This document shows positions 1 through 64,000 of a DNA stretch of 64,000 nt, piece after piece; position 1 is the stretch's first letter; each line of letters begins with the position of its first letter. A program made the position numbers and the translations under genes. Where the stretch lies: NCBI GenBank assembly GCA_035559535.1, contig DATMBG010000037.1, positions 1-64,000 on the forward strand, given 5' to 3'. Source of the DNA: Candidatus Limnocylindrales bacterium (GTDB taxonomy: Bacteria; Moduliflexota; Moduliflexia; Moduliflexales; JAUQPW01). The notes beneath the pieces were generated by a model. The model saw only the letters and a program-made list of their open reading frames with translations, was not told the DNA's origin and did not search any database.

Positions 1-105
1 TTTTCATTTCAGGGGATTAATAACTGGTTTAGCTATCTTGCTGGTTGAGTAGCGAAATGCATTGAATCTCCTTCGTGAGGGCAAGCTCCCTCTTTTTGCA
101 AGGTG

Positions 106-126
106 GGTCAACCGGGACGGTTGACC
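106..126. repeat. Short hairpin, GGTCAACC/GGTTGACC
   Basis: An 8-bp perfect inverted repeat with a 5-nt loop lies in the otherwise featureless first 245 bases, about 120 bp upstream of the TauE-like gene. No T-run follows, so it may be a dispersed repeat rather than a terminator. I see nothing else supportable in bases 1-226. Confidence 0.45.
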
Positions 127-245
127 TACTAACCGTTTTGAGCCCATCCTCCCAAATCGAAAAATGTGGGTAAAGATAAGACACAGGAGAGGGGGAGCGA
201 GGGGGTGAGGGGGCGCCTGATTGAGCAGGAGAGGATAAACTAGAC

Positions 246-1010
246 GTGGAAAGTTATTTTATTCTGGGGCTGATACTGAGCGCAGCTATTGGGTTCTCTC
301 TCGGATTGATTGGAGGAGGTGGCTCGATTATCACGGTACCTGTTCTCGTTTATGTCCTGGGTGTTGAAGCCCATCAAGCGGTTGGAATGTCCCTTGCGGT
401 TGTTGGATCAACTAGCCTTATTGGAGCCATGTTTCACTATCGGCGAGGTACCGTGGATCTAAAAACTGGAACCTTCTTTGGTGGGTCAGGAATACTGAGC
501 GCTTACTTCGGATCCCACCTGACACATTTTCTCTCTCCGGCCGTTTTACTCCTCTCATTCGCGGGGCTTATGCTTCTTATCGCAATACTCATGCTAACTA
601 GAAAACAGACCGGTGAAGGGGAAACAAACAACAAAAATAAAAGTGCTTTAAAGGCTGTAGTTACAGGTTCAGGTGTTGGATTTCTAACAGGTTTCCTCGG
701 CGTAGGTGGGGGTTTTCTTATTGTACCGGCCCTGATGCTGTTTGGTGGACTTTCAATGAGGCATGCCATAGGCACATCTCTGATGGTTATTAGCATCAAC
801 TGTGTTGCCGGATTGTTCGGACATCTCTCTTATGGGGGCTTCGACTTTTACCTGACTTTTCTGGTAACCTTGCTTGCTGCAATGGGCACCCTCCTGGGAA
901 CTGTTCTTTCCCATAGAACCTCTCCAACCTATTTAAGAAAAGGCTTTGCTGTATTTGTGATAATGGTTGCCTTCTTTTTAATCACAAAGAACTATACGGC
1001 TCTGTTTTAA
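246..1010 (+). CDS. TauE/SafE (TSUP) family membrane transporter
   Basis: A 254-aa polytopic membrane protein of the TSUP family, which exports or exchanges small sulfur-containing or organic anions across the inner membrane. The two homologous halves are visible: each starts with a glycine-rich segment (GFSLGLIGGGGSIITVPVL near residues 17-35 and GFLTGFLGVGGGFLIVPAL near 143-161), the family signature. About eight hydrophobic segments are present, and the length is usual for the family. The start is a GTG preceded by AGGAGAGG at 227-234. It stands alone, with no neighbour that reveals the substrate. Family assignment is confident; the transported anion is unknown. Confidence 0.85.
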   Translation: MESYFILGLILSAAIGFSLGLIGGGGSIITVPVLVYVLGVEAHQAVGMSLAVVGSTSLIGAMFHYRRGTVDLKTGTFFGGSGILSAYFGSHLTHFLSPAVLLLSFAGLMLLIAILMLTRKQTGEGETNNKNKSALKAVVTGSGVGFLTGFLGVGGGFLIVPALMLFGGLSMRHAIGTSLMVISINCVAGLFGHLSYGGFDFYLTFLVTLLAAMGTLLGTVLSHRTSPTYLRKGFAVFVIMVAFFLITKNYTALF

Positions 1011-1386
1011 ACGGCCTTTTATAAAAGGGTTTATTTCCGAGAGCAAAAATCACAAAGGAACTTTGACTTCTTTTTAGATGGATAATTTAAAGCCTCGAGG
1101 GAAGTTTCTCTTCCCTTATACTCCCTTTCTTTGTTAGAAATATAGCAGGGTTCTGAAGCCCTCGTGGGGCTGCAATAACCTACCTCCTTCCAAAATGCAG
1201 GATTGGCTCTAAACGCTTTAAACAAACAAAGCACAAATCCTTTTTTCTTGTGGAAAGATTCCTGATGTAAGGAACCTCCTTCAAGTAAGGTTTAGCCTCT
1301 CAGAAGAGAAAGCTGTAATAGCCTTGAAACAGGGCAATGGTGTGGAACTGCTCTCTTTCTAACCTCAGCTTTCCATTTTGGAGATT
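1011..1386. other. Intergenic region, no gene supported
   Basis: About 375 bp between the TSUP gene and the response-regulator promoter. A 67-codon minus-strand frame at 1031-1234 has no ribosome-binding site, no recognisable domain and low-complexity composition, so I do not call it. No paired palindromic enhancer of the kind seen elsewhere in the window was found here. Confidence 0.5.
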
Positions 1387-1401
1387 TGGTATATTACTTG
1401 C
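1387..1401 (+). promoter_or_regulatory. Sigma-54 promoter of the response-regulator gene
   Basis: TGGTATATTACTTGC has GG at -24 and GC at -12 with the obligatory 10-bp spacing. It differs at only two positions from the PDH promoter at 7864. The coding start is 66 bp downstream. No 17-bp enhancer pair was found within 300 bp upstream, so its activator site is unassigned. Confidence 0.65.
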
Positions 1402-1466
1402 TATTTACTGATAAATAGAGGGAAAAAACAATATCACCACCCCTACAAGTCAGATGAATTAAGATT

Positions 1467-1856
1467 ATGACCAACGCACGAATTCTGATAGTCGAGGATA
1501 ACGCTATCATAGCAAGGTATCTGGGGAGTATGCTATCCAGAGCAAATTATGAAGTTGTTGGAATAGTTCCATCTGGAGAGGAGGCCATTGAAAAAGCCAT
1601 AGAAACCCATCCAGATTTAGTATTGATGGATATTACCTTAGAAGGAAAGATGGACGGCATAGAGGCAGCCGAGCACATCTATGCCCGTTTTAATATTCCA
1701 ATAATTTACATAACTTCCCTTGAAGACTCCTCTACGATCCGACGTATAAAAGCCTCCCAAGCTTTTGGATATATTTCTAAGCCAACTAAGGATACCGAAT
1801 TACTTACAGCTATTGAAATGGCTCTCCACAGGCTTAAAACTGGCACAAATTGTTAG
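1467..1856 (+). CDS. Single-domain (CheY-like) response regulator
   Basis: 129 aa consisting of a receiver domain only. Visible features are the acidic pair in VEDN (residues 10-13), the phospho-acceptor Asp in LMDI (about residue 53), the conserved Ser/Thr in ITS (about 83) and Lys in SKP (about 104). There is no output domain, so it probably acts by protein contact or within a phosphorelay. The phrase MDGIEAAEHIYARFNIPIIY is typical of receivers paired with PAS-rich hybrid kinases. No kinase gene is adjacent; the only kinase in the window is at 19098-20285. A good sigma-54 promoter sits 66 bp upstream. The ribosome-binding site is weak. Partner and output are unknown. Confidence 0.85.
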   Translation: MTNARILIVEDNAIIARYLGSMLSRANYEVVGIVPSGEEAIEKAIETHPDLVLMDITLEGKMDGIEAAEHIYARFNIPIIYITSLEDSSTIRRIKASQAFGYISKPTKDTELLTAIEMALHRLKTGTNC

Positions 1857-1990
1857 TCAATGAGAAAACCTCAAAGTATTTTTCTCTCTATTCTTCTCCC
1901 TTAGAAGGGGAGGTAGAGGAATAAAAAGGGGAAACCAGATTTTGATACCAGGCTTGTAATCTCAATTCCATCTGTATGAGGATGTTATAT

Positions 1991-2015
1991 TAGAGCAACC
2001 CACCGGGTTGCTCTA
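1991..2015. terminator. Perfect 11-bp stem, 3-nt loop hairpin between convergent genes
   Basis: TAGAGCAACCC pairs with GGGTTGCTCTA across an ACC loop. It sits between the ends of two convergent genes (1856 and 2137), the right place for a bidirectional terminator. A proper T-tract is absent, so a dispersed palindrome is the alternative. Confidence 0.5.
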
Positions 2016-2136
2016 GATTCTATAGAAAAATCGTACAAAGTTGTCCTTGCGGTTATACGGTATTTCCCTGTAGAAACCTTCCTGATCCTTAGGAATACTA
2101 TCCAGAATGAAAAGCCTCTGGCTCAAACGAATTAAA

Positions 2137-2499
2137 TTACTTCGGAACACACAAACAAACAAAATTCCTTTGAGCATATTCTTTTCCATTAAAAGGGACT
2201 AAACAGTTAAAAGTATCGGTGACATTCTTCCCGGGAACATAGCCCGAAGAGTACTTTCGTCTTCCCCTTTTTGCTGCCGTAGAGACGCCACAGACAAATA
2301 ACTGAGCCGTAGCACCTGATTTACTTCCTTCAGCTCCTGCGTATACAGGATCCATCCCCTGCCTCGTACAGGTTGTATCACAGTTAGTCCCTTGAGGAGC
2401 AGGTATCCAGCTATAGTTAGCGGCCAGGATGGAATCGGTTACTATAAAAAGTCCTATTAAGAATAGGACTAGAGAATTGATTAAGATTTTTATTTTCAT
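2137..2499 (-). CDS. Small secreted cysteine-rich protein, unrecognised
   Basis: 120 aa. Residues 1-26 form a classic Sec signal peptide (Lys-rich start, long hydrophobic core, probable cleavage after SILA). The mature part has six cysteines (residues 40, 44, 70, 99, 115, 117), suggesting up to three disulfides in the periplasm or outside the cell. The even number of Cys and the absence of CxxCH argue against a cytochrome. I do not recognise a family. It is preceded on its strand by a near-ideal sigma-54 promoter at 2625-2639 and diverges from the HhH gene across a shared enhancer pair, so its expression is probably tied to the window-wide sigma-54 regulon. Confidence 0.6.
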   Translation of the reverse strand: MKIKILINSLVLFLIGLFIVTDSILAANYSWIPAPQGTNCDTTCTRQGMDPVYAGAEGSKSGATAQLFVCGVSTAAKRGRRKYSSGYVPGKNVTDTFNCLVPFNGKEYAQRNFVCLCVPK

Positions 2500-2624
2500 A
2501 GGTTGGGTTGATTTTGAAAAAGTAGAAATGAGTTTAGTCGGAAATAACTAAACTTCTTTCTACCTATCATCAGGTAATATTAGATTCCTAAACAAAATGG
2601 AGTACTCAAATTTTAATATACTTC

Positions 2625-2639
2625 GCAATTAATATACCA
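2625..2639 (-). promoter_or_regulatory. Sigma-54 promoter of the small secreted protein
   Basis: Minus-strand sequence TGGTATATTAATTGC is identical to the PDH promoter at 7864-7878. The expected transcript start is about 110 nt before the coding start at 2499. It diverges from the promoter at 2937 across the enhancer pair 2775-2849. Confidence 0.75.
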
Positions 2640-2774
2640 CCTCTACGAGGTAGAACCTATCAGACTGATTTTCTTGGTTAGAAGAAACGTTTCTTTGATA
2701 GATTTAATCTTCTTTGATAAATAAGATCAAGTAAATTTAGTCTGAACCATAAAGTAATGGGGGAATTTGTCTTT

Positions 2775-2849
2775 TGTCTTAATTTCTGACATCCTTTGAT
2801 ATGTCTTATATAAAAAAGGTTTTTAACTTTATTGTAAGATTTTAAGACG
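2775..2849 (+). promoter_or_regulatory. Paired 17-bp enhancer (UAS), HhH/secreted-protein locus
   Basis: Two sites: TGTCTTAATTTCTGACA (2775-2791) and TGTAAGATTTTAAGACG (2833-2849), with centres 58 bp apart. The first is preceded by an extra half-site (TGTCTTTTGTCTTAA arrangement). The pair lies between divergent sigma-54 promoters and has its proximal-type site towards the plus-strand promoter at 2937, 97 bp away. Confidence 0.75.
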
Positions 2850-2936
2850 AACAATATCTAACGCATAAATCGCAAATAACCGGTAACAGGTTTCTAATTT
2901 CTTATTTTCGACTCTCAATCTTCGATTTTAAAGACC

Positions 2937-2951
2937 TGGTATATGGATTGC
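2937..2951 (+). promoter_or_regulatory. Sigma-54 promoter of the HhH-protein gene
   Basis: TGGTATATGGATTGC, GG-N10-GC spacing exact. The coding start at 3030 is about 80 bp downstream and the UAS pair lies 97 bp upstream. Confidence 0.75.
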
Positions 2952-3029
2952 CTTAGAAAAAGATTGGAATTAAGGACTCCGAGATGAGGAGTAAAAGTAA
3001 AAATTCTTACCAAGAAAGGAAGTGATTTT

Positions 3030-3662
3030 ATGGAGGTTAATTATAAGGTCAATATCAATACCGCGGACGATAAAGAGCTTCTAAGTGTATTTAAAACTGA
3101 AGAGTTAGTCTGGGCAGTTAAATCTGGCCGTCCTTATAACAGTATTGAAGAACTTTATCGGGTAGAAGGGATTGACGAGGACCTCTTTGAGAAAATCCGA
3201 GATAGGATTATCGTGGAAGACTTCTCAGAGCAAGGTTTTATGGGGGTTGCCGATGTACGGGAAAGTGAAGAGTTGCAGGAAGGGGTTATTCCGGGATTTG
3301 ATATGGAAGAGCCGGAGGAATTTACCGGAGCTAAGGACCTAAGGATTGCGGTGGGAGAGATCAACGACGAAGAAGCCGAGATGAAGGAAATGTTCAGGAT
3401 TATAAAAGCACCTTCCGAATTGGAACGGCTGGAGGAAGAAGAAGAACTCCTAGCTGATCAAACTATAGAGGAAGAACGAGAAATAATTCCTGGCTATGAA
3501 GCTGAGACCAAGAAAATGCAAGAGGAATGGGACTCAGAGCAGAAAGAAGATAAAACCGGAGGAAACCACACTCCAGGAAGAAAATCTAAGGTTCGAGAAA
3601 AAAAGTCAGATAAAAAGCCTAAAGGATCCATTTCTAAAACTCATACAAATGATGAATCATAA
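3030..3662 (+). CDS. Helix-hairpin-helix protein with charged C-terminal tail
   Basis: 210 aa. Residues 5-62 match a helix-hairpin-helix domain of the ComEA type (VNINTADDKELLSVF, then a second hairpin around residues 33-58). Such domains bind DNA non-specifically or mediate protein contacts. Unlike ComEA there is no signal peptide or membrane anchor, so it should be cytoplasmic. Residues 70-210 are strongly Glu/Lys-rich and probably disordered or coiled-coil. AAGGAAGTG precedes the ATG at a good distance. It is driven by a sigma-54 promoter with the paired enhancer, which is unexpected for a DNA-binding housekeeping protein. Function not known; a link to DNA uptake is not supported by neighbours. 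Confidence 0.7.
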   Translation: MEVNYKVNINTADDKELLSVFKTEELVWAVKSGRPYNSIEELYRVEGIDEDLFEKIRDRIIVEDFSEQGFMGVADVRESEELQEGVIPGFDMEEPEEFTGAKDLRIAVGEINDEEAEMKEMFRIIKAPSELERLEEEEELLADQTIEEEREIIPGYEAETKKMQEEWDSEQKEDKTGGNHTPGRKSKVREKKSDKKPKGSISKTHTNDES

Positions 3663-3715
3663 GCTGTGAATATAAACTGATTCCTGACTCATGATTTATC
3701 GTTTCATGACTCATC

Positions 3716-4660
3716 ATGTATCGATCAATTCTTGTACCACTTGATGGATCGACGTTGGCGGAACAAGCCTTACCGATAGCACGGGGTATTGTAAGCAGGA
3801 TAGGGGCAGGAGCAAAACTTCAGTTGGTGTTGGTACACGTACCCACCCCCGCCCGGTATGCTGATGGGGTACTCATTTTCGATGAAACCCTGGAAACTCA
3901 AGTCAGGGAGCATGAACATAACTACCTGAATAATGTGATAAAAAAACTAGCATTAGGTCCAGAGGTTTCTGTCACAGCGGAAGTACTAAGTGGGAGGATT
4001 GGAAAAGTTGACGAAATACTCCATGACCATATTGTAAATACAGGTGTAAACCTGGTGGTGATGGCGACTCATGGGCATGGCCCACTGGCTCGTTTCTGGC
4101 TTGGTAGTGTCACGGATAAGCTGATACGCCAATCAGTAAAACCTATTTTACTGGTGCCTGTACGGGAAAAGACAGAAGAAACGCCAGACCTCACCCGTGA
4201 AGAGATCTTTCAGCACATACTGATTCCTCTTGATGGGTCAGCTTTTTCGGAACAAATACTGGAACATGTGGTAGGACTTGGTAAACTGATGGAGGCCGAC
4301 TATACACTCTTACAGGTTGTGGAACCAGTGGTGCAGGTTGGTTATTCAATCAATGAAGAAATCATTCGACTAAACCAGATATTGCGGGAACATATCCAGA
4401 CTGAAGCCCAAAAATACCTGGATAGTGTGGCCGAACGGTTACGAGTGTGGTCCCTTCAAGTTCAGACAAGAGTCATTATCGATCGGCATCCAGCAACAGC
4501 TATTCTTGAAGAAGCAAGCAGGCAGGGAATAGATTTGATAGCTATGGAAACACACGGTCGAGGTGGTTTAACTCGACTTCTTATAGGGAGTGTAGCTGAT
4601 AAAGTATTACGGGGAACTTCTATACCGGTATTACTCCATCGTCCGCGCAGTGAGCCCTAA
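3716..4660 (+). CDS. Tandem universal stress protein (two UspA domains)
   Basis: 314 aa built of two UspA-type alpha/beta domains (about residues 1-147 and 160-310). Each ends with the ATP-binding signature: ATHGHGPLARFWLGSVTDK near residue 120 and ETHGRGGLTRLLIGSVADK near 280, the G-2x-G-9x-G-S/T pattern. ATP-binding Usps act in stress survival and energy limitation. The gene begins 53 nt after the HhH gene, so it may be co-transcribed from the same sigma-54 promoter. The ribosome-binding site is poor. Family certain; precise role unknown. Confidence 0.9.
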   Translation: MYRSILVPLDGSTLAEQALPIARGIVSRIGAGAKLQLVLVHVPTPARYADGVLIFDETLETQVREHEHNYLNNVIKKLALGPEVSVTAEVLSGRIGKVDEILHDHIVNTGVNLVVMATHGHGPLARFWLGSVTDKLIRQSVKPILLVPVREKTEETPDLTREEIFQHILIPLDGSAFSEQILEHVVGLGKLMEADYTLLQVVEPVVQVGYSINEEIIRLNQILREHIQTEAQKYLDSVAERLRVWSLQVQTRVIIDRHPATAILEEASRQGIDLIAMETHGRGGLTRLLIGSVADKVLRGTSIPVLLHRPRSEP

Positions 4661-4801
4661 AATTCTGATTTTAAAGCTATCGGAGCATGGGTTTATTTCA
4701 AAAGGGACGATCACGCAGGATTGTTCTGGGTATATTATGTCTTCTCTTTGACAGATTGATTAAGTCCTAAAACTTAGGATTTATATTAAAGGAGTGTAGC
4801 C

Positions 4802-6304
4802 ATGGCAGAAAATAACTCTACAACCCCCTCTTCTCCAAAAGAAATTAAGGAAGTTCCCTTGGGAACCCTTCCTCCTTTGAAGATGGAAAAAATCCCCCCA
4901 TTTAAAGGGATTTTTGCTTATATCGGACCAGGCATTTTATGGGCGGCTTTGGCTCAAGGTTCTGGGGAACTTATCTGGTGGCCCTACTTAACCGCTAAGT
5001 ATGGAGCTGCTTTTTTGGGTCTCCTGATCCCGGCCTCCTTACTTCAATACTGGGTTAATCTAGAAATCTGTAGATATACCGTTGCAACGGGGGAGACTCC
5101 GATGACAGGTTTTACGAGAATAAGTCGCCTGTATGCCTGGATTATGTGGGTCGGGATCTTTATTGAGAATGCGTGGCTGGGTGCCTATGCAACCGCCGGG
5201 GGCACTGCTCTGGCGGCTTTGACAGGATTTCCAGCAGGTTGGACAGCTCGGGGTCAGTCTTTATTTTGGGGTTATTTAACCATCAGTATCTATATCCTTG
5301 CAATGGTCTTGGGTCGAGTGGTCTATAATGTGATTGAGAAAATCTCGATGGTTGTTGTAGTTATTACAATGACCGGTATTGTTTTTGCCCTATTTCAACA
5401 AAAGGTCCTTGCTGTAACCTGGGATTTCTTCGCAGCTCTGATTCCCCATTTTACAATGCCCAGTAGCTTGCCAAACTGGGATCCCAAGGATCTGAATGTC
5501 TTGGTTACGAGCATTGCCTATGCAGGCGCTGGTGGTTTCGGTCAGTTGTTTATCGGCTACTGGATGCGGGATAAAGGAATCGGAATGGGAAAACTTATTG
5601 GACGTGTTACCTCGCCTATAACCGGGGAAGCTGAAACGATTCCTGCAACGGGGTATGTTTTTGCCGACACAGAGGAAAATAAACGAAATTATAAAGGCTG
5701 GGTTCATTATTTTAGTTTTGAAAATTTCATTGGGGTCTTCTTAAATCTCCTGACCACTATTATTATGTGTTGGCTCGCTTTTGCTCTCTTGTTACCGGAG
5801 GGTAAAGTCCCGAAGGGTTGGGAAATTGCAGTAGTTCAGTCGGCGTTCTTTGAGGTAGCCTGGGGTCCCATCGGTAAAGCCCTGTTCCTTATTGTTGCTG
5901 CAGCCTTCCTTTGCGATGCCTGGCTACAGAATACAGATGGTTTTTCTCGTGTTCAAGCCGATTTTTTCTACGCCAACATCCCGGGAGCTCAAAAGCTTCA
6001 TTTTCGTACCTGGTATTACATCTTTCTGGGTATCTTCAGTGTAATAACGATGACCACCATGGTTATGGCACAACCTGGCGTCTTGATCACGATTCGAGGA
6101 GTTGCTTCATTTCTGGCTATGGGTCTCTTCTGTCCTGGACTTGTCTACCTTAATTATGTGATGTTACCGAGAGTTTTCCCTCAATGGATTAAACCTCATC
6201 CTATTACACGAATTCTTATGATTCTGGCTACCTCAGCTTATATTGTCATGGGAATTATGTACCTTTATTTGAACCGGGAACAGTTGATAGGGTTGTTCAG
6301 GTAG
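4802..6304 (+). CDS. Nramp-like (SLC11-related) transporter lacking the DPGN motif
   Basis: 500 aa with about 11 hydrophobic segments after a 35-residue Pro/Lys-rich N-terminus. TM1 reads IGPGILWAALAQGSGE, where canonical Nramp metal transporters have the metal-binding D-P-G-N; Asp and Asn are both replaced. The TM6 region has AYAGAGGFGQL. This places it among the divergent Nramp-related proteins whose substrate (Mg2+, another solute, or unknown) is not settled, so I do not call it a manganese/iron importer. Strong AAAGGAGTG precedes the ATG. It stands alone; a weak palindrome at 6354-6367 follows it. Confidence 0.75.
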   Translation: MAENNSTTPSSPKEIKEVPLGTLPPLKMEKIPPFKGIFAYIGPGILWAALAQGSGELIWWPYLTAKYGAAFLGLLIPASLLQYWVNLEICRYTVATGETPMTGFTRISRLYAWIMWVGIFIENAWLGAYATAGGTALAALTGFPAGWTARGQSLFWGYLTISIYILAMVLGRVVYNVIEKISMVVVVITMTGIVFALFQQKVLAVTWDFFAALIPHFTMPSSLPNWDPKDLNVLVTSIAYAGAGGFGQLFIGYWMRDKGIGMGKLIGRVTSPITGEAETIPATGYVFADTEENKRNYKGWVHYFSFENFIGVFLNLLTTIIMCWLAFALLLPEGKVPKGWEIAVVQSAFFEVAWGPIGKALFLIVAAAFLCDAWLQNTDGFSRVQADFFYANIPGAQKLHFRTWYYIFLGIFSVITMTTMVMAQPGVLITIRGVASFLAMGLFCPGLVYLNYVMLPRVFPQWIKPHPITRILMILATSAYIVMGIMYLYLNREQLIGLFR

Positions 6305-6540
6305 AAATGGAAGCCATTACAGCTCTCTTAAACCTGTCGAATACCCTATCCTTCCATCTATAGATGGGGTTTATTAATATCTGGCTATATTTCAAAAAGG
6401 GACCTGACCCCTGATTTCCTTCCCACGTCGGGGAAAGGTCCTGTTAGGTTATGCGTAATAATGCAAGTGGAGATAAAACGTGCCTGAAAAGCAATAGAAA
6501 TGGTGAATAATATAAGATGTATCCATGAATCCGCTGCTAG

Positions 6541-7188
6541 CTATTTCAAGAGATGTTGCTTAAACCATTGAGCCGCCAGGCGAGCTACCTCCTCCAGGGC
6601 ACCTGGTTCTTCAAACAAATGCGTAGCACCAGGTATAATGACTAATTGTTTTTCCGTTCTCAGGTACTCATAAGCTTTCTGATTGAGCTCAATGACAAGG
6701 TCATCGCAACCTCCAACGATCAACAAGGTAGGCGCTTGAACCCGATCAAGTATGGGAATTACAAGATCAGGACGACCTCCCCGTGATACTACAGCCCCAA
6801 TTATGGGGCCTAGACTAGCAGCTGCTTGGAGAGCCGCCGCAGCCCCTGTACTGGCTCCAAAGTAGCCTATAGCAAGATCTTTTATTTGTGACTGCTCCTT
6901 TAACCAGTGGGTAATAATTTCCAGCCTCTTAGCCAGCAAGCTAATATCAAACCGTGTTTCGTAGGTCACATCTTCTTTTTCAGTTAGTAGATCAATCAGT
7001 AGAGTACCCAGCCCTTCTGCTCGCAATACTTTGGCGACAAAATTGTTTCTGGGACTATGTCGGCTACTGCCGCTACCATGGGCAAATACCACTATAGCTT
7101 GTGCCCCGGCAGGGATATCTAGCATACCTTCGAGTCCAACAGAATTTATAGGAATATAAACCAGATGCTCAAAATTGTTCCGAAACAT
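6541..7188 (-). CDS. Alpha/beta hydrolase (dienelactone-hydrolase-like)
   Basis: 215-aa cytoplasmic alpha/beta-hydrolase. Visible elements: oxyanion-loop segment VVFAHGSGSSRHSPRN (about residues 33-48), nucleophile elbow GASTG (Ser near 112), acidic residue in VGGCDD (near 162) and catalytic His in PGATHLFEEPG (near 190). The family hydrolyses esters or lactones, or acts on phosphoribosyl-type substrates; the substrate cannot be read from sequence. AGAGGT lies just before the ATG. Monocistronic, convergent with the Nramp-like gene. Confidence 0.8.
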   Translation of the reverse strand: MFRNNFEHLVYIPINSVGLEGMLDIPAGAQAIVVFAHGSGSSRHSPRNNFVAKVLRAEGLGTLLIDLLTEKEDVTYETRFDISLLAKRLEIITHWLKEQSQIKDLAIGYFGASTGAAAALQAAASLGPIIGAVVSRGGRPDLVIPILDRVQAPTLLIVGGCDDLVIELNQKAYEYLRTEKQLVIIPGATHLFEEPGALEEVARLAAQWFKQHLLK

Positions 7189-7208
7189 AATTTACCTCTT
7201 GGTTATAT

Positions 7209-7311
7209 AATACCAAATCTGATGGAGAATGTCGTATTCAAAATAAGGAGGGGTGACCGATCAGTCACCCCTCAAGGGGCTATGCGGCATATTCTATCAG
7301 AATTGATATTA
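7209..7311. repeat. Imperfect palindromic repeat with inner GC-rich hairpin (MITE-like)
   Basis: Outer arms (about 25 bp, beginning ACCAAATCTGATGG and ending ATCAGAATTGATAT) are inverted copies of each other. Inside is the hairpin GAGGGGTGAC/GTCACCCCTC at 7248-7273. Related copies lie at about 15294-15375 and 52355-52400, and a single arm is at 47270-47310. It looks like a small non-autonomous mobile or REP-type element. Confidence 0.6.
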
Positions 7312-7539
7312 AATATGTCTGAAAAGTACGACCTCTTTCCATAGAGAGTATTTAGTTTCAAGTATGAAAAGTCTATCTTATCCGGAGCGGACAAGATTTA
7401 CATCGACTTATTAAATACTTTTCAGATATACTCCAATGTCATTGTTTTAGAAATACCTTCTGCAATTTTCTTTCCTTGATTTGAAGGTCCTTTGTTTCTT
7501 ACTAACGAAGAGTTTTTAAAAGTTAACTTTTCTGTAATT

Positions 7540-7613
7540 TGTCTTAATTCCTGACAACCACGAATACGTTTGTAAACAAAGATCTTTTGCCATTATTGTA
7601 GGATTTTAGGACA
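7540..7613 (+). promoter_or_regulatory. Paired 17-bp enhancer (UAS) of the PDH operon
   Basis: TGTCTTAATTCCTGACA (7540-7556) and TGTAGGATTTTAGGACA (7597-7613), centres 57 bp apart. The proximal site is 260 bp from the -24 element, the longest such distance in the window; a repeat at 7676-7756 fills part of the gap. Confidence 0.75.
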
Positions 7614-7675
7614 ATAAGATATCAGAAAGACTGAGGCCCATCTACCTGACCTCTCCTCTGTTCACTTTGAGCTCT

Positions 7676-7756
7676 TCGATAAGCTTGGAACAGGCTTTTA
7701 GGGGACGAATATTCCTCTGCTTATCAAGTCCTCTCTTGAGTTTATCGAAGGGGTTT
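7676..7756. repeat. Inverted repeat with TTCGATAAGCT / AGTTTATCGAA arms
   Basis: Arms CTTCGATAAGCTTGG and GAGTTTATCGAAG flank a 50-bp centre. Similar TCGA..AGCTCAG-type sequence is inserted in frame in the sensor kinase gene (19360-19430), suggesting a dispersed small repeat family. It lies between the PDH enhancer and promoter. Confidence 0.45.
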
Positions 7757-7863
7757 AGTACAAACAGGGAATGTTTAGCTTATCCAGGATTAACTTTACA
7801 AGGTAACTAGCATGGGGATCGTACAGAAACAGCCGGGATAAATTGTTTGTAGGCTTTAAAGCT

Positions 7864-7878
7864 TGGTATATTAATTGC
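7864..7878 (+). promoter_or_regulatory. Sigma-54 promoter of the PDH/acyl-CoA synthetase operon
   Basis: TGGTATATTAATTGC, exact GG-N10-GC spacing, 57 bp before the first start codon; identical to the minus-strand promoter at 2625-2639. Confidence 0.8.
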
Positions 7879-7934
7879 GTTACTTCCGTAATGAGGAGTT
7901 AAGACGAAGTTGATAAACTCAGAGGGGAAATTCC

Positions 7935-8990
7935 ATGCCAGAAAAAATTTTAGAATCTTTTGAAATCCGCCGCCTGGAGATCCTGGATCCGAAAGGTGAG
8001 GTTGATGAGTCTCTAATGCCTTCCTTATCTGCCGATGAGATAAAGAAGATGTATGAACTAATGATTCTTTCCAGGACCTTTGACCAGCGTGCCATAGATC
8101 TTCAGAGGGAAGGGAGATTGGGTACCTACGCATCTATTTTGGGGCAGGAAGCGACTCAAGTGGGGAGTGCTTTCACTATCCAGAAATCCGACTGGATATT
8201 TCCGTCCTTTCGGGAAATGGGGGTTTACATGACGTTAGGTTATCCTATTCATCAGCTCTATCAGTACTGGGCGGGGGATGAAAGAGGCCTTAAGGCGCCC
8301 GAGGATCTAAACATCTTTCCTATTTGTGTTCCCATAGGAACTCAGATGCTCCATGCCGCAGGAGCTGCTATGGCTGCAAAATATAAGCGAGATCCCATAG
8401 TTGTGATAACTTACTTTGGAGATGGAGCTACTTCCGAGGGTGATTTTCACGAGGCTTTTAATATGGCTGGGGTCTTCAAACTACCGGTTGTTTTTATCTG
8501 TCAGAATAACCACTGGGCGATATCCTTGCCCAGGGAACGACAAACTGCTGCCAAAACCCTGGCTCAGAAAGCTTATGCCTACGGTTTTGAAGGCATCCAA
8601 CTGGACGGAAATGATATCTTTGCAGTTTATAAAGGGACAAAAGACGCGATAGAGAAAGCCAGACGCGGTGAAGGTCCCGTCTTTATCGAATGTGTTACCT
8701 ACCGAATGTCGAGTCATACCACGGCAGACGATGCCACAAGGTATCGATCTAAAGAAGAAGTTGAAATGTGGAAACTTAAAGACCCTATTTTGAGGTTGAA
8801 ATTATTCATGGAGAGAAAAGGACTCTGGACGGAGCCTTACCAGAAAGAGATCGAAGAGAGATCCAGGCAGATCATCGATGAAGCCGTAAGGGTTGCAGAA
8901 TCCGTAGAACCCCCCCATCCTGAGGATATGTTCACCTACACTTACGCGAAGCCTACGTTCCGACAACTCAAGCAAATGGAGGATTTCTGA
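7935..8990 (+). CDS. pdhA: Pyruvate dehydrogenase E1 component, alpha subunit
   Basis: 351 aa, the usual length for a heterotetrameric E1 alpha. It decarboxylates pyruvate (or a branched 2-oxoacid) on thiamine diphosphate. The ThDP/Mg2+ motif GDGATSEGDFHEAFN lies near residue 162, and the phosphorylation-loop-like segment (TYRMSSHTTADDATRYR) near 255-271. Substrate preference between pyruvate and branched-chain 2-oxoacids cannot be settled from sequence; the downstream acyl-CoA synthetase fits either. First gene of a tightly packed five-gene operon (1-nt gap to E1 beta) behind a sigma-54 promoter. No E3 (lipoamide dehydrogenase) gene is present in the operon. Confidence 0.9.
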   Translation: MPEKILESFEIRRLEILDPKGEVDESLMPSLSADEIKKMYELMILSRTFDQRAIDLQREGRLGTYASILGQEATQVGSAFTIQKSDWIFPSFREMGVYMTLGYPIHQLYQYWAGDERGLKAPEDLNIFPICVPIGTQMLHAAGAAMAAKYKRDPIVVITYFGDGATSEGDFHEAFNMAGVFKLPVVFICQNNHWAISLPRERQTAAKTLAQKAYAYGFEGIQLDGNDIFAVYKGTKDAIEKARRGEGPVFIECVTYRMSSHTTADDATRYRSKEEVEMWKLKDPILRLKLFMERKGLWTEPYQKEIEERSRQIIDEAVRVAESVEPPHPEDMFTYTYAKPTFRQLKQMEDF

Positions 8991-8991
8991 T

Positions 8992-9957
8992 ATGCCGCAG
9001 TTAAATATGGTTCAAGCCATAAATCTGGCTTTAAAAGAGGAAATGATGCGGGATCCAGATGTGGTGATATTGGGCGAGGATGTTGGAAAAAATGGCGGCG
9101 TATTCCGTGTTACCGAAGGACTTTGGGAACAATTCGGCTCGGAACGGGTGATAGATACGCCTCTTGCAGAATCCGGTATTCTGGGAATATCCATTGGTAT
9201 GGCCGCTTATGGATTAAAACCTGTTGCAGAGATCCAGTTCGTAGGATTCACCTATCCGGCCTTAGATCAGATTTTCTCACATGCCTCACGTATCCGTTCT
9301 CGTTCGAGAGGAAGATATACCTGCCCCTTAGTTATTCGAACCCCCTATGGAGGAGGTATCAAGGCTCCGGAACTCCATGAAGAGAGCCCGGAAGCCCTCT
9401 TTTGCCATATGCCGGGAATAAAGGTGGTAGTACCTTCAACCCCTTACCATGCAAAGGGGTTATTGGTTTCTTCGATACGAGATCCAGATCCTGTTCTGTT
9501 CCTGGAAGCCACCCGACTTTATCGTCTTATAAAAGAGGAGGTTCCGGAAGGGGACTATACCTTCCCCCTTGGAAAGGCAAGGATTGTTCGGGAAGGTAAA
9601 AATATCACCTTGGTTGCATGGGGAAGCATGCTTCATAAGGTTTTACAGGCTGTAGAAGGTTATGATGATGTTGAAGTGATCGATTTAATGACGCTTCATC
9701 CCTTTGATGAAGAAACTCTATTTAAATCAGCCAGAAAGACCGGAAGAGTCATCATCGTACACGAAGCTCCTAAAACTTGTGGGTTTGGTGCAGAACTATC
9801 GGCAACTTTGGCCGAGGAAGCTATGCTTTATCTAAAAGCTCCCATTCTACGGGTTACCGGTTATGATGTGGTCATGCCTTTGCCTAAGTTAGAAGATTTC
9901 TACTTGCCCACCGTACAACGGATTAGAAAGGCCATGGAAGACATCATAAAATATTAA
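8992..9957 (+). CDS. pdhB: Pyruvate dehydrogenase E1 component, beta subunit
   Basis: 321 aa, full length. It pairs with the alpha subunit; the N-terminal half carries the ThDP-contacting segment (LGEDVGKNGGVFRVTEGL, residues 27-44, then TPLAESGILGISIGMAAYG), and the C-terminal transketolase domain ends with HEAPKTCGFGAELSA and the VTGYDVVMPLPK stretch. A GGAGG inside the end of the alpha gene serves its ATG, with only one base between stop and start, so translational coupling is likely. Confidence 0.92.
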   Translation: MPQLNMVQAINLALKEEMMRDPDVVILGEDVGKNGGVFRVTEGLWEQFGSERVIDTPLAESGILGISIGMAAYGLKPVAEIQFVGFTYPALDQIFSHASRIRSRSRGRYTCPLVIRTPYGGGIKAPELHEESPEALFCHMPGIKVVVPSTPYHAKGLLVSSIRDPDPVLFLEATRLYRLIKEEVPEGDYTFPLGKARIVREGKNITLVAWGSMLHKVLQAVEGYDDVEVIDLMTLHPFDEETLFKSARKTGRVIIVHEAPKTCGFGAELSATLAEEAMLYLKAPILRVTGYDVVMPLPKLEDFYLPTVQRIRKAMEDIIKY

Positions 9958-9970
9958 AGGAGTGTGGAGA

Positions 9971-11131
9971 ATGGCTTTTGAATTTGCGTTACCGGACTTA
10001 GGAGAAGGAATCACAGAAGGTGAGATCCGAGGGTGGCTGGTCAAAGAAGGGGATTTTGTTAAAGAGCACCAGCCTGTTTTGGAAATCGAAACGGATAAAG
10101 CAGTTGTGGAAGTTCCATCGCCTAAAGCAGGAAAAGTTTTGAAACTCAGTAGAAAAGAAGGTGAGGTCGTCCGGGTTGGGGAGGTTTTGATGATCCTTGG
10201 GAGAGAAGATGAGGTTATAGAAGCTGTTGAAGAATCTGTTTCCGTGGTAGGGGTACTTCCAGAAGGAGAAAAGGAAGTCCTCGCCGTTCCAGCCGTCAGG
10301 GCCCTGGCTAAAGAATTAGGCGTCAACCTAGAAACCCTTCAGGGTTCTGGTCCTGGGGGAAGTATTACGAGAGAAGATGTGATCCAGGCCTCCGAAAAGG
10401 CTAAAAAAATGGTCACAGACCTCTATGGGCCTGTGGAAGTAAGGCCAATTAAAGGGATAAGAAAAACCTTGATCAAAAACCTTCTAAAATCTAAGGGAAC
10501 AACTGCTTATGTAACCAGCATGGACGAAGCCGATGTAACCGATTTGTGGAATCTTAGGGAAAAGGAAAAGGAGGTTCTTCTTAAAAAAGGTATTCATTTA
10601 ACCTTTTTACCCTTTTTTATAAAAGCTGTACAACATGCCTTGATAGAACATCCTCTTTTTAATGCCTCCATAGATGAAGAAGAAGGAAAGATTATCCTCA
10701 AAAAATATTACCATATAGGTATTGCCGTAGATACTCCAGACGGATTAATGGTTCCTGTGATCAAAGAGGTAGATAAAAAGACGATCTTAATGCTGGCTGA
10801 AGAGATCCATAATCTGGGTGAGAAAGCCAGGCAGAGAAAGATCAGGCTGGAAGAAATGCGAGGCAGCACTTTTACCATAACGAACTATGGAAATTTAGGC
10901 GGAACCTTTGCAACCCCTATTATTAATTACCCTGATGTAGCTATTCTGGGTACCGGGAAGATCTCCGAGAAACCATGGGTAAAGGGGGGAGAGATTGTAA
11001 TTCGGAAAATTCTACCCCTTTCCTTGACGTTTGATCATCGAATAACCGATGGAGCTGAAGCAGCAAGGTTTTTGACAAAGATAATCCGTTATCTTGAAGA
11101 TCCAACATTGTTATTTATAGCAAGCGCATGA
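9971..11131 (+). CDS. pdhC: 2-oxoacid dehydrogenase E2, dihydrolipoamide acyltransferase
   Basis: 386 aa from the ATG at 9971, preferred over a GTG at 9962 because AAAGGAG at 9956-9962 sits 8 nt before it. One lipoyl domain (residues 2-78, lipoylated Lys43 in EIETDKAVVEV), one peripheral-subunit-binding domain (AVPAVRALAKELGV, about 105-140) and a catalytic acyltransferase domain ending in the DHRITDGAEAARF active-site motif (HxxxDG). It transfers the acyl group to CoA and forms the complex core. Its stop overlaps the next start as ATGA. Confidence 0.9.
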   Translation: MAFEFALPDLGEGITEGEIRGWLVKEGDFVKEHQPVLEIETDKAVVEVPSPKAGKVLKLSRKEGEVVRVGEVLMILGREDEVIEAVEESVSVVGVLPEGEKEVLAVPAVRALAKELGVNLETLQGSGPGGSITREDVIQASEKAKKMVTDLYGPVEVRPIKGIRKTLIKNLLKSKGTTAYVTSMDEADVTDLWNLREKEKEVLLKKGIHLTFLPFFIKAVQHALIEHPLFNASIDEEEGKIILKKYYHIGIAVDTPDGLMVPVIKEVDKKTILMLAEEIHNLGEKARQRKIRLEEMRGSTFTITNYGNLGGTFATPIINYPDVAILGTGKISEKPWVKGGEIVIRKILPLSLTFDHRITDGAEAARFLTKIIRYLEDPTLLFIASA

Positions 11132-12474
11132 ACCCCCTGGAATCTCTTTTTAACCCAAAATCCATTTCCCTTATTGGAGCAGCCCATACAGAGGCAAAAT
11201 TCGGTGGGATTATACTGAAAAATCTGCTTCGATTCAAAGGTAAAGTTTATCCGGTTAATCCAAACTATACCCACCTGATGGGCCTGAAAGCTTATCCATC
11301 TGTGGAAGAGTTGCCTGAATCGGTTGATCTTTCTATTATCATAAGGCCAGCACTCGAGGTACCTGAGATTTTGAAGGCCCATAAGGACAAGGCGAAATGT
11401 GTTATTATTATAAGCTCTGGCTTTGCAGAAATCGGGGAGAAAGATCGTCAGGATGAGATCTTGCATATAGCCAGAGAACTCAACATTCGAATCCTCGGCC
11501 CTAACTGTATTGGTATCTACAACCCCTACCAGAGGTTGGATACCTTGTTCCTTTCCTATGAAAGATTAAAAAGGCCTAAAAAAGGGAATATAGCCGTAGT
11601 TTCTCAGAGTGGTGCGATTTTAAGTTGTCTCTTTGGAGCGATCCGAAAGGCGAATATAGGTTTATCCAGGGCTATCCATTACGGTAATGCAGTGGATATT
11701 GATGAATCAGATATCTATGAATACCTTGCCAATAATGATGAGACAAGGGTTGTGATCTCTTATATAGAATCGGTAAGAGAGGGAAGAAAATTTATAGATC
11801 GAGCCCGCCTATTATCCGAAAAGAAACCTTTGTTAATCCTCAAATCAGGAAAAAGTTCAAGAGGCCAGGTCGCAGCCTACTCCCATACGGGAAGACTTGC
11901 AGGACGATACGAAGTATTTCATTCCATTTTGAGACAATTCCACATAAAGGAAGTGGAAGATTTTGACGAACTGATGGACGCAGCCAAAGCCATTTCCTAT
12001 CAAAAACCTTCTCCAGGTCAGCGTGTTCTTATTCTCACCAATGGAGGCGGTTCTGGAGTACTGGCGGCAGATGAGTGTATGCGGCAGAAGCTAGAGGTAA
12101 CTCCCTTACCAGAGAAGAGCTTAAAAATCCTTAAACCCTTATTTCCTTCTTTCTGCGTACTCAACAATCCCCTAGATCTCACCGCCCATGCCCGAGATGA
12201 AGACTATCTGACCGCACTCCATGAACTCAAAGAGGATTATGATGGTTTTGTAGTTATTTCCCTAACAGGGGTTACTGGAATTACAGAAAGGTTTATAGAC
12301 CTGTTAAAAGACTTTAAAATAAGTACACCTAAGCCCATCGTTTCCCATATCGCCTACGATAGTATATCCAGAAAATTAACCCTTCTTCTGGAAAAAATCG
12401 GAATACCCGTCTATCCGTCACCGGAAAGAGCTGTACGGGGATTAAAAGCACTTTTAAACCCATCACCATGCTAA
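11128..12474 (+). CDS. ADP-forming acetate/acyl-CoA ligase, alpha subunit
   Basis: 448 aa: CoA-binding Rossmann domain (SISLIGAAHTEAKFGGI, residues 11-27), then two succinyl-CoA-ligase-like flavodoxin domains. The phosphorylated His of this family is in AYSHTGRLAG (His253). ADP-forming acyl-CoA synthetase converts acyl-CoA, ADP and phosphate to acid, CoA and ATP. The family is best known from archaea and fermentative protists and is patchy in bacteria. Translationally coupled to E2 by a 4-nt ATGA overlap, so acetyl-CoA made by PDH can be cashed in directly for ATP. Split-subunit arrangement, with the ATP-grasp subunit next. Confidence 0.88.
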   Translation: MNPLESLFNPKSISLIGAAHTEAKFGGIILKNLLRFKGKVYPVNPNYTHLMGLKAYPSVEELPESVDLSIIIRPALEVPEILKAHKDKAKCVIIISSGFAEIGEKDRQDEILHIARELNIRILGPNCIGIYNPYQRLDTLFLSYERLKRPKKGNIAVVSQSGAILSCLFGAIRKANIGLSRAIHYGNAVDIDESDIYEYLANNDETRVVISYIESVREGRKFIDRARLLSEKKPLLILKSGKSSRGQVAAYSHTGRLAGRYEVFHSILRQFHIKEVEDFDELMDAAKAISYQKPSPGQRVLILTNGGGSGVLAADECMRQKLEVTPLPEKSLKILKPLFPSFCVLNNPLDLTAHARDEDYLTALHELKEDYDGFVVISLTGVTGITERFIDLLKDFKISTPKPIVSHIAYDSISRKLTLLLEKIGIPVYPSPERAVRGLKALLNPSPC

Positions 12475-13178
12475 AGGACTTTATCGAAAAAAATAAAGGT
12501 AAGATGGTCTTTTTGGAACACGAAGTGAAAAGACTCTTGAAAGAAGCAGGGATCTCTGTGCCAAAAGGTTTATTTGTAAGTAAAGAAAAGGCAGAACAGC
12601 TTTCCACGATAGTCGATCTCTCTTACCCCCTCGTAGCTAAGGTTTCCTCTACAAAGATCTCTTCAAAAAGTAATGTTCAGGGAGTACGAATCGGACTAAA
12701 GAATGCGTGTGAGTTGAAAAAAGCTGTTACAGAACTTCTTCAAATAAAGGACGCAGAAGGTGTTCTTCTAGAAGAAATGGCTCCCCAAGGACTTGAGGTT
12801 ATTGTAGGTGGTATAGAGGATGAGCTATTTGGTCCTGTTGTTATGTTCGGCCTGGGAGGTATTTTTGTTGAATTGTTTAAAGATGTAGCCTTTGCTCTCG
12901 CACCTCTTACTGAAGAGGAAGCACTCTGGCTGATCCAGCAGGTTAAAGGTTATCAACTCCTGGAAGGCTATAGAGGAAGACCCTCTGTAGATAAAGATAC
13001 GCTTTTAAAGATTATAGTTACCATTTCTACGTTTATAGCAACAGGCCTGATCAAGGAAATAGATTTGAATCCCATAGCCCTCTATCCAGAAGGGGCAATG
13101 GTTCTGGATGCAAAGATGTTAGTCAACGCTCAAATTGGAAATCTGAGACCTAATAATAGTAATACCAACTCTCCCTGA
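12468..13178 (+). CDS. ADP-forming acetate/acyl-CoA ligase, beta (ATP-grasp) subunit
   Basis: 236 aa with an ATP-grasp fold: VAKVSSTKISSKSNVQGVRIG (residues about 57-77) and the VGGIEDELFGPVVMFGLGG strand-loop (about 110-128), and EIDLNPIAL towards the end, which binds metal and nucleotide. It forms the heterotetramer with the alpha subunit and carries the nucleotide site. It overlaps the alpha gene by 7 nt. Last gene of the PDH operon; a 110-bp gap then leads to a convergent hemerythrin gene. Confidence 0.88.
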   Translation: MLKDFIEKNKGKMVFLEHEVKRLLKEAGISVPKGLFVSKEKAEQLSTIVDLSYPLVAKVSSTKISSKSNVQGVRIGLKNACELKKAVTELLQIKDAEGVLLEEMAPQGLEVIVGGIEDELFGPVVMFGLGGIFVELFKDVAFALAPLTEEEALWLIQQVKGYQLLEGYRGRPSVDKDTLLKIIVTISTFIATGLIKEIDLNPIALYPEGAMVLDAKMLVNAQIGNLRPNNSNTNSP

Positions 13179-13289
13179 GACCCCCTGCAGGGGCAAGACC
13201 TGTCCCTGACGGAACAAATTAACGGAGCTCATGCGGATCTGTATTCCCCTCTTGGAAAACCTGAAAGCCTGACTGATATTCCATTAACT

Positions 13290-13799
13290 TTAACTCTTAA
13301 CTCTTCGGCCTATCTCCTTTATCTGCTCTTCGTTCAAACAGATTTGGGCCATAGGATAAAGTATCTGCTCTTCTCTGCGGATATGGGATCTGAAGGAGTT
13401 AATGAATTCAAATAGAGGATATTGGAGTCCTGAAACCTTCTCTGGATCCCATAAGTTATCCTTCCAATGGCCGAATATGCCAAGTAATTGAAAACCACGC
13501 TCAAGGATTTCTCTGTGCTCATCCCGCATAATGGTCGTACATCTCCTATCGAATAGGTTGTCCTCCATGACCTGAAATAACGCCTGTTCCTCCTTATAAA
13601 AATGGGAGCGGATCTTGTTATGCAGGCAACGAGCCAGCTCCATCATCTCATCCAGTTCTTGTTCGTTCGGGGTAAAGCCTAAAGCCTTATCTTGAGTCTG
13701 TCGAAGAACCATCTCAACTCTATCTTGTAAAATATCGATGTCCCTGGTTATCTCTTCATGTTCAATCAATAAAACCTTTATAGGATTTAGATTCTCCAT
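13290..13799 (-). CDS. Hemerythrin-domain protein 1
   Basis: 169 aa, a single four-helix HHE-cation-binding domain. Candidate diiron ligands: His14 in LLIEHEEI, His59 in LARCLHNKIRSHFYKEE, His65/Glu69, His99 in RDEHREIL, and His137/Glu141 in FRSHIRREEQILYP. Such proteins bind O2 or NO, or store iron. The segment VLRQTQDKALGFTPN between helices 1 and 2 is unusual and resembles translated dispersed-repeat sequence. GGGAGGG precedes the ATG. It lies beyond the 3' end of the nirK operon, 294 bp from the NnrS-like gene. Confidence 0.85.
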   Translation of the reverse strand: MENLNPIKVLLIEHEEITRDIDILQDRVEMVLRQTQDKALGFTPNEQELDEMMELARCLHNKIRSHFYKEEQALFQVMEDNLFDRRCTTIMRDEHREILERGFQLLGIFGHWKDNLWDPEKVSGLQYPLFEFINSFRSHIRREEQILYPMAQICLNEEQIKEIGRRVKS

Positions 13800-14093
13800 T
13801 ACACCCTCCCATCGCTTTTTTAATCCTACCTTTTTTTCCTATCGGAAGACAAAATTACCAGTTCCCATCGCTGTAACCAATCGTCAGAGTTTAAAATACC
13901 GAAAGAATTTATCAATTTAGTACGGGAAAAAAGAACCATCCCCCTGCCCTCCCGGAGGGATTTAGTTTTAGTAAGGAAGACGTGTCGTAAGTCCCTCCCC
14001 TTTTTGAAGGGATGAGGTTACACTTACTAAACGGATATAGATACCGTCTAGGTTTTATATTAAACTTTATTATAGTGCTTTGTAAAGTTAATT

Positions 14094-15233
14094 CTATTTA
14101 TGATGTGAGGTTTTACCGGTCGATTTTAATACAGCATGGCCCGTGTTTGCAAGGAATAGCAGCAAAGCAATTGCATTAAGCAGCCCACCCCACTGACGTC
14201 CCGGTAACCAGCCGGACAGATCCCCAATTACTCGCAAGAGTAGTGAAAAATGCAACAGAGCCAGGTGGAGGTAAAAGGCCAACCGAAAAGGTACGGGTAA
14301 TCTTGTTATTGCAGGGAGGATGATGGGAGCATGACCGAAAATCATGGCAAAGACAAAACCGAGGAAGGTAGAGTGGAGTATGGCATCGTAATGCGGCCCG
14401 GCTACAACTCCGCCGAAGAGTAGGGCTAGCAGTCCGCTCACTCCCAGCCAGACGTAACCAGACAGCAGACATAGGGCAGTAAATCGGGTTAATCCGCTGT
14501 GATGTACGGTGCGCCGGGCGATGTCGTAGAACAGCAGCCATAACATCAGAGCAATCATCCCTATTCCTGCCAGACGGACTCCCATGTCATAGGTGATAGG
14601 GGTCAGGATAAGCCCGATCAGGAAGAGGCTGCCAGCTAACAGAAAAGCTCCCTGAATCCTTCGAGAAAGGAGAAGGAGGCGACTTAATTCCAGTCGCTCT
14701 CCAGCAATGGTTAATACCAGAAAGCCGATCCACCAGAAAACAATATGGTAAATCGGCCAGCCGATGAGCCACAAGATATTACCTGTCCACCAAACCAACG
14801 TCCCAAGTCCCGTAATAACTGTGAAGAGGGTGGGTTGGTGATAGATGATTTTCACAGAGGCAACTACCAGTCCTAAGCTGCCCAGGGTCATAAGTAAGGG
14901 GCCGGGTAAACCCGGTAATCCCATGATCAAGGCCAGGGCTCCTAAACCAGTCAGCAGGGGCGCTGCATAGACCCAACGATGCTTCAAGGCTACCGCCCGC
15001 TCTAAGCCAATAAGGGTTCCCAGGAATCCGGAAACCATCAAAGGACCATGGGCCGACAGTAAGGCAGGCTGCAGGAAAGGCAACTCCCAACCCAGACGTA
15101 CTAATCCTGTCCCCAGTCCAACCAGCAGGGAGAATATCCCCAAGACCATGAGGGGAAAACGGGTACGATGGGGGGGTTCTGGAGAGACATGGCTTGTGGA
15201 GTCTCTACCCGTCAGAGGATTATATCTGTCCAT
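14094..15233 (-). CDS. NnrS-like heme/copper membrane protein
   Basis: 379-aa polytopic membrane protein with about 10-12 hydrophobic helices. LLSAHGPLMVSGFLGTL near residue 60 and LHSTFLGFVFAMIFGHAPIILPAI near 290 resemble the conserved His-containing helices of NnrS, a membrane protein associated with NO handling and nir/nor expression. It is downstream of nirK on the same strand (180 bp gap holding a repeat), which supports a role in nitrite/NO metabolism. Similarity to NnrS is partial, so 'NnrS-related' is as far as I go. No clear ribosome-binding site; the start may be slightly internal. Confidence 0.65.
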   Translation of the reverse strand: MDRYNPLTGRDSTSHVSPEPPHRTRFPLMVLGIFSLLVGLGTGLVRLGWELPFLQPALLSAHGPLMVSGFLGTLIGLERAVALKHRWVYAAPLLTGLGALALIMGLPGLPGPLLMTLGSLGLVVASVKIIYHQPTLFTVITGLGTLVWWTGNILWLIGWPIYHIVFWWIGFLVLTIAGERLELSRLLLLSRRIQGAFLLAGSLFLIGLILTPITYDMGVRLAGIGMIALMLWLLFYDIARRTVHHSGLTRFTALCLLSGYVWLGVSGLLALLFGGVVAGPHYDAILHSTFLGFVFAMIFGHAPIILPAITRLPVPFRLAFYLHLALLHFSLLLRVIGDLSGWLPGRQWGGLLNAIALLLFLANTGHAVLKSTGKTSHHK

Positions 15234-15293
15234 GTCGGCTTTGCTTTTAATCGGAGAAGCGACTGGTGGGTCCTCCCCTCTCCTGTTGTACGA

Positions 15294-15375
15294 CCAGATC
15301 TGATAGAGACTGTTGTATTCAAATGAGTAGGGGCGACCGGCCAGTCGCCCCTACTCTTCCATCAGAATGGGTATA
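15294..15375. repeat. Palindromic repeat/terminator downstream of nirK
   Basis: The core hairpin GAGTAGGGGCGAC / GTCGCCCCTACTC (15325-15356, 13-bp stem) lies inside shorter arms containing TCTGATAGAG and CCATCAGA. It is a copy of the element at 7209-7311. Placed after the nirK stop codon, it may also end transcription or cut expression of the NnrS-like gene. Confidence 0.6.
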
Positions 15376-15413
15376 AGCAGTTAGGGTAATCCTTCCAGAT
15401 ACGAGTTCAAAAT

Positions 15414-17063
15414 CTAGTGAAGGGAACTGGCCTGTTGAGTTTTTTCGTCGATATTCTGAGCGCCTTCCGGTCCTAATCTATGAAATACTTCAAGATTCTC
15501 CGGCCCTTCGGCCATCAGGAAACCTACCAGACCCCGTTCTAACCGCGAGAGGGCGTGGTCCACTAAGATGTAACGTCCAGGAACTTCCAGTTTAAACTCT
15601 ACCATGGCCGCCCCCCCGGGGGGTACCAGCGTTGTCTGCACATCGGTCAGGGGAGGAGCCGTGAGGGATGCCTGGTTATAAACCCGATCAAAGATTTCAC
15701 CAATCACATGGAAGGACGAAGTAAAGTTGGGACCTCCGACGCCAAAGAAGATACGTACCGTCTCCCCTACCTTGGCTTGCATAGGATATTCCTTGGTGAG
15801 AGCTCCAACTGCTCCATTCAATACGAAGTATTCAGGCGTTTCCGCCAGGAGTTTCTCTACACTGAATTCTTGATACCCATGTTTTCCAAAGGGATTTTGA
15901 GTATAAATCTCACCCTGCATCACATAAAACTCACGATTCACTTCAGGTAAGCCACCTTCCGGTTCTACCAGGATAAGACCGTACATCCCATTGGCAATGT
16001 GATGGGCTACCATGGGGGTTGCACAGTGATAGACGTAAAGGCCTGGATTCATCGCTTTAAAAGTAAAGGCTTTCTCTGTATTGGGAGAAGCCTGTGTTAC
16101 GGCTGCACCTCCGCCGGGGCCAGTCACTGCATGGAAATCTACCGAGTGGATCATTCGGCTATCTCCATGGTTTTTCAAATGGACTTCCACGGTATCGCCC
16201 ACACGTACCCGTATAAAGGGGCCTGGAACCTTGCCATTGTAAGTCCAGTAGGTGTAGGTGGTACCCTCTGCCAACTGCCCCTTCAGCTCTATAGTTTCTA
16301 GATCTACCCGTACTGTCTGAGCAGGACGGGTTCCAATGGGAGGGGGTAAATCCGTGGGATTACGAACGACGCTTACCCCCGCAGGAGAAATGATTTCTCC
16401 GGCTTCTCCAACAACGATTTTACCTTCCATTCCAGCTTGCCGATGACCGGGTAATGAGCAAAAGTAGGGGAACTCTCCTTTCTTAGTCACCCGGAATGTA
16501 ATTACACTACTGGCTCCTTTACGGGCAATCTCTTCAGACTTGGCATTAAAATCGGGAAAGGTAATATCATGTAAAACCCCATCCCCGTTAATCAAGGTAA
16601 CCTGTACCACATTATCCAACATAACCGGCAGGGTGGGATTCACAACCCCATCAATAGCTCCTCCTACGCCGATAAAGACAAGTTTTTCCTCGGCAAGGCT
16701 CGTCTTCAATGTGAAGGTAACATTAGGTGTGTAAGAGGTAGGACTTTTCTCTGTAGCAGAAGTATTCTCCCCACTCCTGGAGGCAGAGTCTGCGGGTTGG
16801 GATACAGTTTTCACACCTGTATCCGCAGATCTCGGCAGCCCTAAGGCATGTTCGTGGATCCCAGTACTTGTAGTACCCTTCGTGTCAAGGGTGGAATCCG
16901 CCGACTTGGATAAAGTTTTTACCTCTCTATCTGAAGATTGTGCAGAAATGGGAATATTCGTATTACCGAGATTATAAAGAACAATAGCAGCCACCACAAA
17001 GGCAACAAGAACCCCCATGGCCAACAGTGAAAGAATCCGATCATACTTATTGGCGTTGTTCAT
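15414..17063 (-). CDS. nirK: Copper nitrite reductase with extra N-terminal cupredoxin and membrane anchor
   Basis: 549 aa from the ATG at 17063, chosen because AGGAGGGA (17072-17079) sits just upstream; the frame extends 11 codons further. Order: N-terminal TM anchor (8-31), low-complexity Ser/Thr linker (35-110), a cupredoxin domain with type-1 Cu ligands His165, Cys202, His207, Met212, then a two-domain NirK core. Core ligands: type-1 His306, Cys347, His355, Met360; type-2 His311, His346, His503; catalytic Asp309 and His452. Every key residue is present. It reduces nitrite to NO in the periplasm; the fused cupredoxin probably feeds electrons. The Cys347-His355 loop is one residue shorter than in classical NirK. 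Follows a hemerythrin gene by 25 nt. Confidence 0.92.
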   Translation of the reverse strand: MNNANKYDRILSLLAMGVLVAFVVAAIVLYNLGNTNIPISAQSSDREVKTLSKSADSTLDTKGTTSTGIHEHALGLPRSADTGVKTVSQPADSASRSGENTSATEKSPTSYTPNVTFTLKTSLAEEKLVFIGVGGAIDGVVNPTLPVMLDNVVQVTLINGDGVLHDITFPDFNAKSEEIARKGASSVITFRVTKKGEFPYFCSLPGHRQAGMEGKIVVGEAGEIISPAGVSVVRNPTDLPPPIGTRPAQTVRVDLETIELKGQLAEGTTYTYWTYNGKVPGPFIRVRVGDTVEVHLKNHGDSRMIHSVDFHAVTGPGGGAAVTQASPNTEKAFTFKAMNPGLYVYHCATPMVAHHIANGMYGLILVEPEGGLPEVNREFYVMQGEIYTQNPFGKHGYQEFSVEKLLAETPEYFVLNGAVGALTKEYPMQAKVGETVRIFFGVGGPNFTSSFHVIGEIFDRVYNQASLTAPPLTDVQTTLVPPGGAAMVEFKLEVPGRYILVDHALSRLERGLVGFLMAEGPENLEVFHRLGPEGAQNIDEKTQQASSLH

Positions 17064-17088
17064 ATCTATCTCCCTCCTCATTTCAAAT

Positions 17089-17571
17089 TTATCCATTTGA
17101 AAGATTTCTGCAACATATCTTATAACGCTCTTCAGGTATATTCTTCATAGCTGCAAAAATTGCTTCCCTCTCCGGATCAGAGAGGGATTTATCAATGGTG
17201 GGATAAAGAATATACTCCTCCTTTTGGTTATGCAAAGAAAGTACCGATAAAAGCATTTGCTCTTCTTCCTCACTATCAGGATCCTGCTTTTGAACCTTTT
17301 CATGAATCGCTTCTAAATGTTTTCTTATCTGCTCATGTTCTATCCGCATGACCCGGGTGGGACCACTGTAAGCCATACCGGTTTTTTGTTCAAACATGAG
17401 GAAAAGAATCTCCTCTTCCCAAACAATATGTCTTTGCAGGCCAAACTTAAATTCCTTGAAGAATTCTTTAGCTTTTGGATAATCCACCTTTTTAAGCCTT
17501 TGAAAATTTCTAAAAAGCTCATCTAAACGGTTATGGTCTTTTTCAAAGTAGGTCTTAATACTCTCTTCCAT
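17089..17571 (-). CDS. Hemerythrin-domain protein 2 (nirK operon)
   Basis: 160 aa, one HHE domain: His13 in EKDHNRL, His49/Glu53 in LQRHIVWEEEILF, His80 in RIEHEQI and His115/Glu119 in LHNQKEEYILYP form a plausible diiron site. Immediately upstream of nirK and surely co-transcribed; AAGGAG serves its ATG. Its place in front of nirK suggests NO or O2 sensing or buffering, which is inference. The C-terminus carries a Cys pair (KICCR). No sigma-54 or enhancer site was found before it. Confidence 0.88.
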   Translation of the reverse strand: MEESIKTYFEKDHNRLDELFRNFQRLKKVDYPKAKEFFKEFKFGLQRHIVWEEEILFLMFEQKTGMAYSGPTRVMRIEHEQIRKHLEAIHEKVQKQDPDSEEEEQMLLSVLSLHNQKEEYILYPTIDKSLSDPEREAIFAAMKNIPEERYKICCRNLSNG

Positions 17572-17731
17572 GATTATGATTCTCCTTTAGCTTGTATCCA
17601 TAGCAAGACAGGCAAATAGGATCATCCTGCCTCTACTTCAACCAGCTTGTTGCTTGCCTGTTTGTTTATTTCCTGACTTACTTACCCTCATAGATAAAAC
17701 TTATCCGACTTAATCTCACCAGAGTGAAAGG

Positions 17732-19111
17732 TCAGAAAGAGATACGGTATCGCTTTATCTTCCTATAAAGCGAGTCCCGGGAGATACCCAAGATCTCAGC
17801 CGCTTTGGATTTGTTTCCCCCGGCCACCCTTAAAGCCTGTTCAATGGCAAACTTCTCCACCTGTTCCAGGGAAAGCGCGGAAGTGCCATAAAGCGTAGCC
17901 TCTCTTGCCTGTTCAAAGTCTCCTTCCGATTTATGTTTCTTAAACATTGTTTTAATATCCTGCACCGTGAGATTCTCTTTTTTCTCCCCGGCTGTTGCTA
18001 TAATTCCTTCCATCATGCTTTCCAATTCCCGGACATTGCCGTAAAACGGATAGTCTTGAAGAAGGCCGAATACTTCCTTTTCTATCCTTAACCGGTGTCC
18101 ATATTTCTCTCCATATTTCCTTACAAACCTTTCCGCCAACAAGGGGATATCTTCCCTTCTCTCCCGCAAAGGGGGAATAACAATGGTCAACGTCGATATC
18201 CGATAATAAAGGTCTTCACGGAGGTACTGACCTTTAAGCTCCTCCACAGGTCGATTAGAAGCTGATAAAACCCGAACATCCACTTCTATTTCTCGGGTAT
18301 CTCCAATGGCTCGCACTCTCCCATCCTGAAGTACTCGAAGCAACTTAACCTGAGCGTCTTTAGGCATCTCGCTGATCTCATCCAGAAATAGAGTCCCTCC
18401 GGTAGCCGATACAAAAAGTCCTTTATGATCCCGGATGGCCCCTGTAAAAGAACCCTTCTTGTATCCAAAAAGCTCGCTCTCAATCAACTCTTTAGGTAGG
18501 GCTCCACAATTGATTGGCACAAAGGGTTTATCCCTCCTCTGACTCCTGCGATGAATTGCCCTTGCCAAAATCTCTTTGCCGGTTCCGGTCTCACCGATTA
18601 TCAGCACCGGGATGTCGGATTGGGAGGCTACCAAAGCCTTGTCAACAACCTCTCGCATCTTCCTAGAGATAGCAACGATTTCCTCAAACCCTGATATGCT
18701 ATCCACCTGATCCTGAAGCTTGGCCACTTTCTCTCTCAATTCGCACATCTCCACAGCCCGTCCTACCTTTTTCAGAATCATATTCTTATCAAATGGCTTT
18801 AAGATGAAATCGTCGGCTCCCCGCTTTATGGCCTCAACAGCTGTCTGGATGGTGCCATATCCGGTCATGAGAATGACGGCTATGTCAGGGTCCACCTCCT
18901 TGAGCTTCTCCATGAGGGCAATGCCATCGATCAACGGCATCATGAGATCTACCAGTGCCAGACTGATAGTACCCCCGGTCTTAAGGATCTCAAGAGCCTC
19001 CCCTCCAGATAGAGCCACAGAAACACCGTATCCGTTCTTTTCGAAGAGGCTAGCAAGGGTCTCGACCATCTCTCTATCGTCATCAACAATTAAAATTTTA
19101 GGCAATTCCAT
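17732..19111 (-). CDS. NtrC-family sigma-54-dependent response regulator
   Basis: 459 aa. Receiver domain (1-120; Asp10-Asp12 and phospho-acceptor Asp56), AAA+ central domain with Walker A IIGETGTGKEILAR near 170 and the sigma-54-contacting loop GSFTGA near 220, and a Fis-type helix-turn-helix at the end (KSKAAEILGISRDSLYRKIKRY). GSFTGA replaces the usual GAFTGA, a known variant. It should bind enhancers and remodel sigma-54 polymerase. It overlaps the kinase gene by 14 nt, and that operon has its own sigma-54 promoter and enhancer pair, so positive autoregulation is likely. It is the only sigma-54 activator in the window and the best candidate reader of the palindromes described here. Confidence 0.93.
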   Translation of the reverse strand: MELPKILIVDDDREMVETLASLFEKNGYGVSVALSGGEALEILKTGGTISLALVDLMMPLIDGIALMEKLKEVDPDIAVILMTGYGTIQTAVEAIKRGADDFILKPFDKNMILKKVGRAVEMCELREKVAKLQDQVDSISGFEEIVAISRKMREVVDKALVASQSDIPVLIIGETGTGKEILARAIHRRSQRRDKPFVPINCGALPKELIESELFGYKKGSFTGAIRDHKGLFVSATGGTLFLDEISEMPKDAQVKLLRVLQDGRVRAIGDTREIEVDVRVLSASNRPVEELKGQYLREDLYYRISTLTIVIPPLRERREDIPLLAERFVRKYGEKYGHRLRIEKEVFGLLQDYPFYGNVRELESMMEGIIATAGEKKENLTVQDIKTMFKKHKSEGDFEQAREATLYGTSALSLEQVEKFAIEQALRVAGGNKSKAAEILGISRDSLYRKIKRYRISF

Positions 19112-20285
19112 TGATTTTACCCTCTAAGTTTTCATACTGGAAAAGTGGAAAACGGATACTAACCGTAGTCCCTTTTCCCTCTTTGCTAACCACTGTTATC
19201 GAACCATCATGTTCTCGGACAATGTTTTGAGCTATGGATAAACCCAGTCCGGTCCCCTTCCCGGACTCCTTAGTGGTATAAAATGGTTCAAAAATATGTG
19301 GAAGGTGTTTCTCGGGTATACCTATGCCGTTATCGGTTATGCTGATCTCAATCTGAGGGTTACCCTGAGCCTGGTGAAACCTGTTCTGAGCTAAGTCGAA
19401 GGATCTGTTTTGAGCAGGATCGAAGGAGGTTGAATTCACGAGCCTAGAGGCCACCCGAATTTCACCTCCATCAGGCATTGCGTCAATGGCATTCATGAGA
19501 ATCGCTGACAGCAAAGCTTCAATCTGGCTTCGATCTGCCAGGATCCTCTTACCTCGCAACTCACTCTCATCCAAAATAACATTGACCTTTCTAACCTTTA
19601 AAGTGGGCTTGAAGAACGTAATCACAGAATCCACCAACTCTCTAAGTTCCGTGCTTTTTTTCTCCATGCTCGTTCTACGTGCAAACTGAAGGAGCTTTTG
19701 AACAAACTCCTGACAAAATTTTATTCCCCCTTCCAGCCTGTCAAGCTCCGGTTGTAGTAGCGGATCTTGAAATCTTTCCTTTATCATCTGGACTCTAAGA
19801 AGCATTGAAGTTAAAGGAGTATTTAAGTGGTGGGCGGTTCCAGCAGCCATCTTACCCATGGAGGTGAGTTTTTCCATTTCAATCAACCATTGTCGTAGCT
19901 TGATCTTCTCGCGGATATCTTTGGCTACTTCTATGAAATAAGGTTTGTGAGTCTGGGGATCATGGAAATACGAGAGGTTGATGCTTACATCTATTTCCTC
20001 CCCATTCCTTGCCAGTCTCTTAGTTTCAAGATCGTATACCTTTTCACCATTTTTGACCCTATCCATGAGCATCTTAAACTCTTCTTCCCTGCCCCTGGGT
20101 ATCGTCTTTAACAACCTCCCAAGAACTTCCTTACGTCCATAACCGTAAAGTTTCTCTGCGGTTGGGTTCCACTCTATGATCCTTCTGTCTGGATTGAATA
20201 AAACTACTGCCTCGGCAGAGAGTACCAATAACGAACACGCCCCGCAGGTAGGAGCGAGTCTCGGCTCCTCAAACCTTCTTTTCAT
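19098..20285 (-). CDS. Cytoplasmic PAS-domain sensor histidine kinase
   Basis: 395 aa without membrane helices: PAS domain (about 17-125), HisKA with phospho-acceptor His152 in AHHLNTPLTS, and HATPase with Asn265 (NAIDAMPDGG), DNGIGIPE and GTGLGLSI. A CxxC (PTCGAC, residues 13-17) lies at the N-terminus and could sense redox state or bind a cofactor. Residues about 286-309 (SFDPAQNRSFDLAQNRF...) are a near-duplicated insertion between the N and G1 boxes that looks like an in-frame dispersed repeat. It pairs with the overlapping NtrC-type regulator. The stimulus is unknown. Confidence 0.92.
   Translation of the reverse strand: MKRRFEEPRLAPTCGACSLLVLSAEAVVLFNPDRRIIEWNPTAEKLYGYGRKEVLGRLLKTIPRGREEEFKMLMDRVKNGEKVYDLETKRLARNGEEIDVSINLSYFHDPQTHKPYFIEVAKDIREKIKLRQWLIEMEKLTSMGKMAAGTAHHLNTPLTSMLLRVQMIKERFQDPLLQPELDRLEGGIKFCQEFVQKLLQFARRTSMEKKSTELRELVDSVITFFKPTLKVRKVNVILDESELRGKRILADRSQIEALLSAILMNAIDAMPDGGEIRVASRLVNSTSFDPAQNRSFDLAQNRFHQAQGNPQIEISITDNGIGIPEKHLPHIFEPFYTTKESGKGTGLGLSIAQNIVREHDGSITVVSKEGKGTTVSIRFPLFQYENLEGKINGIA
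19360..19430. repeat. In-frame dispersed repeat inserted in the kinase gene
   Basis: A purine/pyrimidine-biased segment with internal near-duplication (GAAGGATCTG / GAAGGAGG and repeated GAGCTAAGTCGAA-like units) encodes residues 286-309 of the kinase. It sits at a loop of the ATPase domain and keeps the frame. It resembles the TTCGAT-arm repeat at 7676-7756. Confidence 0.45.
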
Positions 20286-20472
20286 TCACTCTTATCTTCA
20301 GGCTGTACCAGGTCAAAACTGATTTTTAATCGTTCCAGTCCCCCGGCGAACTACTCTAATCCCCTTTATCAAGACCCTAAACCCAGCCTGCCTTTCCTCC
20401 TTCTAAAAGAATAACCTCTTCCTGTTCGCCCTTGGAAATGACTTTGATCCATGACTTTGATAGGAGAATATC

Positions 20473-20487
20473 GCAATGAATATGCCA
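20473..20487 (-). promoter_or_regulatory. Sigma-54 promoter of the kinase/NtrC operon
   Basis: Minus-strand TGGCATATTCATTGC, exact spacing. The transcript would have a leader of about 175 nt before the kinase ATG at 20285. The UAS pair lies 130 bp upstream. This implies autoregulation. Confidence 0.78.
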
Positions 20488-20607
20488 GACTTTACAAAGT
20501 CTTGATATCTCCTTGCAAGATGCCATAGTGCAAATGATTATCAATATCCCATTAGGCTTAGGAAGAATATGTCGTACGCTTACCGAAAGGTAGGAATTCC
20601 AGGGGAT

Positions 20608-20682
20608 TGTCTTAAAATCTTACAATATTAATCCAAACTTAATAATCATAAAGTTTATCTAATATCGTCCGAAGTTAAGACA
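20608..20682 (-). promoter_or_regulatory. Paired 17-bp enhancer (UAS), kinase/NtrC and radical SAM genes
   Basis: TGTCTTAAAATCTTACA (20608-20624) and CGTCCGAAGTTAAGACA (20666-20682), centres 58 bp apart. The distal site carries the extra outer half-site (TTAAGACAAAAGACA arrangement). Polarity is towards the kinase promoter. Confidence 0.78.
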
Positions 20683-20697
20683 AAAGACAGATTCTCT

Positions 20698-20718
20698 GAA
20701 GGACCCGCCGGGTCCTTC
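20698..20718. repeat. Perfect 9-bp hairpin GAAGGACCC-GCC-GGGTCCTTC
   Basis: Perfect stem with a GCC loop just beyond the enhancer pair, on the radical SAM side. It could insulate the divergent promoters or be a small repeat; no T-run follows. Confidence 0.45.
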
Positions 20719-20814
20719 ACTGGTTTCTACCGTTCAGGCTATCATCCATCTGAGCGGCCTTTTCCGGTCATTTACAATAAGATTACCCCAGCTACCGAAA
20801 CGATTAAAAATTAC

Positions 20815-20829
20815 AGGCGTGCCTTTTGC
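20815..20829 (+). promoter_or_regulatory. Weak candidate sigma-54 promoter of the radical SAM gene
   Basis: AGGCGTGCCTTTTGC keeps GG-N10-GC and TTGC but lacks the T before GG. It is 89 bp before the start codon at 20918, on the far side of the shared enhancer pair. Confidence 0.4.
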
Positions 20830-20917
20830 ATACCCCAGAGGGTTAGGGTGACTGTCAACGTAGATTGCGGAAAAGGAGTTATTCAGGAAAATATCACAAA
20901 AGTGAAGAGATAACTTT

Positions 20918-22099
20918 ATGGATTTTAATGATCGTCCCTTTACAGTGGTGTGGGAAACGACAAGGGCCTGTGATCTGGCCTGTCTTCATTGTCGAGCCGA
21001 TGCGGTCGTCCAACGTAACCCTTTCGAACTTACAACCGAAGAAGCCTATCAACTCATCGGCATGATCAAGGAATTTAATCGGCCTTACCCCTTGTTCATT
21101 TTAACAGGAGGCGACCCCCTCAAACGGCCTGATATTTATGAAATTATTGCTTCGGCTACTCAGGAAGGTTTACGGGTTGCCATGACCCCTTCGGCAACTC
21201 CCCTGGTTACAAAGGATGTCATAAAACGCCTGGCTGAGGCTGGTCTAACTCGTCTTGCTTTGAGTCTGGATGGGAGTATGGCCGAAGTTCATGATGGATT
21301 CAGGGGTGTCTCCGGTTCTTTTGCCCATACCTTACATATCGTAGAATGGTGTCGAGAGTTTGGTATTGAAACCCAAATTCATACCACCGTTACCCGACAT
21401 AGCCTGGAAGACCTACCTCGTATTGTAGATAGGATTGCCCCATGGGGTATCAAGCTATGGGCTTTGTTCTTCTTAATTGCGACCGGACGTGCCGCCCGTC
21501 CTGAAATTCGAAAGCTCAATATTCGTGCCAATGACTTTGAACGGGTCTTCAACTGGCTTTACGATTTGAGTAAATCTGCCCCCTATGATATCACCCCTCG
21601 GGAGGGATACCATTACCGGCGGGTCCTGTTACAAAGGCGAGCTCAGGAAATGGGTATACCCGTAGAGAGGCTCCTTAAACAAATCTCCCAAAAGCCCACT
21701 ACGCCCGGGGAATTAGTGTCTGTCCTAAACCGACCTCAGATCCCTCGAGCCCCATTGGGGGTAAACGATGGAAAAGGAATTGTCTTCATCTCTCATACCG
21801 GAACTGTACAACCCAGTGGTTTTTTACCCCATGGGGGGGGTAATGTACGAAAAAACCCTCTGACTGAGATTTACCGTCACTCCCCCCTATTTACCCAAAT
21901 CCGAGATTACTCTCAACTCAAAGGTAAGTGCGGAGTGTGTGAGTTCAAGGATATATGTGGAGGGAGTCGGGCCCGTGCCTATGCGGTAACAGGAGATTAT
22001 ATGCAAAGCGATCCTTATTGTATCTATCGCCCTCAAAAACCCAAAGAGAGTAATAATGGTTCCTTAATTAGGTCTGGTCAGCCTCGGTCGGGCTTTTAG
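20918..22099 (+). CDS. Radical SAM/SPASM protein, NirJ/AhbD-like
   Basis: 393 aa. The radical SAM cluster motif CDLACLHC (CxxxCxxC, residues 18-25) is followed by the TGGDPLKRPD SAM-binding segment (near 64) and a C-terminal SPASM-type cysteine set (CGVCEFKDICGGSRAR near 335-350, then Cys371). This matches the NirJ/AhbC/AhbD group that modifies heme precursors and its peptide-modifying relatives. Since the nitrite reductase here is the copper type, heme d1 synthesis is unlikely; an alternative-heme-pathway role or another modification is possible. It diverges from the sensor kinase across a shared enhancer pair. The ribosome-binding site is weak. Confidence 0.8.
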   Translation: MDFNDRPFTVVWETTRACDLACLHCRADAVVQRNPFELTTEEAYQLIGMIKEFNRPYPLFILTGGDPLKRPDIYEIIASATQEGLRVAMTPSATPLVTKDVIKRLAEAGLTRLALSLDGSMAEVHDGFRGVSGSFAHTLHIVEWCREFGIETQIHTTVTRHSLEDLPRIVDRIAPWGIKLWALFFLIATGRAARPEIRKLNIRANDFERVFNWLYDLSKSAPYDITPREGYHYRRVLLQRRAQEMGIPVERLLKQISQKPTTPGELVSVLNRPQIPRAPLGVNDGKGIVFISHTGTVQPSGFLPHGGGNVRKNPLTEIYRHSPLFTQIRDYSQLKGKCGVCEFKDICGGSRARAYAVTGDYMQSDPYCIYRPQKPKESNNGSLIRSGQPRSGF

Positions 22100-22254
22100 A
22101 AAATGTTCTATTAACTGGATTGAAGAGGTCGCATAACCTGCTGGGAGGAGAATATCTTTCTCACCCCCTCATCCTTTCCCCTCCTGTAGATGGGGAGGAT
22201 CTTGGTCAGATTTAATAGGATCAATGCCCGGTATTTGATGATTTTCTTACAAAT

Positions 22255-22271
22255 TGTATGATTTTAAGACA
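22255..22271 (+). promoter_or_regulatory. Single 17-bp enhancer-like site upstream of the PqqU-like operon
   Basis: TGTATGATTTTAAGACA matches the proximal site of the other loci in the orientation expected for a plus-strand promoter, 158 bp before the -24 element at 22420. No partner site is present 57-58 bp away. Confidence 0.6.
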
Positions 22272-22280
22272 TATGATCTA

Positions 22281-22321
22281 AAATTGGTTGAAATAAACCA
22301 ACGGTTTATTTCAACCAATTT
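22281..22321. repeat. Perfect 19-bp inverted repeat with 3-nt loop
   Basis: AAATTGGTTGAAATAAACC pairs exactly with the complement at 22303-22321 across an AAC loop. It is AT-rich and lies between the enhancer-like site and the sigma-54 promoter of the receptor operon, about 180 bp after the radical SAM stop codon. It could be a terminator, a cruciform or a large operator. Confidence 0.75.
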
Positions 22322-22419
22322 ATTTACCCTTCTTCTCCCCTCTCTTATCCCTTCATCTTCCCTCGTAGAGACCCCATGTAGAGCGTCTTTTAAACACTTC
22401 TCATCCCTTTCTGTTCTGC

Positions 22420-22434
22420 TGGTATGGTTGTTGC
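22420..22434 (+). promoter_or_regulatory. Sigma-54 promoter of the PqqU-like receptor/quinoprotein operon
   Basis: TGGTATGGTTGTTGC, exact GG-N10-GC spacing. The start codon is about 295 bp downstream, leaving a long leader in which I see no other gene. Confidence 0.7.
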
Positions 22435-22728
22435 TTTTCAGAAGGGAGGGATTTGCCTGCTTCATCTATGAGTCGCATAGGGCTAAGAGCAAGTCTCCCT
22501 TCCAGACTCGAGTCGTTTAGGGATCTTAGCGGATCTCCCTTCCAGACCATAGTAGATGAGAAGCACGTTTACATTTAAAGTGCCGAAATTTTCTACCAAG
22601 CTACGTTATACAACCAGGTTATAACCTTACCATTAACCAAATTTGTAAGGGTGTTCTATGCGATTACCCTTAAACGGGGCAGTTCCATGTAACTGTACTC
22701 TGAAGGGCAAACAAGTGAGGTCTCAAAG

Positions 22729-24810
22729 ATGAGGAAAAGTTTTTTTAATCCATGTATGCTATTTCTTCTGATTATGAGGATGGTTATGTTAGGGATGGAG
22801 CCCTTAAGGATTCAGGCAGTAGAAGCACCAAAAGAACCGACTAAACTGGAACCCGTTATCGTTACTTCGACACGAATCGAACAACCCCTGGTTAAAGTTC
22901 CCGCAGCGGTTGGAATTGTTGAAAAAGAGGATATTCAACTCGGTCAACAGACTGTGGGTTTAGAAGAATCTTTAGAAAAGATCCCAGGGCTCCTCTTTCA
23001 AAATCGGTTTAACTTTGCTCAGGATTTGCGAATTTCTATTCGGGGATTTGGAGCCCGGGCCGGATTCGGAATCCGTGGAATCAAGATCCTGTTAGATGGA
23101 ATTCCAGAAACTTTACCTGACGGTCAGGGTAACCTGGATAGCATTGACCTGGGTTCGGCTGAACGGATCGAGGTTATTCGAGGTCCTGTTTCTTCCCTCT
23201 ATGGAAATGCATCGGGAGGCGTAATTAGTGTCTTTACAGAAAGTGGACCGGAGCAACCGTTTCTAGAAAGTCGGGCCTCATTGGGAGAATTTGGCTTTCA
23301 ACAATATCGATTGAAATCTGGAGGTGAGTGGGGGCCCATGAATTATTTGGTGAATTTAACCCGCCTGGAACTGGATGGATGGAGAGAGCATAGTGGAACG
23401 GAGAATACATTATTTAACAGTAAATTTCAGTTTACCCTTAACGAGGCTTCCAACTTAACAGCACTGGTTAATTTTGTTGATACGACTTCAGATAGCCCGG
23501 GCGGCCTGACCCAGGCTCAGGTTGACTCAGATCGCCGGCAGGCCAGTAGCCGTAATCTGCAATTTGATGCCGGAGAAGAAGTAAACCAGGAACGGGTAGG
23601 TATGGTCTACCGAAACCAGTTTACTCCAAACCATGAACTTACAGCCACTACCTATTATACTTCCCGATCTTTGGATAGTAACCTTCCATTTCAGAGCGGA
23701 GGGGCTGTAGATCTGGAACGATTTGTGGTGGGAGGGGGAGTCAAATACATTTACTCCCGTCAGATCTTCGGTAAACAAAATCGGCTGGTAGTTGGGATAG
23801 ACCTGGAGCATCAAAATGACGATCGTCAGCGGTTTAACAATGACAATGGAAAGCGTGGCAGTTTAACCTTTGACCAAACCGAAAAGGTTAGTACGGTGGG
23901 ACCCTTTGTCCAAAACGAGTTTAGTTTCCTGGAAAATCTGACTTTAACCTTAGGAGGCCGTTATGATCGGGTTCAATTTGAGGTGGACGATCATTTCCTG
24001 TCCGATGGGGACGACTCTGGGGATCGGACTCTGGATAAATTCAGTCCCAGGGTTGGGTTACTTTACAGTTGGTCTCCATCCTTCAATTTGTATGGAAACA
24101 TCTCAACTACCTTTGAAACTCCAACTACCACAGAATTTGCCAACCCTTCAGGAGCCGGGGGGTTTAATCCGAACCTGGAACCGATGACCGCAGTCAATTA
24201 CGAAGTAGGGGTTAAAGGGGACTTCAAAGGAAAGTTACGTTACGAACTGGCCGCGTTTACCGTTCGAGCTAAGGATGAACTGATTCCCTTTCAATTACCG
24301 GACTTTCCAGGTCGTACCTTTTATCAGAATGCAGGAAAATCGACACGGAATGGAATGGAATTAGGTCTCAAGGCAGAACTCCTTAAAGGTCTCACCCTCA
24401 CCGGAGCTTATACCTATTCAGACTTCTTTTTCGAAGAATTTCAGACAGCAGAGGGGGTATTCGATGGCAATCGAATCCCGGGAATCCCTAGAAATCAGAT
24501 ATATGGAGAAATTGCTTATTTTCATCCTTCAGGGTTATACGGGGTTTGGAACGTTTTATTTGTAGATGAAGTTTTTGCAGACAATGCTAACACGGTAAAG
24601 AGTGATGCCTATACGCTTTCCGATTTACGCCTGGGATACACGAAGCACTCTGGGAATTGGGAGTTCTCTCCTTTTATTGGACTGAACAATTTATTTGATG
24701 AGGAATATAACGCCAATGTGATCATTAACGCCGGAGGGGGGAGGTTTTTCGAACCGGCACCGGGTTTCAACGTATATGGGGGAATCCAGCTAGGTTATTC
24801 TTTCTTCTAA
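22729..24810 (+). CDS. pqqU: TonB-dependent outer-membrane receptor, PqqU/YncD-like
   Basis: 693 aa: signal peptide (about 1-31), TonB box-like LEPVIVTSTR (41-50), plug domain (about 55-170) and a 22-strand-type barrel ending in a terminal Phe (LGYSFF). The plug stretches NFAQDLRISIRGFGARAGFG and LDGIPETLPDGQG, the SSLYGNASGGV segment, and the barrel-end phrase FDEEYNANVIINAGGGRFFE match my recollection of E. coli YncD, now PqqU, the importer of pyrroloquinoline quinone. The next gene is a PQQ enzyme and the following three energise TonB receptors, which fits PQQ capture. A siderophore-type substrate is the alternative. GAGGT precedes the ATG. Confidence 0.78.
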   Translation: MRKSFFNPCMLFLLIMRMVMLGMEPLRIQAVEAPKEPTKLEPVIVTSTRIEQPLVKVPAAVGIVEKEDIQLGQQTVGLEESLEKIPGLLFQNRFNFAQDLRISIRGFGARAGFGIRGIKILLDGIPETLPDGQGNLDSIDLGSAERIEVIRGPVSSLYGNASGGVISVFTESGPEQPFLESRASLGEFGFQQYRLKSGGEWGPMNYLVNLTRLELDGWREHSGTENTLFNSKFQFTLNEASNLTALVNFVDTTSDSPGGLTQAQVDSDRRQASSRNLQFDAGEEVNQERVGMVYRNQFTPNHELTATTYYTSRSLDSNLPFQSGGAVDLERFVVGGGVKYIYSRQIFGKQNRLVVGIDLEHQNDDRQRFNNDNGKRGSLTFDQTEKVSTVGPFVQNEFSFLENLTLTLGGRYDRVQFEVDDHFLSDGDDSGDRTLDKFSPRVGLLYSWSPSFNLYGNISTTFETPTTTEFANPSGAGGFNPNLEPMTAVNYEVGVKGDFKGKLRYELAAFTVRAKDELIPFQLPDFPGRTFYQNAGKSTRNGMELGLKAELLKGLTLTGAYTYSDFFFEEFQTAEGVFDGNRIPGIPRNQIYGEIAYFHPSGLYGVWNVLFVDEVFADNANTVKSDAYTLSDLRLGYTKHSGNWEFSPFIGLNNLFDEEYNANVIINAGGGRFFEPAPGFNVYGGIQLGYSFF

Positions 24811-24860
24811 TTGTTTCAAACTATAGCTGACCCATTCCTGCTTATAAGGAGGCGAGAAAT

Positions 24861-26684
24861 ATGATGAGAAAGCTTGGTTATCTGGCAGTTATCCTGATTA
24901 GCTTAATCAGCTTACAATTATTCCAAAGCGCTCAAGGCGAAGAAGTAACCGATGACCGCTTATTAAATGCCTATCAGGATAAAAAAAATTGGCTCCTGTA
25001 CGGGCGGGACTATGCGAATCAGCGATATAGTCCCCTCGATCAGATCCATGTCCATAATGTTAAAGACCTGACTCTCCGATGGATCTATCAGACAGGGAAG
25101 GTAGGATCTTTTCAGACCAATCCCCTGGTGGTGGATGGGGTGATGTATATTACCACCCCTTATAATCACGTTATTGCCTTAGATGCCCGAACCGGCAAGC
25201 AAATCTGGCGGTATGAGCATAAACTTCGCACGGAGAAGTTCTGTTGCGGACCTGCTAATCGGGGAGCTGCTGTAGGTTATGGGAAGGTATACATGGCGAC
25301 CATCGATGCCCGATTGGTTGCCCTGGATCAAAAGACTGGTAAGGTCATATGGGATGTGGAAATCACATACCCTGGAGAGAGAAAGAGTGAGGTGCCAGAG
25401 CCCTTGCTGAGAGACAAAGAGTTACAGGGAGGAACCATTATAGGAGCTACAGGATACAGTGCCAATATAGCCCCTTTGGTCTATAAGGGGAAGGTCATTA
25501 TAGGGACCACAGGTGCCGGCTATGGCTTACATCTCAAGCTCAAAGAAGGGGATCAAACTATCATTTCGGTGGGTGGGCTCTCAGGAGGAGATCACGGCTC
25601 TCGCGGTCTCATAGTTGCCTATGATGCCCAAAGCGGAAAGGAGATTTGGAGGTGGTATAGTGTTCCAGAAAAGGGCTGGGAAGGGGAGTGGCGAACTACA
25701 ACACCGGATGGTTATGATCTCCACCGGGATATTGAAGCAGAAAAGGAAGCGTTTCCAAAATACCCGGATGCCTGGAAGGTGGGGGGAGGTTCCATCTGGT
25801 CGAGTCCTGTGGTAGATCCAGAATTGGGCCTGCTCTATGTGGGAACCGGAAACCCTTCTCCTCAGATGGATGACACAACCCGTCCTGGAGATAATCTTTA
25901 TACCGTGAGCTTGGTAGCTCTGGATGTGGAAACGGGTTTACTCAAATGGTATTATCAGCAGGTCCCCCACGACCGTTGGGATTACGATGTAGCCAGTCCT
26001 CCTATATTGTTGGAGGTAACAATAAACGGACAAAAAATCAAGGCCGTTGGGCAGGCAAGTAAGCTAGGGTGGTTTTATATCCACGATCGACAGACGGGCA
26101 AGCTCTTGCTGAAATCAGAACCTTTTTTACCCCAAGAGAACTTGTTTGCTAAACCTACCCCCCAAGGGGTCCGCATTACACCCGCCGGTGCTGAAGGTGC
26201 CACCTGGTCCCCGGTGGCCTATAGTCCTCAAACGGAGGCGGTTTATATTTCTGCCGTCCGGATACCTTCCCGATTTATTTCCAGGACCCTAATACCTGAA
26301 GAAGGCAAACCCTGGAAAAGCTATACGTTCTTTATCCCTACTCAAGAGGAGCGCTCAGGTACCTTCACAGCCATTCATACTTCCACCGGGAAGATTCTGT
26401 GGCAGAAAAAAACCGAGCAACCTATGGTAGGTGGAGCTCTGGCAACGGCGGGTGGTTTGGTCTTTACGGGCGAAGGAAATGGATATTTTGACGCTTTTGA
26501 TGCCAGGACCGGAGAGCTCCTCTGGAGGTTTCAGTGTGGGGCCGGTGTAAACGCTCCACCTATTTCCTATGAGATAGATGGAGTTCAATATATTGCTGTT
26601 GCCGCCGGAGGAAATACCCTTATGGGATCTCCCCTGGGGGATGATATCCTGGTTTTTGCCCTCCCGGAGAGGAATGAAAGGTAG
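24861..26684 (+). CDS. Periplasmic PQQ-dependent dehydrogenase (quinoprotein)
   Basis: 607 aa with Sec signal peptide (about 1-26) and an eight-bladed beta-propeller of W-motif repeats (for example ALDARTGKQIWRYEH, AYDAQSGKEIWRWYS, AFDARTGELLWRFQ). The vicinal Cys128-Cys129 that stacks on PQQ is present. Metal/active-site candidates are Asn331 (GTGN), catalytic Asp374 and Asp376 in HDRWDYD; Asp244 may stand where methanol dehydrogenase has Glu. The Asp-x-Asp pair occurs in lanthanide enzymes (XoxF/ExaF), but also as WDMD in membrane glucose dehydrogenase, so metal and substrate are open. No cytochrome domain. Strong AAGGAGG before ATG; 50 nt after the receptor gene. Confidence 0.88.
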   Translation: MMRKLGYLAVILISLISLQLFQSAQGEEVTDDRLLNAYQDKKNWLLYGRDYANQRYSPLDQIHVHNVKDLTLRWIYQTGKVGSFQTNPLVVDGVMYITTPYNHVIALDARTGKQIWRYEHKLRTEKFCCGPANRGAAVGYGKVYMATIDARLVALDQKTGKVIWDVEITYPGERKSEVPEPLLRDKELQGGTIIGATGYSANIAPLVYKGKVIIGTTGAGYGLHLKLKEGDQTIISVGGLSGGDHGSRGLIVAYDAQSGKEIWRWYSVPEKGWEGEWRTTTPDGYDLHRDIEAEKEAFPKYPDAWKVGGGSIWSSPVVDPELGLLYVGTGNPSPQMDDTTRPGDNLYTVSLVALDVETGLLKWYYQQVPHDRWDYDVASPPILLEVTINGQKIKAVGQASKLGWFYIHDRQTGKLLLKSEPFLPQENLFAKPTPQGVRITPAGAEGATWSPVAYSPQTEAVYISAVRIPSRFISRTLIPEEGKPWKSYTFFIPTQEERSGTFTAIHTSTGKILWQKKTEQPMVGGALATAGGLVFTGEGNGYFDAFDARTGELLWRFQCGAGVNAPPISYEIDGVQYIAVAAGGNTLMGSPLGDDILVFALPERNER

Positions 26685-26835
26685 GAGATCAGGAACCAGA
26701 CCGAGATCGAAAAGATTCTGGAGTTGAGCCAGATGAGCTGTACCTGAGAATTAATGGCTTCTAGGGTTTTAGGAAGTAGGGTCTGGGATCCAGGGTCAAG
26801 TACCTTAGAGACCCTAAACCCTCAACTTTGGTAAG

Positions 26836-27534
26836 ATGATGGACTTTATAATACACGGAAATGGTTTAATTGAATTGATCATAAAAGGCGGGATCTTAAT
26901 GATTCCTATCGGGTTATGTTCTATCCTGGTTGTTGCCATTGTTCTTGAACGGATGTATCGATTTCACCGGGCCAGAAGTTATTCTGAGGATTTGGTTCCT
27001 AAACTGAGGGATTTAATCGCTGCGGATAAATTCGAAGAGGCTATAAGATTATGCCAAAAATCTCGAGGTATTGTAGCCCGGGTTCTTGAAGAGGTAATCC
27101 ATAACCGTCACCGATCCGTTGAAGATATCGAAACAAGGATCTCAGTCCTCGGATCTTGGTACTTAAGAGACCTATCCCGGTACCTTCGAGGGCTGGAAGT
27201 TATTGGGAATATAACCCCGTTAATGGGCCTATTGGGAACCGTGTTTGGTATGATCAAAGCCTTTATGAAGGTAGCCGAGTTAAGCGAAAAGGTAAATCCC
27301 AGTGTTCTGGCGAGTGGTATCTGGGAGGCTTTGTTAACCACGGCTGCTGGCTTGATTGTAGCTATTCCAGCTTTACTGGCTTATCATTATTTTGAGGGAA
27401 GAGTTGATGAATATGCATTTCGTATGCAAAACTATAGCATGGACTTACTACAAACCTTGAAAGGACAGGAGTATGATCAAGTTTACCAGGAGAAAGCGGG
27501 TCGAAAACAGCCTGAATATGGCTCCTTTGATTGA
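26836..27534 (+). CDS. exbB: ExbB/TolQ-family proton channel subunit
   Basis: 232 aa, three transmembrane segments (about residues 15-36, 120-145, 165-187) with the conserved GLLGTVFGMIKAF and AGLIVAIPALLAYH stretches of MotA/TolQ/ExbB proteins. With ExbD and TonB it converts the proton gradient into work at the outer-membrane receptor. The end of the gene overlaps exbD by 62 nt, which is unusually long. It is 151 bp after the quinoprotein gene, on the same strand. Confidence 0.9.
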   Translation: MMDFIIHGNGLIELIIKGGILMIPIGLCSILVVAIVLERMYRFHRARSYSEDLVPKLRDLIAADKFEEAIRLCQKSRGIVARVLEEVIHNRHRSVEDIETRISVLGSWYLRDLSRYLRGLEVIGNITPLMGLLGTVFGMIKAFMKVAELSEKVNPSVLASGIWEALLTTAAGLIVAIPALLAYHYFEGRVDEYAFRMQNYSMDLLQTLKGQEYDQVYQEKAGRKQPEYGSFD

Positions 27535-27892
27535 CATGGTATTCCTCTTGCTGATCTTTTTTCTTCTGACTTCCACTTTTATGCGCCTTGATCCGGGTCT
27601 GGAAGTAAACCTGCCAGAAGCTCAATCTTCCCATGTACAGGAAGCAGAAGAACCTGTTGTGATCTATTTGACCAAAGATAACCAATTATTTCTGAACGCT
27701 AAACCGATTTCCTGGGAGGATTTGAAGACGTATCTCCAGAAGAGCTTAGCCGATAAACCGAATAACGCTGTGGTCCTTAAAGCCGATGCAGGGGTACCTT
27801 TTGGGCTCTTCGTTAAAGTGATGGACATCTCGAGGCAAGCTGGTGTCTTGGATTTAACTGTTTCCACCCGTATTCCTCAGGGATTTCATTAA
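27473..27892 (+). CDS. exbD: ExbD/TolR-family protein
   Basis: 139 aa: short basic cytoplasmic N-terminus (MIKFTRRKR), one TM helix with the essential proton-carrying Asp (NMAPLIDMVFLLLIFFLL, Asp20) and a periplasmic domain. Its first 20 codons are read within the end of exbB in another frame (62-nt overlap). Moving the start downstream would remove the basic segment before the TM helix, so I keep it. Confidence 0.9.
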   Translation: MIKFTRRKRVENSLNMAPLIDMVFLLLIFFLLTSTFMRLDPGLEVNLPEAQSSHVQEAEEPVVIYLTKDNQLFLNAKPISWEDLKTYLQKSLADKPNNAVVLKADAGVPFGLFVKVMDISRQAGVLDLTVSTRIPQGFH

Positions 27893-27921
27893 TTCTTTTT
27901 TGGAGATTTGGTACAACTCCT

Positions 27922-29100
27922 ATGAAAATTGCTCTGATTATCTCTATCCTGATTCACATAGGCGTTATCATCTTTTTAAATAGTCGGTCGTGGATTCCCG
28001 ATCAGCAAAAACCTCCATCCCTTCAAATACGAGTTTCTCTAAGAAACGAAGAACAAAAAGGGGTCGGGGATAATAAAGAAGTCCAGATCCTTCCAAAACC
28101 CCTAGAAGTCGGGTCGAATCCACCCTCTTCTTTCCCCCGACCGCTCGATTTCGACTTCCCATCTGTTCCTCGACCTGAAGTAACCCATCCCTTTCAGGAT
28201 AGGCAATTTGTTGAGGATACCCTCCAACCTGTCAAACCTGAATCCAGAGGTCAGAAGAGGGTTCCGGTTCTAGAAGAAGCCCCATTACCTCCAAAACCCC
28301 CGGAATTATCCAGGGTCCTGGAAAAACCGGATAGGTCAAATCAGACGATCCCAGAACCTCCGGTGAAACCGGAAATCTGGAAACCCGAACAGGTTCCCAT
28401 GCCCCCCAAACCGATTCCAACGGTAAAAGAAATCGCTCCACAGGCAAAGAAGGCGGTAGTCAGGAACCTTAAACCGGCTCAAAAAGTGCAAAAACCCAGG
28501 CCAACAACAACTCCAAAACCGACTACGCCCGTTCCGCCTTTGTATAAACCGATTGAGCAAACCCTAACTCAAAAGGTAGAACAAAACATTCCTTCTGACA
28601 AGGAAGTTTCCAAAGAGGTGTCAACTTCTATCATTCAAACGCCACCCCAGGACTCCGGGTCAAAGATTCTAGAAACAATTCCTGGAGAGGGGGAAGATTA
28701 TCTGCCCCCTGAACAGGTTGGTATGACCACCAGCCAGGTGGGTACGGATTTTCCTGTGCCTGCAGGTCAACCATCTGCTGAAACTAAACCAAAGGAACCC
28801 GCCTCCCCCGCAGATATGAAATTTGACTCGCTGACCGATCCTGTTCCACGCTATAATCCACGCCCTGAGTATCCCCGTGAGGCCAGAAGATTTGGATGGG
28901 AAGGAACCGTACTCTTAATCATACAGGTTCTTCCTGATGGAAACACCGGGAAAATCGAGATTAAAGAAAGCTCCGGATATTCAGTTCTGGATCAGGCAGC
29001 CGTACAGGCCATTCGCAGGTGGCGGTTTACACCAGCCCAGCGGCAAGGAATATCTGTTCCTGCTACCATAGAACTTCCTGTCATCTTCAAGTTGAACTAA
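27922..29100 (+). CDS. tonB: TonB-family energy transducer
   Basis: 392 aa: N-terminal TM anchor (2-20), a very long Pro/Lys/Glu-rich periplasm-spanning region (about 30-300) and a C-terminal TonB domain with YPREARRFGWEGTVLLIIQV and AVQAIRRWRFTPA. It is longer than E. coli TonB (239 aa) because of the linker. Together with the two preceding genes it forms a dedicated energiser for the PqqU-like receptor encoded upstream. Confidence 0.88.
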   Translation: MKIALIISILIHIGVIIFLNSRSWIPDQQKPPSLQIRVSLRNEEQKGVGDNKEVQILPKPLEVGSNPPSSFPRPLDFDFPSVPRPEVTHPFQDRQFVEDTLQPVKPESRGQKRVPVLEEAPLPPKPPELSRVLEKPDRSNQTIPEPPVKPEIWKPEQVPMPPKPIPTVKEIAPQAKKAVVRNLKPAQKVQKPRPTTTPKPTTPVPPLYKPIEQTLTQKVEQNIPSDKEVSKEVSTSIIQTPPQDSGSKILETIPGEGEDYLPPEQVGMTTSQVGTDFPVPAGQPSAETKPKEPASPADMKFDSLTDPVPRYNPRPEYPREARRFGWEGTVLLIIQVLPDGNTGKIEIKESSGYSVLDQAAVQAIRRWRFTPAQRQGISVPATIELPVIFKLN

Positions 29101-29136
29101 TAACCTGTGATTTCTGGATCGTAAGGGGCATTTACC

Positions 29137-29463
29137 TCATTGTTGTTTTTCCGATTTAATGGCATCACTGATCCACGTCAGGGCCCGTATGGTCGCGGGG
29201 AAACCCAGCGTTGTGACGGCCAGTACCGCAACGTGTTGAAGCTCTCTGGGCTCGATCCCAACGGCCAGAGCATTGCGCACAGCCGAATGTGTTGCACCCT
29301 CAAGCCCTGCACCAACGGCCAGGGCTAGTTTGACAAGGCGTCGGGTCTTCTCATCCAGGGGTCCTGCTTCGTGGCAGCGATCCCCTAGTTGCGTGAAAGC
29401 GTTCCACACATCGGCATAGTTATTCTTAAACTCTTCAACGGGTTGTGGTAGTTTATTTGACAT
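29137..29463 (-). CDS. Carboxymuconolactone decarboxylase (AhpD-like) family protein
   Basis: 108-aa all-helical protein with the family core DEKTRRLVKLALAVGAGLEGATHSAVRNALAVGIEPRELQH. The CxxC of AhpD is absent, so a disulfide-reductase role is unlikely; Glu and His of the family (GATHS) remain. Many relatives have no known reaction. AAGGAGG precedes the ATG. It is transcribed with, but 181 bp after, the PFOR gene, and ends 36 bp from tonB. Confidence 0.8.
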   Translation of the reverse strand: MSNKLPQPVEEFKNNYADVWNAFTQLGDRCHEAGPLDEKTRRLVKLALAVGAGLEGATHSAVRNALAVGIEPRELQHVAVLAVTTLGFPATIRALTWISDAIKSEKQQ

Positions 29464-29567
29464 AGCTTAGTTCCTCCTTATTCAGATTCAGGGCTACAGG
29501 AAAGGAAACGCTCCTTCTCCACACCCTGCAGCACGTTCACATAGTATATAGAAAGATTCATTATCCA

Positions 29568-29625
29568 GAAGGGAGCGTAGGAGTCCAGGAGTGTGGAAGA
29601 CTCAACACTCTTACTCCTATCTCTA
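29568..29625. repeat. Hairpin of the GGGAGTGT/ACACTC family downstream of PFOR
   Basis: Imperfect inverted repeat between GTAGGAGTCCAGGAGTGT and ACACTCTTACTCCTA, right after the PFOR stop. Similar G-rich/C-rich hairpins lie at 51421-51545, 60736-60807 and 61130-61200. Possibly a terminator; a pyrimidine-rich tract adjoins it. Confidence 0.5.
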
Positions 29626-29644
29626 TACTCTACTCTACTCTTTT

Positions 29645-32600
29645 CTATCTTTTCGCCATTTGTTCGTAAAAATGCCAGCGCTCTTTGACTGTTTCCTGAG
29701 CTTCAGCCAGTAACTTGGCGGCGACTTTGGGATCACTTTGCAACAGCATGCGGTAGCGGGCCTCATTGTAAATGTAATCCCTCAGGGGAATCTTCGGCTC
29801 TTTGCAATCCAGTTGAAGCGGGTTCTTGCCTTCCGCTTTCAAGGCCGGATTGTAGCGATAGAGGAGCCAGTAACCGGACTCAACCGCCAGTTTTTGCTGA
29901 CTCATGCCCTTGCTCATATCAATGCCGTGAGCAATGCAGTGACTGTAGGCGACAATCAATGAAGGCCCTTCATAGGCCTCAGCTTCCAGGAAGGCCTTGA
30001 CGGTCTGGGCATCGTTGGCACCCATGGCTACCTGAGCGACATAGATGTTACCGTAGCTTATAGCCATCAAGCCCAGGTCCTTCTTAGAACAGGTCTTGCC
30101 TCCCGCAGCGAATTTGGCCACCGCGCCCCGTGGGGTAGCTTTGGAGGCCTGGCCGCCGGTGTTGGAATACACCTCGGTGTCCAGTACCAACACGTTAACG
30201 TTATATCCGCTGGCCAGTACGTGGTCCAGACCGCCGTAGCCGATATCATAGGCCCAACCATCGCCACCTACAATCCATACGCTCTTCCTGACCAAAACAT
30301 CAGCGAGGCTCAACAAATCCCGTGCTGCTGGCTGATTCACATCGGCTAGTTTAGCTTTCAACTCTGCCACGCGCCGGCGTTGGGCTTCGATGCCAGACTC
30401 GTCAGATTGATTAGCCTCCAGCAGGGCTATGGCCAGATCTGCACCGATGAGATCCTGAAAATGACTCACCAACTGACGTGCGTATTCAATCTGCCGGTCC
30501 AAAGCCAGGCGCATGCCCAAGCCAAACTCGGCGTTGTCTTCAAAGAGTGAATTACTCCAGGCTGGACCCCGACCTTCTTTGTTCTGAGACCAGGGCGTGG
30601 TGGGGAGGTTGCCACCATAAATGCTGGAGCAACCCGTAGCGTTGGCAACAAGGGCCCGATCTCCGAAAAGCTGCGTGAGCAGTTTCAAATATGGAGTTTC
30701 GCCACATCCAGCACAGGCTCCCGAGAACTCAAAGAGTGGCTGCAAGAGTTGTACATCCTTGATGCTGTTGAATTTTAAGACCCCATGCCGGGAAACTTCC
30801 GGCAGGCTCAGGAAGAAGTCCCAATTTTTTCTCTCTTGCTCCCGCAGAGGTCGTTGTGGTTGCATATGGATGGCCTTGCGCCATACCCGCATTTTATCTT
30901 TCACGGGACAAACTTCCACACACAAGTTGCACCCTGTACAGTCTTCTACCGCTACTTGCAGTGTATATTTTTTGTTCGATAGCTCCCGCCAACGGGCATT
31001 GGCAGACTTAAAAGTCTCTGGTGCATTGGTCAGCATGCTCTCGTCGTACACTTTGGCACGGATGGCAGCGTGGGGGCAGACCAATACGCATTTGCCGCAT
31101 TGGATGCAGAGGTCTGGCTCCCAGACAGGGATTTCTAAGGCGATGTTGCGCTTTTCCCATTGGGCGGTTCCGGTAGGGTAGGTCCCATCGGCTGGCAAGG
31201 CGCTGACCGGCAACCGATCACCCCGACCAACGATCATCTCGGCGATTACCTTTTGTACAAATTCCGGAGCAGTAGCCGGCACCACCGGCGGTAATGGGAC
31301 AACACTGGTGACCCGATCGGGTACCTTTACTGGATAAAGGTGGGCCAAGGTCTCGTCCACAGCAGCATAATTTTGCCGTACGACGGTTTCCCCCCGCTTG
31401 CCGTAGGTCCTTTGGATGGCCTGTTTGATCTTAACGATGGCCTCATCCTGTGGTAGCACGCCACTGAGGGCGAAGAAGCAGGTCTGCATAATCGTATTGA
31501 TGCGTACACCTAAACCCAGGGCCTTGGCCACTTTGTAGCCATCAATAACGTACATCTTGAGCTTTTTGGCGAGGATCTGCTCCTGGACAGGCCTGGGTAG
31601 ATGATCCCAGATTTCGTCTGGGCCGTAAGGACTGTTGAGCAGGAAGATGGCGCCCTCTTCGACGTTTTCCAGCACAGGATAGCGCTCCAGGAAACTGAAT
31701 TGGTGGACGGCTACAAAGTTGGCCTGCTGGATCAGATAGGTACTATGGATAGGTCGGGGGCCGAAGCGTAGGTGAGATACGGTAACGGCACCAGCCTTTT
31801 TGGAGTCGTAGACGAAGTAACCCTGGGCGTAGTTAGGTGTTTCTTCACCGATGATTTTAATGGTGTTCTTGTTGGCACTCACCGTACCATCGGAGCCCAG
31901 GCCCCAAAACACAGCTCGTACCTCATCCTTCGGTTCAGTCATGAAGTTGGGATCGTAATCCAAGCTGGTGAAGGTCACATCATCTGAAATGCCAATGGTG
32001 AAATGGCTTTTGGGCGTAGGTTGGGTCATTTCGTCGAAGATACCTTTGATCATGGCCGGTGTAAACTCCTTAGACGATAGGCCGTAGCGACCTCCAATCA
32101 CCCGAGGCATATCAGGGAAAGGGGCTGTGCCGTTGGTCATGGCCTCAAAGATGGCTGTGACTACATCCTGGTAGAGGGGCTCCCCAGCGCTACCCGGCTC
32201 TTTGGTGCGGTCCAGAGCAGCAATAACTTTAACCGTGGCGGGTAGAGCAGCCACCAGATGTTCAGCCGAGAAGGGGCGGTAGAGGCGCACCTTCAGTAAA
32301 CCTACCCTTTCTCCTTGGGCTATCAGAGCATTAACGGTTTCTTCAGCGGCTTCGCAGCCAGAACCCATCAGCACGATCACCCGTTCTGCGTCCGGCGCAC
32401 CCACATAATCGAACAGGTGATACGAGCGACCTACCCTCGTGGCAAATTTGTCCATGATCCTCTGCACAATAAGGGGCGTGGTCAGATAGTAGGGATTAAC
32501 GGCCTCCCGGGCCTGGAAGTAAACATCCGGATTCTGCGCAGTACCACGTAACACCGGTCGATCCGGGGATAGGCTGCGCAAGCGGTGAGCCCGTACCAAA

Positions 32601-33193
32601 TTATCATCAATCATGGCCCGGATGTCTTCTTCCGACAGCTTTTCGATCTTCATCACCTCGTGGGAGGTGCGAAAACCATCGAAAATGTGCAAAAAGGGCA
32701 CCCGAGCCTCCAGGGTGCTGGCCTGGGCAATGAGGGCAAAATCCATCACTTCCTGTACTGAATTGGCGAAGAGCATTCCCCAGCCCGTGGCCCGGGTCGC
32801 CATTACGTCGCTGTGATCACAGAAAATGGACAAGGCCTGGGTGGCTAGAGAACGGGCTGCAATGTGAAAGACCGTGCTGGTCAGTTCACCAGCAATCTTA
32901 TACATATTGGGGATCATCAACAATAAGCCCTGGCTGGCTGTGAAAGTGGTGGTTAAGGAACCTGCTTGCAGTGCTCCATGAACAGCACCGGCTGCGCCCC
33001 CTTCAGACTGCATCTCCTGGACTACGGGTACAACCCCCCAAATGTTCTTCTCCCCCGCAGCTGCCCAAGCGTCAGCAAGCTCACCCATAGGCGTGGAGGG
33101 TGTGATGGGGTAAATGGCAATCACCTCATTGGTCTTATAGGCTACGTAGGCTGCCGCTTCATTGCCATCTATCGTTACTTGGTTACGTCTCAT
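29645..33193 (-). CDS. nifJ: Pyruvate:ferredoxin (flavodoxin) oxidoreductase
   Basis: 1182 aa, a full-length single-chain PFOR. N-terminal domain I begins with DGNEAAAYVAYKTNEVIAIYPITPSTPMGE-type sequence (shown only in part: residues 10-38). The 2x[4Fe-4S] ferredoxin insert is CIQCGKCVLVCP and CTGCNLCVEVCP (about 690-760), and the thiamine domain has ACAGCGETPYLKLL and NATGCSSIYGGNLPTTPW. It oxidises pyruvate to acetyl-CoA and reduces ferredoxin or flavodoxin in the cytoplasm. It lies 87 bp behind the porin gene at the end of the Psr-like operon, so the cell has two pyruvate-oxidising systems with different electron carriers. GGAGATAG precedes the ATG. Confidence 0.95.
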   Translation of the reverse strand: MRRNQVTIDGNEAAAYVAYKTNEVIAIYPITPSTPMGELADAWAAAGEKNIWGVVPVVQEMQSEGGAAGAVHGALQAGSLTTTFTASQGLLLMIPNMYKIAGELTSTVFHIAARSLATQALSIFCDHSDVMATRATGWGMLFANSVQEVMDFALIAQASTLEARVPFLHIFDGFRTSHEVMKIEKLSEEDIRAMIDDNLVRAHRLRSLSPDRPVLRGTAQNPDVYFQAREAVNPYYLTTPLIVQRIMDKFATRVGRSYHLFDYVGAPDAERVIVLMGSGCEAAEETVNALIAQGERVGLLKVRLYRPFSAEHLVAALPATVKVIAALDRTKEPGSAGEPLYQDVVTAIFEAMTNGTAPFPDMPRVIGGRYGLSSKEFTPAMIKGIFDEMTQPTPKSHFTIGISDDVTFTSLDYDPNFMTEPKDEVRAVFWGLGSDGTVSANKNTIKIIGEETPNYAQGYFVYDSKKAGAVTVSHLRFGPRPIHSTYLIQQANFVAVHQFSFLERYPVLENVEEGAIFLLNSPYGPDEIWDHLPRPVQEQILAKKLKMYVIDGYKVAKALGLGVRINTIMQTCFFALSGVLPQDEAIVKIKQAIQRTYGKRGETVVRQNYAAVDETLAHLYPVKVPDRVTSVVPLPPVVPATAPEFVQKVIAEMIVGRGDRLPVSALPADGTYPTGTAQWEKRNIALEIPVWEPDLCIQCGKCVLVCPHAAIRAKVYDESMLTNAPETFKSANARWRELSNKKYTLQVAVEDCTGCNLCVEVCPVKDKMRVWRKAIHMQPQRPLREQERKNWDFFLSLPEVSRHGVLKFNSIKDVQLLQPLFEFSGACAGCGETPYLKLLTQLFGDRALVANATGCSSIYGGNLPTTPWSQNKEGRGPAWSNSLFEDNAEFGLGMRLALDRQIEYARQLVSHFQDLIGADLAIALLEANQSDESGIEAQRRRVAELKAKLADVNQPAARDLLSLADVLVRKSVWIVGGDGWAYDIGYGGLDHVLASGYNVNVLVLDTEVYSNTGGQASKATPRGAVAKFAAGGKTCSKKDLGLMAISYGNIYVAQVAMGANDAQTVKAFLEAEAYEGPSLIVAYSHCIAHGIDMSKGMSQQKLAVESGYWLLYRYNPALKAEGKNPLQLDCKEPKIPLRDYIYNEARYRMLLQSDPKVAAKLLAEAQETVKERWHFYEQMAKR

Positions 33194-33280
33194 AGCGCTA
33201 TCTCCAATCCTAATCAGTTAAATACCCGGCTCCTACCTTCGACAAACCAGGGACTCTACTTTTCTGCTTGCCAAACCTTC

Positions 33281-34450
33281 TTAATAGATAACTTGAGCTC
33301 TGAACAGAAAACCAGATTCAGTCTCTTTATGGCTATCTTGAGGTTTGACAATATCATAATCAAACATAAGTCGTACATTCTTCTGAAAATAAAGATTAAA
33401 CGCAGGCGTGATTAAGGTCGCCCCATCATCCCCTACCTCCCTATTCGGATCGGTGAAATCTACCCGAAAAACAGGTTCAAAGGCTACCAACCGCTTGGTA
33501 TTTTGAACCGGAATACGATAGGCGACTACCGTGGTAAAACCCACAAAGGTGGCGGTCTTATCTCCCCTTAAAAACCCACCTGATGGGTTATCAAAATTAT
33601 CTCCAAAATCCACCTCCCCTATCAGCCACAGCCCCTGCTCTGAGTTGGGTCGATACTGAACATCAAAACCGAAAGCCTGCACATTGGTAGAATCCACCGC
33701 ATTACCCGAACTATCCCGGATGGGGTCCCCATTGAGAGTGTTGTTAACAAAATCGGCTGCCAGATCCAATCCCTTTAAAGGGGTGACCACCACCCGACCG
33801 ACTATCTGTTTTCCATTATTAATATCAAACTTATTAAGCCCCTCTCCATTGAAAACACCAACTTGATAAGAAATATTGGTCCCCTTGCCCAGAAGGTCCT
33901 TAAAGCTTCCCAACACCGTTATGCCAATATCCCGCTCGTTATAGCGGAGGGCTTGTAGGAGATTATCCAGAGCTTTCTGTCCCACCCCTTGAAGGCGAAT
34001 CCCCCTTTCCACAGTTGGATAGGCTGTATCAGCGATGAGCTGGACGACGCTAAAGGGCTTTTTATATTGACCCAATTTTAATTGGAAGCCCGGTTCAAAT
34101 CCTACATTCAAAAAAGCATCTCGAAGAATACCTGGTTGCGTGCCATCTTTATTGGGAGCTCCATCCAGTTCAAAACGTCCCGTGATCCAGTCATTAAAAT
34201 TAGCTATAGCTCCTATGCGGGCCCGACGTATTTCAAAGGAATTACTTACGGCATCGTCCACGGTACTGGTTGTGTATTGGAGTTGAACGAAGCCGGTGAT
34301 AGTTATTTTATCTGCAAATCCAGGAATAACCTGAATTTTGGGAGTCTCTTCTTTTTTCTCCTCTACTTTCTTTTCTTCTGCAGCACCCACCATCAAGGAT
34401 AAAATTAAACTCACCAGGAAAGCTAAAATAGAGCTGTAAAGGGTTTGCAT
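33281..34450 (-). CDS. Phosphate-selective porin (OprO/OprP-like) family protein
   Basis: 389 aa with Sec signal peptide (about 1-24, cleavage near VGAAEE) and a short charged segment leading into a barrel of alternating strands; ITGFVQLQYTTSTVDDAVSNSFEIRRARIGA is typical of the family entry (residues about 50-80; fewer than 20 consecutive positions are diagnostic: GFVQLQY and IRRARIG). C-terminal residue Tyr (RAQVIY) fits an outer-membrane protein. It probably admits anions or the substrate of the co-encoded molybdoenzyme. AAAGGAG before ATG; 17 nt after the ferredoxin-like gene. Confidence 0.82.
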   Translation of the reverse strand: MQTLYSSILAFLVSLILSLMVGAAEEKKVEEKKEETPKIQVIPGFADKITITGFVQLQYTTSTVDDAVSNSFEIRRARIGAIANFNDWITGRFELDGAPNKDGTQPGILRDAFLNVGFEPGFQLKLGQYKKPFSVVQLIADTAYPTVERGIRLQGVGQKALDNLLQALRYNERDIGITVLGSFKDLLGKGTNISYQVGVFNGEGLNKFDINNGKQIVGRVVVTPLKGLDLAADFVNNTLNGDPIRDSSGNAVDSTNVQAFGFDVQYRPNSEQGLWLIGEVDFGDNFDNPSGGFLRGDKTATFVGFTTVVAYRIPVQNTKRLVAFEPVFRVDFTDPNREVGDDGATLITPAFNLYFQKNVRLMFDYDIVKPQDSHKETESGFLFRAQVIY

Positions 34451-34467
34451 AACTTACTCCTTTCTAG

Positions 34468-36102
34468 TTAAAGCTTTATTAAACGGTTTAAGCTTTTCTT
34501 CAAGCGACAAGTCGAACAGAGGGCCAGCATAGGGGGTTGGGAATTCTTCTCTGAAAGTCTGTTTTGTACCTTCGCAAGCATTTTTGCTGGAGCGATCTCT
34601 TCCTTGCACTCTCGACAATAGATTATTTGGTCTTTAGTTAGAGAGAGGGGGCCTTTTTGCAGAAGCTCAAAATCGAGCCCTCTTTCAAGACTCAATACCT
34701 GTTCTGGGCACTGGCCAACACACTCCCCGCAAGCTACACAGGAGGCATGAGCAAAATTCAGATTATATTCTCTTCCTTCCTCTTCTATGGTTAAAGCCTG
34801 AGTGGGACAGACGCTTGGACAAATCCCACAGAATGTACAGAAGGAAGGCCCTTGAAGGGCAAGAAGACCCAGGGGAGCCTCCTTCTCAACGAGTCGCTCA
34901 TGCTTCGGGGAAACTGAACCTAGAAGGACTTTGAGAAGGGAGGAGAGATCAAAGGTGGCAAGGAGGGCCTTTCGTAAAGGCTCTCCTTGAGGAAAGGGGA
35001 GAGAGGACTGTTCCAAGGTTTCGAGAAATATTTGAAGCTTTCGGGAAAGTGCCTCTTCAGATCCTTCTCCAGCATTTAAAGAACAAAGCCTTGATCCTTC
35101 AACACCCAACGCTGCAAAGAGAGCCTCAGCGAAGTGGAGCATATTCTGAAAACGAGGATTATGACAGGCACAGGTTTGGGTAGTGCAGGACAAAAGAGTA
35201 ATTCCAGCCGCTCCCAAAGAGAGTGCCTTAAGGAGTAGAAAAGGGCTTAGAAGAGCCAGGGAGGGAAGACGAAGATCAAGGATCTGTAAAGAAGAAGTGG
35301 TAAGAGGAGCTATTATCCGTTCCAAACCTTTTCCAAGGTGTGGGGTAATCTGCTGACAGGTAAAAAGGAGCATCTTTTTGGTTGTTTCCTTCTCTCCATC
35401 CCTCAGCAGCAGAGCCAGTTGGGCATCAAGTTCTTTAGGACTGAAGGGAGGAAAAAGAATAGCTTGTTGAGGGCAGATGGAGACACAGAGCCCACACCCT
35501 GTACAATCTTCCTTTTTAATTAACACATGCCCTTCCTGGAAGAGAATAGCCCCTTCAGGACAACTGGGGAGACAGAGCCGACAACCGGTTGATGCCATAC
35601 AGGAAGAAGCCTCTACAGCAGGGATCACTTCATAATGTCGATGTAAAAGAGAGAAGAGGAGGTCCCGGCGACTGAGGGTTTGCCTATCTGGCAGTGGGGT
35701 GGACTTGAGGTAATCTGGTGTAAGACCGGCCCGTGCTTTGGCCCGCAGGGTGGCTACTAGGGTGAGGGATACAAATGTCTCTGTTCGCTCCTGGCTTTGT
35801 GAAAATTGGTCTGCTTTTTTCAATGGTGGGGTAAGGAGTTCTACAGAGAACAATTGGAAACCCACTTGTTCCAGGAGGGAAGTGAAGGAAGAGGGATTTT
35901 TCTCCTGACAACATTGAGACAATACGAGGGCCCGGAATTCCTGGATCGCTAATCGTTTCACCTGTTCGGGGAATGTCGTACACAGATCCTGGATGGAAAT
36001 AACTTGCAGGGCAGAATCATAGTTCTGGAGTGCATTGACAACCTCCTCCAGGAGGATCCCTTCTCTCCTGATACAGCCACACAGAATTACACCTACTTTC
36101 AT
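34468..36102 (-). CDS. Multi-cluster ferredoxin-type electron-transfer protein
   Basis: 544 aa from the ATG at 36102, chosen over an upstream TTG because AAGGA fits it. The N-terminal segment resembles HdrA-like disulfide-reductase starts (VGVILCGCI). There are two bis-[4Fe-4S] modules: GCRLCLPSCPEGAI with CTGCGLCVSICPQQAI (about 175-220) and CTFCGICPSVCPTQAL with CVACGECVGQCPEQV (about 425-480). The C-terminus has two CxxC pairs (CRECK, CSTCR). Between them a MvhD-like stretch contains CTTQTCACHNPRF. It has no TM segment, so it is a cytoplasmic electron hub, possibly linking PFOR-reduced carriers with the quinone or molybdoenzyme side. I know no characterised equivalent. Confidence 0.75.
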   Translation of the reverse strand: MKVGVILCGCIRREGILLEEVVNALQNYDSALQVISIQDLCTTFPEQVKRLAIQEFRALVLSQCCQEKNPSSFTSLLEQVGFQLFSVELLTPPLKKADQFSQSQERTETFVSLTLVATLRAKARAGLTPDYLKSTPLPDRQTLSRRDLLFSLLHRHYEVIPAVEASSCMASTGCRLCLPSCPEGAILFQEGHVLIKKEDCTGCGLCVSICPQQAILFPPFSPKELDAQLALLLRDGEKETTKKMLLFTCQQITPHLGKGLERIIAPLTTSSLQILDLRLPSLALLSPFLLLKALSLGAAGITLLSCTTQTCACHNPRFQNMLHFAEALFAALGVEGSRLCSLNAGEGSEEALSRKLQIFLETLEQSSLPFPQGEPLRKALLATFDLSSLLKVLLGSVSPKHERLVEKEAPLGLLALQGPSFCTFCGICPSVCPTQALTIEEEGREYNLNFAHASCVACGECVGQCPEQVLSLERGLDFELLQKGPLSLTKDQIIYCRECKEEIAPAKMLAKVQNRLSEKNSQPPMLALCSTCRLKKSLNRLIKL

Positions 36103-36259
36103 TTGTTCCAATCCTTTGTTTGTTGCCTGTTTTCCCTAATATGGGAGGGAAGGATGGAAAGGCAGTGGAGGGATAGGATTCAGGATACCCTCTCACTACC
36201 TCCCCACAAACAACAGATCCCTTTCGATCAACTATGGCCTACTATTTGCTGCCTTTCGT

Positions 36260-37021
36260 CTATGTACTTGCCTCTAACAGATCAATAAGAGTGTGGAGAT
36301 AGTCATTCTCACACAGGAGATAACCTACCGTTACCTGGGCCAGGCCCCGATAGAAAAAAGAAGAGCTTGTTTCTGATACCTTTTTGGTAAACGTGGGAAC
36401 CCACTGCAGTAGATGCCTTGCTAAAAAGCTCTGTTCAACCTGTATCACTCCGGCTATGAGGGTTTCTTCCCTCTGCCATAATGCGGCTTCTTCTTCACAC
36501 AGGAGGGCGAGGAACTCTAACTCCACAGCAACATGATCGGGAAGATCCTTTAGATCAGAAGAGAGGACTCTTCCGGCTTCTTCATAGGCTTTAAGTACCG
36601 AGAGGGTTGTTTCTCCCATCACCATATACCCGGCTTCTCGATAAATCGACTCATAAGGGGGTACAAGCGGAGGGCCGGGCCCAACAAACAAACGGGTGTA
36701 CTCGGCCTGTAATTCCATGTAAATTGCTGAACGTGTTCTTTCTCTTGCTTCCAAAGTGAAACTTTCTAAAGTGAGCATCCCGGGAGAATATCTCAAGGGA
36801 GGAAACAGGTTCTCCTTTAGAGAGGACATAAAATACCCCTCCTGGATTCCTTCTACCAACTCATAAGTTGGCGGGTAAAATCCAGAGGTGAGCAGGTTAT
36901 ATACCAGGCTCCGCCGGGCGGCAAGCCATCCTAACTCTTTGCCTGCTTCAGCTTCCATACCCTTTGTTAATCCTGCAGGACGTGAGGTTAACAGGGGAGA
37001 TTGGGAAAGGGCTTGTTTCAT
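36260..37021 (-). CDS. TorD/DmsD-family molybdoenzyme chaperone
   Basis: 253-aa all-helical protein with the family signature PPYESIYRE (about residue 120) and DLPDHVAVELEFLALL (about 160). Such chaperones bind the Tat signal of a molybdoenzyme and help insert the cofactor before export. It overlaps the NrfD gene by 4 nt (ATGA) in the same operon as the Tat-exported catalytic subunit, its obvious client. Confidence 0.88.
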   Translation of the reverse strand: MKQALSQSPLLTSRPAGLTKGMEAEAGKELGWLAARRSLVYNLLTSGFYPPTYELVEGIQEGYFMSSLKENLFPPLRYSPGMLTLESFTLEARERTRSAIYMELQAEYTRLFVGPGPPLVPPYESIYREAGYMVMGETTLSVLKAYEEAGRVLSSDLKDLPDHVAVELEFLALLCEEEAALWQREETLIAGVIQVEQSFLARHLLQWVPTFTKKVSETSSSFFYRGLAQVTVGYLLCENDYLHTLIDLLEAST

Positions 37022-38316
37022 GATTTCTTCACCTCCGCAAGAGAAGGAACTCCCTCTTCAGGGGAAGCGCCTTCTTCTTCTATTTCAACCAAAGGGAAAA
37101 GCTTGGCACAGATGGCGAAGAAGAGAACTCCCAAAGCATAAACTCCTGCGACCAGGGAGTACTCTACCCAGGTGAGGTTATAAACGCCGTGGGGATAAGG
37201 GAGGAAGTGATCGGCATGCAACTGGGAAGGAATTGTGATGTTCCAGCGCTCGGCCAGCACTCCCAGCACCACAAGAAGAGAGGCAACCCCCACACCGAAA
37301 TCGGTACGAGTTTGTGGAAAGGCCAGAATAACAAAGGGTACCAGTAATCCCAGGATCAGGTTGAACCAGAAGACGAAGGCGAAATGTCCATAAACCATCT
37401 CCTGGAAAATGCCAAGTGCTGCTGGTTCTCTGGCAAAAGTGACGGTCAACAATTCAGCAAAGAGAAAATAGCCTAGGATAGGAATCGTAAAGAAAAGGAG
37501 ACTTCCGAGTGCCTTCACTACCTCATCCTTGATCGCTAACTTCAAGAGCTTTCTCCCCAGCACGACAGCCAAACTTACAAGGGCCAGACCCGAAACGGTG
37601 GCCGAGACCACAAACAGAGGTCCAAGGAGAGCGCTGTGCCAGCCGGGACGTGCTTTAAGAAGCCCCATAATCCAGGCAGTAACAGAGTGAAGTGCCACTG
37701 CCAGAGGAAGAGCGATAATGGCCAGACCTCTTAAAATCTTACGATCCCTTTGTAACGCTTTCTCAGAAGTATCGGTATATCCCAGGGCGAGGAACCTATA
37801 GAGCCCCCGCTTCTGGGGGATCGCTTCCATACATTTCACCAGATCTGCACGGGTTCCGAAATAGCCATAAGCGAGACCCACCAACAGATAGGTTGTGATG
37901 ACGATAACATCCCAGATCAGAGGGGAACCCAGCCGCCCATAGGCCAAGAGATGCCAAATCCGATCCGGTCGCCCAAGATCAAGGGTAATAAAAATGGTGG
38001 CCAAGACCAGGCAGCCAATGGCTAAAAGCTCTGCAATCCGGGCCACTGATTTGAATTTCTGAATATTAAAGGCGTGTACCAGAGAGGCTACAATGACACC
38101 ACCGGCACTCAAGCCGATAAAGAAGATAAAGTTGACGATGTAAAACCCCCAGTAGGTTGGTGTATTCATCCCTGTGACGCCTAATCCATAGATAAGCTGA
38201 TAGGAATAGGCATATAGGGCCCAGGCAATAATAAGTCCAAGGACGACCACAGTGAGATAATACTTTGACCCTGTATGCATCAACGGTTGGAGATATTTTT
38301 CTTCTAAACGATTCAT
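37018..38316 (-). CDS. NrfD/PsrC-type membrane quinone-interacting subunit
   Basis: 432 aa with about 9-10 TM helices. The NrfD hallmark YWGFYIVNFIFFIGLSAGGV (about 45-65) and LDLGRPDRIWHLL (about 110) are clear. It anchors the catalytic pair and exchanges electrons with the quinone pool. GGGAGGG precedes the ATG and the gap to the Fe-S gene is 2 nt. Confidence 0.92.
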   Translation of the reverse strand: MNRLEEKYLQPLMHTGSKYYLTVVVLGLIIAWALYAYSYQLIYGLGVTGMNTPTYWGFYIVNFIFFIGLSAGGVIVASLVHAFNIQKFKSVARIAELLAIGCLVLATIFITLDLGRPDRIWHLLAYGRLGSPLIWDVIVITTYLLVGLAYGYFGTRADLVKCMEAIPQKRGLYRFLALGYTDTSEKALQRDRKILRGLAIIALPLAVALHSVTAWIMGLLKARPGWHSALLGPLFVVSATVSGLALVSLAVVLGRKLLKLAIKDEVVKALGSLLFFTIPILGYFLFAELLTVTFAREPAALGIFQEMVYGHFAFVFWFNLILGLLVPFVILAFPQTRTDFGVGVASLLVVLGVLAERWNITIPSQLHADHFLPYPHGVYNLTWVEYSLVAGVYALGVLFFAICAKLFPLVEIEEEGASPEEGVPSLAEVKKS

Positions 38317-38318
38317 AA

Positions 38319-38993
38319 TTATCCCTCCCCCAGATAGATCACCCTTGGTTTTGTCCCTAACTCTTCCAAGAGTCTAAAAGCTCTTTGTTCTTTAGCCAGT
38401 TTGGCCACCTGGCTGTTTGGATCCTCTAGATCGCCAAAGTAGATGGCACCACCGGTACACGTTTGTTGACAGGCCGTTTTCACATCCCCATCCCGCAGTT
38501 CTCTCCCCTCCGCCTGGGCTTTAACTTTAGCAGCCTCTATACGGTGGACACAGAAGGTACATTTCTCCACTACTCCTTTAGGCCGGAGGGGCACATCGGG
38601 ATTAAGATTTTCTGTAGTGGGATACTCTGGTTGCTTCCAATTAAAGTAGCGTACTCCATAAGGACAGGCTACCAGGCAATAGCGGCAGCCAATACAAAGG
38701 TCGTTATTCTGTGCCACAAGCCCATCGTCCCGTTTATAGGTAGCTCCCACCGGGCAGACCTGCACACAGGGGGGTTCATCACAATGCATGCAGGGACGTG
38801 GGAGGAAACGGGCTTTTACAAGAGGATATTCCCCCTCCACGATGGCCAATACCTGGTTCCAGAAGATATTTCTTCCCTTCTGGCTTTCTTCCGGGCCAGC
38901 CACCGGTTGATTATTTTCTGCCACACAGGCTACAGTACAGGCCTGACAAGCAGTACACCTATCCAGATCGATCACCATTCCCCATCTAGCCAT
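38319..38993 (-). CDS. PsrB/DmsB-type four-cluster ferredoxin subunit
   Basis: 224 aa from the ATG at 38993 (GGAGGTGA just upstream; a GTG 9 nt earlier is possible). Four [4Fe-4S] sets: CTACQACTVAC, CMHCDEPPCVQVCP, CIGCRYCLVACP and CTFC with CQQTC near the end. It passes electrons between the molybdoenzyme and the NrfD subunit on the periplasmic face. No own signal peptide, so it is co-exported with the Tat partner. It overlaps the catalytic gene by 8 nt. Confidence 0.93.
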   Translation of the reverse strand: MARWGMVIDLDRCTACQACTVACVAENNQPVAGPEESQKGRNIFWNQVLAIVEGEYPLVKARFLPRPCMHCDEPPCVQVCPVGATYKRDDGLVAQNNDLCIGCRYCLVACPYGVRYFNWKQPEYPTTENLNPDVPLRPKGVVEKCTFCVHRIEAAKVKAQAEGRELRDGDVKTACQQTCTGGAIYFGDLEDPNSQVAKLAKEQRAFRLLEELGTKPRVIYLGEG

Positions 38994-41421
38994 ATAACTC
39001 ACCTCCCTCCACCTTGTAGATTTTCACACGGGTAGAGAAAAAGGCTGCAAGGCCTCCCAACAAGTCATTTTCGTGAACCAAAATTTCATTGGGATTAACA
39101 CCCCGTCCCTTTGCCCAACGACCATAGGCTTTATGTCCCAACTCATAGGGGATATTGACCACGTAAGGCATCGCTCCAGGATAGAGCTTGGCACGCGTTT
39201 TGATCCTACCAACCTGGGATTCCACCCAGACCCAATCACCGTCTGAAATTCCCAGCTTCTCTGCCGTCTTCGGATTGATCTCTACCCAGCTATCCCAACG
39301 CATCCCTACATGCAAGCCAAGGATCTGTTGCAACCAGGAAGCATTAGCTCCTCGCCCTTCCGCGTGAGTCATAAGCTTGTACGTATTTAGGAGGAATGGA
39401 TATTCTTTCTCATCCCCGACATGGCGAATTGGTTCATAATGAGGGAGATAAACTTCATCGCCACGTGCCTGAAGTTTTAAACCCTGAAGCATCTCCTCCA
39501 TTGCCTGCTCTTGGCTAATCTTCCGAGCTTCGGCGTCTTTCTTGGCCAGATCTTCTAGTTTATGCTCCAGATTTTGGGAGAAAAACTCAAACTTTTTGGA
39601 AGGGGTCTGGAACCCATGGGCCCAATCCCGAAACTTATAAGGGGGATCCGCCCAGAACCCTTCTTGTTTGAAGCGCTCCCAGAACTCTTCGAACGTTGCA
39701 GCTACAATAGTTCCTCTTTGGGCCTCAAAGAGTCCTTTTACTTTATCTTTGATCAACTCTTCGTAATTCTTCCAAGGGAAAGACTCTGCCATTGTTCCCC
39801 CCATGGTATGGGCAATCTGGATAAGGACATCGCCGGTGCTCCGGGTATTGTAAAGGGGTTTGACCACGGGCTGACGCAGGCTGATTACCGGATAACCCAG
39901 ACTCGGATAAATCACATCGTCATGCCAACGTTCCAGATAAGTATGATCCGGGAGGATGAGGTCTGCAAATTGGGCCGACTCACTCATGAAGGGAGTAAAA
40001 TCCACAATGAAGGGAACTTCTTTAAAGGCCTTGTAGAAGCGATTGACGTCAGGTGTAGAAAAGAGAGGATTTGTATAGTAAAGCAGAAGGGTATCAGCAG
40101 GATACGGCCCCTCACCCAGGAGGAATTCCGGGAGATCCTGGTAAACCTTACCGGCCAGGGGAAAACGTTTGGTACCCGCATAATCGATACGGGGTTGCTT
40201 GTTTCCCCTCTTGGCTAGATCGTCTTGTACAATATCCGGCCATTTGCTGAGGGGGGGATTGTTCTGAACGATAACCCCCCCTGGCACCTCTAAACTCCCC
40301 ACAAGGGCGTTAAGAGCATGGATGGCCATTCGGTTGTAGACCCCGTTGGACTGCATGCTGGCTCCCCGTTCCCCGGCCGCAATAGCAGGCTGGGTTGTCG
40401 CAAATTCTCGAGCCAGGCGTACAATCGTCTCTTCAGAAACGCCCGTAATGGAGGCAACTTTCTCGGGTGGATAGTCCCTAAGAACGAGGGTTTTGAAACC
40501 TATATGCTCTTTGCCCGTATTTTCATCGGTCCAATCTTCAAAGCCAAAAGTATGCTCTGTAATGAACTCTTGGTTATAGAGTCCTTCTTTAATGATCACA
40601 TGGGCGATACCCAGGGCTAGAGCACCGTCGGTACCTGGATTGATGGGCACCCATTCATCTGCCTTAGCAGCAGTGATGGAAAGACGGGGTTCGATTTGAA
40701 CAATCTTGGCCCGGATGGGACGTCCTCGACGCATATGGCCATAAGCCCGAAGGAGTCGCGTTGTGGGTCGCCAGGCCTCAATAAACCCCCCCCCAAAGCA
40801 AAGGAGATAGTTGGTATGATCCCAATCATATCCTAAATATGCTTTGACTCCCTGAGTCAGATAATGGGCTTGAGCACTTCCATCGGCACAAATACTGCTG
40901 TGCCCCACATGATTGGGAGATCCATAGGCAGCCATAAAACGGTCAATGAGACTTCCCATCTGTCCCCGATTGCGACCGCTCATGAAAATGAGTCTATGGG
41001 GTTCCCCCTTCTCTCTCAGAGCTTTGAGTCTGTTGACTACTGTGGCAATGGCTTCCTCCCAACTGATCTGCTCCCAATTTCCTGAACCCCGTTCACCTAT
41101 TCGACGTAAGGGTCCTTTGATACGATCAGGATCGTAAAGGATCTGGAGACCGATGTGCCCTTTAGGACAGAGCCGCCCTTGATTAATTGGGTGGCGGGGA
41201 TTCCCTTCAATCTTAACCGCTCGTCCATCAACAACCCGAACCAGAATCCCACAACCGGCAGGACATTGAAGGCAAACACTGGGAACTTGATGCTCCTCTC
41301 GAATCCGTTGAGGTGGCGCAACTCCTCCTTGCACAAAGTTCTTGGAAAGGTATCCTGTCGCCGCCATAGTTACGCCTCCTGCGAGAGATGTTTTAATAAA
41401 GGCTCGTCGTGAGAATTGCAT
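38986..41421 (-). CDS. Psr/Phs/Ttr-like molybdopterin oxidoreductase, catalytic subunit
   Basis: 811 aa with Tat signal SRRAFIKTSLAGG (residues 4-16). The N-terminal [4Fe-4S] set is Cys-x2-Cys-x3-Cys (CLQCPAGC, about 50) with the fourth Cys in RLCPKGH (about 84). The probable Mo-ligand Cys lies in HSSICADGS (about 174). It belongs to the complex-iron-sulfur molybdoenzymes with PsrB and NrfD partners, which reduce polysulfide, thiosulfate, tetrathionate, arsenate and similar, or work in reverse. I cannot choose the substrate. It heads an operon of up to seven genes that runs through the porin to PFOR. GGAGGAAA precedes the ATG; sigma-54 promoter at 41491-41505. Confidence 0.88.
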   Translation of the reverse strand: MQFSRRAFIKTSLAGGVTMAATGYLSKNFVQGGVAPPQRIREEHQVPSVCLQCPAGCGILVRVVDGRAVKIEGNPRHPINQGRLCPKGHIGLQILYDPDRIKGPLRRIGERGSGNWEQISWEEAIATVVNRLKALREKGEPHRLIFMSGRNRGQMGSLIDRFMAAYGSPNHVGHSSICADGSAQAHYLTQGVKAYLGYDWDHTNYLLCFGGGFIEAWRPTTRLLRAYGHMRRGRPIRAKIVQIEPRLSITAAKADEWVPINPGTDGALALGIAHVIIKEGLYNQEFITEHTFGFEDWTDENTGKEHIGFKTLVLRDYPPEKVASITGVSEETIVRLAREFATTQPAIAAGERGASMQSNGVYNRMAIHALNALVGSLEVPGGVIVQNNPPLSKWPDIVQDDLAKRGNKQPRIDYAGTKRFPLAGKVYQDLPEFLLGEGPYPADTLLLYYTNPLFSTPDVNRFYKAFKEVPFIVDFTPFMSESAQFADLILPDHTYLERWHDDVIYPSLGYPVISLRQPVVKPLYNTRSTGDVLIQIAHTMGGTMAESFPWKNYEELIKDKVKGLFEAQRGTIVAATFEEFWERFKQEGFWADPPYKFRDWAHGFQTPSKKFEFFSQNLEHKLEDLAKKDAEARKISQEQAMEEMLQGLKLQARGDEVYLPHYEPIRHVGDEKEYPFLLNTYKLMTHAEGRGANASWLQQILGLHVGMRWDSWVEINPKTAEKLGISDGDWVWVESQVGRIKTRAKLYPGAMPYVVNIPYELGHKAYGRWAKGRGVNPNEILVHENDLLGGLAAFFSTRVKIYKVEGGELYG

Positions 41422-41490
41422 AACCTTTTCCTCCTTCTTTCTCTGTTTTATGACTTCTGCCTATATTGCCTGAACTAATTAAGAAAGACC

Positions 41491-41505
41491 GCAATTAGTA
41501 TGCCA
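41491..41505 (-). promoter_or_regulatory. Sigma-54 promoter of the Psr-like/PFOR operon
   Basis: Minus-strand TGGCATACTAATTGC, exact spacing, about 70 bp before the catalytic-subunit ATG. Confidence 0.8.
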
Positions 41506-41618
41506 GATTCAAAATATGGAAACTCTCTCCTAAGAGGTAACCACACCGGAGGGTTCCAAGCTCTGGACGAGGTATAAGCATTGTACCCTGTTCCTGAAAA
41601 GCAAAAACTTATAGCATC

Positions 41619-41692
41619 TGTCTTAAAATCTGATAATGCTAAAGGAAACCCAATGTTTATAAATATATAAAGGAATGTCAGAAATCAGGACG
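41619..41692 (-). promoter_or_regulatory. Paired 17-bp enhancer (UAS) of the Psr-like operon
   Basis: TGTCTTAAAATCTGATA (41619-41635) and TGTCAGAAATCAGGACG (41676-41692), centres 57 bp apart. The proximal site is 123 bp from the -24 element. Confidence 0.75.
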
Positions 41693-42019
41693 AGAACAGA
41701 TTAAACGGATTCACCTTTTTAAGGAAGATCCTCTTGTTCCCCGTTCCTTCTAACTGATGGGTGATTCCTGACAACAGATCACCAGGTTTTTCTAAATTCG
41801 TTAATTAACCTGGCAATGTTATAAATTACCGAAAAAAACTCCGGTGGGATGGTCTGTCTGTAGCTAATGCGGCCTTGCTTCCGGGTCTTTTAACTCTGTA
41901 GGACCTGTTTATAAAAAACATTGTCAGATTTTACAGGCTATGGGTTCCAGGTATATAGCTGTTACTACAAGCAAATGAGATAAATTTCTGAAAAAGAAAA
42001 GGGTATCAAATTTGTCTTT
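41693..42019. other. Intergenic core between two divergent enhancer pairs
   Basis: About 330 bp of AT-rich sequence without a supportable gene. A degenerate site, TGTCAGATTTTACAGGC at 41922-41938, resembles half of an enhancer but has no partner. Confidence 0.4.
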
Positions 42020-42094
42020 TGTCTTAATTTTTGACATAATTTAATAACTTTTATAAATCTTAAATTTCTACGAATACTGTAAGTTTTTAAGACA
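42020..42094 (+). promoter_or_regulatory. Paired 17-bp enhancer (UAS) of the amidohydrolase operon
   Basis: TGTCTTAATTTTTGACA (42020-42036) and TGTAAGTTTTTAAGACA (42078-42094), centres 58 bp apart. An extra outer half-site (TGTCTTTTGTCTTAA) precedes the distal site. The proximal site is 108 bp from the -24 element. Confidence 0.78.
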
Positions 42095-42192
42095 CATGGC
42101 TTACATCCTGCCTTTTAATTCAGAGGTCAGCCCGAACCTGTAACTCTTTTTATGATAATATCTTAAATCTGAGTTCAATATCTTGTGAAGTC

Positions 42193-42207
42193 TGGCATTT
42201 GAATTGC
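42193..42207 (+). promoter_or_regulatory. Sigma-54 promoter of the amidohydrolase operon
   Basis: TGGCATTTGAATTGC, exact spacing. It leaves a leader of about 355 nt before the start at 42577; the longest plus-strand frames I saw there are about 20 codons without ribosome-binding sites. Confidence 0.75.
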
Positions 42208-42576
42208 TAATTTATATCTAATCGGTGCCTGTTCATAGGACTTTTATATAAGAGAGATCTTGGAAGCCGAGGTTGTGCCCGCAAATAGTTTCCCGATTGC
42301 CATAATCGAATATCTCAGCTTTTGCATGTGGCGGCTCATGGATAGGTACCAGGACTCCAGATCTAAAACAAGCATCAATCATTGAGAAAATGGACCTTAT
42401 ACTGGCCATTCTAAGGCTGCTTGCGAAGAAGGAGATGTGTAGGTATTGCATCTGACAGACCCTTGCAGCAATAAAGCCAGGGAGAGATAAAGCTTGAAGC
42501 AGAGGGAAGTTGTATCCTTCTTCCCCATCATCTTAGGAGGCCGAGATAAGCGTCTGGCTTGAACAGGGAGGTACGT

Positions 42577-44091
42577 ATGTGGCTTAGTAAGAAAGACTTA
42601 CGTAAAGTGGTAAAAGCAGAGACCCATGCTTTCCGCTCGCCCGCGCCCACCCAGATGATATCAAGTGGGGAGTTTATGCCCCTTGCCCAGACTCCGGCGC
42701 AGTGCCATGTAGAGCAAAGAATCAAGGAGATAGCCGATATCCATGGCAAAAAGCTTGGGCTGAACCGACGGCAGTTCCTCCGGACGAGTTGCGGTATGGC
42801 TGCAATGTTCCTGGCGATGAACGAAGTGTTCGGCCCCCTTTTCCATATTGATCCAGTAGAAGCTGCGGATCCGGAAGCTGCTGAGGAGCGCCGGGCATCC
42901 CTGGCCGGTGAGTTCATCTTCGATGCACAAACCCACCATGTTCATAATGCCTACTCCTGGGGGGGTATCCTGTTCCTGACGCAGTATGCTCAAGGGAAAA
43001 ATCCACAGAAGAAAGCCTGGAACCCTAAGTTAGGGACTATGCCGCCGACCTTGGATTGGCTGAAGTTTGACCAGTATGTCAAGGAGATTTTCCTGGACAG
43101 TGATACTAAAGTGGCACTCCTCAGTGGGTTTACATCTGAAACACCGGAAAATATGGCTCTGACATCGGACCAAATTGTAGAGAGCCGCAACCGTTTCAAT
43201 GAGTTCACGGGAACCCGACGGATGCTGGCCCATGGCCTTTTCTGGCCAGGTAAAGAAGGTAATCTCGAAGAGATGGACCGACTGGTGAAAGAACTCAAAA
43301 TTGATTCCTGGAAGGGATACACGGTGGGTGACCCGTTGTACGGGGAGTCCAAGTATCCCTGGATGATGAATGATGAGAAGATTGCCTTTCCTTGCTGGGA
43401 GCTAGCTGAAAAGTCAGGGGTCCGGAATGTATGTGTCCACAAAGGGCTGATGCCTCCCGATTATGAGCAGAGCTTCAAGAACTGGCGTTATGCTGGCGTA
43501 GAGGATGTCGGTGAGGCAGCCAAGGCCTTTCCCAACCTGAACTTCATTATCTACCACTCGGCCCTCAAACCACTCCTGGATGTTGAAGAAACAGCCGCAG
43601 AATTTGAAAAGACCGGTTATATCCCCTGGATTACCGATCTGGCCCAGATTCCGAAAAAATATGGTGTGGATAACGTTTATGCCGAGTTGGGAACAGTTTT
43701 TGGCTCAACGGTAGTTACCCATCCCCGACTGGCAGCAGCTATCCTGGGACAACTTATCCAGGGTTTTGGGGTAGACCATGTTATCTGGGGGACAGACTCA
43801 ATCTGGTATGGAACACCCCAGTGGCAGATCGAGGCATTTCGACGGCTTGAAATCCCTGAAGATCTGCAAGAAAAATACGGCTTTACTCCTTTGGGACCCG
43901 CCACAGGCTATGTCAAGCGTGCCATCTTTGGCCTTAATGGAGCCCGAGTGTTCAAAATAGACCACACGGCCAAGCTCGATCCGGTACCGCCAGATTTCAA
44001 GGATAAGATTACCACCATGAAGGCCGAATATCAAGAATTGGGCCCAGAACCCAGTAATACTTACTACGGATGGATCCGGAAACGAGTTTAG
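42577..44091 (+). CDS. Tat-exported amidohydrolase-2 family metal-dependent hydrolase
   Basis: 504 aa from the ATG at 42577 (GGGAGG at 42566-42571), preferred over a TTG 18 nt upstream. An unusual feature is the 60-odd-residue N-terminal extension before the Tat motif NRRQFLRTSCGMAAMFLA (about 66-83). Then comes a TIM-barrel amidohydrolase: FDAQTHHVHN (about 115, metal-binding HxH region), VCVHKGL (about 287, His), FIIYHSA (about 325, His), and IWGTDSIWYG (about 405, catalytic Asp). Similar proteins are common in Rokubacteria and Entotheonella-type genomes; substrate unknown. The reaction, hydrolysis or decarboxylation, is unknown. First gene of an operon with a cytochrome c. Confidence 0.82.
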   Translation: MWLSKKDLRKVVKAETHAFRSPAPTQMISSGEFMPLAQTPAQCHVEQRIKEIADIHGKKLGLNRRQFLRTSCGMAAMFLAMNEVFGPLFHIDPVEAADPEAAEERRASLAGEFIFDAQTHHVHNAYSWGGILFLTQYAQGKNPQKKAWNPKLGTMPPTLDWLKFDQYVKEIFLDSDTKVALLSGFTSETPENMALTSDQIVESRNRFNEFTGTRRMLAHGLFWPGKEGNLEEMDRLVKELKIDSWKGYTVGDPLYGESKYPWMMNDEKIAFPCWELAEKSGVRNVCVHKGLMPPDYEQSFKNWRYAGVEDVGEAAKAFPNLNFIIYHSALKPLLDVEETAAEFEKTGYIPWITDLAQIPKKYGVDNVYAELGTVFGSTVVTHPRLAAAILGQLIQGFGVDHVIWGTDSIWYGTPQWQIEAFRRLEIPEDLQEKYGFTPLGPATGYVKRAIFGLNGARVFKIDHTAKLDPVPPDFKDKITTMKAEYQELGPEPSNTYYGWIRKRV

Positions 44092-44278
44092 GAAAAGAGG
44101 GACAGGAAGAAAGGGTGCAGAATTCCCATGAATTACAAGACGATGATTTGAATAACACCGATTCCACATGATTACTTCACCCAGGAGGTCCGGTTTCTCC
44201 TTTCCCCTGTCAATGGGAGGAACCGGTTCCCCTAAAGTTGAAGTATTTAAGCGTTGGTATAAGGTCCGAGGAGAAGCT

Positions 44279-44779
44279 ATGAGAGTATACCCCACGAGAT
44301 GGTTAGCTGGATGGATGATGGTCACAGGATTAACTCTTATGATCTGGAGGGTAGGGTTTGCCCAGGGGGTTTCCTGTTCCAAGCCCATAGCACCTTGTAA
44401 AGCCTGTCACACCTCGGCTGCTGTGATGAGGGAGTTGGTGGGATGCATGGCTCAACCCTGGATAATCCCACCCGAAGCGAAAGAAGCGAAAAATCCGATT
44501 CCAAGTTCCCCTAAAGTCCTCGAAGAGGGCAAAGGGCTTTATAAGGTCAATTGTGAAGGTTGCCATGGAACCCAGGGAGGTGAATTAGGCCCCATCGCAG
44601 TGAAATTTACCATACCTGTTCCTAACCTCGGCGCTCCAACCGTCCAGGCCCAGACGGATGGAGAGTTATTTTGGAAGATTTCCAATGGGAAAGGTATCAT
44701 GCCTGCCTGGAGCACCATTCTGAGCGATGAAGACTGCTGGAAGCTGGTGATCTTTATTCGGACCTTCCGGAACCCATAA
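44279..44779 (+). CDS. Periplasmic c-type cytochrome
   Basis: 166 aa from the ATG at 44279 (GAGGAG at 44268-44273; a frame extends upstream to 44168). Signal peptide 1-29. Two heme-binding motifs, CKACH (40-44) and CEGCH (92-96), the latter followed by a cytochrome c fold with axial Met141 in GIMPAW. The first motif is in a short Cys-rich segment and may or may not carry heme. It follows the Tat amidohydrolase by 187 nt and probably accepts or donates periplasmic electrons for a partner enzyme of this operon. Confidence 0.85.
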   Translation: MRVYPTRWLAGWMMVTGLTLMIWRVGFAQGVSCSKPIAPCKACHTSAAVMRELVGCMAQPWIIPPEAKEAKNPIPSSPKVLEEGKGLYKVNCEGCHGTQGGELGPIAVKFTIPVPNLGAPTVQAQTDGELFWKISNGKGIMPAWSTILSDEDCWKLVIFIRTFRNP

Positions 44780-44837
44780 CAGGGTTGTAGGGGCGAAGAG
44801 ATAGCAACAGCCATCCTTAGTTGATCAAAAAATTCCG

Positions 44838-45416
44838 ATGTCAGATGATATTCTTTGGACAGAAGAAGCTTTGCAGCGAGTTCAGAACGCACCGGATTTC
44901 GTACGGCCGGGTATCTACAAACTCATGGTCAAGCGAGCTCGAGAGCGTGGATATAAAGTCATCACCTCTGAGTTTTTAACCGAGATCCGAAATGAATCCA
45001 TGATGCGAGTCTCCAAAGTTATTAAGAAGTTTGGGTTTGAAGAACTCAGCATGGGCGCGTTTGAAGTGGCCAAAGAAAAAATGCAAAAAAATCCTCGAAA
45101 GGTAAAGGTGATTGAAGAGATTAAGAACTTTCTAAAACAACGTACGGAGAAAAATGAAAGGATTCTGGAGAAATTCAGAAGCTATATAGAGACAGTTCCA
45201 GAACGGGGTCTCCCTTGGACAGAAGAAGCCTTAAAGCGCATGGAGAGAGTACCTCCTTTTGTCAGATCTATGGCCGAAAAAACCATTGAAACAGAAGCCA
45301 AAAGGCGGGGGGAGAAGGTTGTAACCCCGGAGGTTGTGGAAACCATTTTTCACCAACTTATTCCGGATACCGTTAAACAGGCTTTAGGGATTAGAAGGAC
45401 AGAACATTCTTCCTAG
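44838..45416 (+). CDS. Protein with two PCP_red (protochlorophyllide reductase C-terminal-like) domains
   Basis: 192 aa. Two homologous segments of about 45-50 residues, beginning ILWTEEALQRVQNAPDFVR (residues 4-22) and PWTEEALKRMERVPPFVR (about 127-144), each followed by the K/R-rich helix ending VITSEFL or VVTPEVV. This is the small helical domain found at the C-terminus of light-independent protochlorophyllide reductase subunit B and, in many non-phototrophs, as a free domain near cytochromes and Fe-S enzymes, where its role is unknown. A charged helical linker joins the repeats. It ends overlapping the convergent RACo-like gene by 4 nt. Confidence 0.8.
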   Translation: MSDDILWTEEALQRVQNAPDFVRPGIYKLMVKRARERGYKVITSEFLTEIRNESMMRVSKVIKKFGFEELSMGAFEVAKEKMQKNPRKVKVIEEIKNFLKQRTEKNERILEKFRSYIETVPERGLPWTEEALKRMERVPPFVRSMAEKTIETEAKRRGEKVVTPEVVETIFHQLIPDTVKQALGIRRTEHSS

Positions 45417-47083
45417 GAAGGAAAGGGCAGGTGTTGTACAAACAGATCGTTGAAGCGGGGATCAGAGGAAAGCTCTAAATACTCCACAGAACGGGCGATA
45501 GAAGCAACGGTTTTCCTGAAATTTCTGTGGCAGAGGACCATTCGAGCACCGACACCGGCAGTATTTCCAATGCATACGATTCTCTCAAGGTCGATAGGTA
45601 CTAAAAGTCCTATACGGACGGCTGCGCAAGGATCCAGGGAAGTGCCAAAGGCGCCACACAGGTAAATCCGATCCAGTTGATGGGGGGATAAACCGGCATA
45701 TTCCAGCAGTCGTTCCACACCTGCGGCGATGGTAGCCTTGGCTGCTTGTAGTTCCTGCACATCCCTTTGAGAGAGAAGAATCTCCTTTCCTTCATTAGAT
45801 GCCACTACCAGTTCAGGTCCATCCCTTGTGTCCCTGAGCCGGGAAGCTAAGAGGGAACCAGTATCCTTATGGAAGCGGCCTGAGGGGAGCAATATCCCCA
45901 CGTCTACCAACAAAGCAAGTAAAGAAATCAGTCCTGAACCGGAGATGCCCCTGGGTTTGTTCTCACCCAGTACCTGATACTCCAACGAACCTCTCTCGGA
46001 ATTGTAGAAGAATCGACTTATAGCGCCGGGCTGGGCCCGTATACCACAGCAAACGCGACCTCCCTCAAAGGCAGGCCCGGCGGCTACCGAGCAGGCTAAG
46101 AGCCTTCCTTGATGGCACAGAAGTACCTTGGCATCAGTTCCTATATCTACTACAAGACAGGTGTCTTTCCGCCTCTCCATATCCAAGAAGAGAGCTGTAG
46201 CTACAACATCAGCCCCCAGATTACCTGATATCAGTGGAAGGGTCTCCAGTCTGGCCTCATCCAAAAGCCCCTTCAAGGGTAAATCTTTGAGGGGAAATAT
46301 CTTTCCTTCAGTGAAAGAAGGCTTGAAGGGAGAGACCTCTATAGGATCTATTCCTAGTAGAAAATGTAACATAACAGGATTACCTACTACCACCAGGTGA
46401 AAGATATCTTCAAGAGCGCAGCCCCCTAGGCGAGTCAACTGAAGGATGAGCCGCCACACGGCAGATAGACAAAGGAGCTGGAGTCGGCATAGACCCTTGC
46501 TGCTGGAGCGGGTGTAACAAATGCGGGAGAAACCATCGAGTCCATATGCAACCTGGGGATTTCGGGTACTGAGGGCCGCCTTTTGAACTCCCGTCTTCAG
46601 ATCTACCAGATAGGCGGCCAGGGTGGTAGTACCTATATCTAACACGATCCCCATAAGGGGATCATCCAGAGCCTGGCGTACCTGTAAAAGTTCGTCATCA
46701 AAAAAGATTAGCTCCTGGTCCCCTTCTCGCCGTGAATATACCGAGGGTCGCAACTCCACCGTAACCTCCTGGAAGACATCTAAACATTTGTAGGTAGGTC
46801 CTACATCCAAAAAAGCCACCTCCACCTGGGTATCTTCTTTCACATGAAAGAAACAGGCCAAACGGTACCCTGCTTCCAGATCTGAGGAGGCTAGAAGCCG
46901 CAAGTCTCCAGAACTGGGGGGAAAAGCATGATGGATAAGACGAACTCGGCATCGACCACAGGTTCCCCATTCAGCACATTCTGGGAAAAGAGGAAGTGAG
47001 GTGCTCCGATAGGCATCCAGAAGAGTGCTTCCCTTCGGAACCTGAACCGTTACCCTCTGGGGAAGAAAAGTTACATTGACCAT
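45413..47083 (-). CDS. RACo-like ASKHA protein with N-terminal [2Fe-2S] ferredoxin domain
   Basis: 556 aa. N-terminal plant-type ferredoxin domain with ligands Cys36, Cys42, Cys45, Cys77; middle linker; then an ASKHA-fold ATPase (VLDIGTTTLAAYLVD near 142, VVDIGTDAKVLL near 318, ISGSGLISLLA near 384, YLCGAFGTSLDP near 483). Characterised relatives (RACo, RamA-like) reductively activate cob(II)alamin in methyltransferase corrinoid proteins using ATP. No corrinoid protein or methyltransferase gene is in the window, so the client is unknown. A sigma-54 promoter with UAS pair lies about 380 bp upstream. Confidence 0.85.
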   Translation of the reverse strand: MVNVTFLPQRVTVQVPKGSTLLDAYRSTSLPLFPECAEWGTCGRCRVRLIHHAFPPSSGDLRLLASSDLEAGYRLACFFHVKEDTQVEVAFLDVGPTYKCLDVFQEVTVELRPSVYSRREGDQELIFFDDELLQVRQALDDPLMGIVLDIGTTTLAAYLVDLKTGVQKAALSTRNPQVAYGLDGFSRICYTRSSSKGLCRLQLLCLSAVWRLILQLTRLGGCALEDIFHLVVVGNPVMLHFLLGIDPIEVSPFKPSFTEGKIFPLKDLPLKGLLDEARLETLPLISGNLGADVVATALFLDMERRKDTCLVVDIGTDAKVLLCHQGRLLACSVAAGPAFEGGRVCCGIRAQPGAISRFFYNSERGSLEYQVLGENKPRGISGSGLISLLALLVDVGILLPSGRFHKDTGSLLASRLRDTRDGPELVVASNEGKEILLSQRDVQELQAAKATIAAGVERLLEYAGLSPHQLDRIYLCGAFGTSLDPCAAVRIGLLVPIDLERIVCIGNTAGVGARMVLCHRNFRKTVASIARSVEYLELSSDPRFNDLFVQHLPFPS

Positions 47084-47269
47084 AGGAAGTATCCCAGGCC
47101 GGTACCAAACCCCGGCCAGGGCTTTATATCACTGCTCATGTTGAAATACCTCTGATGAACCCTGTAAACTGAACCCACAGCAACAAATTCCGGAGCATAT
47201 CCAGCAAACTCCTCCAGACCCAAGTCATAAACTTCCAAACCAGCTTCTTCCAGTATCTTATGAAAGGCA

Positions 47270-47310
47270 AATTGATATTACTACCAATTCTGATGGAATA
47301 GGTCGCATCC
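47270..47310. repeat. Single arm of the 7209-type palindromic repeat
   Basis: Contains ATTGATATTACTACCAATTCTGATGG, matching one outer arm (conserved core TCTGATGGA) of the repeat at 7209-7311. The second arm is lost or diverged. It lies in the long leader of the RACo-like gene. Confidence 0.4.
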
Positions 47311-47462
47311 TGGGGGGGGAGCAACTCTGTATGGCCCTTATGCAAGCCGTCCTTCCCTTCCTTCCTCGCCGGCGAGGAGGGTTAGGGTGGGTCCATGCTT
47401 GCTTTACCTTCCCTTTCAATACTGACCTCCTATTAACTCCCTCTCAAACGTTAAGGAAAGTT

Positions 47463-47477
47463 GCAATTTATATTCCA
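47463..47477 (-). promoter_or_regulatory. Sigma-54 promoter upstream of the RACo-like gene
   Basis: Minus-strand TGGAATATAAATTGC, exact GG-N10-GC spacing. The RACo-like ATG is about 380 bp downstream; the intervening frames (47136-47345) overlap a repeat and are not convincing genes. Confidence 0.7.
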
Positions 47478-47595
47478 GGCTTCATAAAACGCCGGGGTTT
47501 TCCCCAGGACGTTGGGATATCTCTAATTATGGATATTAAGCCGGATGCAGGTGTAACACGATATATTCTCATTGGAAGGGAGGGATTAAAGAGAT

Positions 47596-47670
47596 TGTCC
47601 TAAAGTTCTACAACTCCAATAGAAACCCAATATCCATGGGAGATATCAGATGATGTCGGAAGTTAGGGCA
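47596..47670 (-). promoter_or_regulatory. Paired 17-bp enhancer (UAS) of the RACo-like gene
   Basis: TGTCCTAAAGTTCTACA (47596-47612) and TGTCGGAAGTTAGGGCA (47654-47670), centres 58 bp apart; the most diverged pair. The proximal site is 128 bp from the -24 element. An extra outer half-site follows (GCAAAAGACA). Confidence 0.68.
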
Positions 47671-47815
47671 AAAGACAGATCCGGTACCATTTTAAAGATT
47701 ACAGTATCTTATCTATCCTGGTCAGGAGCGATGGGAGCTGAAGTCCTCGGCGAAGTAAAGCCGTCTTTGCTCACATGGGCCTAGATGAGCCCATATATGA
47801 CCATACCAACAGATC

Positions 47816-48646
47816 TTAAATATCTTGCTTTCGCAATACCCGGTCTGAGATAAGGAGGGGGGTAGCCACCCAGACCCCGAGGGCTGAGATCAGAAGCAGG
47901 CTGCTGGCCATCTGACCACCCAGGAATTTTACCAAAGCCGCCCCGGCAGCACCAAAAATGGTCGTACCATTCAGCAGGATGAGGCTGGAGACCCTGACCA
48001 TATCAACTGGGTTGCCGAAAAGTGAAAGGAAGATAAAGATATTAGCGGTTCTTTCTTTGAAAACAAAGGTAAGTCCGATAACAAGCAGGTCATACAAGAG
48101 TACAAAGAAAAACCAGAGAAAAAGTGAAAAGCCAAAGGCTTTTGCTTTCTTCCCGGATAAAATGGCAACCATAGCCGAAAGGGATAGGAATACCAGTGCA
48201 AGGAGAAGCCCAAGCCCAACAAAGGCGAGGAAACGGGTCAAACCCTCCGTTCCTACCTGGACAGCAATGACGAACCCCGCCAATCCAAAGCCGATGAAGG
48301 TTGCCGTTGTAATAGAAAGGAAAAGACCAAGGATTTTTCCCAGCAAGATTTCGCTGCGAGTCACCGGCTGAGAGAATAAAAGTTCATTTGCGCTTTTCTC
48401 ACCGGTGAAGCTGAGGGTTCCCATCATGAGTGAAACCACGGGAATGAGATAAAGCACAAGATTAAGCAGGCTGGCGGAAGTCCTTGTGAATCCTTGAAAA
48501 CCTACAAATCCTGCGGTTACAAGCCCGAAATATGAAATCGTCAGGGCAATAATCCCAAACCCTCCGGCAAAAACGAGTGTCCATTTAGCCCGGAGGTTGA
48601 TCTTAAGTTCCTGATGTGCAATGGTAATAACCGTATTGAGATCCAT
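47816..48646 (-). CDS. nosY: Nitrous oxide reductase maturation ABC permease NosY
   Basis: 276 aa from the ATG at 48646; a frame with a TTG start extends 12 codons into nosL. Six hydrophobic segments of the ABC-2 permease type, with TFTGEKSANELLFSQPVTR-like text near residue 90 (SGEKSANELL core). With NosD and NosF it forms the NosDFY transporter needed to assemble the copper centre of NosZ. The nearest good ribosome-binding site, GGAGGTGA over the nosL stop, is 16 nt away. Last gene of the nos cluster. Confidence 0.88.
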   Translation of the reverse strand: MDLNTVITIAHQELKINLRAKWTLVFAGGFGIIALTISYFGLVTAGFVGFQGFTRTSASLLNLVLYLIPVVSLMMGTLSFTGEKSANELLFSQPVTRSEILLGKILGLFLSITTATFIGFGLAGFVIAVQVGTEGLTRFLAFVGLGLLLALVFLSLSAMVAILSGKKAKAFGFSLFLWFFFVLLYDLLVIGLTFVFKERTANIFIFLSLFGNPVDMVRVSSLILLNGTTIFGAAGAALVKFLGGQMASSLLLISALGVWVATPLLISDRVLRKQDI

Positions 48647-48659
48647 AAGCTTAATGTTT

Positions 48660-49094
48660 TCACCTCCGCCAAAGATCCTCAAAGGTGAGAATCTGCCCTC
48701 GATATTTCCTTGAAAATTCCTCGGCCTTCAATCTATCTTTAAAGGCAACCAAGCCACTGGCCATGGGGCTTGGTATCGCTTCTGATTTTACATAACTGGA
48801 GGGTTCGGCGTTGAGCCACTTTAGGTTGTCATAATCTGTGACGAAGTAAACCGCTATTTTATCTTTTAAACCACGTTCCTGGATGAATCGGATCATACAT
48901 CCGATATCATCAAATTTGAATACTGTGCCATCTTGATCAATGAATTCTGCCGCGTATCGCTTCTCAGAGATGGCCATTTTACAAAACGAGCACATATCTC
49001 CAGCCTCAATATCAACCGGCTGGAGTTGCTGGCTTTGACAGGCTATCAGGATTATGAGTAAGAGTAAAATCAGGAGAATTTTCTTCATAAACAT
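48660..49094 (-). CDS. nosL: Copper lipoprotein chaperone NosL
   Basis: 144 aa. Signal/lipobox LIILIAC (Cys near residue 19) and the Cu(I)-binding MCSFCKMAISEKRYAAEF segment (34-51) mark NosL, which hands copper to apo-NosZ. The 5' end overlaps nosF by 83 nt (77 if the second ATG is used). The signal peptide lies entirely in the overlap, so the start cannot be moved downstream. Confidence 0.9.
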   Translation of the reverse strand: MFMKKILLILLLLIILIACQSQQLQPVDIEAGDMCSFCKMAISEKRYAAEFIDQDGTVFKFDDIGCMIRFIQERGLKDKIAVYFVTDYDNLKWLNAEPSSYVKSEAIPSPMASGLVAFKDRLKAEEFSRKYRGQILTFEDLWRR

Positions 49095-49983
49095 ACTTTA
49101 AATAAATTTCTTCAAGGGGTGGTTCCTCTGTCGAAAAATGTTCGATGATCGCACCGGCCTTTGAAAGGGCTTGCAGGATAGAAAGGCGATCTTCGGGCTT
49201 TGAGGCTACGACCAGATGAGCATCAAGGAGTTTTGCTTCTGTAGCTCCGGCATCGAGGGCTGTCTTAATAAAATTTTCGTTTGGATTGTTCAGTAATAAG
49301 CGCATACGTGAATTGACCCTTATGGCATTTTTTAAGATTTCCACCGACTCAACGGCTGCCAGCTTACCACCGACAAGTATTGCCACTCTATCGGCCAACT
49401 GTTCGATATCAGAAAGAACATGGGAAGAAAACAGGATCGTCTTACCCTCTTGCTTAAGCATGGCGATCAATTTTCTGAATTTTATTGCTCCTTCAGGATC
49501 AAGACTGGCAGTGGGCTCATCCAGGAGGAGGAGAGGCGCATCGGGCAGAAAGGCCACAGCTATGCCCAGACGTTGAATCATTCCGCCGGAAAATTCGCTG
49601 ACTGACCTGTCAGCAAATCCATTAAAGCTGAAGTGGAGTTTTTCAAGCACCCGATCAATCCGATCCAACGGCAGTTTCCTTAAGCGACAATAGAACTCAA
49701 GAACTTCTCGAGCTGTGAGGTTTTCATAAAAAGCGACCCGCTGGGGGAGATAACTAAGTAAACTTTTCGCTTCCCACGAGTTTTTCCAGACATCTATACC
49801 GTTAATCCGTATATGGCCAGAAGTTGGCGACATGAGACCGGTAATACATTTCAGAATGGTTGTCTTGCCGCTTCCATTCGGACCCAGTAGGGCAAAAGTC
49901 TCTCCGGTCTTTACCTGAAAGGATATATCCTTCACAGCAGTAAAATTACCGAATTTTTTGGTTAACCCTTTTACCTCGATCAT
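49012..49983 (-). CDS. nosF: ABC transporter ATP-binding protein NosF
   Basis: 323 aa: Walker A LLGPNGSGKTTILK (33-46), signature SEFSGGMIQRLGIA (about 134-147), Walker B LLLLDEPTASLDPEG. ATPase of NosDFY. It starts in an ATGA overlap with nosD. The last 25 or so residues (after LEEIYLKYV) extend beyond the usual NosF end and are encoded where nosL begins. Confidence 0.93.
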   Translation of the reverse strand: MIEVKGLTKKFGNFTAVKDISFQVKTGETFALLGPNGSGKTTILKCITGLMSPTSGHIRINGIDVWKNSWEAKSLLSYLPQRVAFYENLTAREVLEFYCRLRKLPLDRIDRVLEKLHFSFNGFADRSVSEFSGGMIQRLGIAVAFLPDAPLLLLDEPTASLDPEGAIKFRKLIAMLKQEGKTILFSSHVLSDIEQLADRVAILVGGKLAAVESVEILKNAIRVNSRMRLLLNNPNENFIKTALDAGATEAKLLDAHLVVASKPEDRLSILQALSKAGAIIEHFSTEEPPLEEIYLKYVYEENSPDFTLTHNPDSLSKPATPAG

Positions 49984-51416
49984 CGCTTTTTTCCCTTTGC
50001 AATCAGGGTAATAGATACCCCCAACATGACAAAGGGTAAGATCAAGGAATAGCGCTTAAACCGGAATCCTCCATCCAACTCTGGCATCTGGATAGACCAT
50101 ACCACTGGTTTCATGAGAGGGTAAAAATCGAATTCCCTGGATCCCTCGATCACCGGGAAAGTCTTTTCAGCCAAAGCAAGGGCTTGAGACGCCGGGCTAA
50201 AAAGGTAGAGTCGGAGTCGAGGATGATTTCCTTCCAGATACTGGAAAATGTTTTGAATCTTGAAGGGTATGTCACCTATGCCGTCAGCATCTAAATCGTA
50301 GCCATCATAATCGCTCCAGTAATTTCCAACTCCTTCATGGCTCCATTGTGTTGTGGTATTTTTGCCGATCACCTGTATGGGGCTCAGGTTATCCACAAAG
50401 TTATTCCTCTGAAACACATTTCCCGAAGCGCTGGTAAAGATCTGAATGGCGGTATCGTTTGCTGCAATGAGATTACGTTTAAATAGACTATTTCTCAGTG
50501 CCTCCATAAATATGCCAACGGCATTATCCAGGATCAGATTTTCCTCGGCCAGGCAGTCATCACTGTCCTGGAACAGGAGGCCAAAAGAACTGAAACCCCG
50601 ATTATGGATAAAAATGTTTCGTCTAAATTCAATCCGCCGAGAATACATAATAGCCGCACCGGCAACATTGTTGTAAAATAGATTTTCTTCAAACTTATTG
50701 TCATCGGAAAACATATAATGTAAGCCGTAGCGGAGGTCCGATACACGGTTTCCACGAAGGATACTTTTATATGCATTTTGCAGATACATTCCATCGCGAG
50801 CCTGTTTGATGGTGTTTCCAACAATGGTGTTGTTGGTGGCGTTCCAGATGTGAATGCCGCTACCTCTTTCACCGGGTTCAAGAAAATCCCTGCCATGGAT
50901 TACATTCCCTCTGACTATATTATCACTGGAACCAAAGAAGTAGATTCCGAAAAGCACATCACGTAGTTTATTTTCTTCAATTCGGTTGCCATTTGACTTG
51001 AGTAAAATACCCGAATCTTCATCAACCAGCATATTCCCGCTATGTTCAATAATGAAACCTCGAACCACACAGCCATCGGCATTTACTGTTATGACGCTTC
51101 CCCGGCCATCTCCTTGAAGGGTGGGGTTATCTATGCCCTCGAGAACAACTTGTTTATCGAGGATAAGATTGCCTTTATAAATTCCACTTTTGACTCGAAT
51201 GGTATCCCCTGGAGTTGCATAGGTAAGAGCTTCCTGAACCGAGGTAAAAGGTTCGTCTGGGCCAACGATGAGAGTTTTGGCCTTTACTTCCAGAGGTAAA
51301 CCAGAGCCGGCCAATCCCAGCAAGACCACCAGAAAAATTCGCTTGGGCCACAAACACAGCAAAGTACGGAAATCAGATAAAAACCCTTTTAAGATTTCTA
51401 GAGGTTTAAAACTCAT
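49980..51416 (-). CDS. nosD: Periplasmic copper-site assembly protein NosD
   Basis: 478 aa from ATG 51416 (a TTG lies 6 nt upstream). Signal-anchor-like hydrophobic segment (about 25-45), then a right-handed beta-helix of CASH repeats (for example IEHSGNMLVDEDSGILLKS, NTIVGNTIKQARDGMYLQNA), and a C-terminal hydrophobic segment (LILPFVMLGVSITLIA) that may anchor it. NosD binds the NosFY transporter and NosZ during CuZ assembly. Confidence 0.92.
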   Translation of the reverse strand: MSFKPLEILKGFLSDFRTLLCLWPKRIFLVVLLGLAGSGLPLEVKAKTLIVGPDEPFTSVQEALTYATPGDTIRVKSGIYKGNLILDKQVVLEGIDNPTLQGDGRGSVITVNADGCVVRGFIIEHSGNMLVDEDSGILLKSNGNRIEENKLRDVLFGIYFFGSSDNIVRGNVIHGRDFLEPGERGSGIHIWNATNNTIVGNTIKQARDGMYLQNAYKSILRGNRVSDLRYGLHYMFSDDNKFEENLFYNNVAGAAIMYSRRIEFRRNIFIHNRGFSSFGLLFQDSDDCLAEENLILDNAVGIFMEALRNSLFKRNLIAANDTAIQIFTSASGNVFQRNNFVDNLSPIQVIGKNTTTQWSHEGVGNYWSDYDGYDLDADGIGDIPFKIQNIFQYLEGNHPRLRLYLFSPASQALALAEKTFPVIEGSREFDFYPLMKPVVWSIQMPELDGGFRFKRYSLILPFVMLGVSITLIAKGKKR

Positions 51417-51420
51417 ATTC

Positions 51421-51545
51421 AAGTGTCTAAGGTGCCTATGGGAGCGAGGAATACGGAGGTGGGGGGAGGGAATGAGCCTCTATACTCTCCCACTTCCACA
51501 TCCCCCCACTCCTACTTTAGTTCACTTTAGGGCACTTAAACGCTT
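51421..51545. repeat. Imperfect palindrome of the GGGAG-hairpin family between nosB-like and nosD
   Basis: AAGTGTCTAAGGTG at the left end and CACTTTAGGGCACTT at the right end are inverted relatives, with G-rich (GGAGGTGGGGGGAGGG) and C-rich (ATCCCCCCACTCC) inner arms. It resembles the elements at 60736 and 61130. It interrupts the otherwise tight nos operon. Confidence 0.55.
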
Positions 51546-52242
51546 ATAACTTTTTTAGGTGTCTTCCCGATAATAAAATAGAAACAAGCAACAACAGGAG
51601 AAAACCAACCAGAAAATAGGAAGCCGGGCCAGGATAGCTGTAAACGGTAAAGTTCGCAAGTTGTTTTGATCCAATAATGGGGGGCATGAATGGGGGAACT
51701 TTTACCGGAGCTTTTGGGTCCAGGTTATGACCATACTGATAAAGTCGATTATAAAAACTCCAAAATGAGAAGAGGCTGAAGTACATAAAAAGAACCGTCG
51801 TATCCACCAGGTTCGACATCTTGCCCAATACGATTGTGCGCAGGGTAAGGATGAAGAAAATACCGATCATCAGAGGAATCCATCCAAACTCACTGAAATC
51901 ACTTTCAAGCAACGGACGCATACCGATATAGTGATTAAGGGTATTGATCTCTTGCAAGTCATTTCTCCCCTCAGGATGACCGCCGTCAAGGGTGTATGAA
52001 TAGATGTAGAGATTCAAGCCATCGGGAAATTGATTTGCATAAAGTGTCATGTTCCAAAGGGGGAAGATAAACGTTGGAATAAGCAGCACTGCGGCGATCA
52101 GGATAATGAGGCGGCTCTGTAGCCTTAGGGGGAGATCAAAAAAAGCGTTCGCCTTCTCCAACCACTTTTCCATGTCGAATTTCCCCTCCAGGGGTTGAAT
52201 AGCCGATTCCTGCCTTGAAATAAAATCTTGTAGGTTTGACAT
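51544..52242 (-). CDS. NosB-like membrane protein of clade II nos clusters
   Basis: 232 aa with about four or five TM segments (48-68, 118-138, 150-170, 205-225). Its position directly after nosZ and the phrase LNLYIYSYTLDGGHPEGRND fit the membrane protein usually called NosB in clade II (Sec-type) nos clusters, whose role in electron supply or maturation is unclear. No heme motif is visible. Confidence 0.7.
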   Translation of the reverse strand: MSNLQDFISRQESAIQPLEGKFDMEKWLEKANAFFDLPLRLQSRLIILIAAVLLIPTFIFPLWNMTLYANQFPDGLNLYIYSYTLDGGHPEGRNDLQEINTLNHYIGMRPLLESDFSEFGWIPLMIGIFFILTLRTIVLGKMSNLVDTTVLFMYFSLFSFWSFYNRLYQYGHNLDPKAPVKVPPFMPPIIGSKQLANFTVYSYPGPASYFLVGFLLLLLVSILLSGRHLKKL

Positions 52243-52367
52243 AAGTTATTCCGTCTAAAAGTAACTGATGGGACAGTTATAAGATATCCCCACCAGGAAC
52301 CTTACAGTCGATTAGCCTAGTATCTAGAGATGGCGTTTTCACATCCCTTCTTCTACCAAATCCGGTT

Positions 52368-52395
52368 GTAAGGGCGACCAACCGGTCGCCCTTAC
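52368..52395. terminator. 12-bp hairpin at the nosZ stop codon
   Basis: GTAAGGGCGACC / GGTCGCCCTTAC with an AACC loop begins at the last stop-codon base of nosZ. It shares the GGGCGACC core with repeats at 7209 and 15294. It could shield the nosZ mRNA 3' end or attenuate expression of the downstream nos genes. Confidence 0.6.
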
Positions 52396-54296
52396 TAGCG
52401 AATCATACCTGTCGATGCGCTTTGTTTCGGTTTTACCAGAAGATATCCTTGCATTTCTTGATGCAGTGCTGAACAGAAGTTTGTACAGTAAAACGGATGA
52501 ACACCGGGTTTGTTCGCCACAAATTCGATGGTTTTAGTCTCTCCTGGGTCGACCACTACGTTGATGTTGTACTCATTCAAACCAAAACCATGGAGCATAT
52601 CCGTCGTCTGTTCGATGTTTGTGAGGTGAATTGTCACATGATCCCCCTCATTGACCTCGATCTTCCAGGGTTCAAAACTACTGCGTACTGCTATCATCTT
52701 CACCGTTACGTGGTTCTCATTTCGTTCGACCTTTGCGTCTTTTACATCCCAGATTGCTTCTGGATGCTTATTATCTTCCTTCTTATAAACCTCAATGGGT
52801 TTGAGTTTATCGGCTTTGATGATTTGTGCATAGTGCGGTTCAGGTTCAGTGAACGCATCATAAAGGAGTTTCATCTTCTCGCCGGATATATCAATTAACT
52901 GAGAACTCTCTGGCTGCGATGGACCCACACTGATGTGTCGTCCATGCGAAAGCTTGTTCAATGCCACCAGATATTTTCCCTTGGGGTTTATGGTATCTCC
53001 CTCGGCAGCCGCAAGATGACCGATATTGTAGGAAACAGGAATTTTGTCCACGACTTCCCACGTACCGAGTTTCCACTTAGCAATAGCGCTCTCAACATAG
53101 AGGCTTGTATAAGCATAGCCTTTATCATCGAACTGGGTATGTAGGGGTCCCAGGCCCACATTGACTTCTGCCTCCTTAACGGCATCATAGTTAAGAACAG
53201 GAATGCCGTCTTCGTTACCGGTGAAGTCCTTGTTTTGAATTGCCGTTAAGATCTTTTCCATATTGAAAGCTGTGGTAATAGATTGAAGTTTACCACTCCC
53301 AATGATATACTTGCCATCCGGACTTACATCCACGCCATGTGGGCTTTTCGAGCAGGGAATCAAATAGACAATGTCCGGGACTTCCTTTGGATCAATTACC
53401 TTCACACCCCCGATCATCTTGAATTTACCATTTTGGATTGCCTGCTCTGCCGCTTTCCAATTCACCGCGGCAATATAATCGCGGTCCTTTTGCGTTGAAG
53501 TAACCTCCAGTTTACCAGTGGCACGTTCGGAGTTATAAGAGGTCCAGAATGCCCAACCGTAGCTCGGTCCTTTCCCTGCATCACCAAGGTCGTAATCGAA
53601 CGGTGGCATAAGGATTTGCCAGCCCACGCTCATTTCACCGGTTTTGGGATCCACAGCAATTCCCGCCACGACCCCCTTATAATCCGTTGCATATTGCTCA
53701 ATGGGCGCATAGGTTCCTTTAGGCAGCGGAATGGAGAAACGAGATGCCGCCAGGATATACTCTGTATTCGGTGTGACAAATGCTCCCCCATGATAACCAG
53801 AAACATTCGGAATCGGTCCCAGAATCTGTTTGGTTTTGAAATCTCTCAGATCAATTCGTGCCATGCGATTGTTTGCATTGTCATTGACGAAGAGCCAGCG
53901 TCCATCGTAGTTCCCATTGGTCTCGCTGAGGGAAGGATGATGTACGTCTCCCCAGGTGAATTCACCAAGCATTTTCCTGGTTTCTTGGTCGAATCCATAG
54001 CCTGTCGAGGGATAAAGTGAGAAAACCGGAATGGTGGCAATGTGTCGCATCGAAGGAATCCCCGCAACAAACACATTACCTGAATGCCCCCCGGAGTAAA
54101 AAAGATAATACTCGTCCATATCACCGGGAGCGATATAACTCGCAACTGCAGCTCCAATTGTACTACTTTTCTCAGTCCCCTTTTCAACCTCGGGTTTCCT
54201 GGAACAACCTGAAAACAGAGTCAGGCTTAAAATTCCTATTAAACCAAAGGTACTGATCATTCCTTTGAATATAATTTTTTTCCTTACGTTCTCCAT
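52395..54296 (-). CDS. nosZ: Nitrous oxide reductase, clade II (Sec-dependent)
   Basis: 633 aa. Instead of a Tat signal it has a Sec signal with a probable lipobox (FSGC, Cys31), typical of clade II. Beta-propeller domain with CuZ ligands begins at DVHHPSLSETNG (about 117); the C-terminal cupredoxin has the CuA ligands Cys604, Cys608, His612 and Met615. It reduces N2O to N2 in the periplasm, perhaps tethered to a membrane. AGGAGAA precedes the ATG. Second gene of the operon, after a membrane-anchored cytochrome c. Confidence 0.96.
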   Translation of the reverse strand: MENVRKKIIFKGMISTFGLIGILSLTLFSGCSRKPEVEKGTEKSSTIGAAVASYIAPGDMDEYYLFYSGGHSGNVFVAGIPSMRHIATIPVFSLYPSTGYGFDQETRKMLGEFTWGDVHHPSLSETNGNYDGRWLFVNDNANNRMARIDLRDFKTKQILGPIPNVSGYHGGAFVTPNTEYILAASRFSIPLPKGTYAPIEQYATDYKGVVAGIAVDPKTGEMSVGWQILMPPFDYDLGDAGKGPSYGWAFWTSYNSERATGKLEVTSTQKDRDYIAAVNWKAAEQAIQNGKFKMIGGVKVIDPKEVPDIVYLIPCSKSPHGVDVSPDGKYIIGSGKLQSITTAFNMEKILTAIQNKDFTGNEDGIPVLNYDAVKEAEVNVGLGPLHTQFDDKGYAYTSLYVESAIAKWKLGTWEVVDKIPVSYNIGHLAAAEGDTINPKGKYLVALNKLSHGRHISVGPSQPESSQLIDISGEKMKLLYDAFTEPEPHYAQIIKADKLKPIEVYKKEDNKHPEAIWDVKDAKVERNENHVTVKMIAVRSSFEPWKIEVNEGDHVTIHLTNIEQTTDMLHGFGLNEYNINVVVDPGETKTIEFVANKPGVHPFYCTNFCSALHQEMQGYLLVKPKQSASTGMIR

Positions 54297-54436
54297 AGGT
54301 GTATTCTCCTGTATCGGATCAAGACTCGCTACAAATAGCAGCGAGAATTTCCGATCTTACTTTTCTAAGAAATGCTCTACAACTCAGGTCTACCTTTCCT
54401 TTTAGGCTGGTTTTGACTTTTCTTGCCAAATTCCCT

Positions 54437-54925
54437 TTAATCCTTCCCATCGTCATGAGCTCCGGCCTGATTTTCCTCTTTAAGCTTTTTTTGATAGGCT
54501 AACTTAAGCTTTTCAATTACTTCCTGTTTCTCAGCCTCGGTAAGCTTAATCTGCTCTGAGAGAATGATGGCCATGGTCCCCGTTGGACTCGCAAAGAACT
54601 CTTCTAGAGTTTTACCGAAGCGACTTTGAACATCCACATAGGCGTTCGCCAAATCAGGTCCGGCTTTAGTTAGCGATTTGACACCTAACGAACTTACCTC
54701 ATGGCAGGTAAAACATCCCTTCTCAACAAAAAAGGCGCCTTCACCGGCAGGCTTTCCGTGTTTTTCCTCGGCTTCTTTGGATGCAGGCAGGTCAACTGCT
54801 TTTTTAGAGTCATGCTCAACAGGAAGATCCCTCTGCCTCCAGCTTAAAAATAAGCTTATACCTAAAACCATTATCACCAAACCCAGACCACCGATTAACC
54901 ATTTGAGCTTGATTTTTTTCTCCAT
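54437..54925 (-). CDS. Membrane-anchored monoheme cytochrome c of the nos operon
   Basis: 162 aa from the ATG at 54925 (AGGGAGAA upstream; the frame extends 17 codons further). N-terminal TM helix (9-28), then a cytochrome c domain with CFTCH (71-75) and probable axial Met118. Acidic/Gln-rich tail. Clade II nos clusters commonly carry such cytochromes as the electron donor to NosZ. It is the first gene behind the sigma-54 promoter at 55043-55057. Confidence 0.85.
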   Translation of the reverse strand: MEKKIKLKWLIGGLGLVIMVLGISLFLSWRQRDLPVEHDSKKAVDLPASKEAEEKHGKPAGEGAFFVEKGCFTCHEVSSLGVKSLTKAGPDLANAYVDVQSRFGKTLEEFFASPTGTMAIILSEQIKLTEAEKQEVIEKLKLAYQKKLKEENQAGAHDDGKD

Positions 54926-55042
54926 ATGAATTTCTCCCTTATTCTGTATGATCAAAACTACCAAAGCACGCCACAAATAGCAGCAAAACGTGCCTGTTTA
55001 GTCTTCTGATAACCTTCCATCGTTCGTTGCTAAAAAAATATC

Positions 55043-55057
55043 GCAATCACTATGCCA
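55043..55057 (-). promoter_or_regulatory. Sigma-54 promoter of the nos operon
   Basis: Minus-strand TGGCATAGTGATTGC, exact spacing, about 118 bp before the cytochrome ATG; the UAS pair lies upstream. Confidence 0.8.
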
Positions 55058-55169
55058 GGTTACACAAGGTCTTGACGAAGATGTTACAAAACTTAGGATT
55101 CCAGATAACCAACCGGTATAAAGGTTTGGTAAGGTGCAAACTTCAGGGAAAGAGAGAATTTATAGGATC

Positions 55170-55243
55170 CGTCTTAAAATCTTACATCCCTGACAAAAAC
55201 CAGGGAATTAAAGCTCTAAGTGATAATGTCGGAAATTAAGACA
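55170..55243 (-). promoter_or_regulatory. Paired 17-bp enhancer (UAS) of the nos operon
   Basis: CGTCTTAAAATCTTACA (55170-55186) and TGTCGGAAATTAAGACA (55227-55243), centres 57 bp apart, with the extra outer half-site (AAAAGACA) beyond the distal site. The proximal site is 122 bp from the -24 element. Confidence 0.8.
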
Positions 55244-55315
55244 AAAGACAAAATAACAGGTATTTATAAAGGGAAGGATCTTTGAAATCTTGAAAATTCT
55301 GGATTTTTATAGGGG

Positions 55316-55861
55316 TTATCCGGGCCAACCTCGTACCAACATAATTCCCAAAGCGATTACCAACAAGGCCAGGAGCAAGTTCAACCGTCCAAGCCATCCG
55401 GCCTGGCGACGTAACCGTATCACTTCAGGTGAGGTGGGATTTGCCTGCCACAGAGCCATGGCCCGTGGACCAAGGATAAAATCGTGTAGGGCACTGGACA
55501 GGAGAATCAAGGCTACCACTAATAATTTGATGCCTAAAGTATGACCAAAGGAACTTTGCCAGAATAGATCATTCTGAAGATCCTCCCAACTAAAACCTCG
55601 ATAGATCAGGTTAGAGATACCACTCAGGAGGAGCAAGATCAGACAGATCCAACCTACCCAACGGAAACGCACGCCGATCCAATGGATGAAAGAAGCTCTG
55701 ATATCCTGGTACTCTGATCGGCGGATTACCGGAACCAGAACCAGAACTAGGAAAATCATACCACCAATCCAGGTTACGGCAGCCAGAATATGAAGCCAGA
55801 CCGAGAACAGGTAGAAGACATTCATAAGATTAAGGGCTGAAGGGCCAGGGGTAAAAGCCAT
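55316..55861 (-). CDS. CopD-like four-to-five-helix membrane protein
   Basis: 181 aa with about four TM helices and His residues in the first (VWLHILAAVTWIGGMIF) and third to fourth helices (FGHTLGIKLLVV, SALHDFILGPR). This is the CopD/DUF4149-type pattern, linked to copper uptake or heme/quinone proteins. Copper delivery would suit the neighbouring NosZ and NirK, but this is inference. It stands alone 70 bp beyond the nos enhancer. Confidence 0.72.
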   Translation of the reverse strand: MAFTPGPSALNLMNVFYLFSVWLHILAAVTWIGGMIFLVLVLVPVIRRSEYQDIRASFIHWIGVRFRWVGWICLILLLLSGISNLIYRGFSWEDLQNDLFWQSSFGHTLGIKLLVVALILLSSALHDFILGPRAMALWQANPTSPEVIRLRRQAGWLGRLNLLLALLVIALGIMLVRGWPG

Positions 55862-56236
55862 TATTCGCTTTCCACCTTTGACCCTTTAGAACAACTCTAA
55901 AAATTATCAGGTATCAAATCCGATTCTACGGTGTCCGATACCATCCGTTGAAGCCATCGGTGGTCCTACCGTTACCGGAGAGGTAAAGGGTGCCCGGATC
56001 TTTATAGGTAACCCCTACTATGCTCATAATCCCCAACATAGGGAGCACCGATTCCTCTTGTTTTTCGCTATCCAGTCTTATATAATCCCCAGAGCTGAAA
56101 ATACCTTACTCCCATGACTCCTTGCTGAAAATCTGTTCCTTAGAAGGAATAGCCATCGCTTGAGCTGGTTGTTTTGAGGAAGGTGCCTGGAAGGGACTTG
56201 GGGATAGAAATTCCCCCCATTTAGTTGATATAAGAC
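55862..56236. other. Intergenic region, no gene supported
   Basis: About 375 bp between the CopD-like and degenerate-zincin genes. I see short, imperfect inverted repeats (for example around 55920-55980) but no convincing gene, promoter or terminator. Confidence 0.4.
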
Positions 56237-57238
56237 TTAACCGGTTTGTTTAGCTTCGACTAAAGAACGGGCTTCGTACAAATCTTTACACTGCCAACAA
56301 AGGGGTTCCTGAGGGTTCCATGCCGGATGCTCTTGTTGGATTTGGACTAACAAATCGGCAGAAAGATCGACGGGATTTATTAACTGAAACGAAGGAAATT
56401 GACATAAAGCACACCTTCCTTTGGAAGAAGGAGTAGATGTGAAGCCCCTTCCTATATCTGTTGTTCCGGCAAGCCACTTTTCAGGATTTTGAGCAAACGA
56501 TAATAACTCCTGATGGGTGTGGGGGCCCTGGTCAAAAAAATAAGAAAACAAGTTCTCCAACTCCCCTTGCAGGGATGGAAAGGTGCGGCTAAAAAGCATC
56601 TTGTGGGTTTCTCGCACGGGGGGTGGAAGCCATCCTTTTTTATATAACCGCCCATCAACGGTGATATCCCAAAGAATTTTATATCGTTCTTGAAGAACGC
56701 GATGATAGGGGCCCAGGGATCTGTTGGGAAAACCGGACTCATATCCAAAGTAAGGATCCAGCATATCCACAATATGCAGCATTTCACGTTGAAGAAAAAC
56801 AAGGAATTGGGGGGACTGGCATAAAAGTTCGGGGGTTAACTGAACGACTATAGTGCGTTCAGTTCGACTAAGTTCAGGCTGGTCACTTTTTACACGAGCA
56901 AGGTACAAATCTGCTCCAATCTCCCTGGTAGATCGAGCTTTTATAAAGAGGCAGCGATGTGTTGAGGTGGTAAGGATTGGCCATAGTTTAAAAACTTGCT
57001 GTACCGGCTCTCCAAGATTTAAATGGTTGAACCAGCGTTCATGAAATTGTTGAAAAGCTTCCTCCCGCCCCTCTGGATCGGTAAACTCGTAGATGCGATT
57101 CCTTTCTTTTCTAAACAGGCCTTCCTTCGGATGCCCTCTGATAATCCGAAGAACAGCTTCTTCAACGAGTTGAGGATGATATTCTACACAATAGGATTTA
57201 CCGTGAGTTCTGAAGTCAACGGATGTCAGGTTTTTCAT
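56237..57238 (-). CDS. Unrecognised protein with degenerate zincin motif and zinc-ribbon-like tail
   Basis: 333 aa, no signal peptide or TM helix, probably cytoplasmic. Residues 151-164 read REMLHIVDMLDPYF: Glu152 and His155 fit HExxH but the first His is Arg151; a nearby DITVDGRL (191-198) could supply another acidic ligand. The tail has Cys276, Cys279, Cys314 and Cys317 (CALC...CWQC), a likely Zn site. I do not know its family. It lies in the series of genes upstream-linked to the nitrate/nitrite oxidoreductase, and may serve its maturation or a separate protein-processing role. Confidence 0.6.
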   Translation of the reverse strand: MKNLTSVDFRTHGKSYCVEYHPQLVEEAVLRIIRGHPKEGLFRKERNRIYEFTDPEGREEAFQQFHERWFNHLNLGEPVQQVFKLWPILTTSTHRCLFIKARSTREIGADLYLARVKSDQPELSRTERTIVVQLTPELLCQSPQFLVFLQREMLHIVDMLDPYFGYESGFPNRSLGPYHRVLQERYKILWDITVDGRLYKKGWLPPPVRETHKMLFSRTFPSLQGELENLFSYFFDQGPHTHQELLSFAQNPEKWLAGTTDIGRGFTSTPSSKGRCALCQFPSFQLINPVDLSADLLVQIQQEHPAWNPQEPLCWQCKDLYEARSLVEAKQTG

Positions 57239-57383
57239 AATAAAATAACCCCTTCACTTACCGAAGCAAATGGTTACAAGAATTCCTCCTTCAAGGGAAG
57301 AGATATTCAGTTAATTTAAGAAGACTTTTGCTTTAAAGACAAAGCCTGAAATCCCTGGTTTCAAGGATATAGCAATTGACAAA

Positions 57384-57480
57384 TCCCCCCCCCTTCCCCA
57401 TACGTGCCGGAATAAGGCTTAGCTGGGAGTACGACTGTTTGCCTTACTTCCCTTCCTCCTTCCCTGAAATTTCAGGAAAA
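57384..57480 (+). repeat. Direct repeat copy 1 flanking hemerythrin 3
   Basis: Shares the core TAAGGCTTAGCTGGG (57413-57427) and flanking CCCCTTCCCCATA...GTGCC and a TCTCCTGAAxxTTCAGG-type end with copy 2 at 58390-58482. Copies are about 1 kb apart in the same orientation. The rest of 57239-57758 shows no supportable gene. Confidence 0.6.
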
Positions 57481-57758
57481 GGGAGACGAGGGCATAAGTG
57501 TCAGGTTAAGGCACCCCACCCGGTTCCTTCCCCTGCAAGGCGGGGGAAGGCCAGGAAGGGGGAGGCCCTCAGGTATCTCACTCTTATCCTGGCGCTTGAG
57601 ATGCCCGCGCTCCCAGGTTACAGGATAAGCTTTTTTATCTTATTTTGGCCCGTATAGGATAAGGAATATCTCCCATAAAAGGCAGATTGATATTATTCCA
57701 TGGAAATGGGATTCTCCGGTCCTCTCGTATTCAACTTGTTCATGTCATAGACGAGATC

Positions 57759-58241
57759 TCATGAGAATCGCTCTTTCCGATATTCTAACAGGGTCGTACC
57801 TTCACGTCGTCGTTCTTCCATTTGGTTCAAGAGCTCCTCTTGTAGAGTATGGGGTAGTCTTTCCATATAGAGAGCCAATCCATCACAAGTGATAGGATGC
57901 TCCCAAATCAGTTCCAGATTCGCAGCTGCGGTTTCGGCATCGGACTGACTCCAGGTATCTTTTGCAGCCAAATTCATTAAAGCCATCACACCCCGGAATA
58001 CCCCATCGTGTTCCGTGAGCAGTCGTTGCAATCCAGCTTCTCCGATGAATTCCCTTAACTTTGGGTAAAGATGGAGTTCTTCAAACTTAAAGTGTGGACC
58101 AACCAACTTGTTTGCTTCGTTCAACGTCGCCCTGATCCGCGCAATATCTTGAGCCTGGATGGCACTTCGTAAATCCATCAGGGCCTGTACCACCTTCGTA
58201 TGGTCTGAGTGAAATTCTCCAATAAGAGTTTTTCCAGCCAT
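57759..58241 (-). CDS. Hemerythrin-domain protein 3
   Basis: 160 aa, one HHE domain: His10/His13 in EFHSDHTKV, His53 and Glu57 in VGPHFKFEELHLYP (plus His60), His82 in LTEHDGVF and His116 in IWEHPITC are candidate diiron ligands. GGAGGT precedes the ATG. It lies between two copies of a direct repeat and downstream of the nitrate/nitrite oxidoreductase genes. Third hemerythrin-domain protein in the window, all near nitrogen-oxide enzymes. Confidence 0.85.
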   Translation of the reverse strand: MAGKTLIGEFHSDHTKVVQALMDLRSAIQAQDIARIRATLNEANKLVGPHFKFEELHLYPKLREFIGEAGLQRLLTEHDGVFRGVMALMNLAAKDTWSQSDAETAAANLELIWEHPITCDGLALYMERLPHTLQEELLNQMEERRREGTTLLEYRKERFS

Positions 58242-58389
58242 CTTTGTTACCTCCCCACATAATCTAAGGACAGGTTTGTTTTTTAGTTAACATTTCCTGA
58301 CAGGAGTATCCTCATGACCTCCTTAAACAGGTCCCATCCTCATAGTAAACAAACATTACTTTTAATAAAGTTAAACAGGGATCATCGCG

Positions 58390-58482
58390 CTCCCCTTTCC
58401 CCATATGTGCCCGGATAAGGCTTAGCTGGGGGTGTAACCATCTACCTCACCTTCCTTTCCCCTCTCCTGAAGCTTCAGGGAT
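58390..58482 (+). repeat. Direct repeat copy 2 flanking hemerythrin 3
   Basis: Core TAAGGCTTAGCTGGG at 58416-58430 and similar flanks to copy 1 (57384-57480). It lies in the 303-bp gap between hemerythrin 3 and the TorD-like gene, where I see no gene. Confidence 0.6.
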
Positions 58483-58544
58483 TACCTGGATCCCAACTTC
58501 TCCCTTCTCTCACGGAGAAAAGCAGGAGTAACCGTTCCTACAGA

Positions 58545-59366
58545 CTATTCATTCGAGGTATCTGCACAGGAGATTTCTCGAATGAGATCATCGCCAGGAC
58601 CACAGGTAAAACACTCATCGGTGATCAGGGTGGGTCGAAGGCGTAATTGCTTTGAACCAAAGGGTATGTCGTACTGATGGCATTCCCGCCGTATAAATTC
58701 ATCACATATCTTACCCAGGGTTCCATAAAAGCCATCCGGGTCTTCCCGGCTCAGCAAGTTGGAGAAGGAGGGCACAAAGCGCCCCAGATGGTCCTTTAGA
58801 AACAACTTTTGAGCTTTGCGAGTTTCTACCACTGTAAAGGCGTCTTGCTGTTCCAGGGCATAAGCTTCTTTCCGTGTCAGAAAAGAGAGAAACTCGCATT
58901 CCCCACTGATATGATCTACCCGCTCATGTTGCTCAGAGTTCCATTCTAATCCAAAGGCTTTATAAAATCCGGCAATATCCCCCAGCTCTTGAGGTTGTTG
59001 AAATAAGGTTTCCTCTCCATATTCTGTTTCGTAGGGGGGTACCTTAGGTTGGGCAGTATGTCCAAAGAGGAAATTGTACGAGTTTTTCAACGTTTCCAGA
59101 CTTTGAGCGTCTGTACAGGATCTTAACTTGAGGATGTAGATATGAAGGGGCAGCGTTATCTCGCCCCTTCTTTTGAAGGCAACATCTAATATCCAGGTAA
59201 TTTCGGCCAGATCCGTATTCTGTTCCTCTGCTACCAAACGTTCCAAGGTTTCAGCATTCGGTGAACGAAACCCTAAAGCCAGGGCTTCATAGAGGGCGCT
59301 GCGGCACAAAGCGAGATCAATCTCATCTGACAATTGAAAAGGGTGAAGGTCGGTTTCGGTTTTCAT
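58545..59366 (-). CDS. TorD/NarJ-like molybdoenzyme assembly chaperone
   Basis: 273-aa helical protein with the family phrase KVPPYETEYGEETLF (about 112-126) and HISGECEFLSFLTRKEAYALE (about 152-172). It has a C-terminal CxxC (ECFTCGPGD). It follows the alpha and beta subunit genes of the NXR/NAR enzyme, for which it is the likely cofactor-insertion chaperone. GGAGGA precedes the ATG. Confidence 0.83.
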   Translation of the reverse strand: MKTETDLHPFQLSDEIDLALCRSALYEALALGFRSPNAETLERLVAEEQNTDLAEITWILDVAFKRRGEITLPLHIYILKLRSCTDAQSLETLKNSYNFLFGHTAQPKVPPYETEYGEETLFQQPQELGDIAGFYKAFGLEWNSEQHERVDHISGECEFLSFLTRKEAYALEQQDAFTVVETRKAQKLFLKDHLGRFVPSFSNLLSREDPDGFYGTLGKICDEFIRRECHQYDIPFGSKQLRLRPTLITDECFTCGPGDDLIREISCADTSNE

Positions 59367-59474
59367 GGGTCCTCCCTATTTAGTTACAAAAACACCAGGA
59401 TACCGGGGTTTACTAAGAAAAAAAGCCTGGTGGAGCTTTGTACCCCGACATCTTTGTGACTAAAAATTTCAGAA

Positions 59475-60725
59475 TCAAATAGAATTAGCATGTTGGGCAG
59501 GTCGTTCATATACAGGCTCTTCGACGGTTGTACGAAAGAGTTCTTCTCCTTCTTTGCCATAAGCTATAACCGTGTCATTGTAAATGGTGACCGGTTTTCC
59601 ACGTAGAGTTCCTTCAAAGATTTTAGGACCTTCCTCAAACTTGTAGCTGAAAATAATTAAGTTAGATCGTCTAAATAACTGTAACACAGCCAGGAGCTCA
59701 CGATCAGGATTCATATACCGTTCGATAGCTTCATCCACACCGGGTCCAAACATCTGGTATAAATAAGGTCGTGGGACCCATCGGGGCGGAATATAGTAGC
59801 CGTTAGGGGCGGTTCCGAATTGGGGATATAAGGGCAAGGCCACCTTAGCCACATGGACCAGATAGTAAATCGGGTTATAGCGATCTTCTGCCCAGGTCCC
59901 ATCGGGATTCATTTTCACCAGGCCTTGTAAGCGGATCTGACCGATGCAGGCAGCCATACATCGGGTTTCCATGGGTTTACCGTTTGATTCGGGATCATTT
60001 CCTTCGACCCTTGGATAGCAAGCAATACACTTCTCGGAAATTCGGGTGTTACCCCTGTACATAACTTTTTTGTACGGACAGGCTTCTACACACTTACGAT
60101 AGCCACGGCATTCACTCTGATCCACCAATACGATTCCGTCCTCTGGCCGTTTGTAAATGGCATTGCGGGGACAGGCGGCCAGGCATCCCGGGTATGTACA
60201 GTGATTACAGATTCGGGCAAGATAAAAAAACCAGGTTTTATGAACCGGTAGTTGTGCGCCTTCTTTATCCCATTGAAAGGGTTGGCCTTTGGGTCCTTTG
60301 GGATTGTCTTCATAGATATTAGGGGAATTCCACTCATGGTCTTCCGGCAAGTAACCTAAAACCCTGGAGCTTTCGGGGGTAAGTTTCTTTTTGGCAGCTT
60401 CAAAGATGGTTTGACCTTCAAATTGAAAGGTTCCATCTTTTTTCGACCATACTTGACCACCTGGATTGGCTTCCTCCAAAAGTTTGAGAATCTTCATGTC
60501 CCAAAATTGAGGATAGCCTCCGTAAGGTTTGGTCTCCACGTTAGCCCACCACATGTGTTCCTGGCCCTTGCTGAAAGTCCAGGTAGACTTACAAGCCATG
60601 GTACAGCTCTGACAGGCAATGCAACGATTGATATTGAAAACAAAGGCAAACTGCCTTTTGGGAAAGGCCGCTTCATGGGGATATTCCATGTTACGACCTA
60701 ATTGCCAATTATATACTTTAGGCAT
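59475..60725 (-). CDS. nxrB: NXR/NAR-type nitrate/nitrite oxidoreductase, beta subunit
   Basis: 416 aa, close in length to NxrB of Nitrospira (about 430) and shorter than E. coli NarH (about 510). Four Fe-S sets are visible: CIACQSCTMAC (35-45), CNHCTYPGCLAACP, CRGYRKCVEACP and CIACYPRVEG with CMAAC. The phrases SKGQEHMWWANVETKPYGGYP (in part) and PPRWVPRPYLYQMFGPGVDEAI match my memory of NxrB and related periplasmic-type nitrate reductases. The first cluster has Cys45 where Nitrospira NxrB has Asp. Direction of catalysis cannot be read from sequence; nirK and nosZ favour nitrate reduction here. Confidence 0.85.
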   Translation of the reverse strand: MPKVYNWQLGRNMEYPHEAAFPKRQFAFVFNINRCIACQSCTMACKSTWTFSKGQEHMWWANVETKPYGGYPQFWDMKILKLLEEANPGGQVWSKKDGTFQFEGQTIFEAAKKKLTPESSRVLGYLPEDHEWNSPNIYEDNPKGPKGQPFQWDKEGAQLPVHKTWFFYLARICNHCTYPGCLAACPRNAIYKRPEDGIVLVDQSECRGYRKCVEACPYKKVMYRGNTRISEKCIACYPRVEGNDPESNGKPMETRCMAACIGQIRLQGLVKMNPDGTWAEDRYNPIYYLVHVAKVALPLYPQFGTAPNGYYIPPRWVPRPYLYQMFGPGVDEAIERYMNPDRELLAVLQLFRRSNLIIFSYKFEEGPKIFEGTLRGKPVTIYNDTVIAYGKEGEELFRTTVEEPVYERPAQHANSI

Positions 60726-60735
60726 AATTATAAGT

Positions 60736-60807
60736 GAGTATGGGAGTGTGGGGGTATGGGCGTGTGAGAGTATTCAAACACTCCCATACCCCCCTACTCC
60801 CATACTC
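60736..60807. repeat. 30-bp near-perfect inverted repeat before the beta-subunit gene
   Basis: Left arm 60736-60765 and right arm 60778-60807 pair with about three mismatches around a 12-nt loop; arms are made of GAGTATGGGAGT units. It lies in the gap between the 96-aa gene and the beta subunit. Probably a small dispersed repeat; it could affect the alpha:beta expression ratio. Confidence 0.65.
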
Positions 60808-60832
60808 CTATACTTCCATCCTTCCACCCGCC

Positions 60833-61123
60833 TTATTCTTTATTCGTAGCATCCTGATCCCTCCATTTGAGTCGTCCCCAAATCGCAAGGCATTCGTCCA
60901 CGATTTTTTCTATTGTTTCCTCACCTAACTCCAGGTAAGCCCGATGGGCACCTGCATAAAAGGGTCGTTTGAAAATGCGCATCAGATTCTTCTTATCAAA
61001 ACCCAATCGGGCAAATTCCTCGGCAAACACATAAGCCATATCCCAGGTAGCTTTGGGATTGGCTGGTAACTCTACACCTACCAACATGTTGGGATCGGTC
61101 GGATCCGGGTCATTGTAAGGCAT
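60833..61123 (-). CDS. Small conserved-looking protein between alpha and beta subunit genes
   Basis: 96 aa from the ATG at 61123; the frame runs 20 codons further but only through a repeat. Soluble, no signal peptide, no cysteine. The sequence has a Pro/Asp-rich start (MPYNDPDPTDPN) and a helical, mixed-charge remainder (WDMAYVFAEEFARLGFDKK, HRAYLELGEETIEKIVDECL). I do not recognise it. Its position inside the operon suggests an assembly factor or small subunit; it is not a heme-b gamma subunit. Confidence 0.7.
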   Translation of the reverse strand: MPYNDPDPTDPNMLVGVELPANPKATWDMAYVFAEEFARLGFDKKNLMRIFKRPFYAGAHRAYLELGEETIEKIVDECLAIWGRLKWRDQDATNKE

Positions 61124-61129
61124 AAATGG

Positions 61130-61200
61130 GGGAGTATGGGAGTGTAGGGACGGGAGGCCTCCCGCCCGTACTATGGAAGGCACCTACACTCCCATACCCC
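61130..61200. repeat. Nested hairpin between alpha gene and the 96-aa gene
   Basis: Outer arms GTATGGGAGTGTAGG and CCTACACTCCCATAC enclose the palindrome GGGAGGCCTCCC. It starts right after the alpha-subunit stop codon. Same sequence family as 60736-60807. Confidence 0.65.
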
Positions 61201-64000
61201 TTATTTTTTAATGTTTATTAATTCTCCAGCCAGATACCTCTGCATAAACTCATTCTCATTGTCCGGTGTAAAACCGGTGGTTGCAGGAAACCAGATTCCA
61301 ACTCCACCCATCCCACCATCCTCTGCCTTGGTGATGCGTACCAGGGTCTCTTTGGGAACGGTGTTTAAAGCATGGTTATCCGCTTCGCCGCCGAAGATAA
61401 AACCCATGAAAGTCTTTGCTTTATGAAAGAGGTTATCGGTCTGATGCATGGGCATGTGCCAGTTCCGGGTGATGGATTGCTGAGAGCCGTAGCGCAGATT
61501 GGCCTGATAGCCTGTGTTTTCAGAAAGGGCTCGACCATCCGGTCGAGTTTCATGGGCTTTAACGCTCTTTTCTGTGGCGATGAAAGGAGCGTGTTTCATC
61601 ATCACCACATTATAGGGATAGGCATGGTTGTACTTGACCCTCAACATGCACCGTGAGACGCGATAGAAGAACTCGTTGGGTTTGGCGCCTATGTAAGGTC
61701 GATCAGCCGGATTAGCATCCACATATACATAGTCTCCATCGTTGATACCCAAATCTCGAGCTGCCTGTGGATTGATGTGGAGTTGATGTTCTCCTACGGA
61801 TGGAGCGCGTTTATCCAGCCGATAGGGATCCCCAAAATTGGAATCATAAAGCATGTGCCAATCAACATTAGACCAACTACTGTGAACCCGGTGACGGGTC
61901 TTGGGGGTCAGGCAGTAAAACTGGAATCCCTTTTCCCAGAGGAAGTTTTTGGTCCCTTTAACTCGGCTCCAGGGCATTTTGATGTTACGGATAGTACGGT
62001 CATCCCAGTGCTCATCATCTATAGGAATGCCATAATCATCGGGCCGTATAAACGGATTGGAACTGACAATCACATTGGGCAGATAAGGCGTTGCTTCGGG
62101 TCCTTCACGGTGTACAATGAAGTTCTCTCCATATTCAATGGCTTCTGGAATATCGGAATAAGCATGGAGGCGGCCTGTATCCGTGTAAAAGGGTTCATTA
62201 TCATGGATCTGTTCGTAAAATGGGATGCGTGGATAAGTGCGGAATAACATCAACGCACCTCCCGGAGGGCCATATTTTCCGGCCATGATATCTTCCAGGT
62301 TATACCCTGCTGTGGTGGTCGACGAATCCAGTAACCGCTGGATGTAAACCTTACGTTTACCTTCGTATTCAAATTTAAAATAATCGGTAAACCGGGTATC
62401 CCCTGTTACTTTCGCCAGACTTTTGGCAATTCCTGCGATGATGGTCAGATCGTCTTTGCTATCGAATACCGGTGGGATGCCTCCTTTCCAGATTTGCAAA
62501 AACGGATTAGAGCAACTGGCCGTTATTTCCAGGTCTTCAAACTCCAGCCAGGAGTTAGCCGGTAAAGCCAGATCAGAATACTCGATGGAAGCGGTCATCT
62601 GGATGTCAATGGAGACGATCATCTCTACATTGGGATTGACGTTTTTGAGCATCTCGTAAACCCACTTGGCATTATTAATCAGATTGACGTTGGTAAACAA
62701 CATGGCTTTAGTAGGCGTGGGCATATGGGTTTGGCCCGTGAAATTTTTCCTTCCATACTTGGGAGTTTCTACAATCAGGGCCTTGTCTCCATGATTCCAG
62801 TAAGCCGGCTCTTCATCCTTGGTATAGGCATGGGCTTTAATATCTTTTCCATGGGCATTGGGATCCAGGTTGGGTTCAAAGGGATCTTCGGCTACCCAAC
62901 CTTTAAAACCGGGTCCGGTCCAGGGGGAGCCCTGAAACAGAGCGGCTTTATAATTCCCTGCCCAGGTATGGCAACCCGCTCCGGGTTTTCCTATATTCCC
63001 TGTCAACATAAGAGGCAAATAGGCTGCCCGGTTCATTTCGGTAGCATGGAACCAGTGGTTAATCCCTTCACCCTGATGAATGGCTACCGGCTTGAGGGTT
63101 GCAATGTCTTCGGCCAACTGCTCCACCAGGTTCCGGGGTGCGTGGGTAATCTCACAAACGGTATCAATATCATAGTCTTTGAGATGGATTTGATACAACG
63201 TCCAGAGCGTGGCCACTTCGACCTCTTTACCGTCTATTAACTTAATTTTAAACTCTCCTTCCAGGGCCGGATTGATGCCTTTCTTCTCAAGGGTCTCACC
63301 CACATCGTCCCGGGTGACTGCCCGGGGTTTGTTACCGGTAAGGTCCCACACCACAAAGTCACCCAGCTTTTCATGCTGTTCCTTCGTGAATCCCTGGATC
63401 TTCATGGAAGGTCCTTCCGGGGAAAGATCGCTTTGATAATTGGGAAAGACTTCGTGGGCCCGCAACCGTTTAAGCGTATCCTTACGAATCAGCAGGGGAA
63501 AATCGGTAAACTGTTTAACAAACTTCTCGTCATACTGCTTACGGTCTATCATCAGTTTCGTAACTCCCAACCAGAGCGCTGCATCGGTGGCAGGGCGAAT
63601 GGGAATCCAATAATCTGCTTTGGTAGACGGAGGCCCGTACTCGGGGGCAATCACCACAATTTTGGCCCCTCGTTCCATGCATTCAATAAACCAGTGGGAA
63701 TCGGTCAGCTTGTTCTCCACCAGATTTTTGCCGTCCATGATGATTAACTTCGAGAACCTCAGGTCATTAAAATCGCAGTCCGAAGCTTGAAGGCCATGCA
63801 CCCAGGGTTGACCAGGGGCCTGATCTCCGTGCCAGGTATAATTAGACCAGGTACGTCCGGCAAGGGCTTTATCAGGACCTACGCCGCGAATCTTTGCATC
63901 CAGCAGAGCAAGGGAATTACACAGACGATACATTCCATATTTGCCCATGACCCCCAACAAACCCATACCACCTCGCATTTTGATACAGCGGGTACCGGCT
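61201..64000 (-). CDS. nxrA: NXR/NAR-type nitrate/nitrite oxidoreductase, alpha subunit (5' end cut by window)
   Basis: At least 932 codons are present; the frame stays open to the window edge, so the N-terminal Tat signal and [4Fe-4S] site are missing. The likely Mo-ligand Asp lies in NYTWHGDQAPG. Other family text: ENKLTDSHWFIECMERGAKI, APEYGPPSTKADYWIPIRP and, at the end, FMQRYLAGELINIKK. This is a type II DMSO-reductase-family subunit, closest in my reading to the Nitrospira/anammox NXR and periplasmic nitrate reductase group. It converts nitrate and nitrite with the beta subunit encoded downstream. Substrate direction is inferred as nitrate reduction; not proven. Confidence 0.82.
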   Translation of the reverse strand, partial: AGTRCIKMRGGMGLLGVMGKYGMYRLCNSLALLDAKIRGVGPDKALAGRTWSNYTWHGDQAPGQPWVHGLQASDCDFNDLRFSKLIIMDGKNLVENKLTDSHWFIECMERGAKIVVIAPEYGPPSTKADYWIPIRPATDAALWLGVTKLMIDRKQYDEKFVKQFTDFPLLIRKDTLKRLRAHEVFPNYQSDLSPEGPSMKIQGFTKEQHEKLGDFVVWDLTGNKPRAVTRDDVGETLEKKGINPALEGEFKIKLIDGKEVEVATLWTLYQIHLKDYDIDTVCEITHAPRNLVEQLAEDIATLKPVAIHQGEGINHWFHATEMNRAAYLPLMLTGNIGKPGAGCHTWAGNYKAALFQGSPWTGPGFKGWVAEDPFEPNLDPNAHGKDIKAHAYTKDEEPAYWNHGDKALIVETPKYGRKNFTGQTHMPTPTKAMLFTNVNLINNAKWVYEMLKNVNPNVEMIVSIDIQMTASIEYSDLALPANSWLEFEDLEITASCSNPFLQIWKGGIPPVFDSKDDLTIIAGIAKSLAKVTGDTRFTDYFKFEYEGKRKVYIQRLLDSSTTTAGYNLEDIMAGKYGPPGGALMLFRTYPRIPFYEQIHDNEPFYTDTGRLHAYSDIPEAIEYGENFIVHREGPEATPYLPNVIVSSNPFIRPDDYGIPIDDEHWDDRTIRNIKMPWSRVKGTKNFLWEKGFQFYCLTPKTRHRVHSSWSNVDWHMLYDSNFGDPYRLDKRAPSVGEHQLHINPQAARDLGINDGDYVYVDANPADRPYIGAKPNEFFYRVSRCMLRVKYNHAYPYNVVMMKHAPFIATEKSVKAHETRPDGRALSENTGYQANLRYGSQQSITRNWHMPMHQTDNLFHKAKTFMGFIFGGEADNHALNTVPKETLVRITKAEDGGMGGVGIWFPATTGFTPDNENEFMQRYLAGELINIKK

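Follow-up and report, generated by a model that had tools for sequence, protein, structure and literature searches.

A PqqU-type receptor encoded with a quinoprotein and its own TonB-ExbB-ExbD set suggests PQQ scavenging in a bacterium in which pqqB, pqqC and pqqE were not found

Within the window, i.e. the complete stretch of 64 kb that was analysed, five genes on the + strand between positions 22729 and 29100 encode a PqqU-type receptor, a homologue of PQQ-dependent dehydrogenases, ExbB, ExbD and TonB. This order had been proposed in the original prediction and is borne out by the open reading frames and the protein families. The genes and the elements preceding them are:

22281..22321, no strand assigned: perfect inverted repeat with arms of 19+19 nt and a loop of 3 nt (repeat search)
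22420..22435, + strand: sigma-54-type -24/-12 promoter match TGGTATGGTTGTTGCT (consensus match, same in the sister species)
22470..22549, + strand: two direct repeats of 40 nt each, arranged in tandem within the leader, 73% identity (repeat search)
22729..24810, + strand: pqqU-type TonB-dependent outer-membrane receptor, 693 aa (NCBIfam, structure rank, residues, fold, tree)
24861..26684, + strand: periplasmic quinoprotein of the PQQ-dependent methanol/ethanol dehydrogenase family, 607 aa, Sec-like signal (TIGR03075, residues, fold)
26836..27534, + strand: exbB, MotA/TolQ/ExbB proton channel (PF01618, 96.4 bits)
27473..27892, + strand: exbD (PF02472, 114.8 bits)
27922..29100, + strand: tonB (TIGR01352, 80.8 bits, cut-off 27.1)

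The exbB and exbD reading frames overlap by 62 nt, 51 nt and 152 nt separate the dehydrogenase gene from its neighbours, and we predict that the five genes are transcribed as an operon. Both the gene order and the sigma-54-type match are kept in a sister species (genome G001), in which TGGTATGGTTGTTGCT is identical. The match precedes the receptor start by ~300 nt, at the distance expected for a sigma-54 promoter of this gene, and is one of two such matches in the 64 kb window, compared with 0.07 expected. Transcription probably starts at this promoter, at 22420. Of the sigma-54 control that had been proposed earlier, the consensus match and its conservation in two close species stand, while the control itself is a prediction from the consensus.

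The inverted repeat lies ~140 nt ahead of the position at which transcription is predicted to start, and its arms are kept in the sister species; it has no U-rich tail and was not flagged as a terminator, and a second perfect inverted repeat was not found in the rest of the window. It is a candidate for either an enhancer site of a sigma-54 activator or the terminator of an upstream radical SAM gene (20918-22099). The latter gene had been overlooked in the original prediction; it is not PqqE (102 bits against a cut-off of 381) and belongs instead to TIGR04053 (471, cut-off 395). The leader repeats differ at only two bases in the sister species, have no Rfam family and occur as one copy in the whole genome, excluding them as a regulon-wide element. 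A riboswitch in the 5' leader was likewise rejected, as the sole Rfam match was spurious and the leader folds no better than shuffled sequences (z -1.34).

All features by which we define a TonB-ExbB-ExbD set were found: the domains are present, exbD encodes the conserved transmembrane Asp (NMAPLIDMVFLLLIFF) and TonB has an N-terminal SxxxH transmembrane motif (ISILIHIG), a Pro-rich linker and a TonB C-terminal domain. The SxxxH motif of TonB and the transmembrane Asp of ExbD are functional residues of the energiser.

HMM rank, rank among solved structures, fold and binding-site residues agree that the receptor resembles PqqU (YncD), as proposed originally. Specifically, it shares 37% identity with E. 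coli PqqU, and the best NCBIfam model is PqqU with 484 bits, followed by a generic siderophore receptor with 217. The PqqU equivalog NF041535 has a cut-off of 1200 bits, and the receptor is hence below it; this value is a model threshold, and eight other PqqU homologues with the diagnostic signature, including those of Pseudomonas and Stutzerimonas, score 350-451 bits, lower than the receptor. Accordingly worded, the receptor is filed here under PqqU as defined by residues only and not under the equivalog. Among solved structures, PqqU ranks first by sequence (408 bits; 9c4o and 6v81, E about 1e-120) and FecA reaches 93 bits (1e-25). The AlphaFold model of the receptor (pLDDT 88) has PqqU with bound PQQ as its first match (TM 0.88/0.92, rmsd 2.1), compared with an rmsd of 3.2 for FecA. 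The diagnostic residues of PqqU, Y/F99, R304 and R365 (PMC12124388, Munder et al. 2025), are all present as F113, R313 and R366, and R536 and Q84 correspond to R529 and Q98; this signature is near-invariant across 83 aligned sequences. Two more distant receptors with 34% and 30% identity (L011 and L012) were rejected as PqqU because the signature is missing. In the tree, the receptor lies on the PqqU side of a branch, apart from siderophore and cobalamin receptors. Its placement within the PqqU homologues has high support (99-100), whereas the deepest split, which separates PqqU from the nearest receptors of other kinds, has a support of only 12.

As stated originally, the window holds no PQQ biosynthesis genes. 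Genome-wide, the search covered pqqB, pqqC and pqqE (pqqA, pqqD and pqqF were outside it), and none of the three was found in the genome carrying the window (G000, 95.8% complete) or in the sister genome (97%), while the same searches detected all three in the positive controls, i.e. PqqU genomes that synthesise PQQ. In particular, pqqE-like matches in G000 and G001 stayed below 132 bits against the cut-off of 381, compared with 560-611 in the controls G043, G067 and G070; the best of them genome-wide (C51:249013) was discarded because its top scores are to AhbD/NirJ2-type models and it is under every cut-off. Neither of the outcomes named beforehand as counter-evidence was found, i.e. clustering of the receptor with those for siderophores or cobalamin, or a complete pqq operon combined with unrelated receptor regulation. 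On the demand side, the genome has 13 quinoprotein genes and one PqqU. PqqU and quinoproteins co-occur as traits, since two further genomes from this order contain neither quinoprotein matches nor a PqqU-grade match.

Based on these findings, we consider it likely that the genes form a PQQ-scavenging operon that serves the adjacent enzyme and ~12 other quinoproteins, and that the bacterium relies on external PQQ. At the outer membrane, the PqqU-type receptor would bind this PQQ, the operon's own ExbB-ExbD-TonB complex would supply the energy for its release into the periplasm, and there PQQ would be loaded into the co-encoded quinoprotein and the ~12 other periplasmic quinoproteins; with loading in the periplasm, an inner-membrane transporter would be unnecessary. 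Capture of PQQ and activation of an apo-dehydrogenase had been anticipated, and the PqqU signature together with the absence of pqqB, pqqC and pqqE from the searched genomes supports the former; however, because the genome encodes 13 quinoproteins and the adjacent one is of an atypical subfamily, this enzyme would not be the sole client of the importer.

The co-encoded quinoprotein exceeds the PQQ-dehydrogenase cut-off by a narrow margin (TIGR03075, 491.7 against 480.05) and retains the CC disulphide, Arg, Trp, Asn and the catalytic Asp, while the metal Glu is replaced by Asp. Its best fold matches are the lanthanide-dependent alcohol dehydrogenases PedH/XoxF, with which it shares the lanthanide-position Asp two residues past the catalytic Asp (WDYD; PedH has WDFD and a Ca enzyme has WDYT) but from which it differs in its ~30% identity, the Glu to Asp replacement and a subfamily insert. 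The predicted substrate is probably an alcohol and the metal probably a lanthanide or Ca. The insert of ~24 aa is shared within a clade of eight (100% support), in which the PQQ-contacting CC, Arg and Trp are retained and six members, including a pqqU-adjacent copy (L056), have Gly, Ala or Asn in place of the catalytic Asp. This pattern would fit a non-enzymatic PQQ binder of the periplasm, which would capture PQQ after its import and hand it on, as would the lack of an adjacent cytochrome c gene, which several other quinoprotein genes of the genome do have; PMC12124388 cites such a non-catalytic PQQ binder, PqqT. We regard this role as rather unlikely for the window copy, which scores as a dehydrogenase and, like its sister orthologue, keeps both Asp residues and has Asp in place of the metal Glu.

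Metal supply was also considered. Position 274 is Lys in E. coli PqqU and Glu in the receptor (E283); Glu occurs in 79/82 aligned PqqU homologues and is therefore uninformative as a discriminating marker. Munder et al. hypothesised from modelling that this position co-ligates a metal (PMC12124388), and it is doubtful, although conceivable, that the receptor imports PQQ along with the catalytic metal (Ca or lanthanide) with Glu283 as co-ligand. In that case, lanthanide-type quinoproteins would receive a complete metal-PQQ cofactor by way of the operon, and given the prevalence of Glu such co-import would be the rule for PqqU, with E. coli deviating from it. Slightly less probable still is that the receptor takes in a lanthanophore or other metal chelate, so that the TonB set supplies lanthanide-type quinoproteins with metal and not PQQ: LutH-like TonB receptors serve lanthanide-dependent dehydrogenases (PMC12997753, PMC6839425), all 13 quinoproteins of the genome bear Asp at the lanthanide-coordinating position, and Ped-type ABC genes, known as a rare-earth transporter in P. 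putida, adjoin pqqU homologues in J063, L071 and L085, but the PQQ-binding signature is intact, PqqU ranks first by a wide margin in fold and sequence (in a comparison that had LutH/LanA outside it) and inspection of open reading frames revealed no metallophore synthesis genes near the operon.

The complete pqqU-quinoprotein-exbBD-tonB order was found in none of 80 other PqqU loci. PQQ- or C1-related genes lie close to pqqU in only 12/80, so that in most cases PqqU is encoded apart from its clients. The closest relative of the receptor (68% identity) is from the MAG J063 (locus L042), in which an ABC system associated with PQQ-dependent alcohol dehydrogenases (TIGR03866, TIGR03864, TIGR03861 and TIGR03863, all exceeding the cut-off) lies immediately upstream of pqqU-exbB-exbD. 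The pairing of receptor and energiser is as in the window; unlike in the window, the ABC set precedes pqqU, no quinoprotein separates pqqU and exbB, and the contig ends before any tonB. No protein of the window genome exceeds the cut-off of this ABC system's substrate-binding family. At L059 the order is pqqU-exbB-exbD-tonB, and at the gammaproteobacterial locus L056 pqqU is followed by a quinoprotein of the window copy's rare subfamily. That the genes are mere neighbours, with the receptor followed by chance by a TonB-ExbBD set of general use and by a quinoprotein unrelated to it, is improbable: the gaps around the dehydrogenase gene leave co-transcription uncertain and J063 has no intervening dehydrogenase, but the sister species keeps the order, a second phylum (L056) has the rare quinoprotein beside pqqU, and pqqU and exbBD also occur together in L042, L059 and L081.

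A PQQ-scavenging operon would extend known systems. In E. coli, a non-producer, TonB-dependent high-affinity import of PQQ by PqqU activates the periplasmic quinoprotein Gcd (PMC12124388); E. coli uses the general TonB-ExbBD, whereas the window operon encodes its own energiser and a quinoprotein beside pqqU, and the potential client enzymes are thirteen. PqqU-based scavenging without biosynthesis is known in 22 phyla, in which most carriers are without biosynthesis genes and F/Y99, R304 and R365 are shared with the window receptor (PMC12124388, 2025). This leaves the gene order as the only novel aspect. Munder et al. examined pqqU synteny with biosynthesis genes, and the main text of PMC12124388 does not contain the order described here. 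In xoxF3 clusters, a TonB receptor lies close to a lanthanide-type quinoprotein, as in the window, but it is not named PqqU and an exbBD-tonB set is not described (Voutsinos et al. 2024, PMC10875860). The claim of an undescribed single-locus arrangement thus holds for the complete gene order, which seems unreported, and not for scavenging as such: the parts are known and partial orders recur elsewhere, while their combination in one operon appears to be new.

Where clients are unlinked, the substrate assignment of PqqU rests on residues. With 13 quinoproteins encoded in the genome and pqqB, pqqC and pqqE not detected, the joint occurrence of importer, energiser and quinoprotein provides strong genetic-context support for a PQQ role of distant PqqU homologues (37% identity to E. 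coli), and the relatives in J063 and at L056 tie pqqU to Ped/PedH-type, lanthanide-related genes. We suggest that this is a lineage whose alcohol oxidation would rely on a vitamin from its neighbours, making it a testable case of cross-feeding.

At positions 22420-29100, a sigma-54-type promoter match is followed on the plus strand by genes for a TonB-dependent receptor, a PQQ-dehydrogenase homologue (hereafter quinoprotein), ExbB, ExbD and TonB. The original prediction, which had read this stretch as a PQQ-scavenging and PQQ-using locus, is correct in its coordinates and gene calls. Features of the window are as follows:

15414-17096, copper nitrite reductase-like candidate (by eye)
17732-20285, histidine kinase/sigma-54 response regulator pair
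22470-22549, pair of tandem 40-nt repeats (operon leader)
22729-24810, plus strand, receptor
24861-26684, plus strand, quinoprotein
26836-27534, plus strand, exbB
27473-27892, plus strand, exbD
27922-29100, plus strand, tonB
38986-41421, molybdopterin oxidoreductase candidate (by eye)
49012-54296, nosZ/nosDFYL-like candidate (by eye)
59475-63978, nitrate reductase/nitrite oxidoreductase-like candidate (by eye)

Within the operon exbB and exbD overlap and the remaining gaps are 29-152 nt. All five genes stand in identical order in a congeneric sister species, which also has the same promoter match; the receptors of the two species share 96% identity. The leader repeats differ little between the two species and occur nowhere else in the window genome. 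A perfect 19-bp dyad, ~140 nt before the predicted start, sits where activator sites are typically located, and a sigma-54 activator plausibly regulates the operon. A second sigma-54-type match, TGGTATATTACTTGCT, lies at 1387-1402, 65 nt ahead of a gene at 1467 for a response regulator. In both species the operon is directly preceded by a gene (20918-22099 in the window) for a radical SAM/SPASM protein (TIGR04053) that is kin to AhbD/NirJ of the heme pathway.

Among solved structures, those nearest to the receptor are the PQQ-bound and PQQ-free forms of E. coli PqqU (E ~1e-120), with FecA at only 1e-25 and other siderophore and cobalamin receptors all far behind PqqU. An AlphaFold model built from 29 homologues (mean pLDDT 88) gave PqqU-PQQ as the top fold match (TM 0.88/0.92, rmsd 2.1) and FecA as the second (rmsd 3.2). 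PqqU has been defined (Munder et al. 2025; PMC12124388) by an aromatic residue at position 99 and Arg at both 304 and 365; the window receptor has F113, R313 and R366 at these positions, R304 falling in a gap of the first pairwise alignment and on R313 in multiple alignments, and R529 and Q98 correspond to the E. coli site residues R536 and Q84. The PQQ-site residues are almost unvarying across 83 aligned homologues, while receptors of other genomes at 30-34% identity lack the signature; at the position of E. coli K274, 79 of 82 homologues have Glu, making the E. coli Lys the exception. In the tree, the receptor lies within the PqqU set beside that of the MAG J063 (support 99), the deepest split from other receptors being weakly supported. 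Its score of 484 misses the NCBIfam PqqU equivalog threshold of 1200, as do those of eight other signature-bearing homologues, each scoring below the window receptor.

The quinoprotein has PedH and XoxF as top matches in a fold search. Alignment to PedH shows conservation of the vicinal Cys pair, the Arg, the PQQ-stacking Trp, the Asn that binds the metal, and the catalytic Asp; the additional Asp characteristic of lanthanide enzymes is also present, and the metal Glu is replaced by Asp. It falls in a clade of eight (support 100), all with a ~24-residue insert, in which the catalytic Asp survives in the window protein and its sister orthologue alone. Gly takes its place in two paralogous groups (L133 and the orthologue L155 of the sister species; L056), Ala in the L132 group and Asn in two related genomes. 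Gly and Ala codons at this position are a single base away from Asp codons, consistent with repeated loss. The window quinoprotein is therefore probably an enzyme, but as a subfamily the clade is drifting away from catalysis, and a PQQ-binding role is a less likely alternative. In the subfamily members L132 (G000 C7) and L133 (G000 C25) of the window genome, L056 (4195-6132), L149 and L150, the PQQ-contacting residues are preserved despite replacement of the catalytic Asp, and the metal Glu is often replaced too.

The original prediction had seen no PQQ synthesis gene in the window, and genome searches bore this out more widely: pqqB and pqqC had no match in the window genome (a 5.6-Mb assembly, 95.8% complete) or in the sister species, and PqqE-like matches in both were far under the cut-off. 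The same searches gave clear matches in three PqqU-carrying, PQQ-making genomes. The window genome encodes a single PqqU and 13 proteins of the PQQ alcohol dehydrogenase family, of which 11 score above the cut-off; at least one of the 13 belongs to a module that also encodes a MoxJ-type binding protein and a heme protein resembling a cytochrome. Among the four genomes representing the phylum in the comparison, the two that share the order of the window genome but fall in a second family contain neither a quinoprotein nor a comparable PqqU. Thus, importer and client enzymes co-occur in an organism in which no PQQ synthesis is detectable.

The full order pqqU-quinoprotein-exbB-exbD-tonB was found in none of 80 other PqqU loci, 65 of them with 4.3 kb or more of downstream sequence. 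In 12 of the 80, a PQQ-, energiser- or C1-related gene lies near pqqU. Partial arrangements include:

L042 (locus of J063, the closest relative), 4128-11851, four ABC-system genes of the PQQ-alcohol-dehydrogenase/Ped type, with pqqU-exbB-exbD directly behind them
L059 (gammaproteobacterial MAG), 3542-5448, pqqU directly followed by its own exbB, exbD and tonB
L056, pqqU, then a quinoprotein belonging to the window quinoprotein's rare subfamily, with PedF- and PedH-like genes close by
L077, pqqU within a xoxF-moxR-formaldehyde-oxidation neighbourhood
L116, pqqU and a quinoprotein gene in divergent orientation

Similar ABC genes lie downstream of pqqU in L071 and L085; together with L042 they suggest loci where rare-earth uptake and PQQ uptake are combined.

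Scavenging of PQQ via PqqU is already established (PMC12124388), and an unassigned TonB receptor has been described near xoxF3 (PMC10875860). As originally proposed, a single operon of importer, energiser and enzyme appears new, as we found no description of one in the open-access literature. Alongside the observed gene content, conservation, binding-site residues and absence of the tested synthesis genes, we suggest that the receptor would bind extracellular PQQ, that the co-encoded TonB-ExbB-ExbD would power its release to the periplasm, and that periplasmic apo-quinoproteins would be loaded there without inner-membrane transport.
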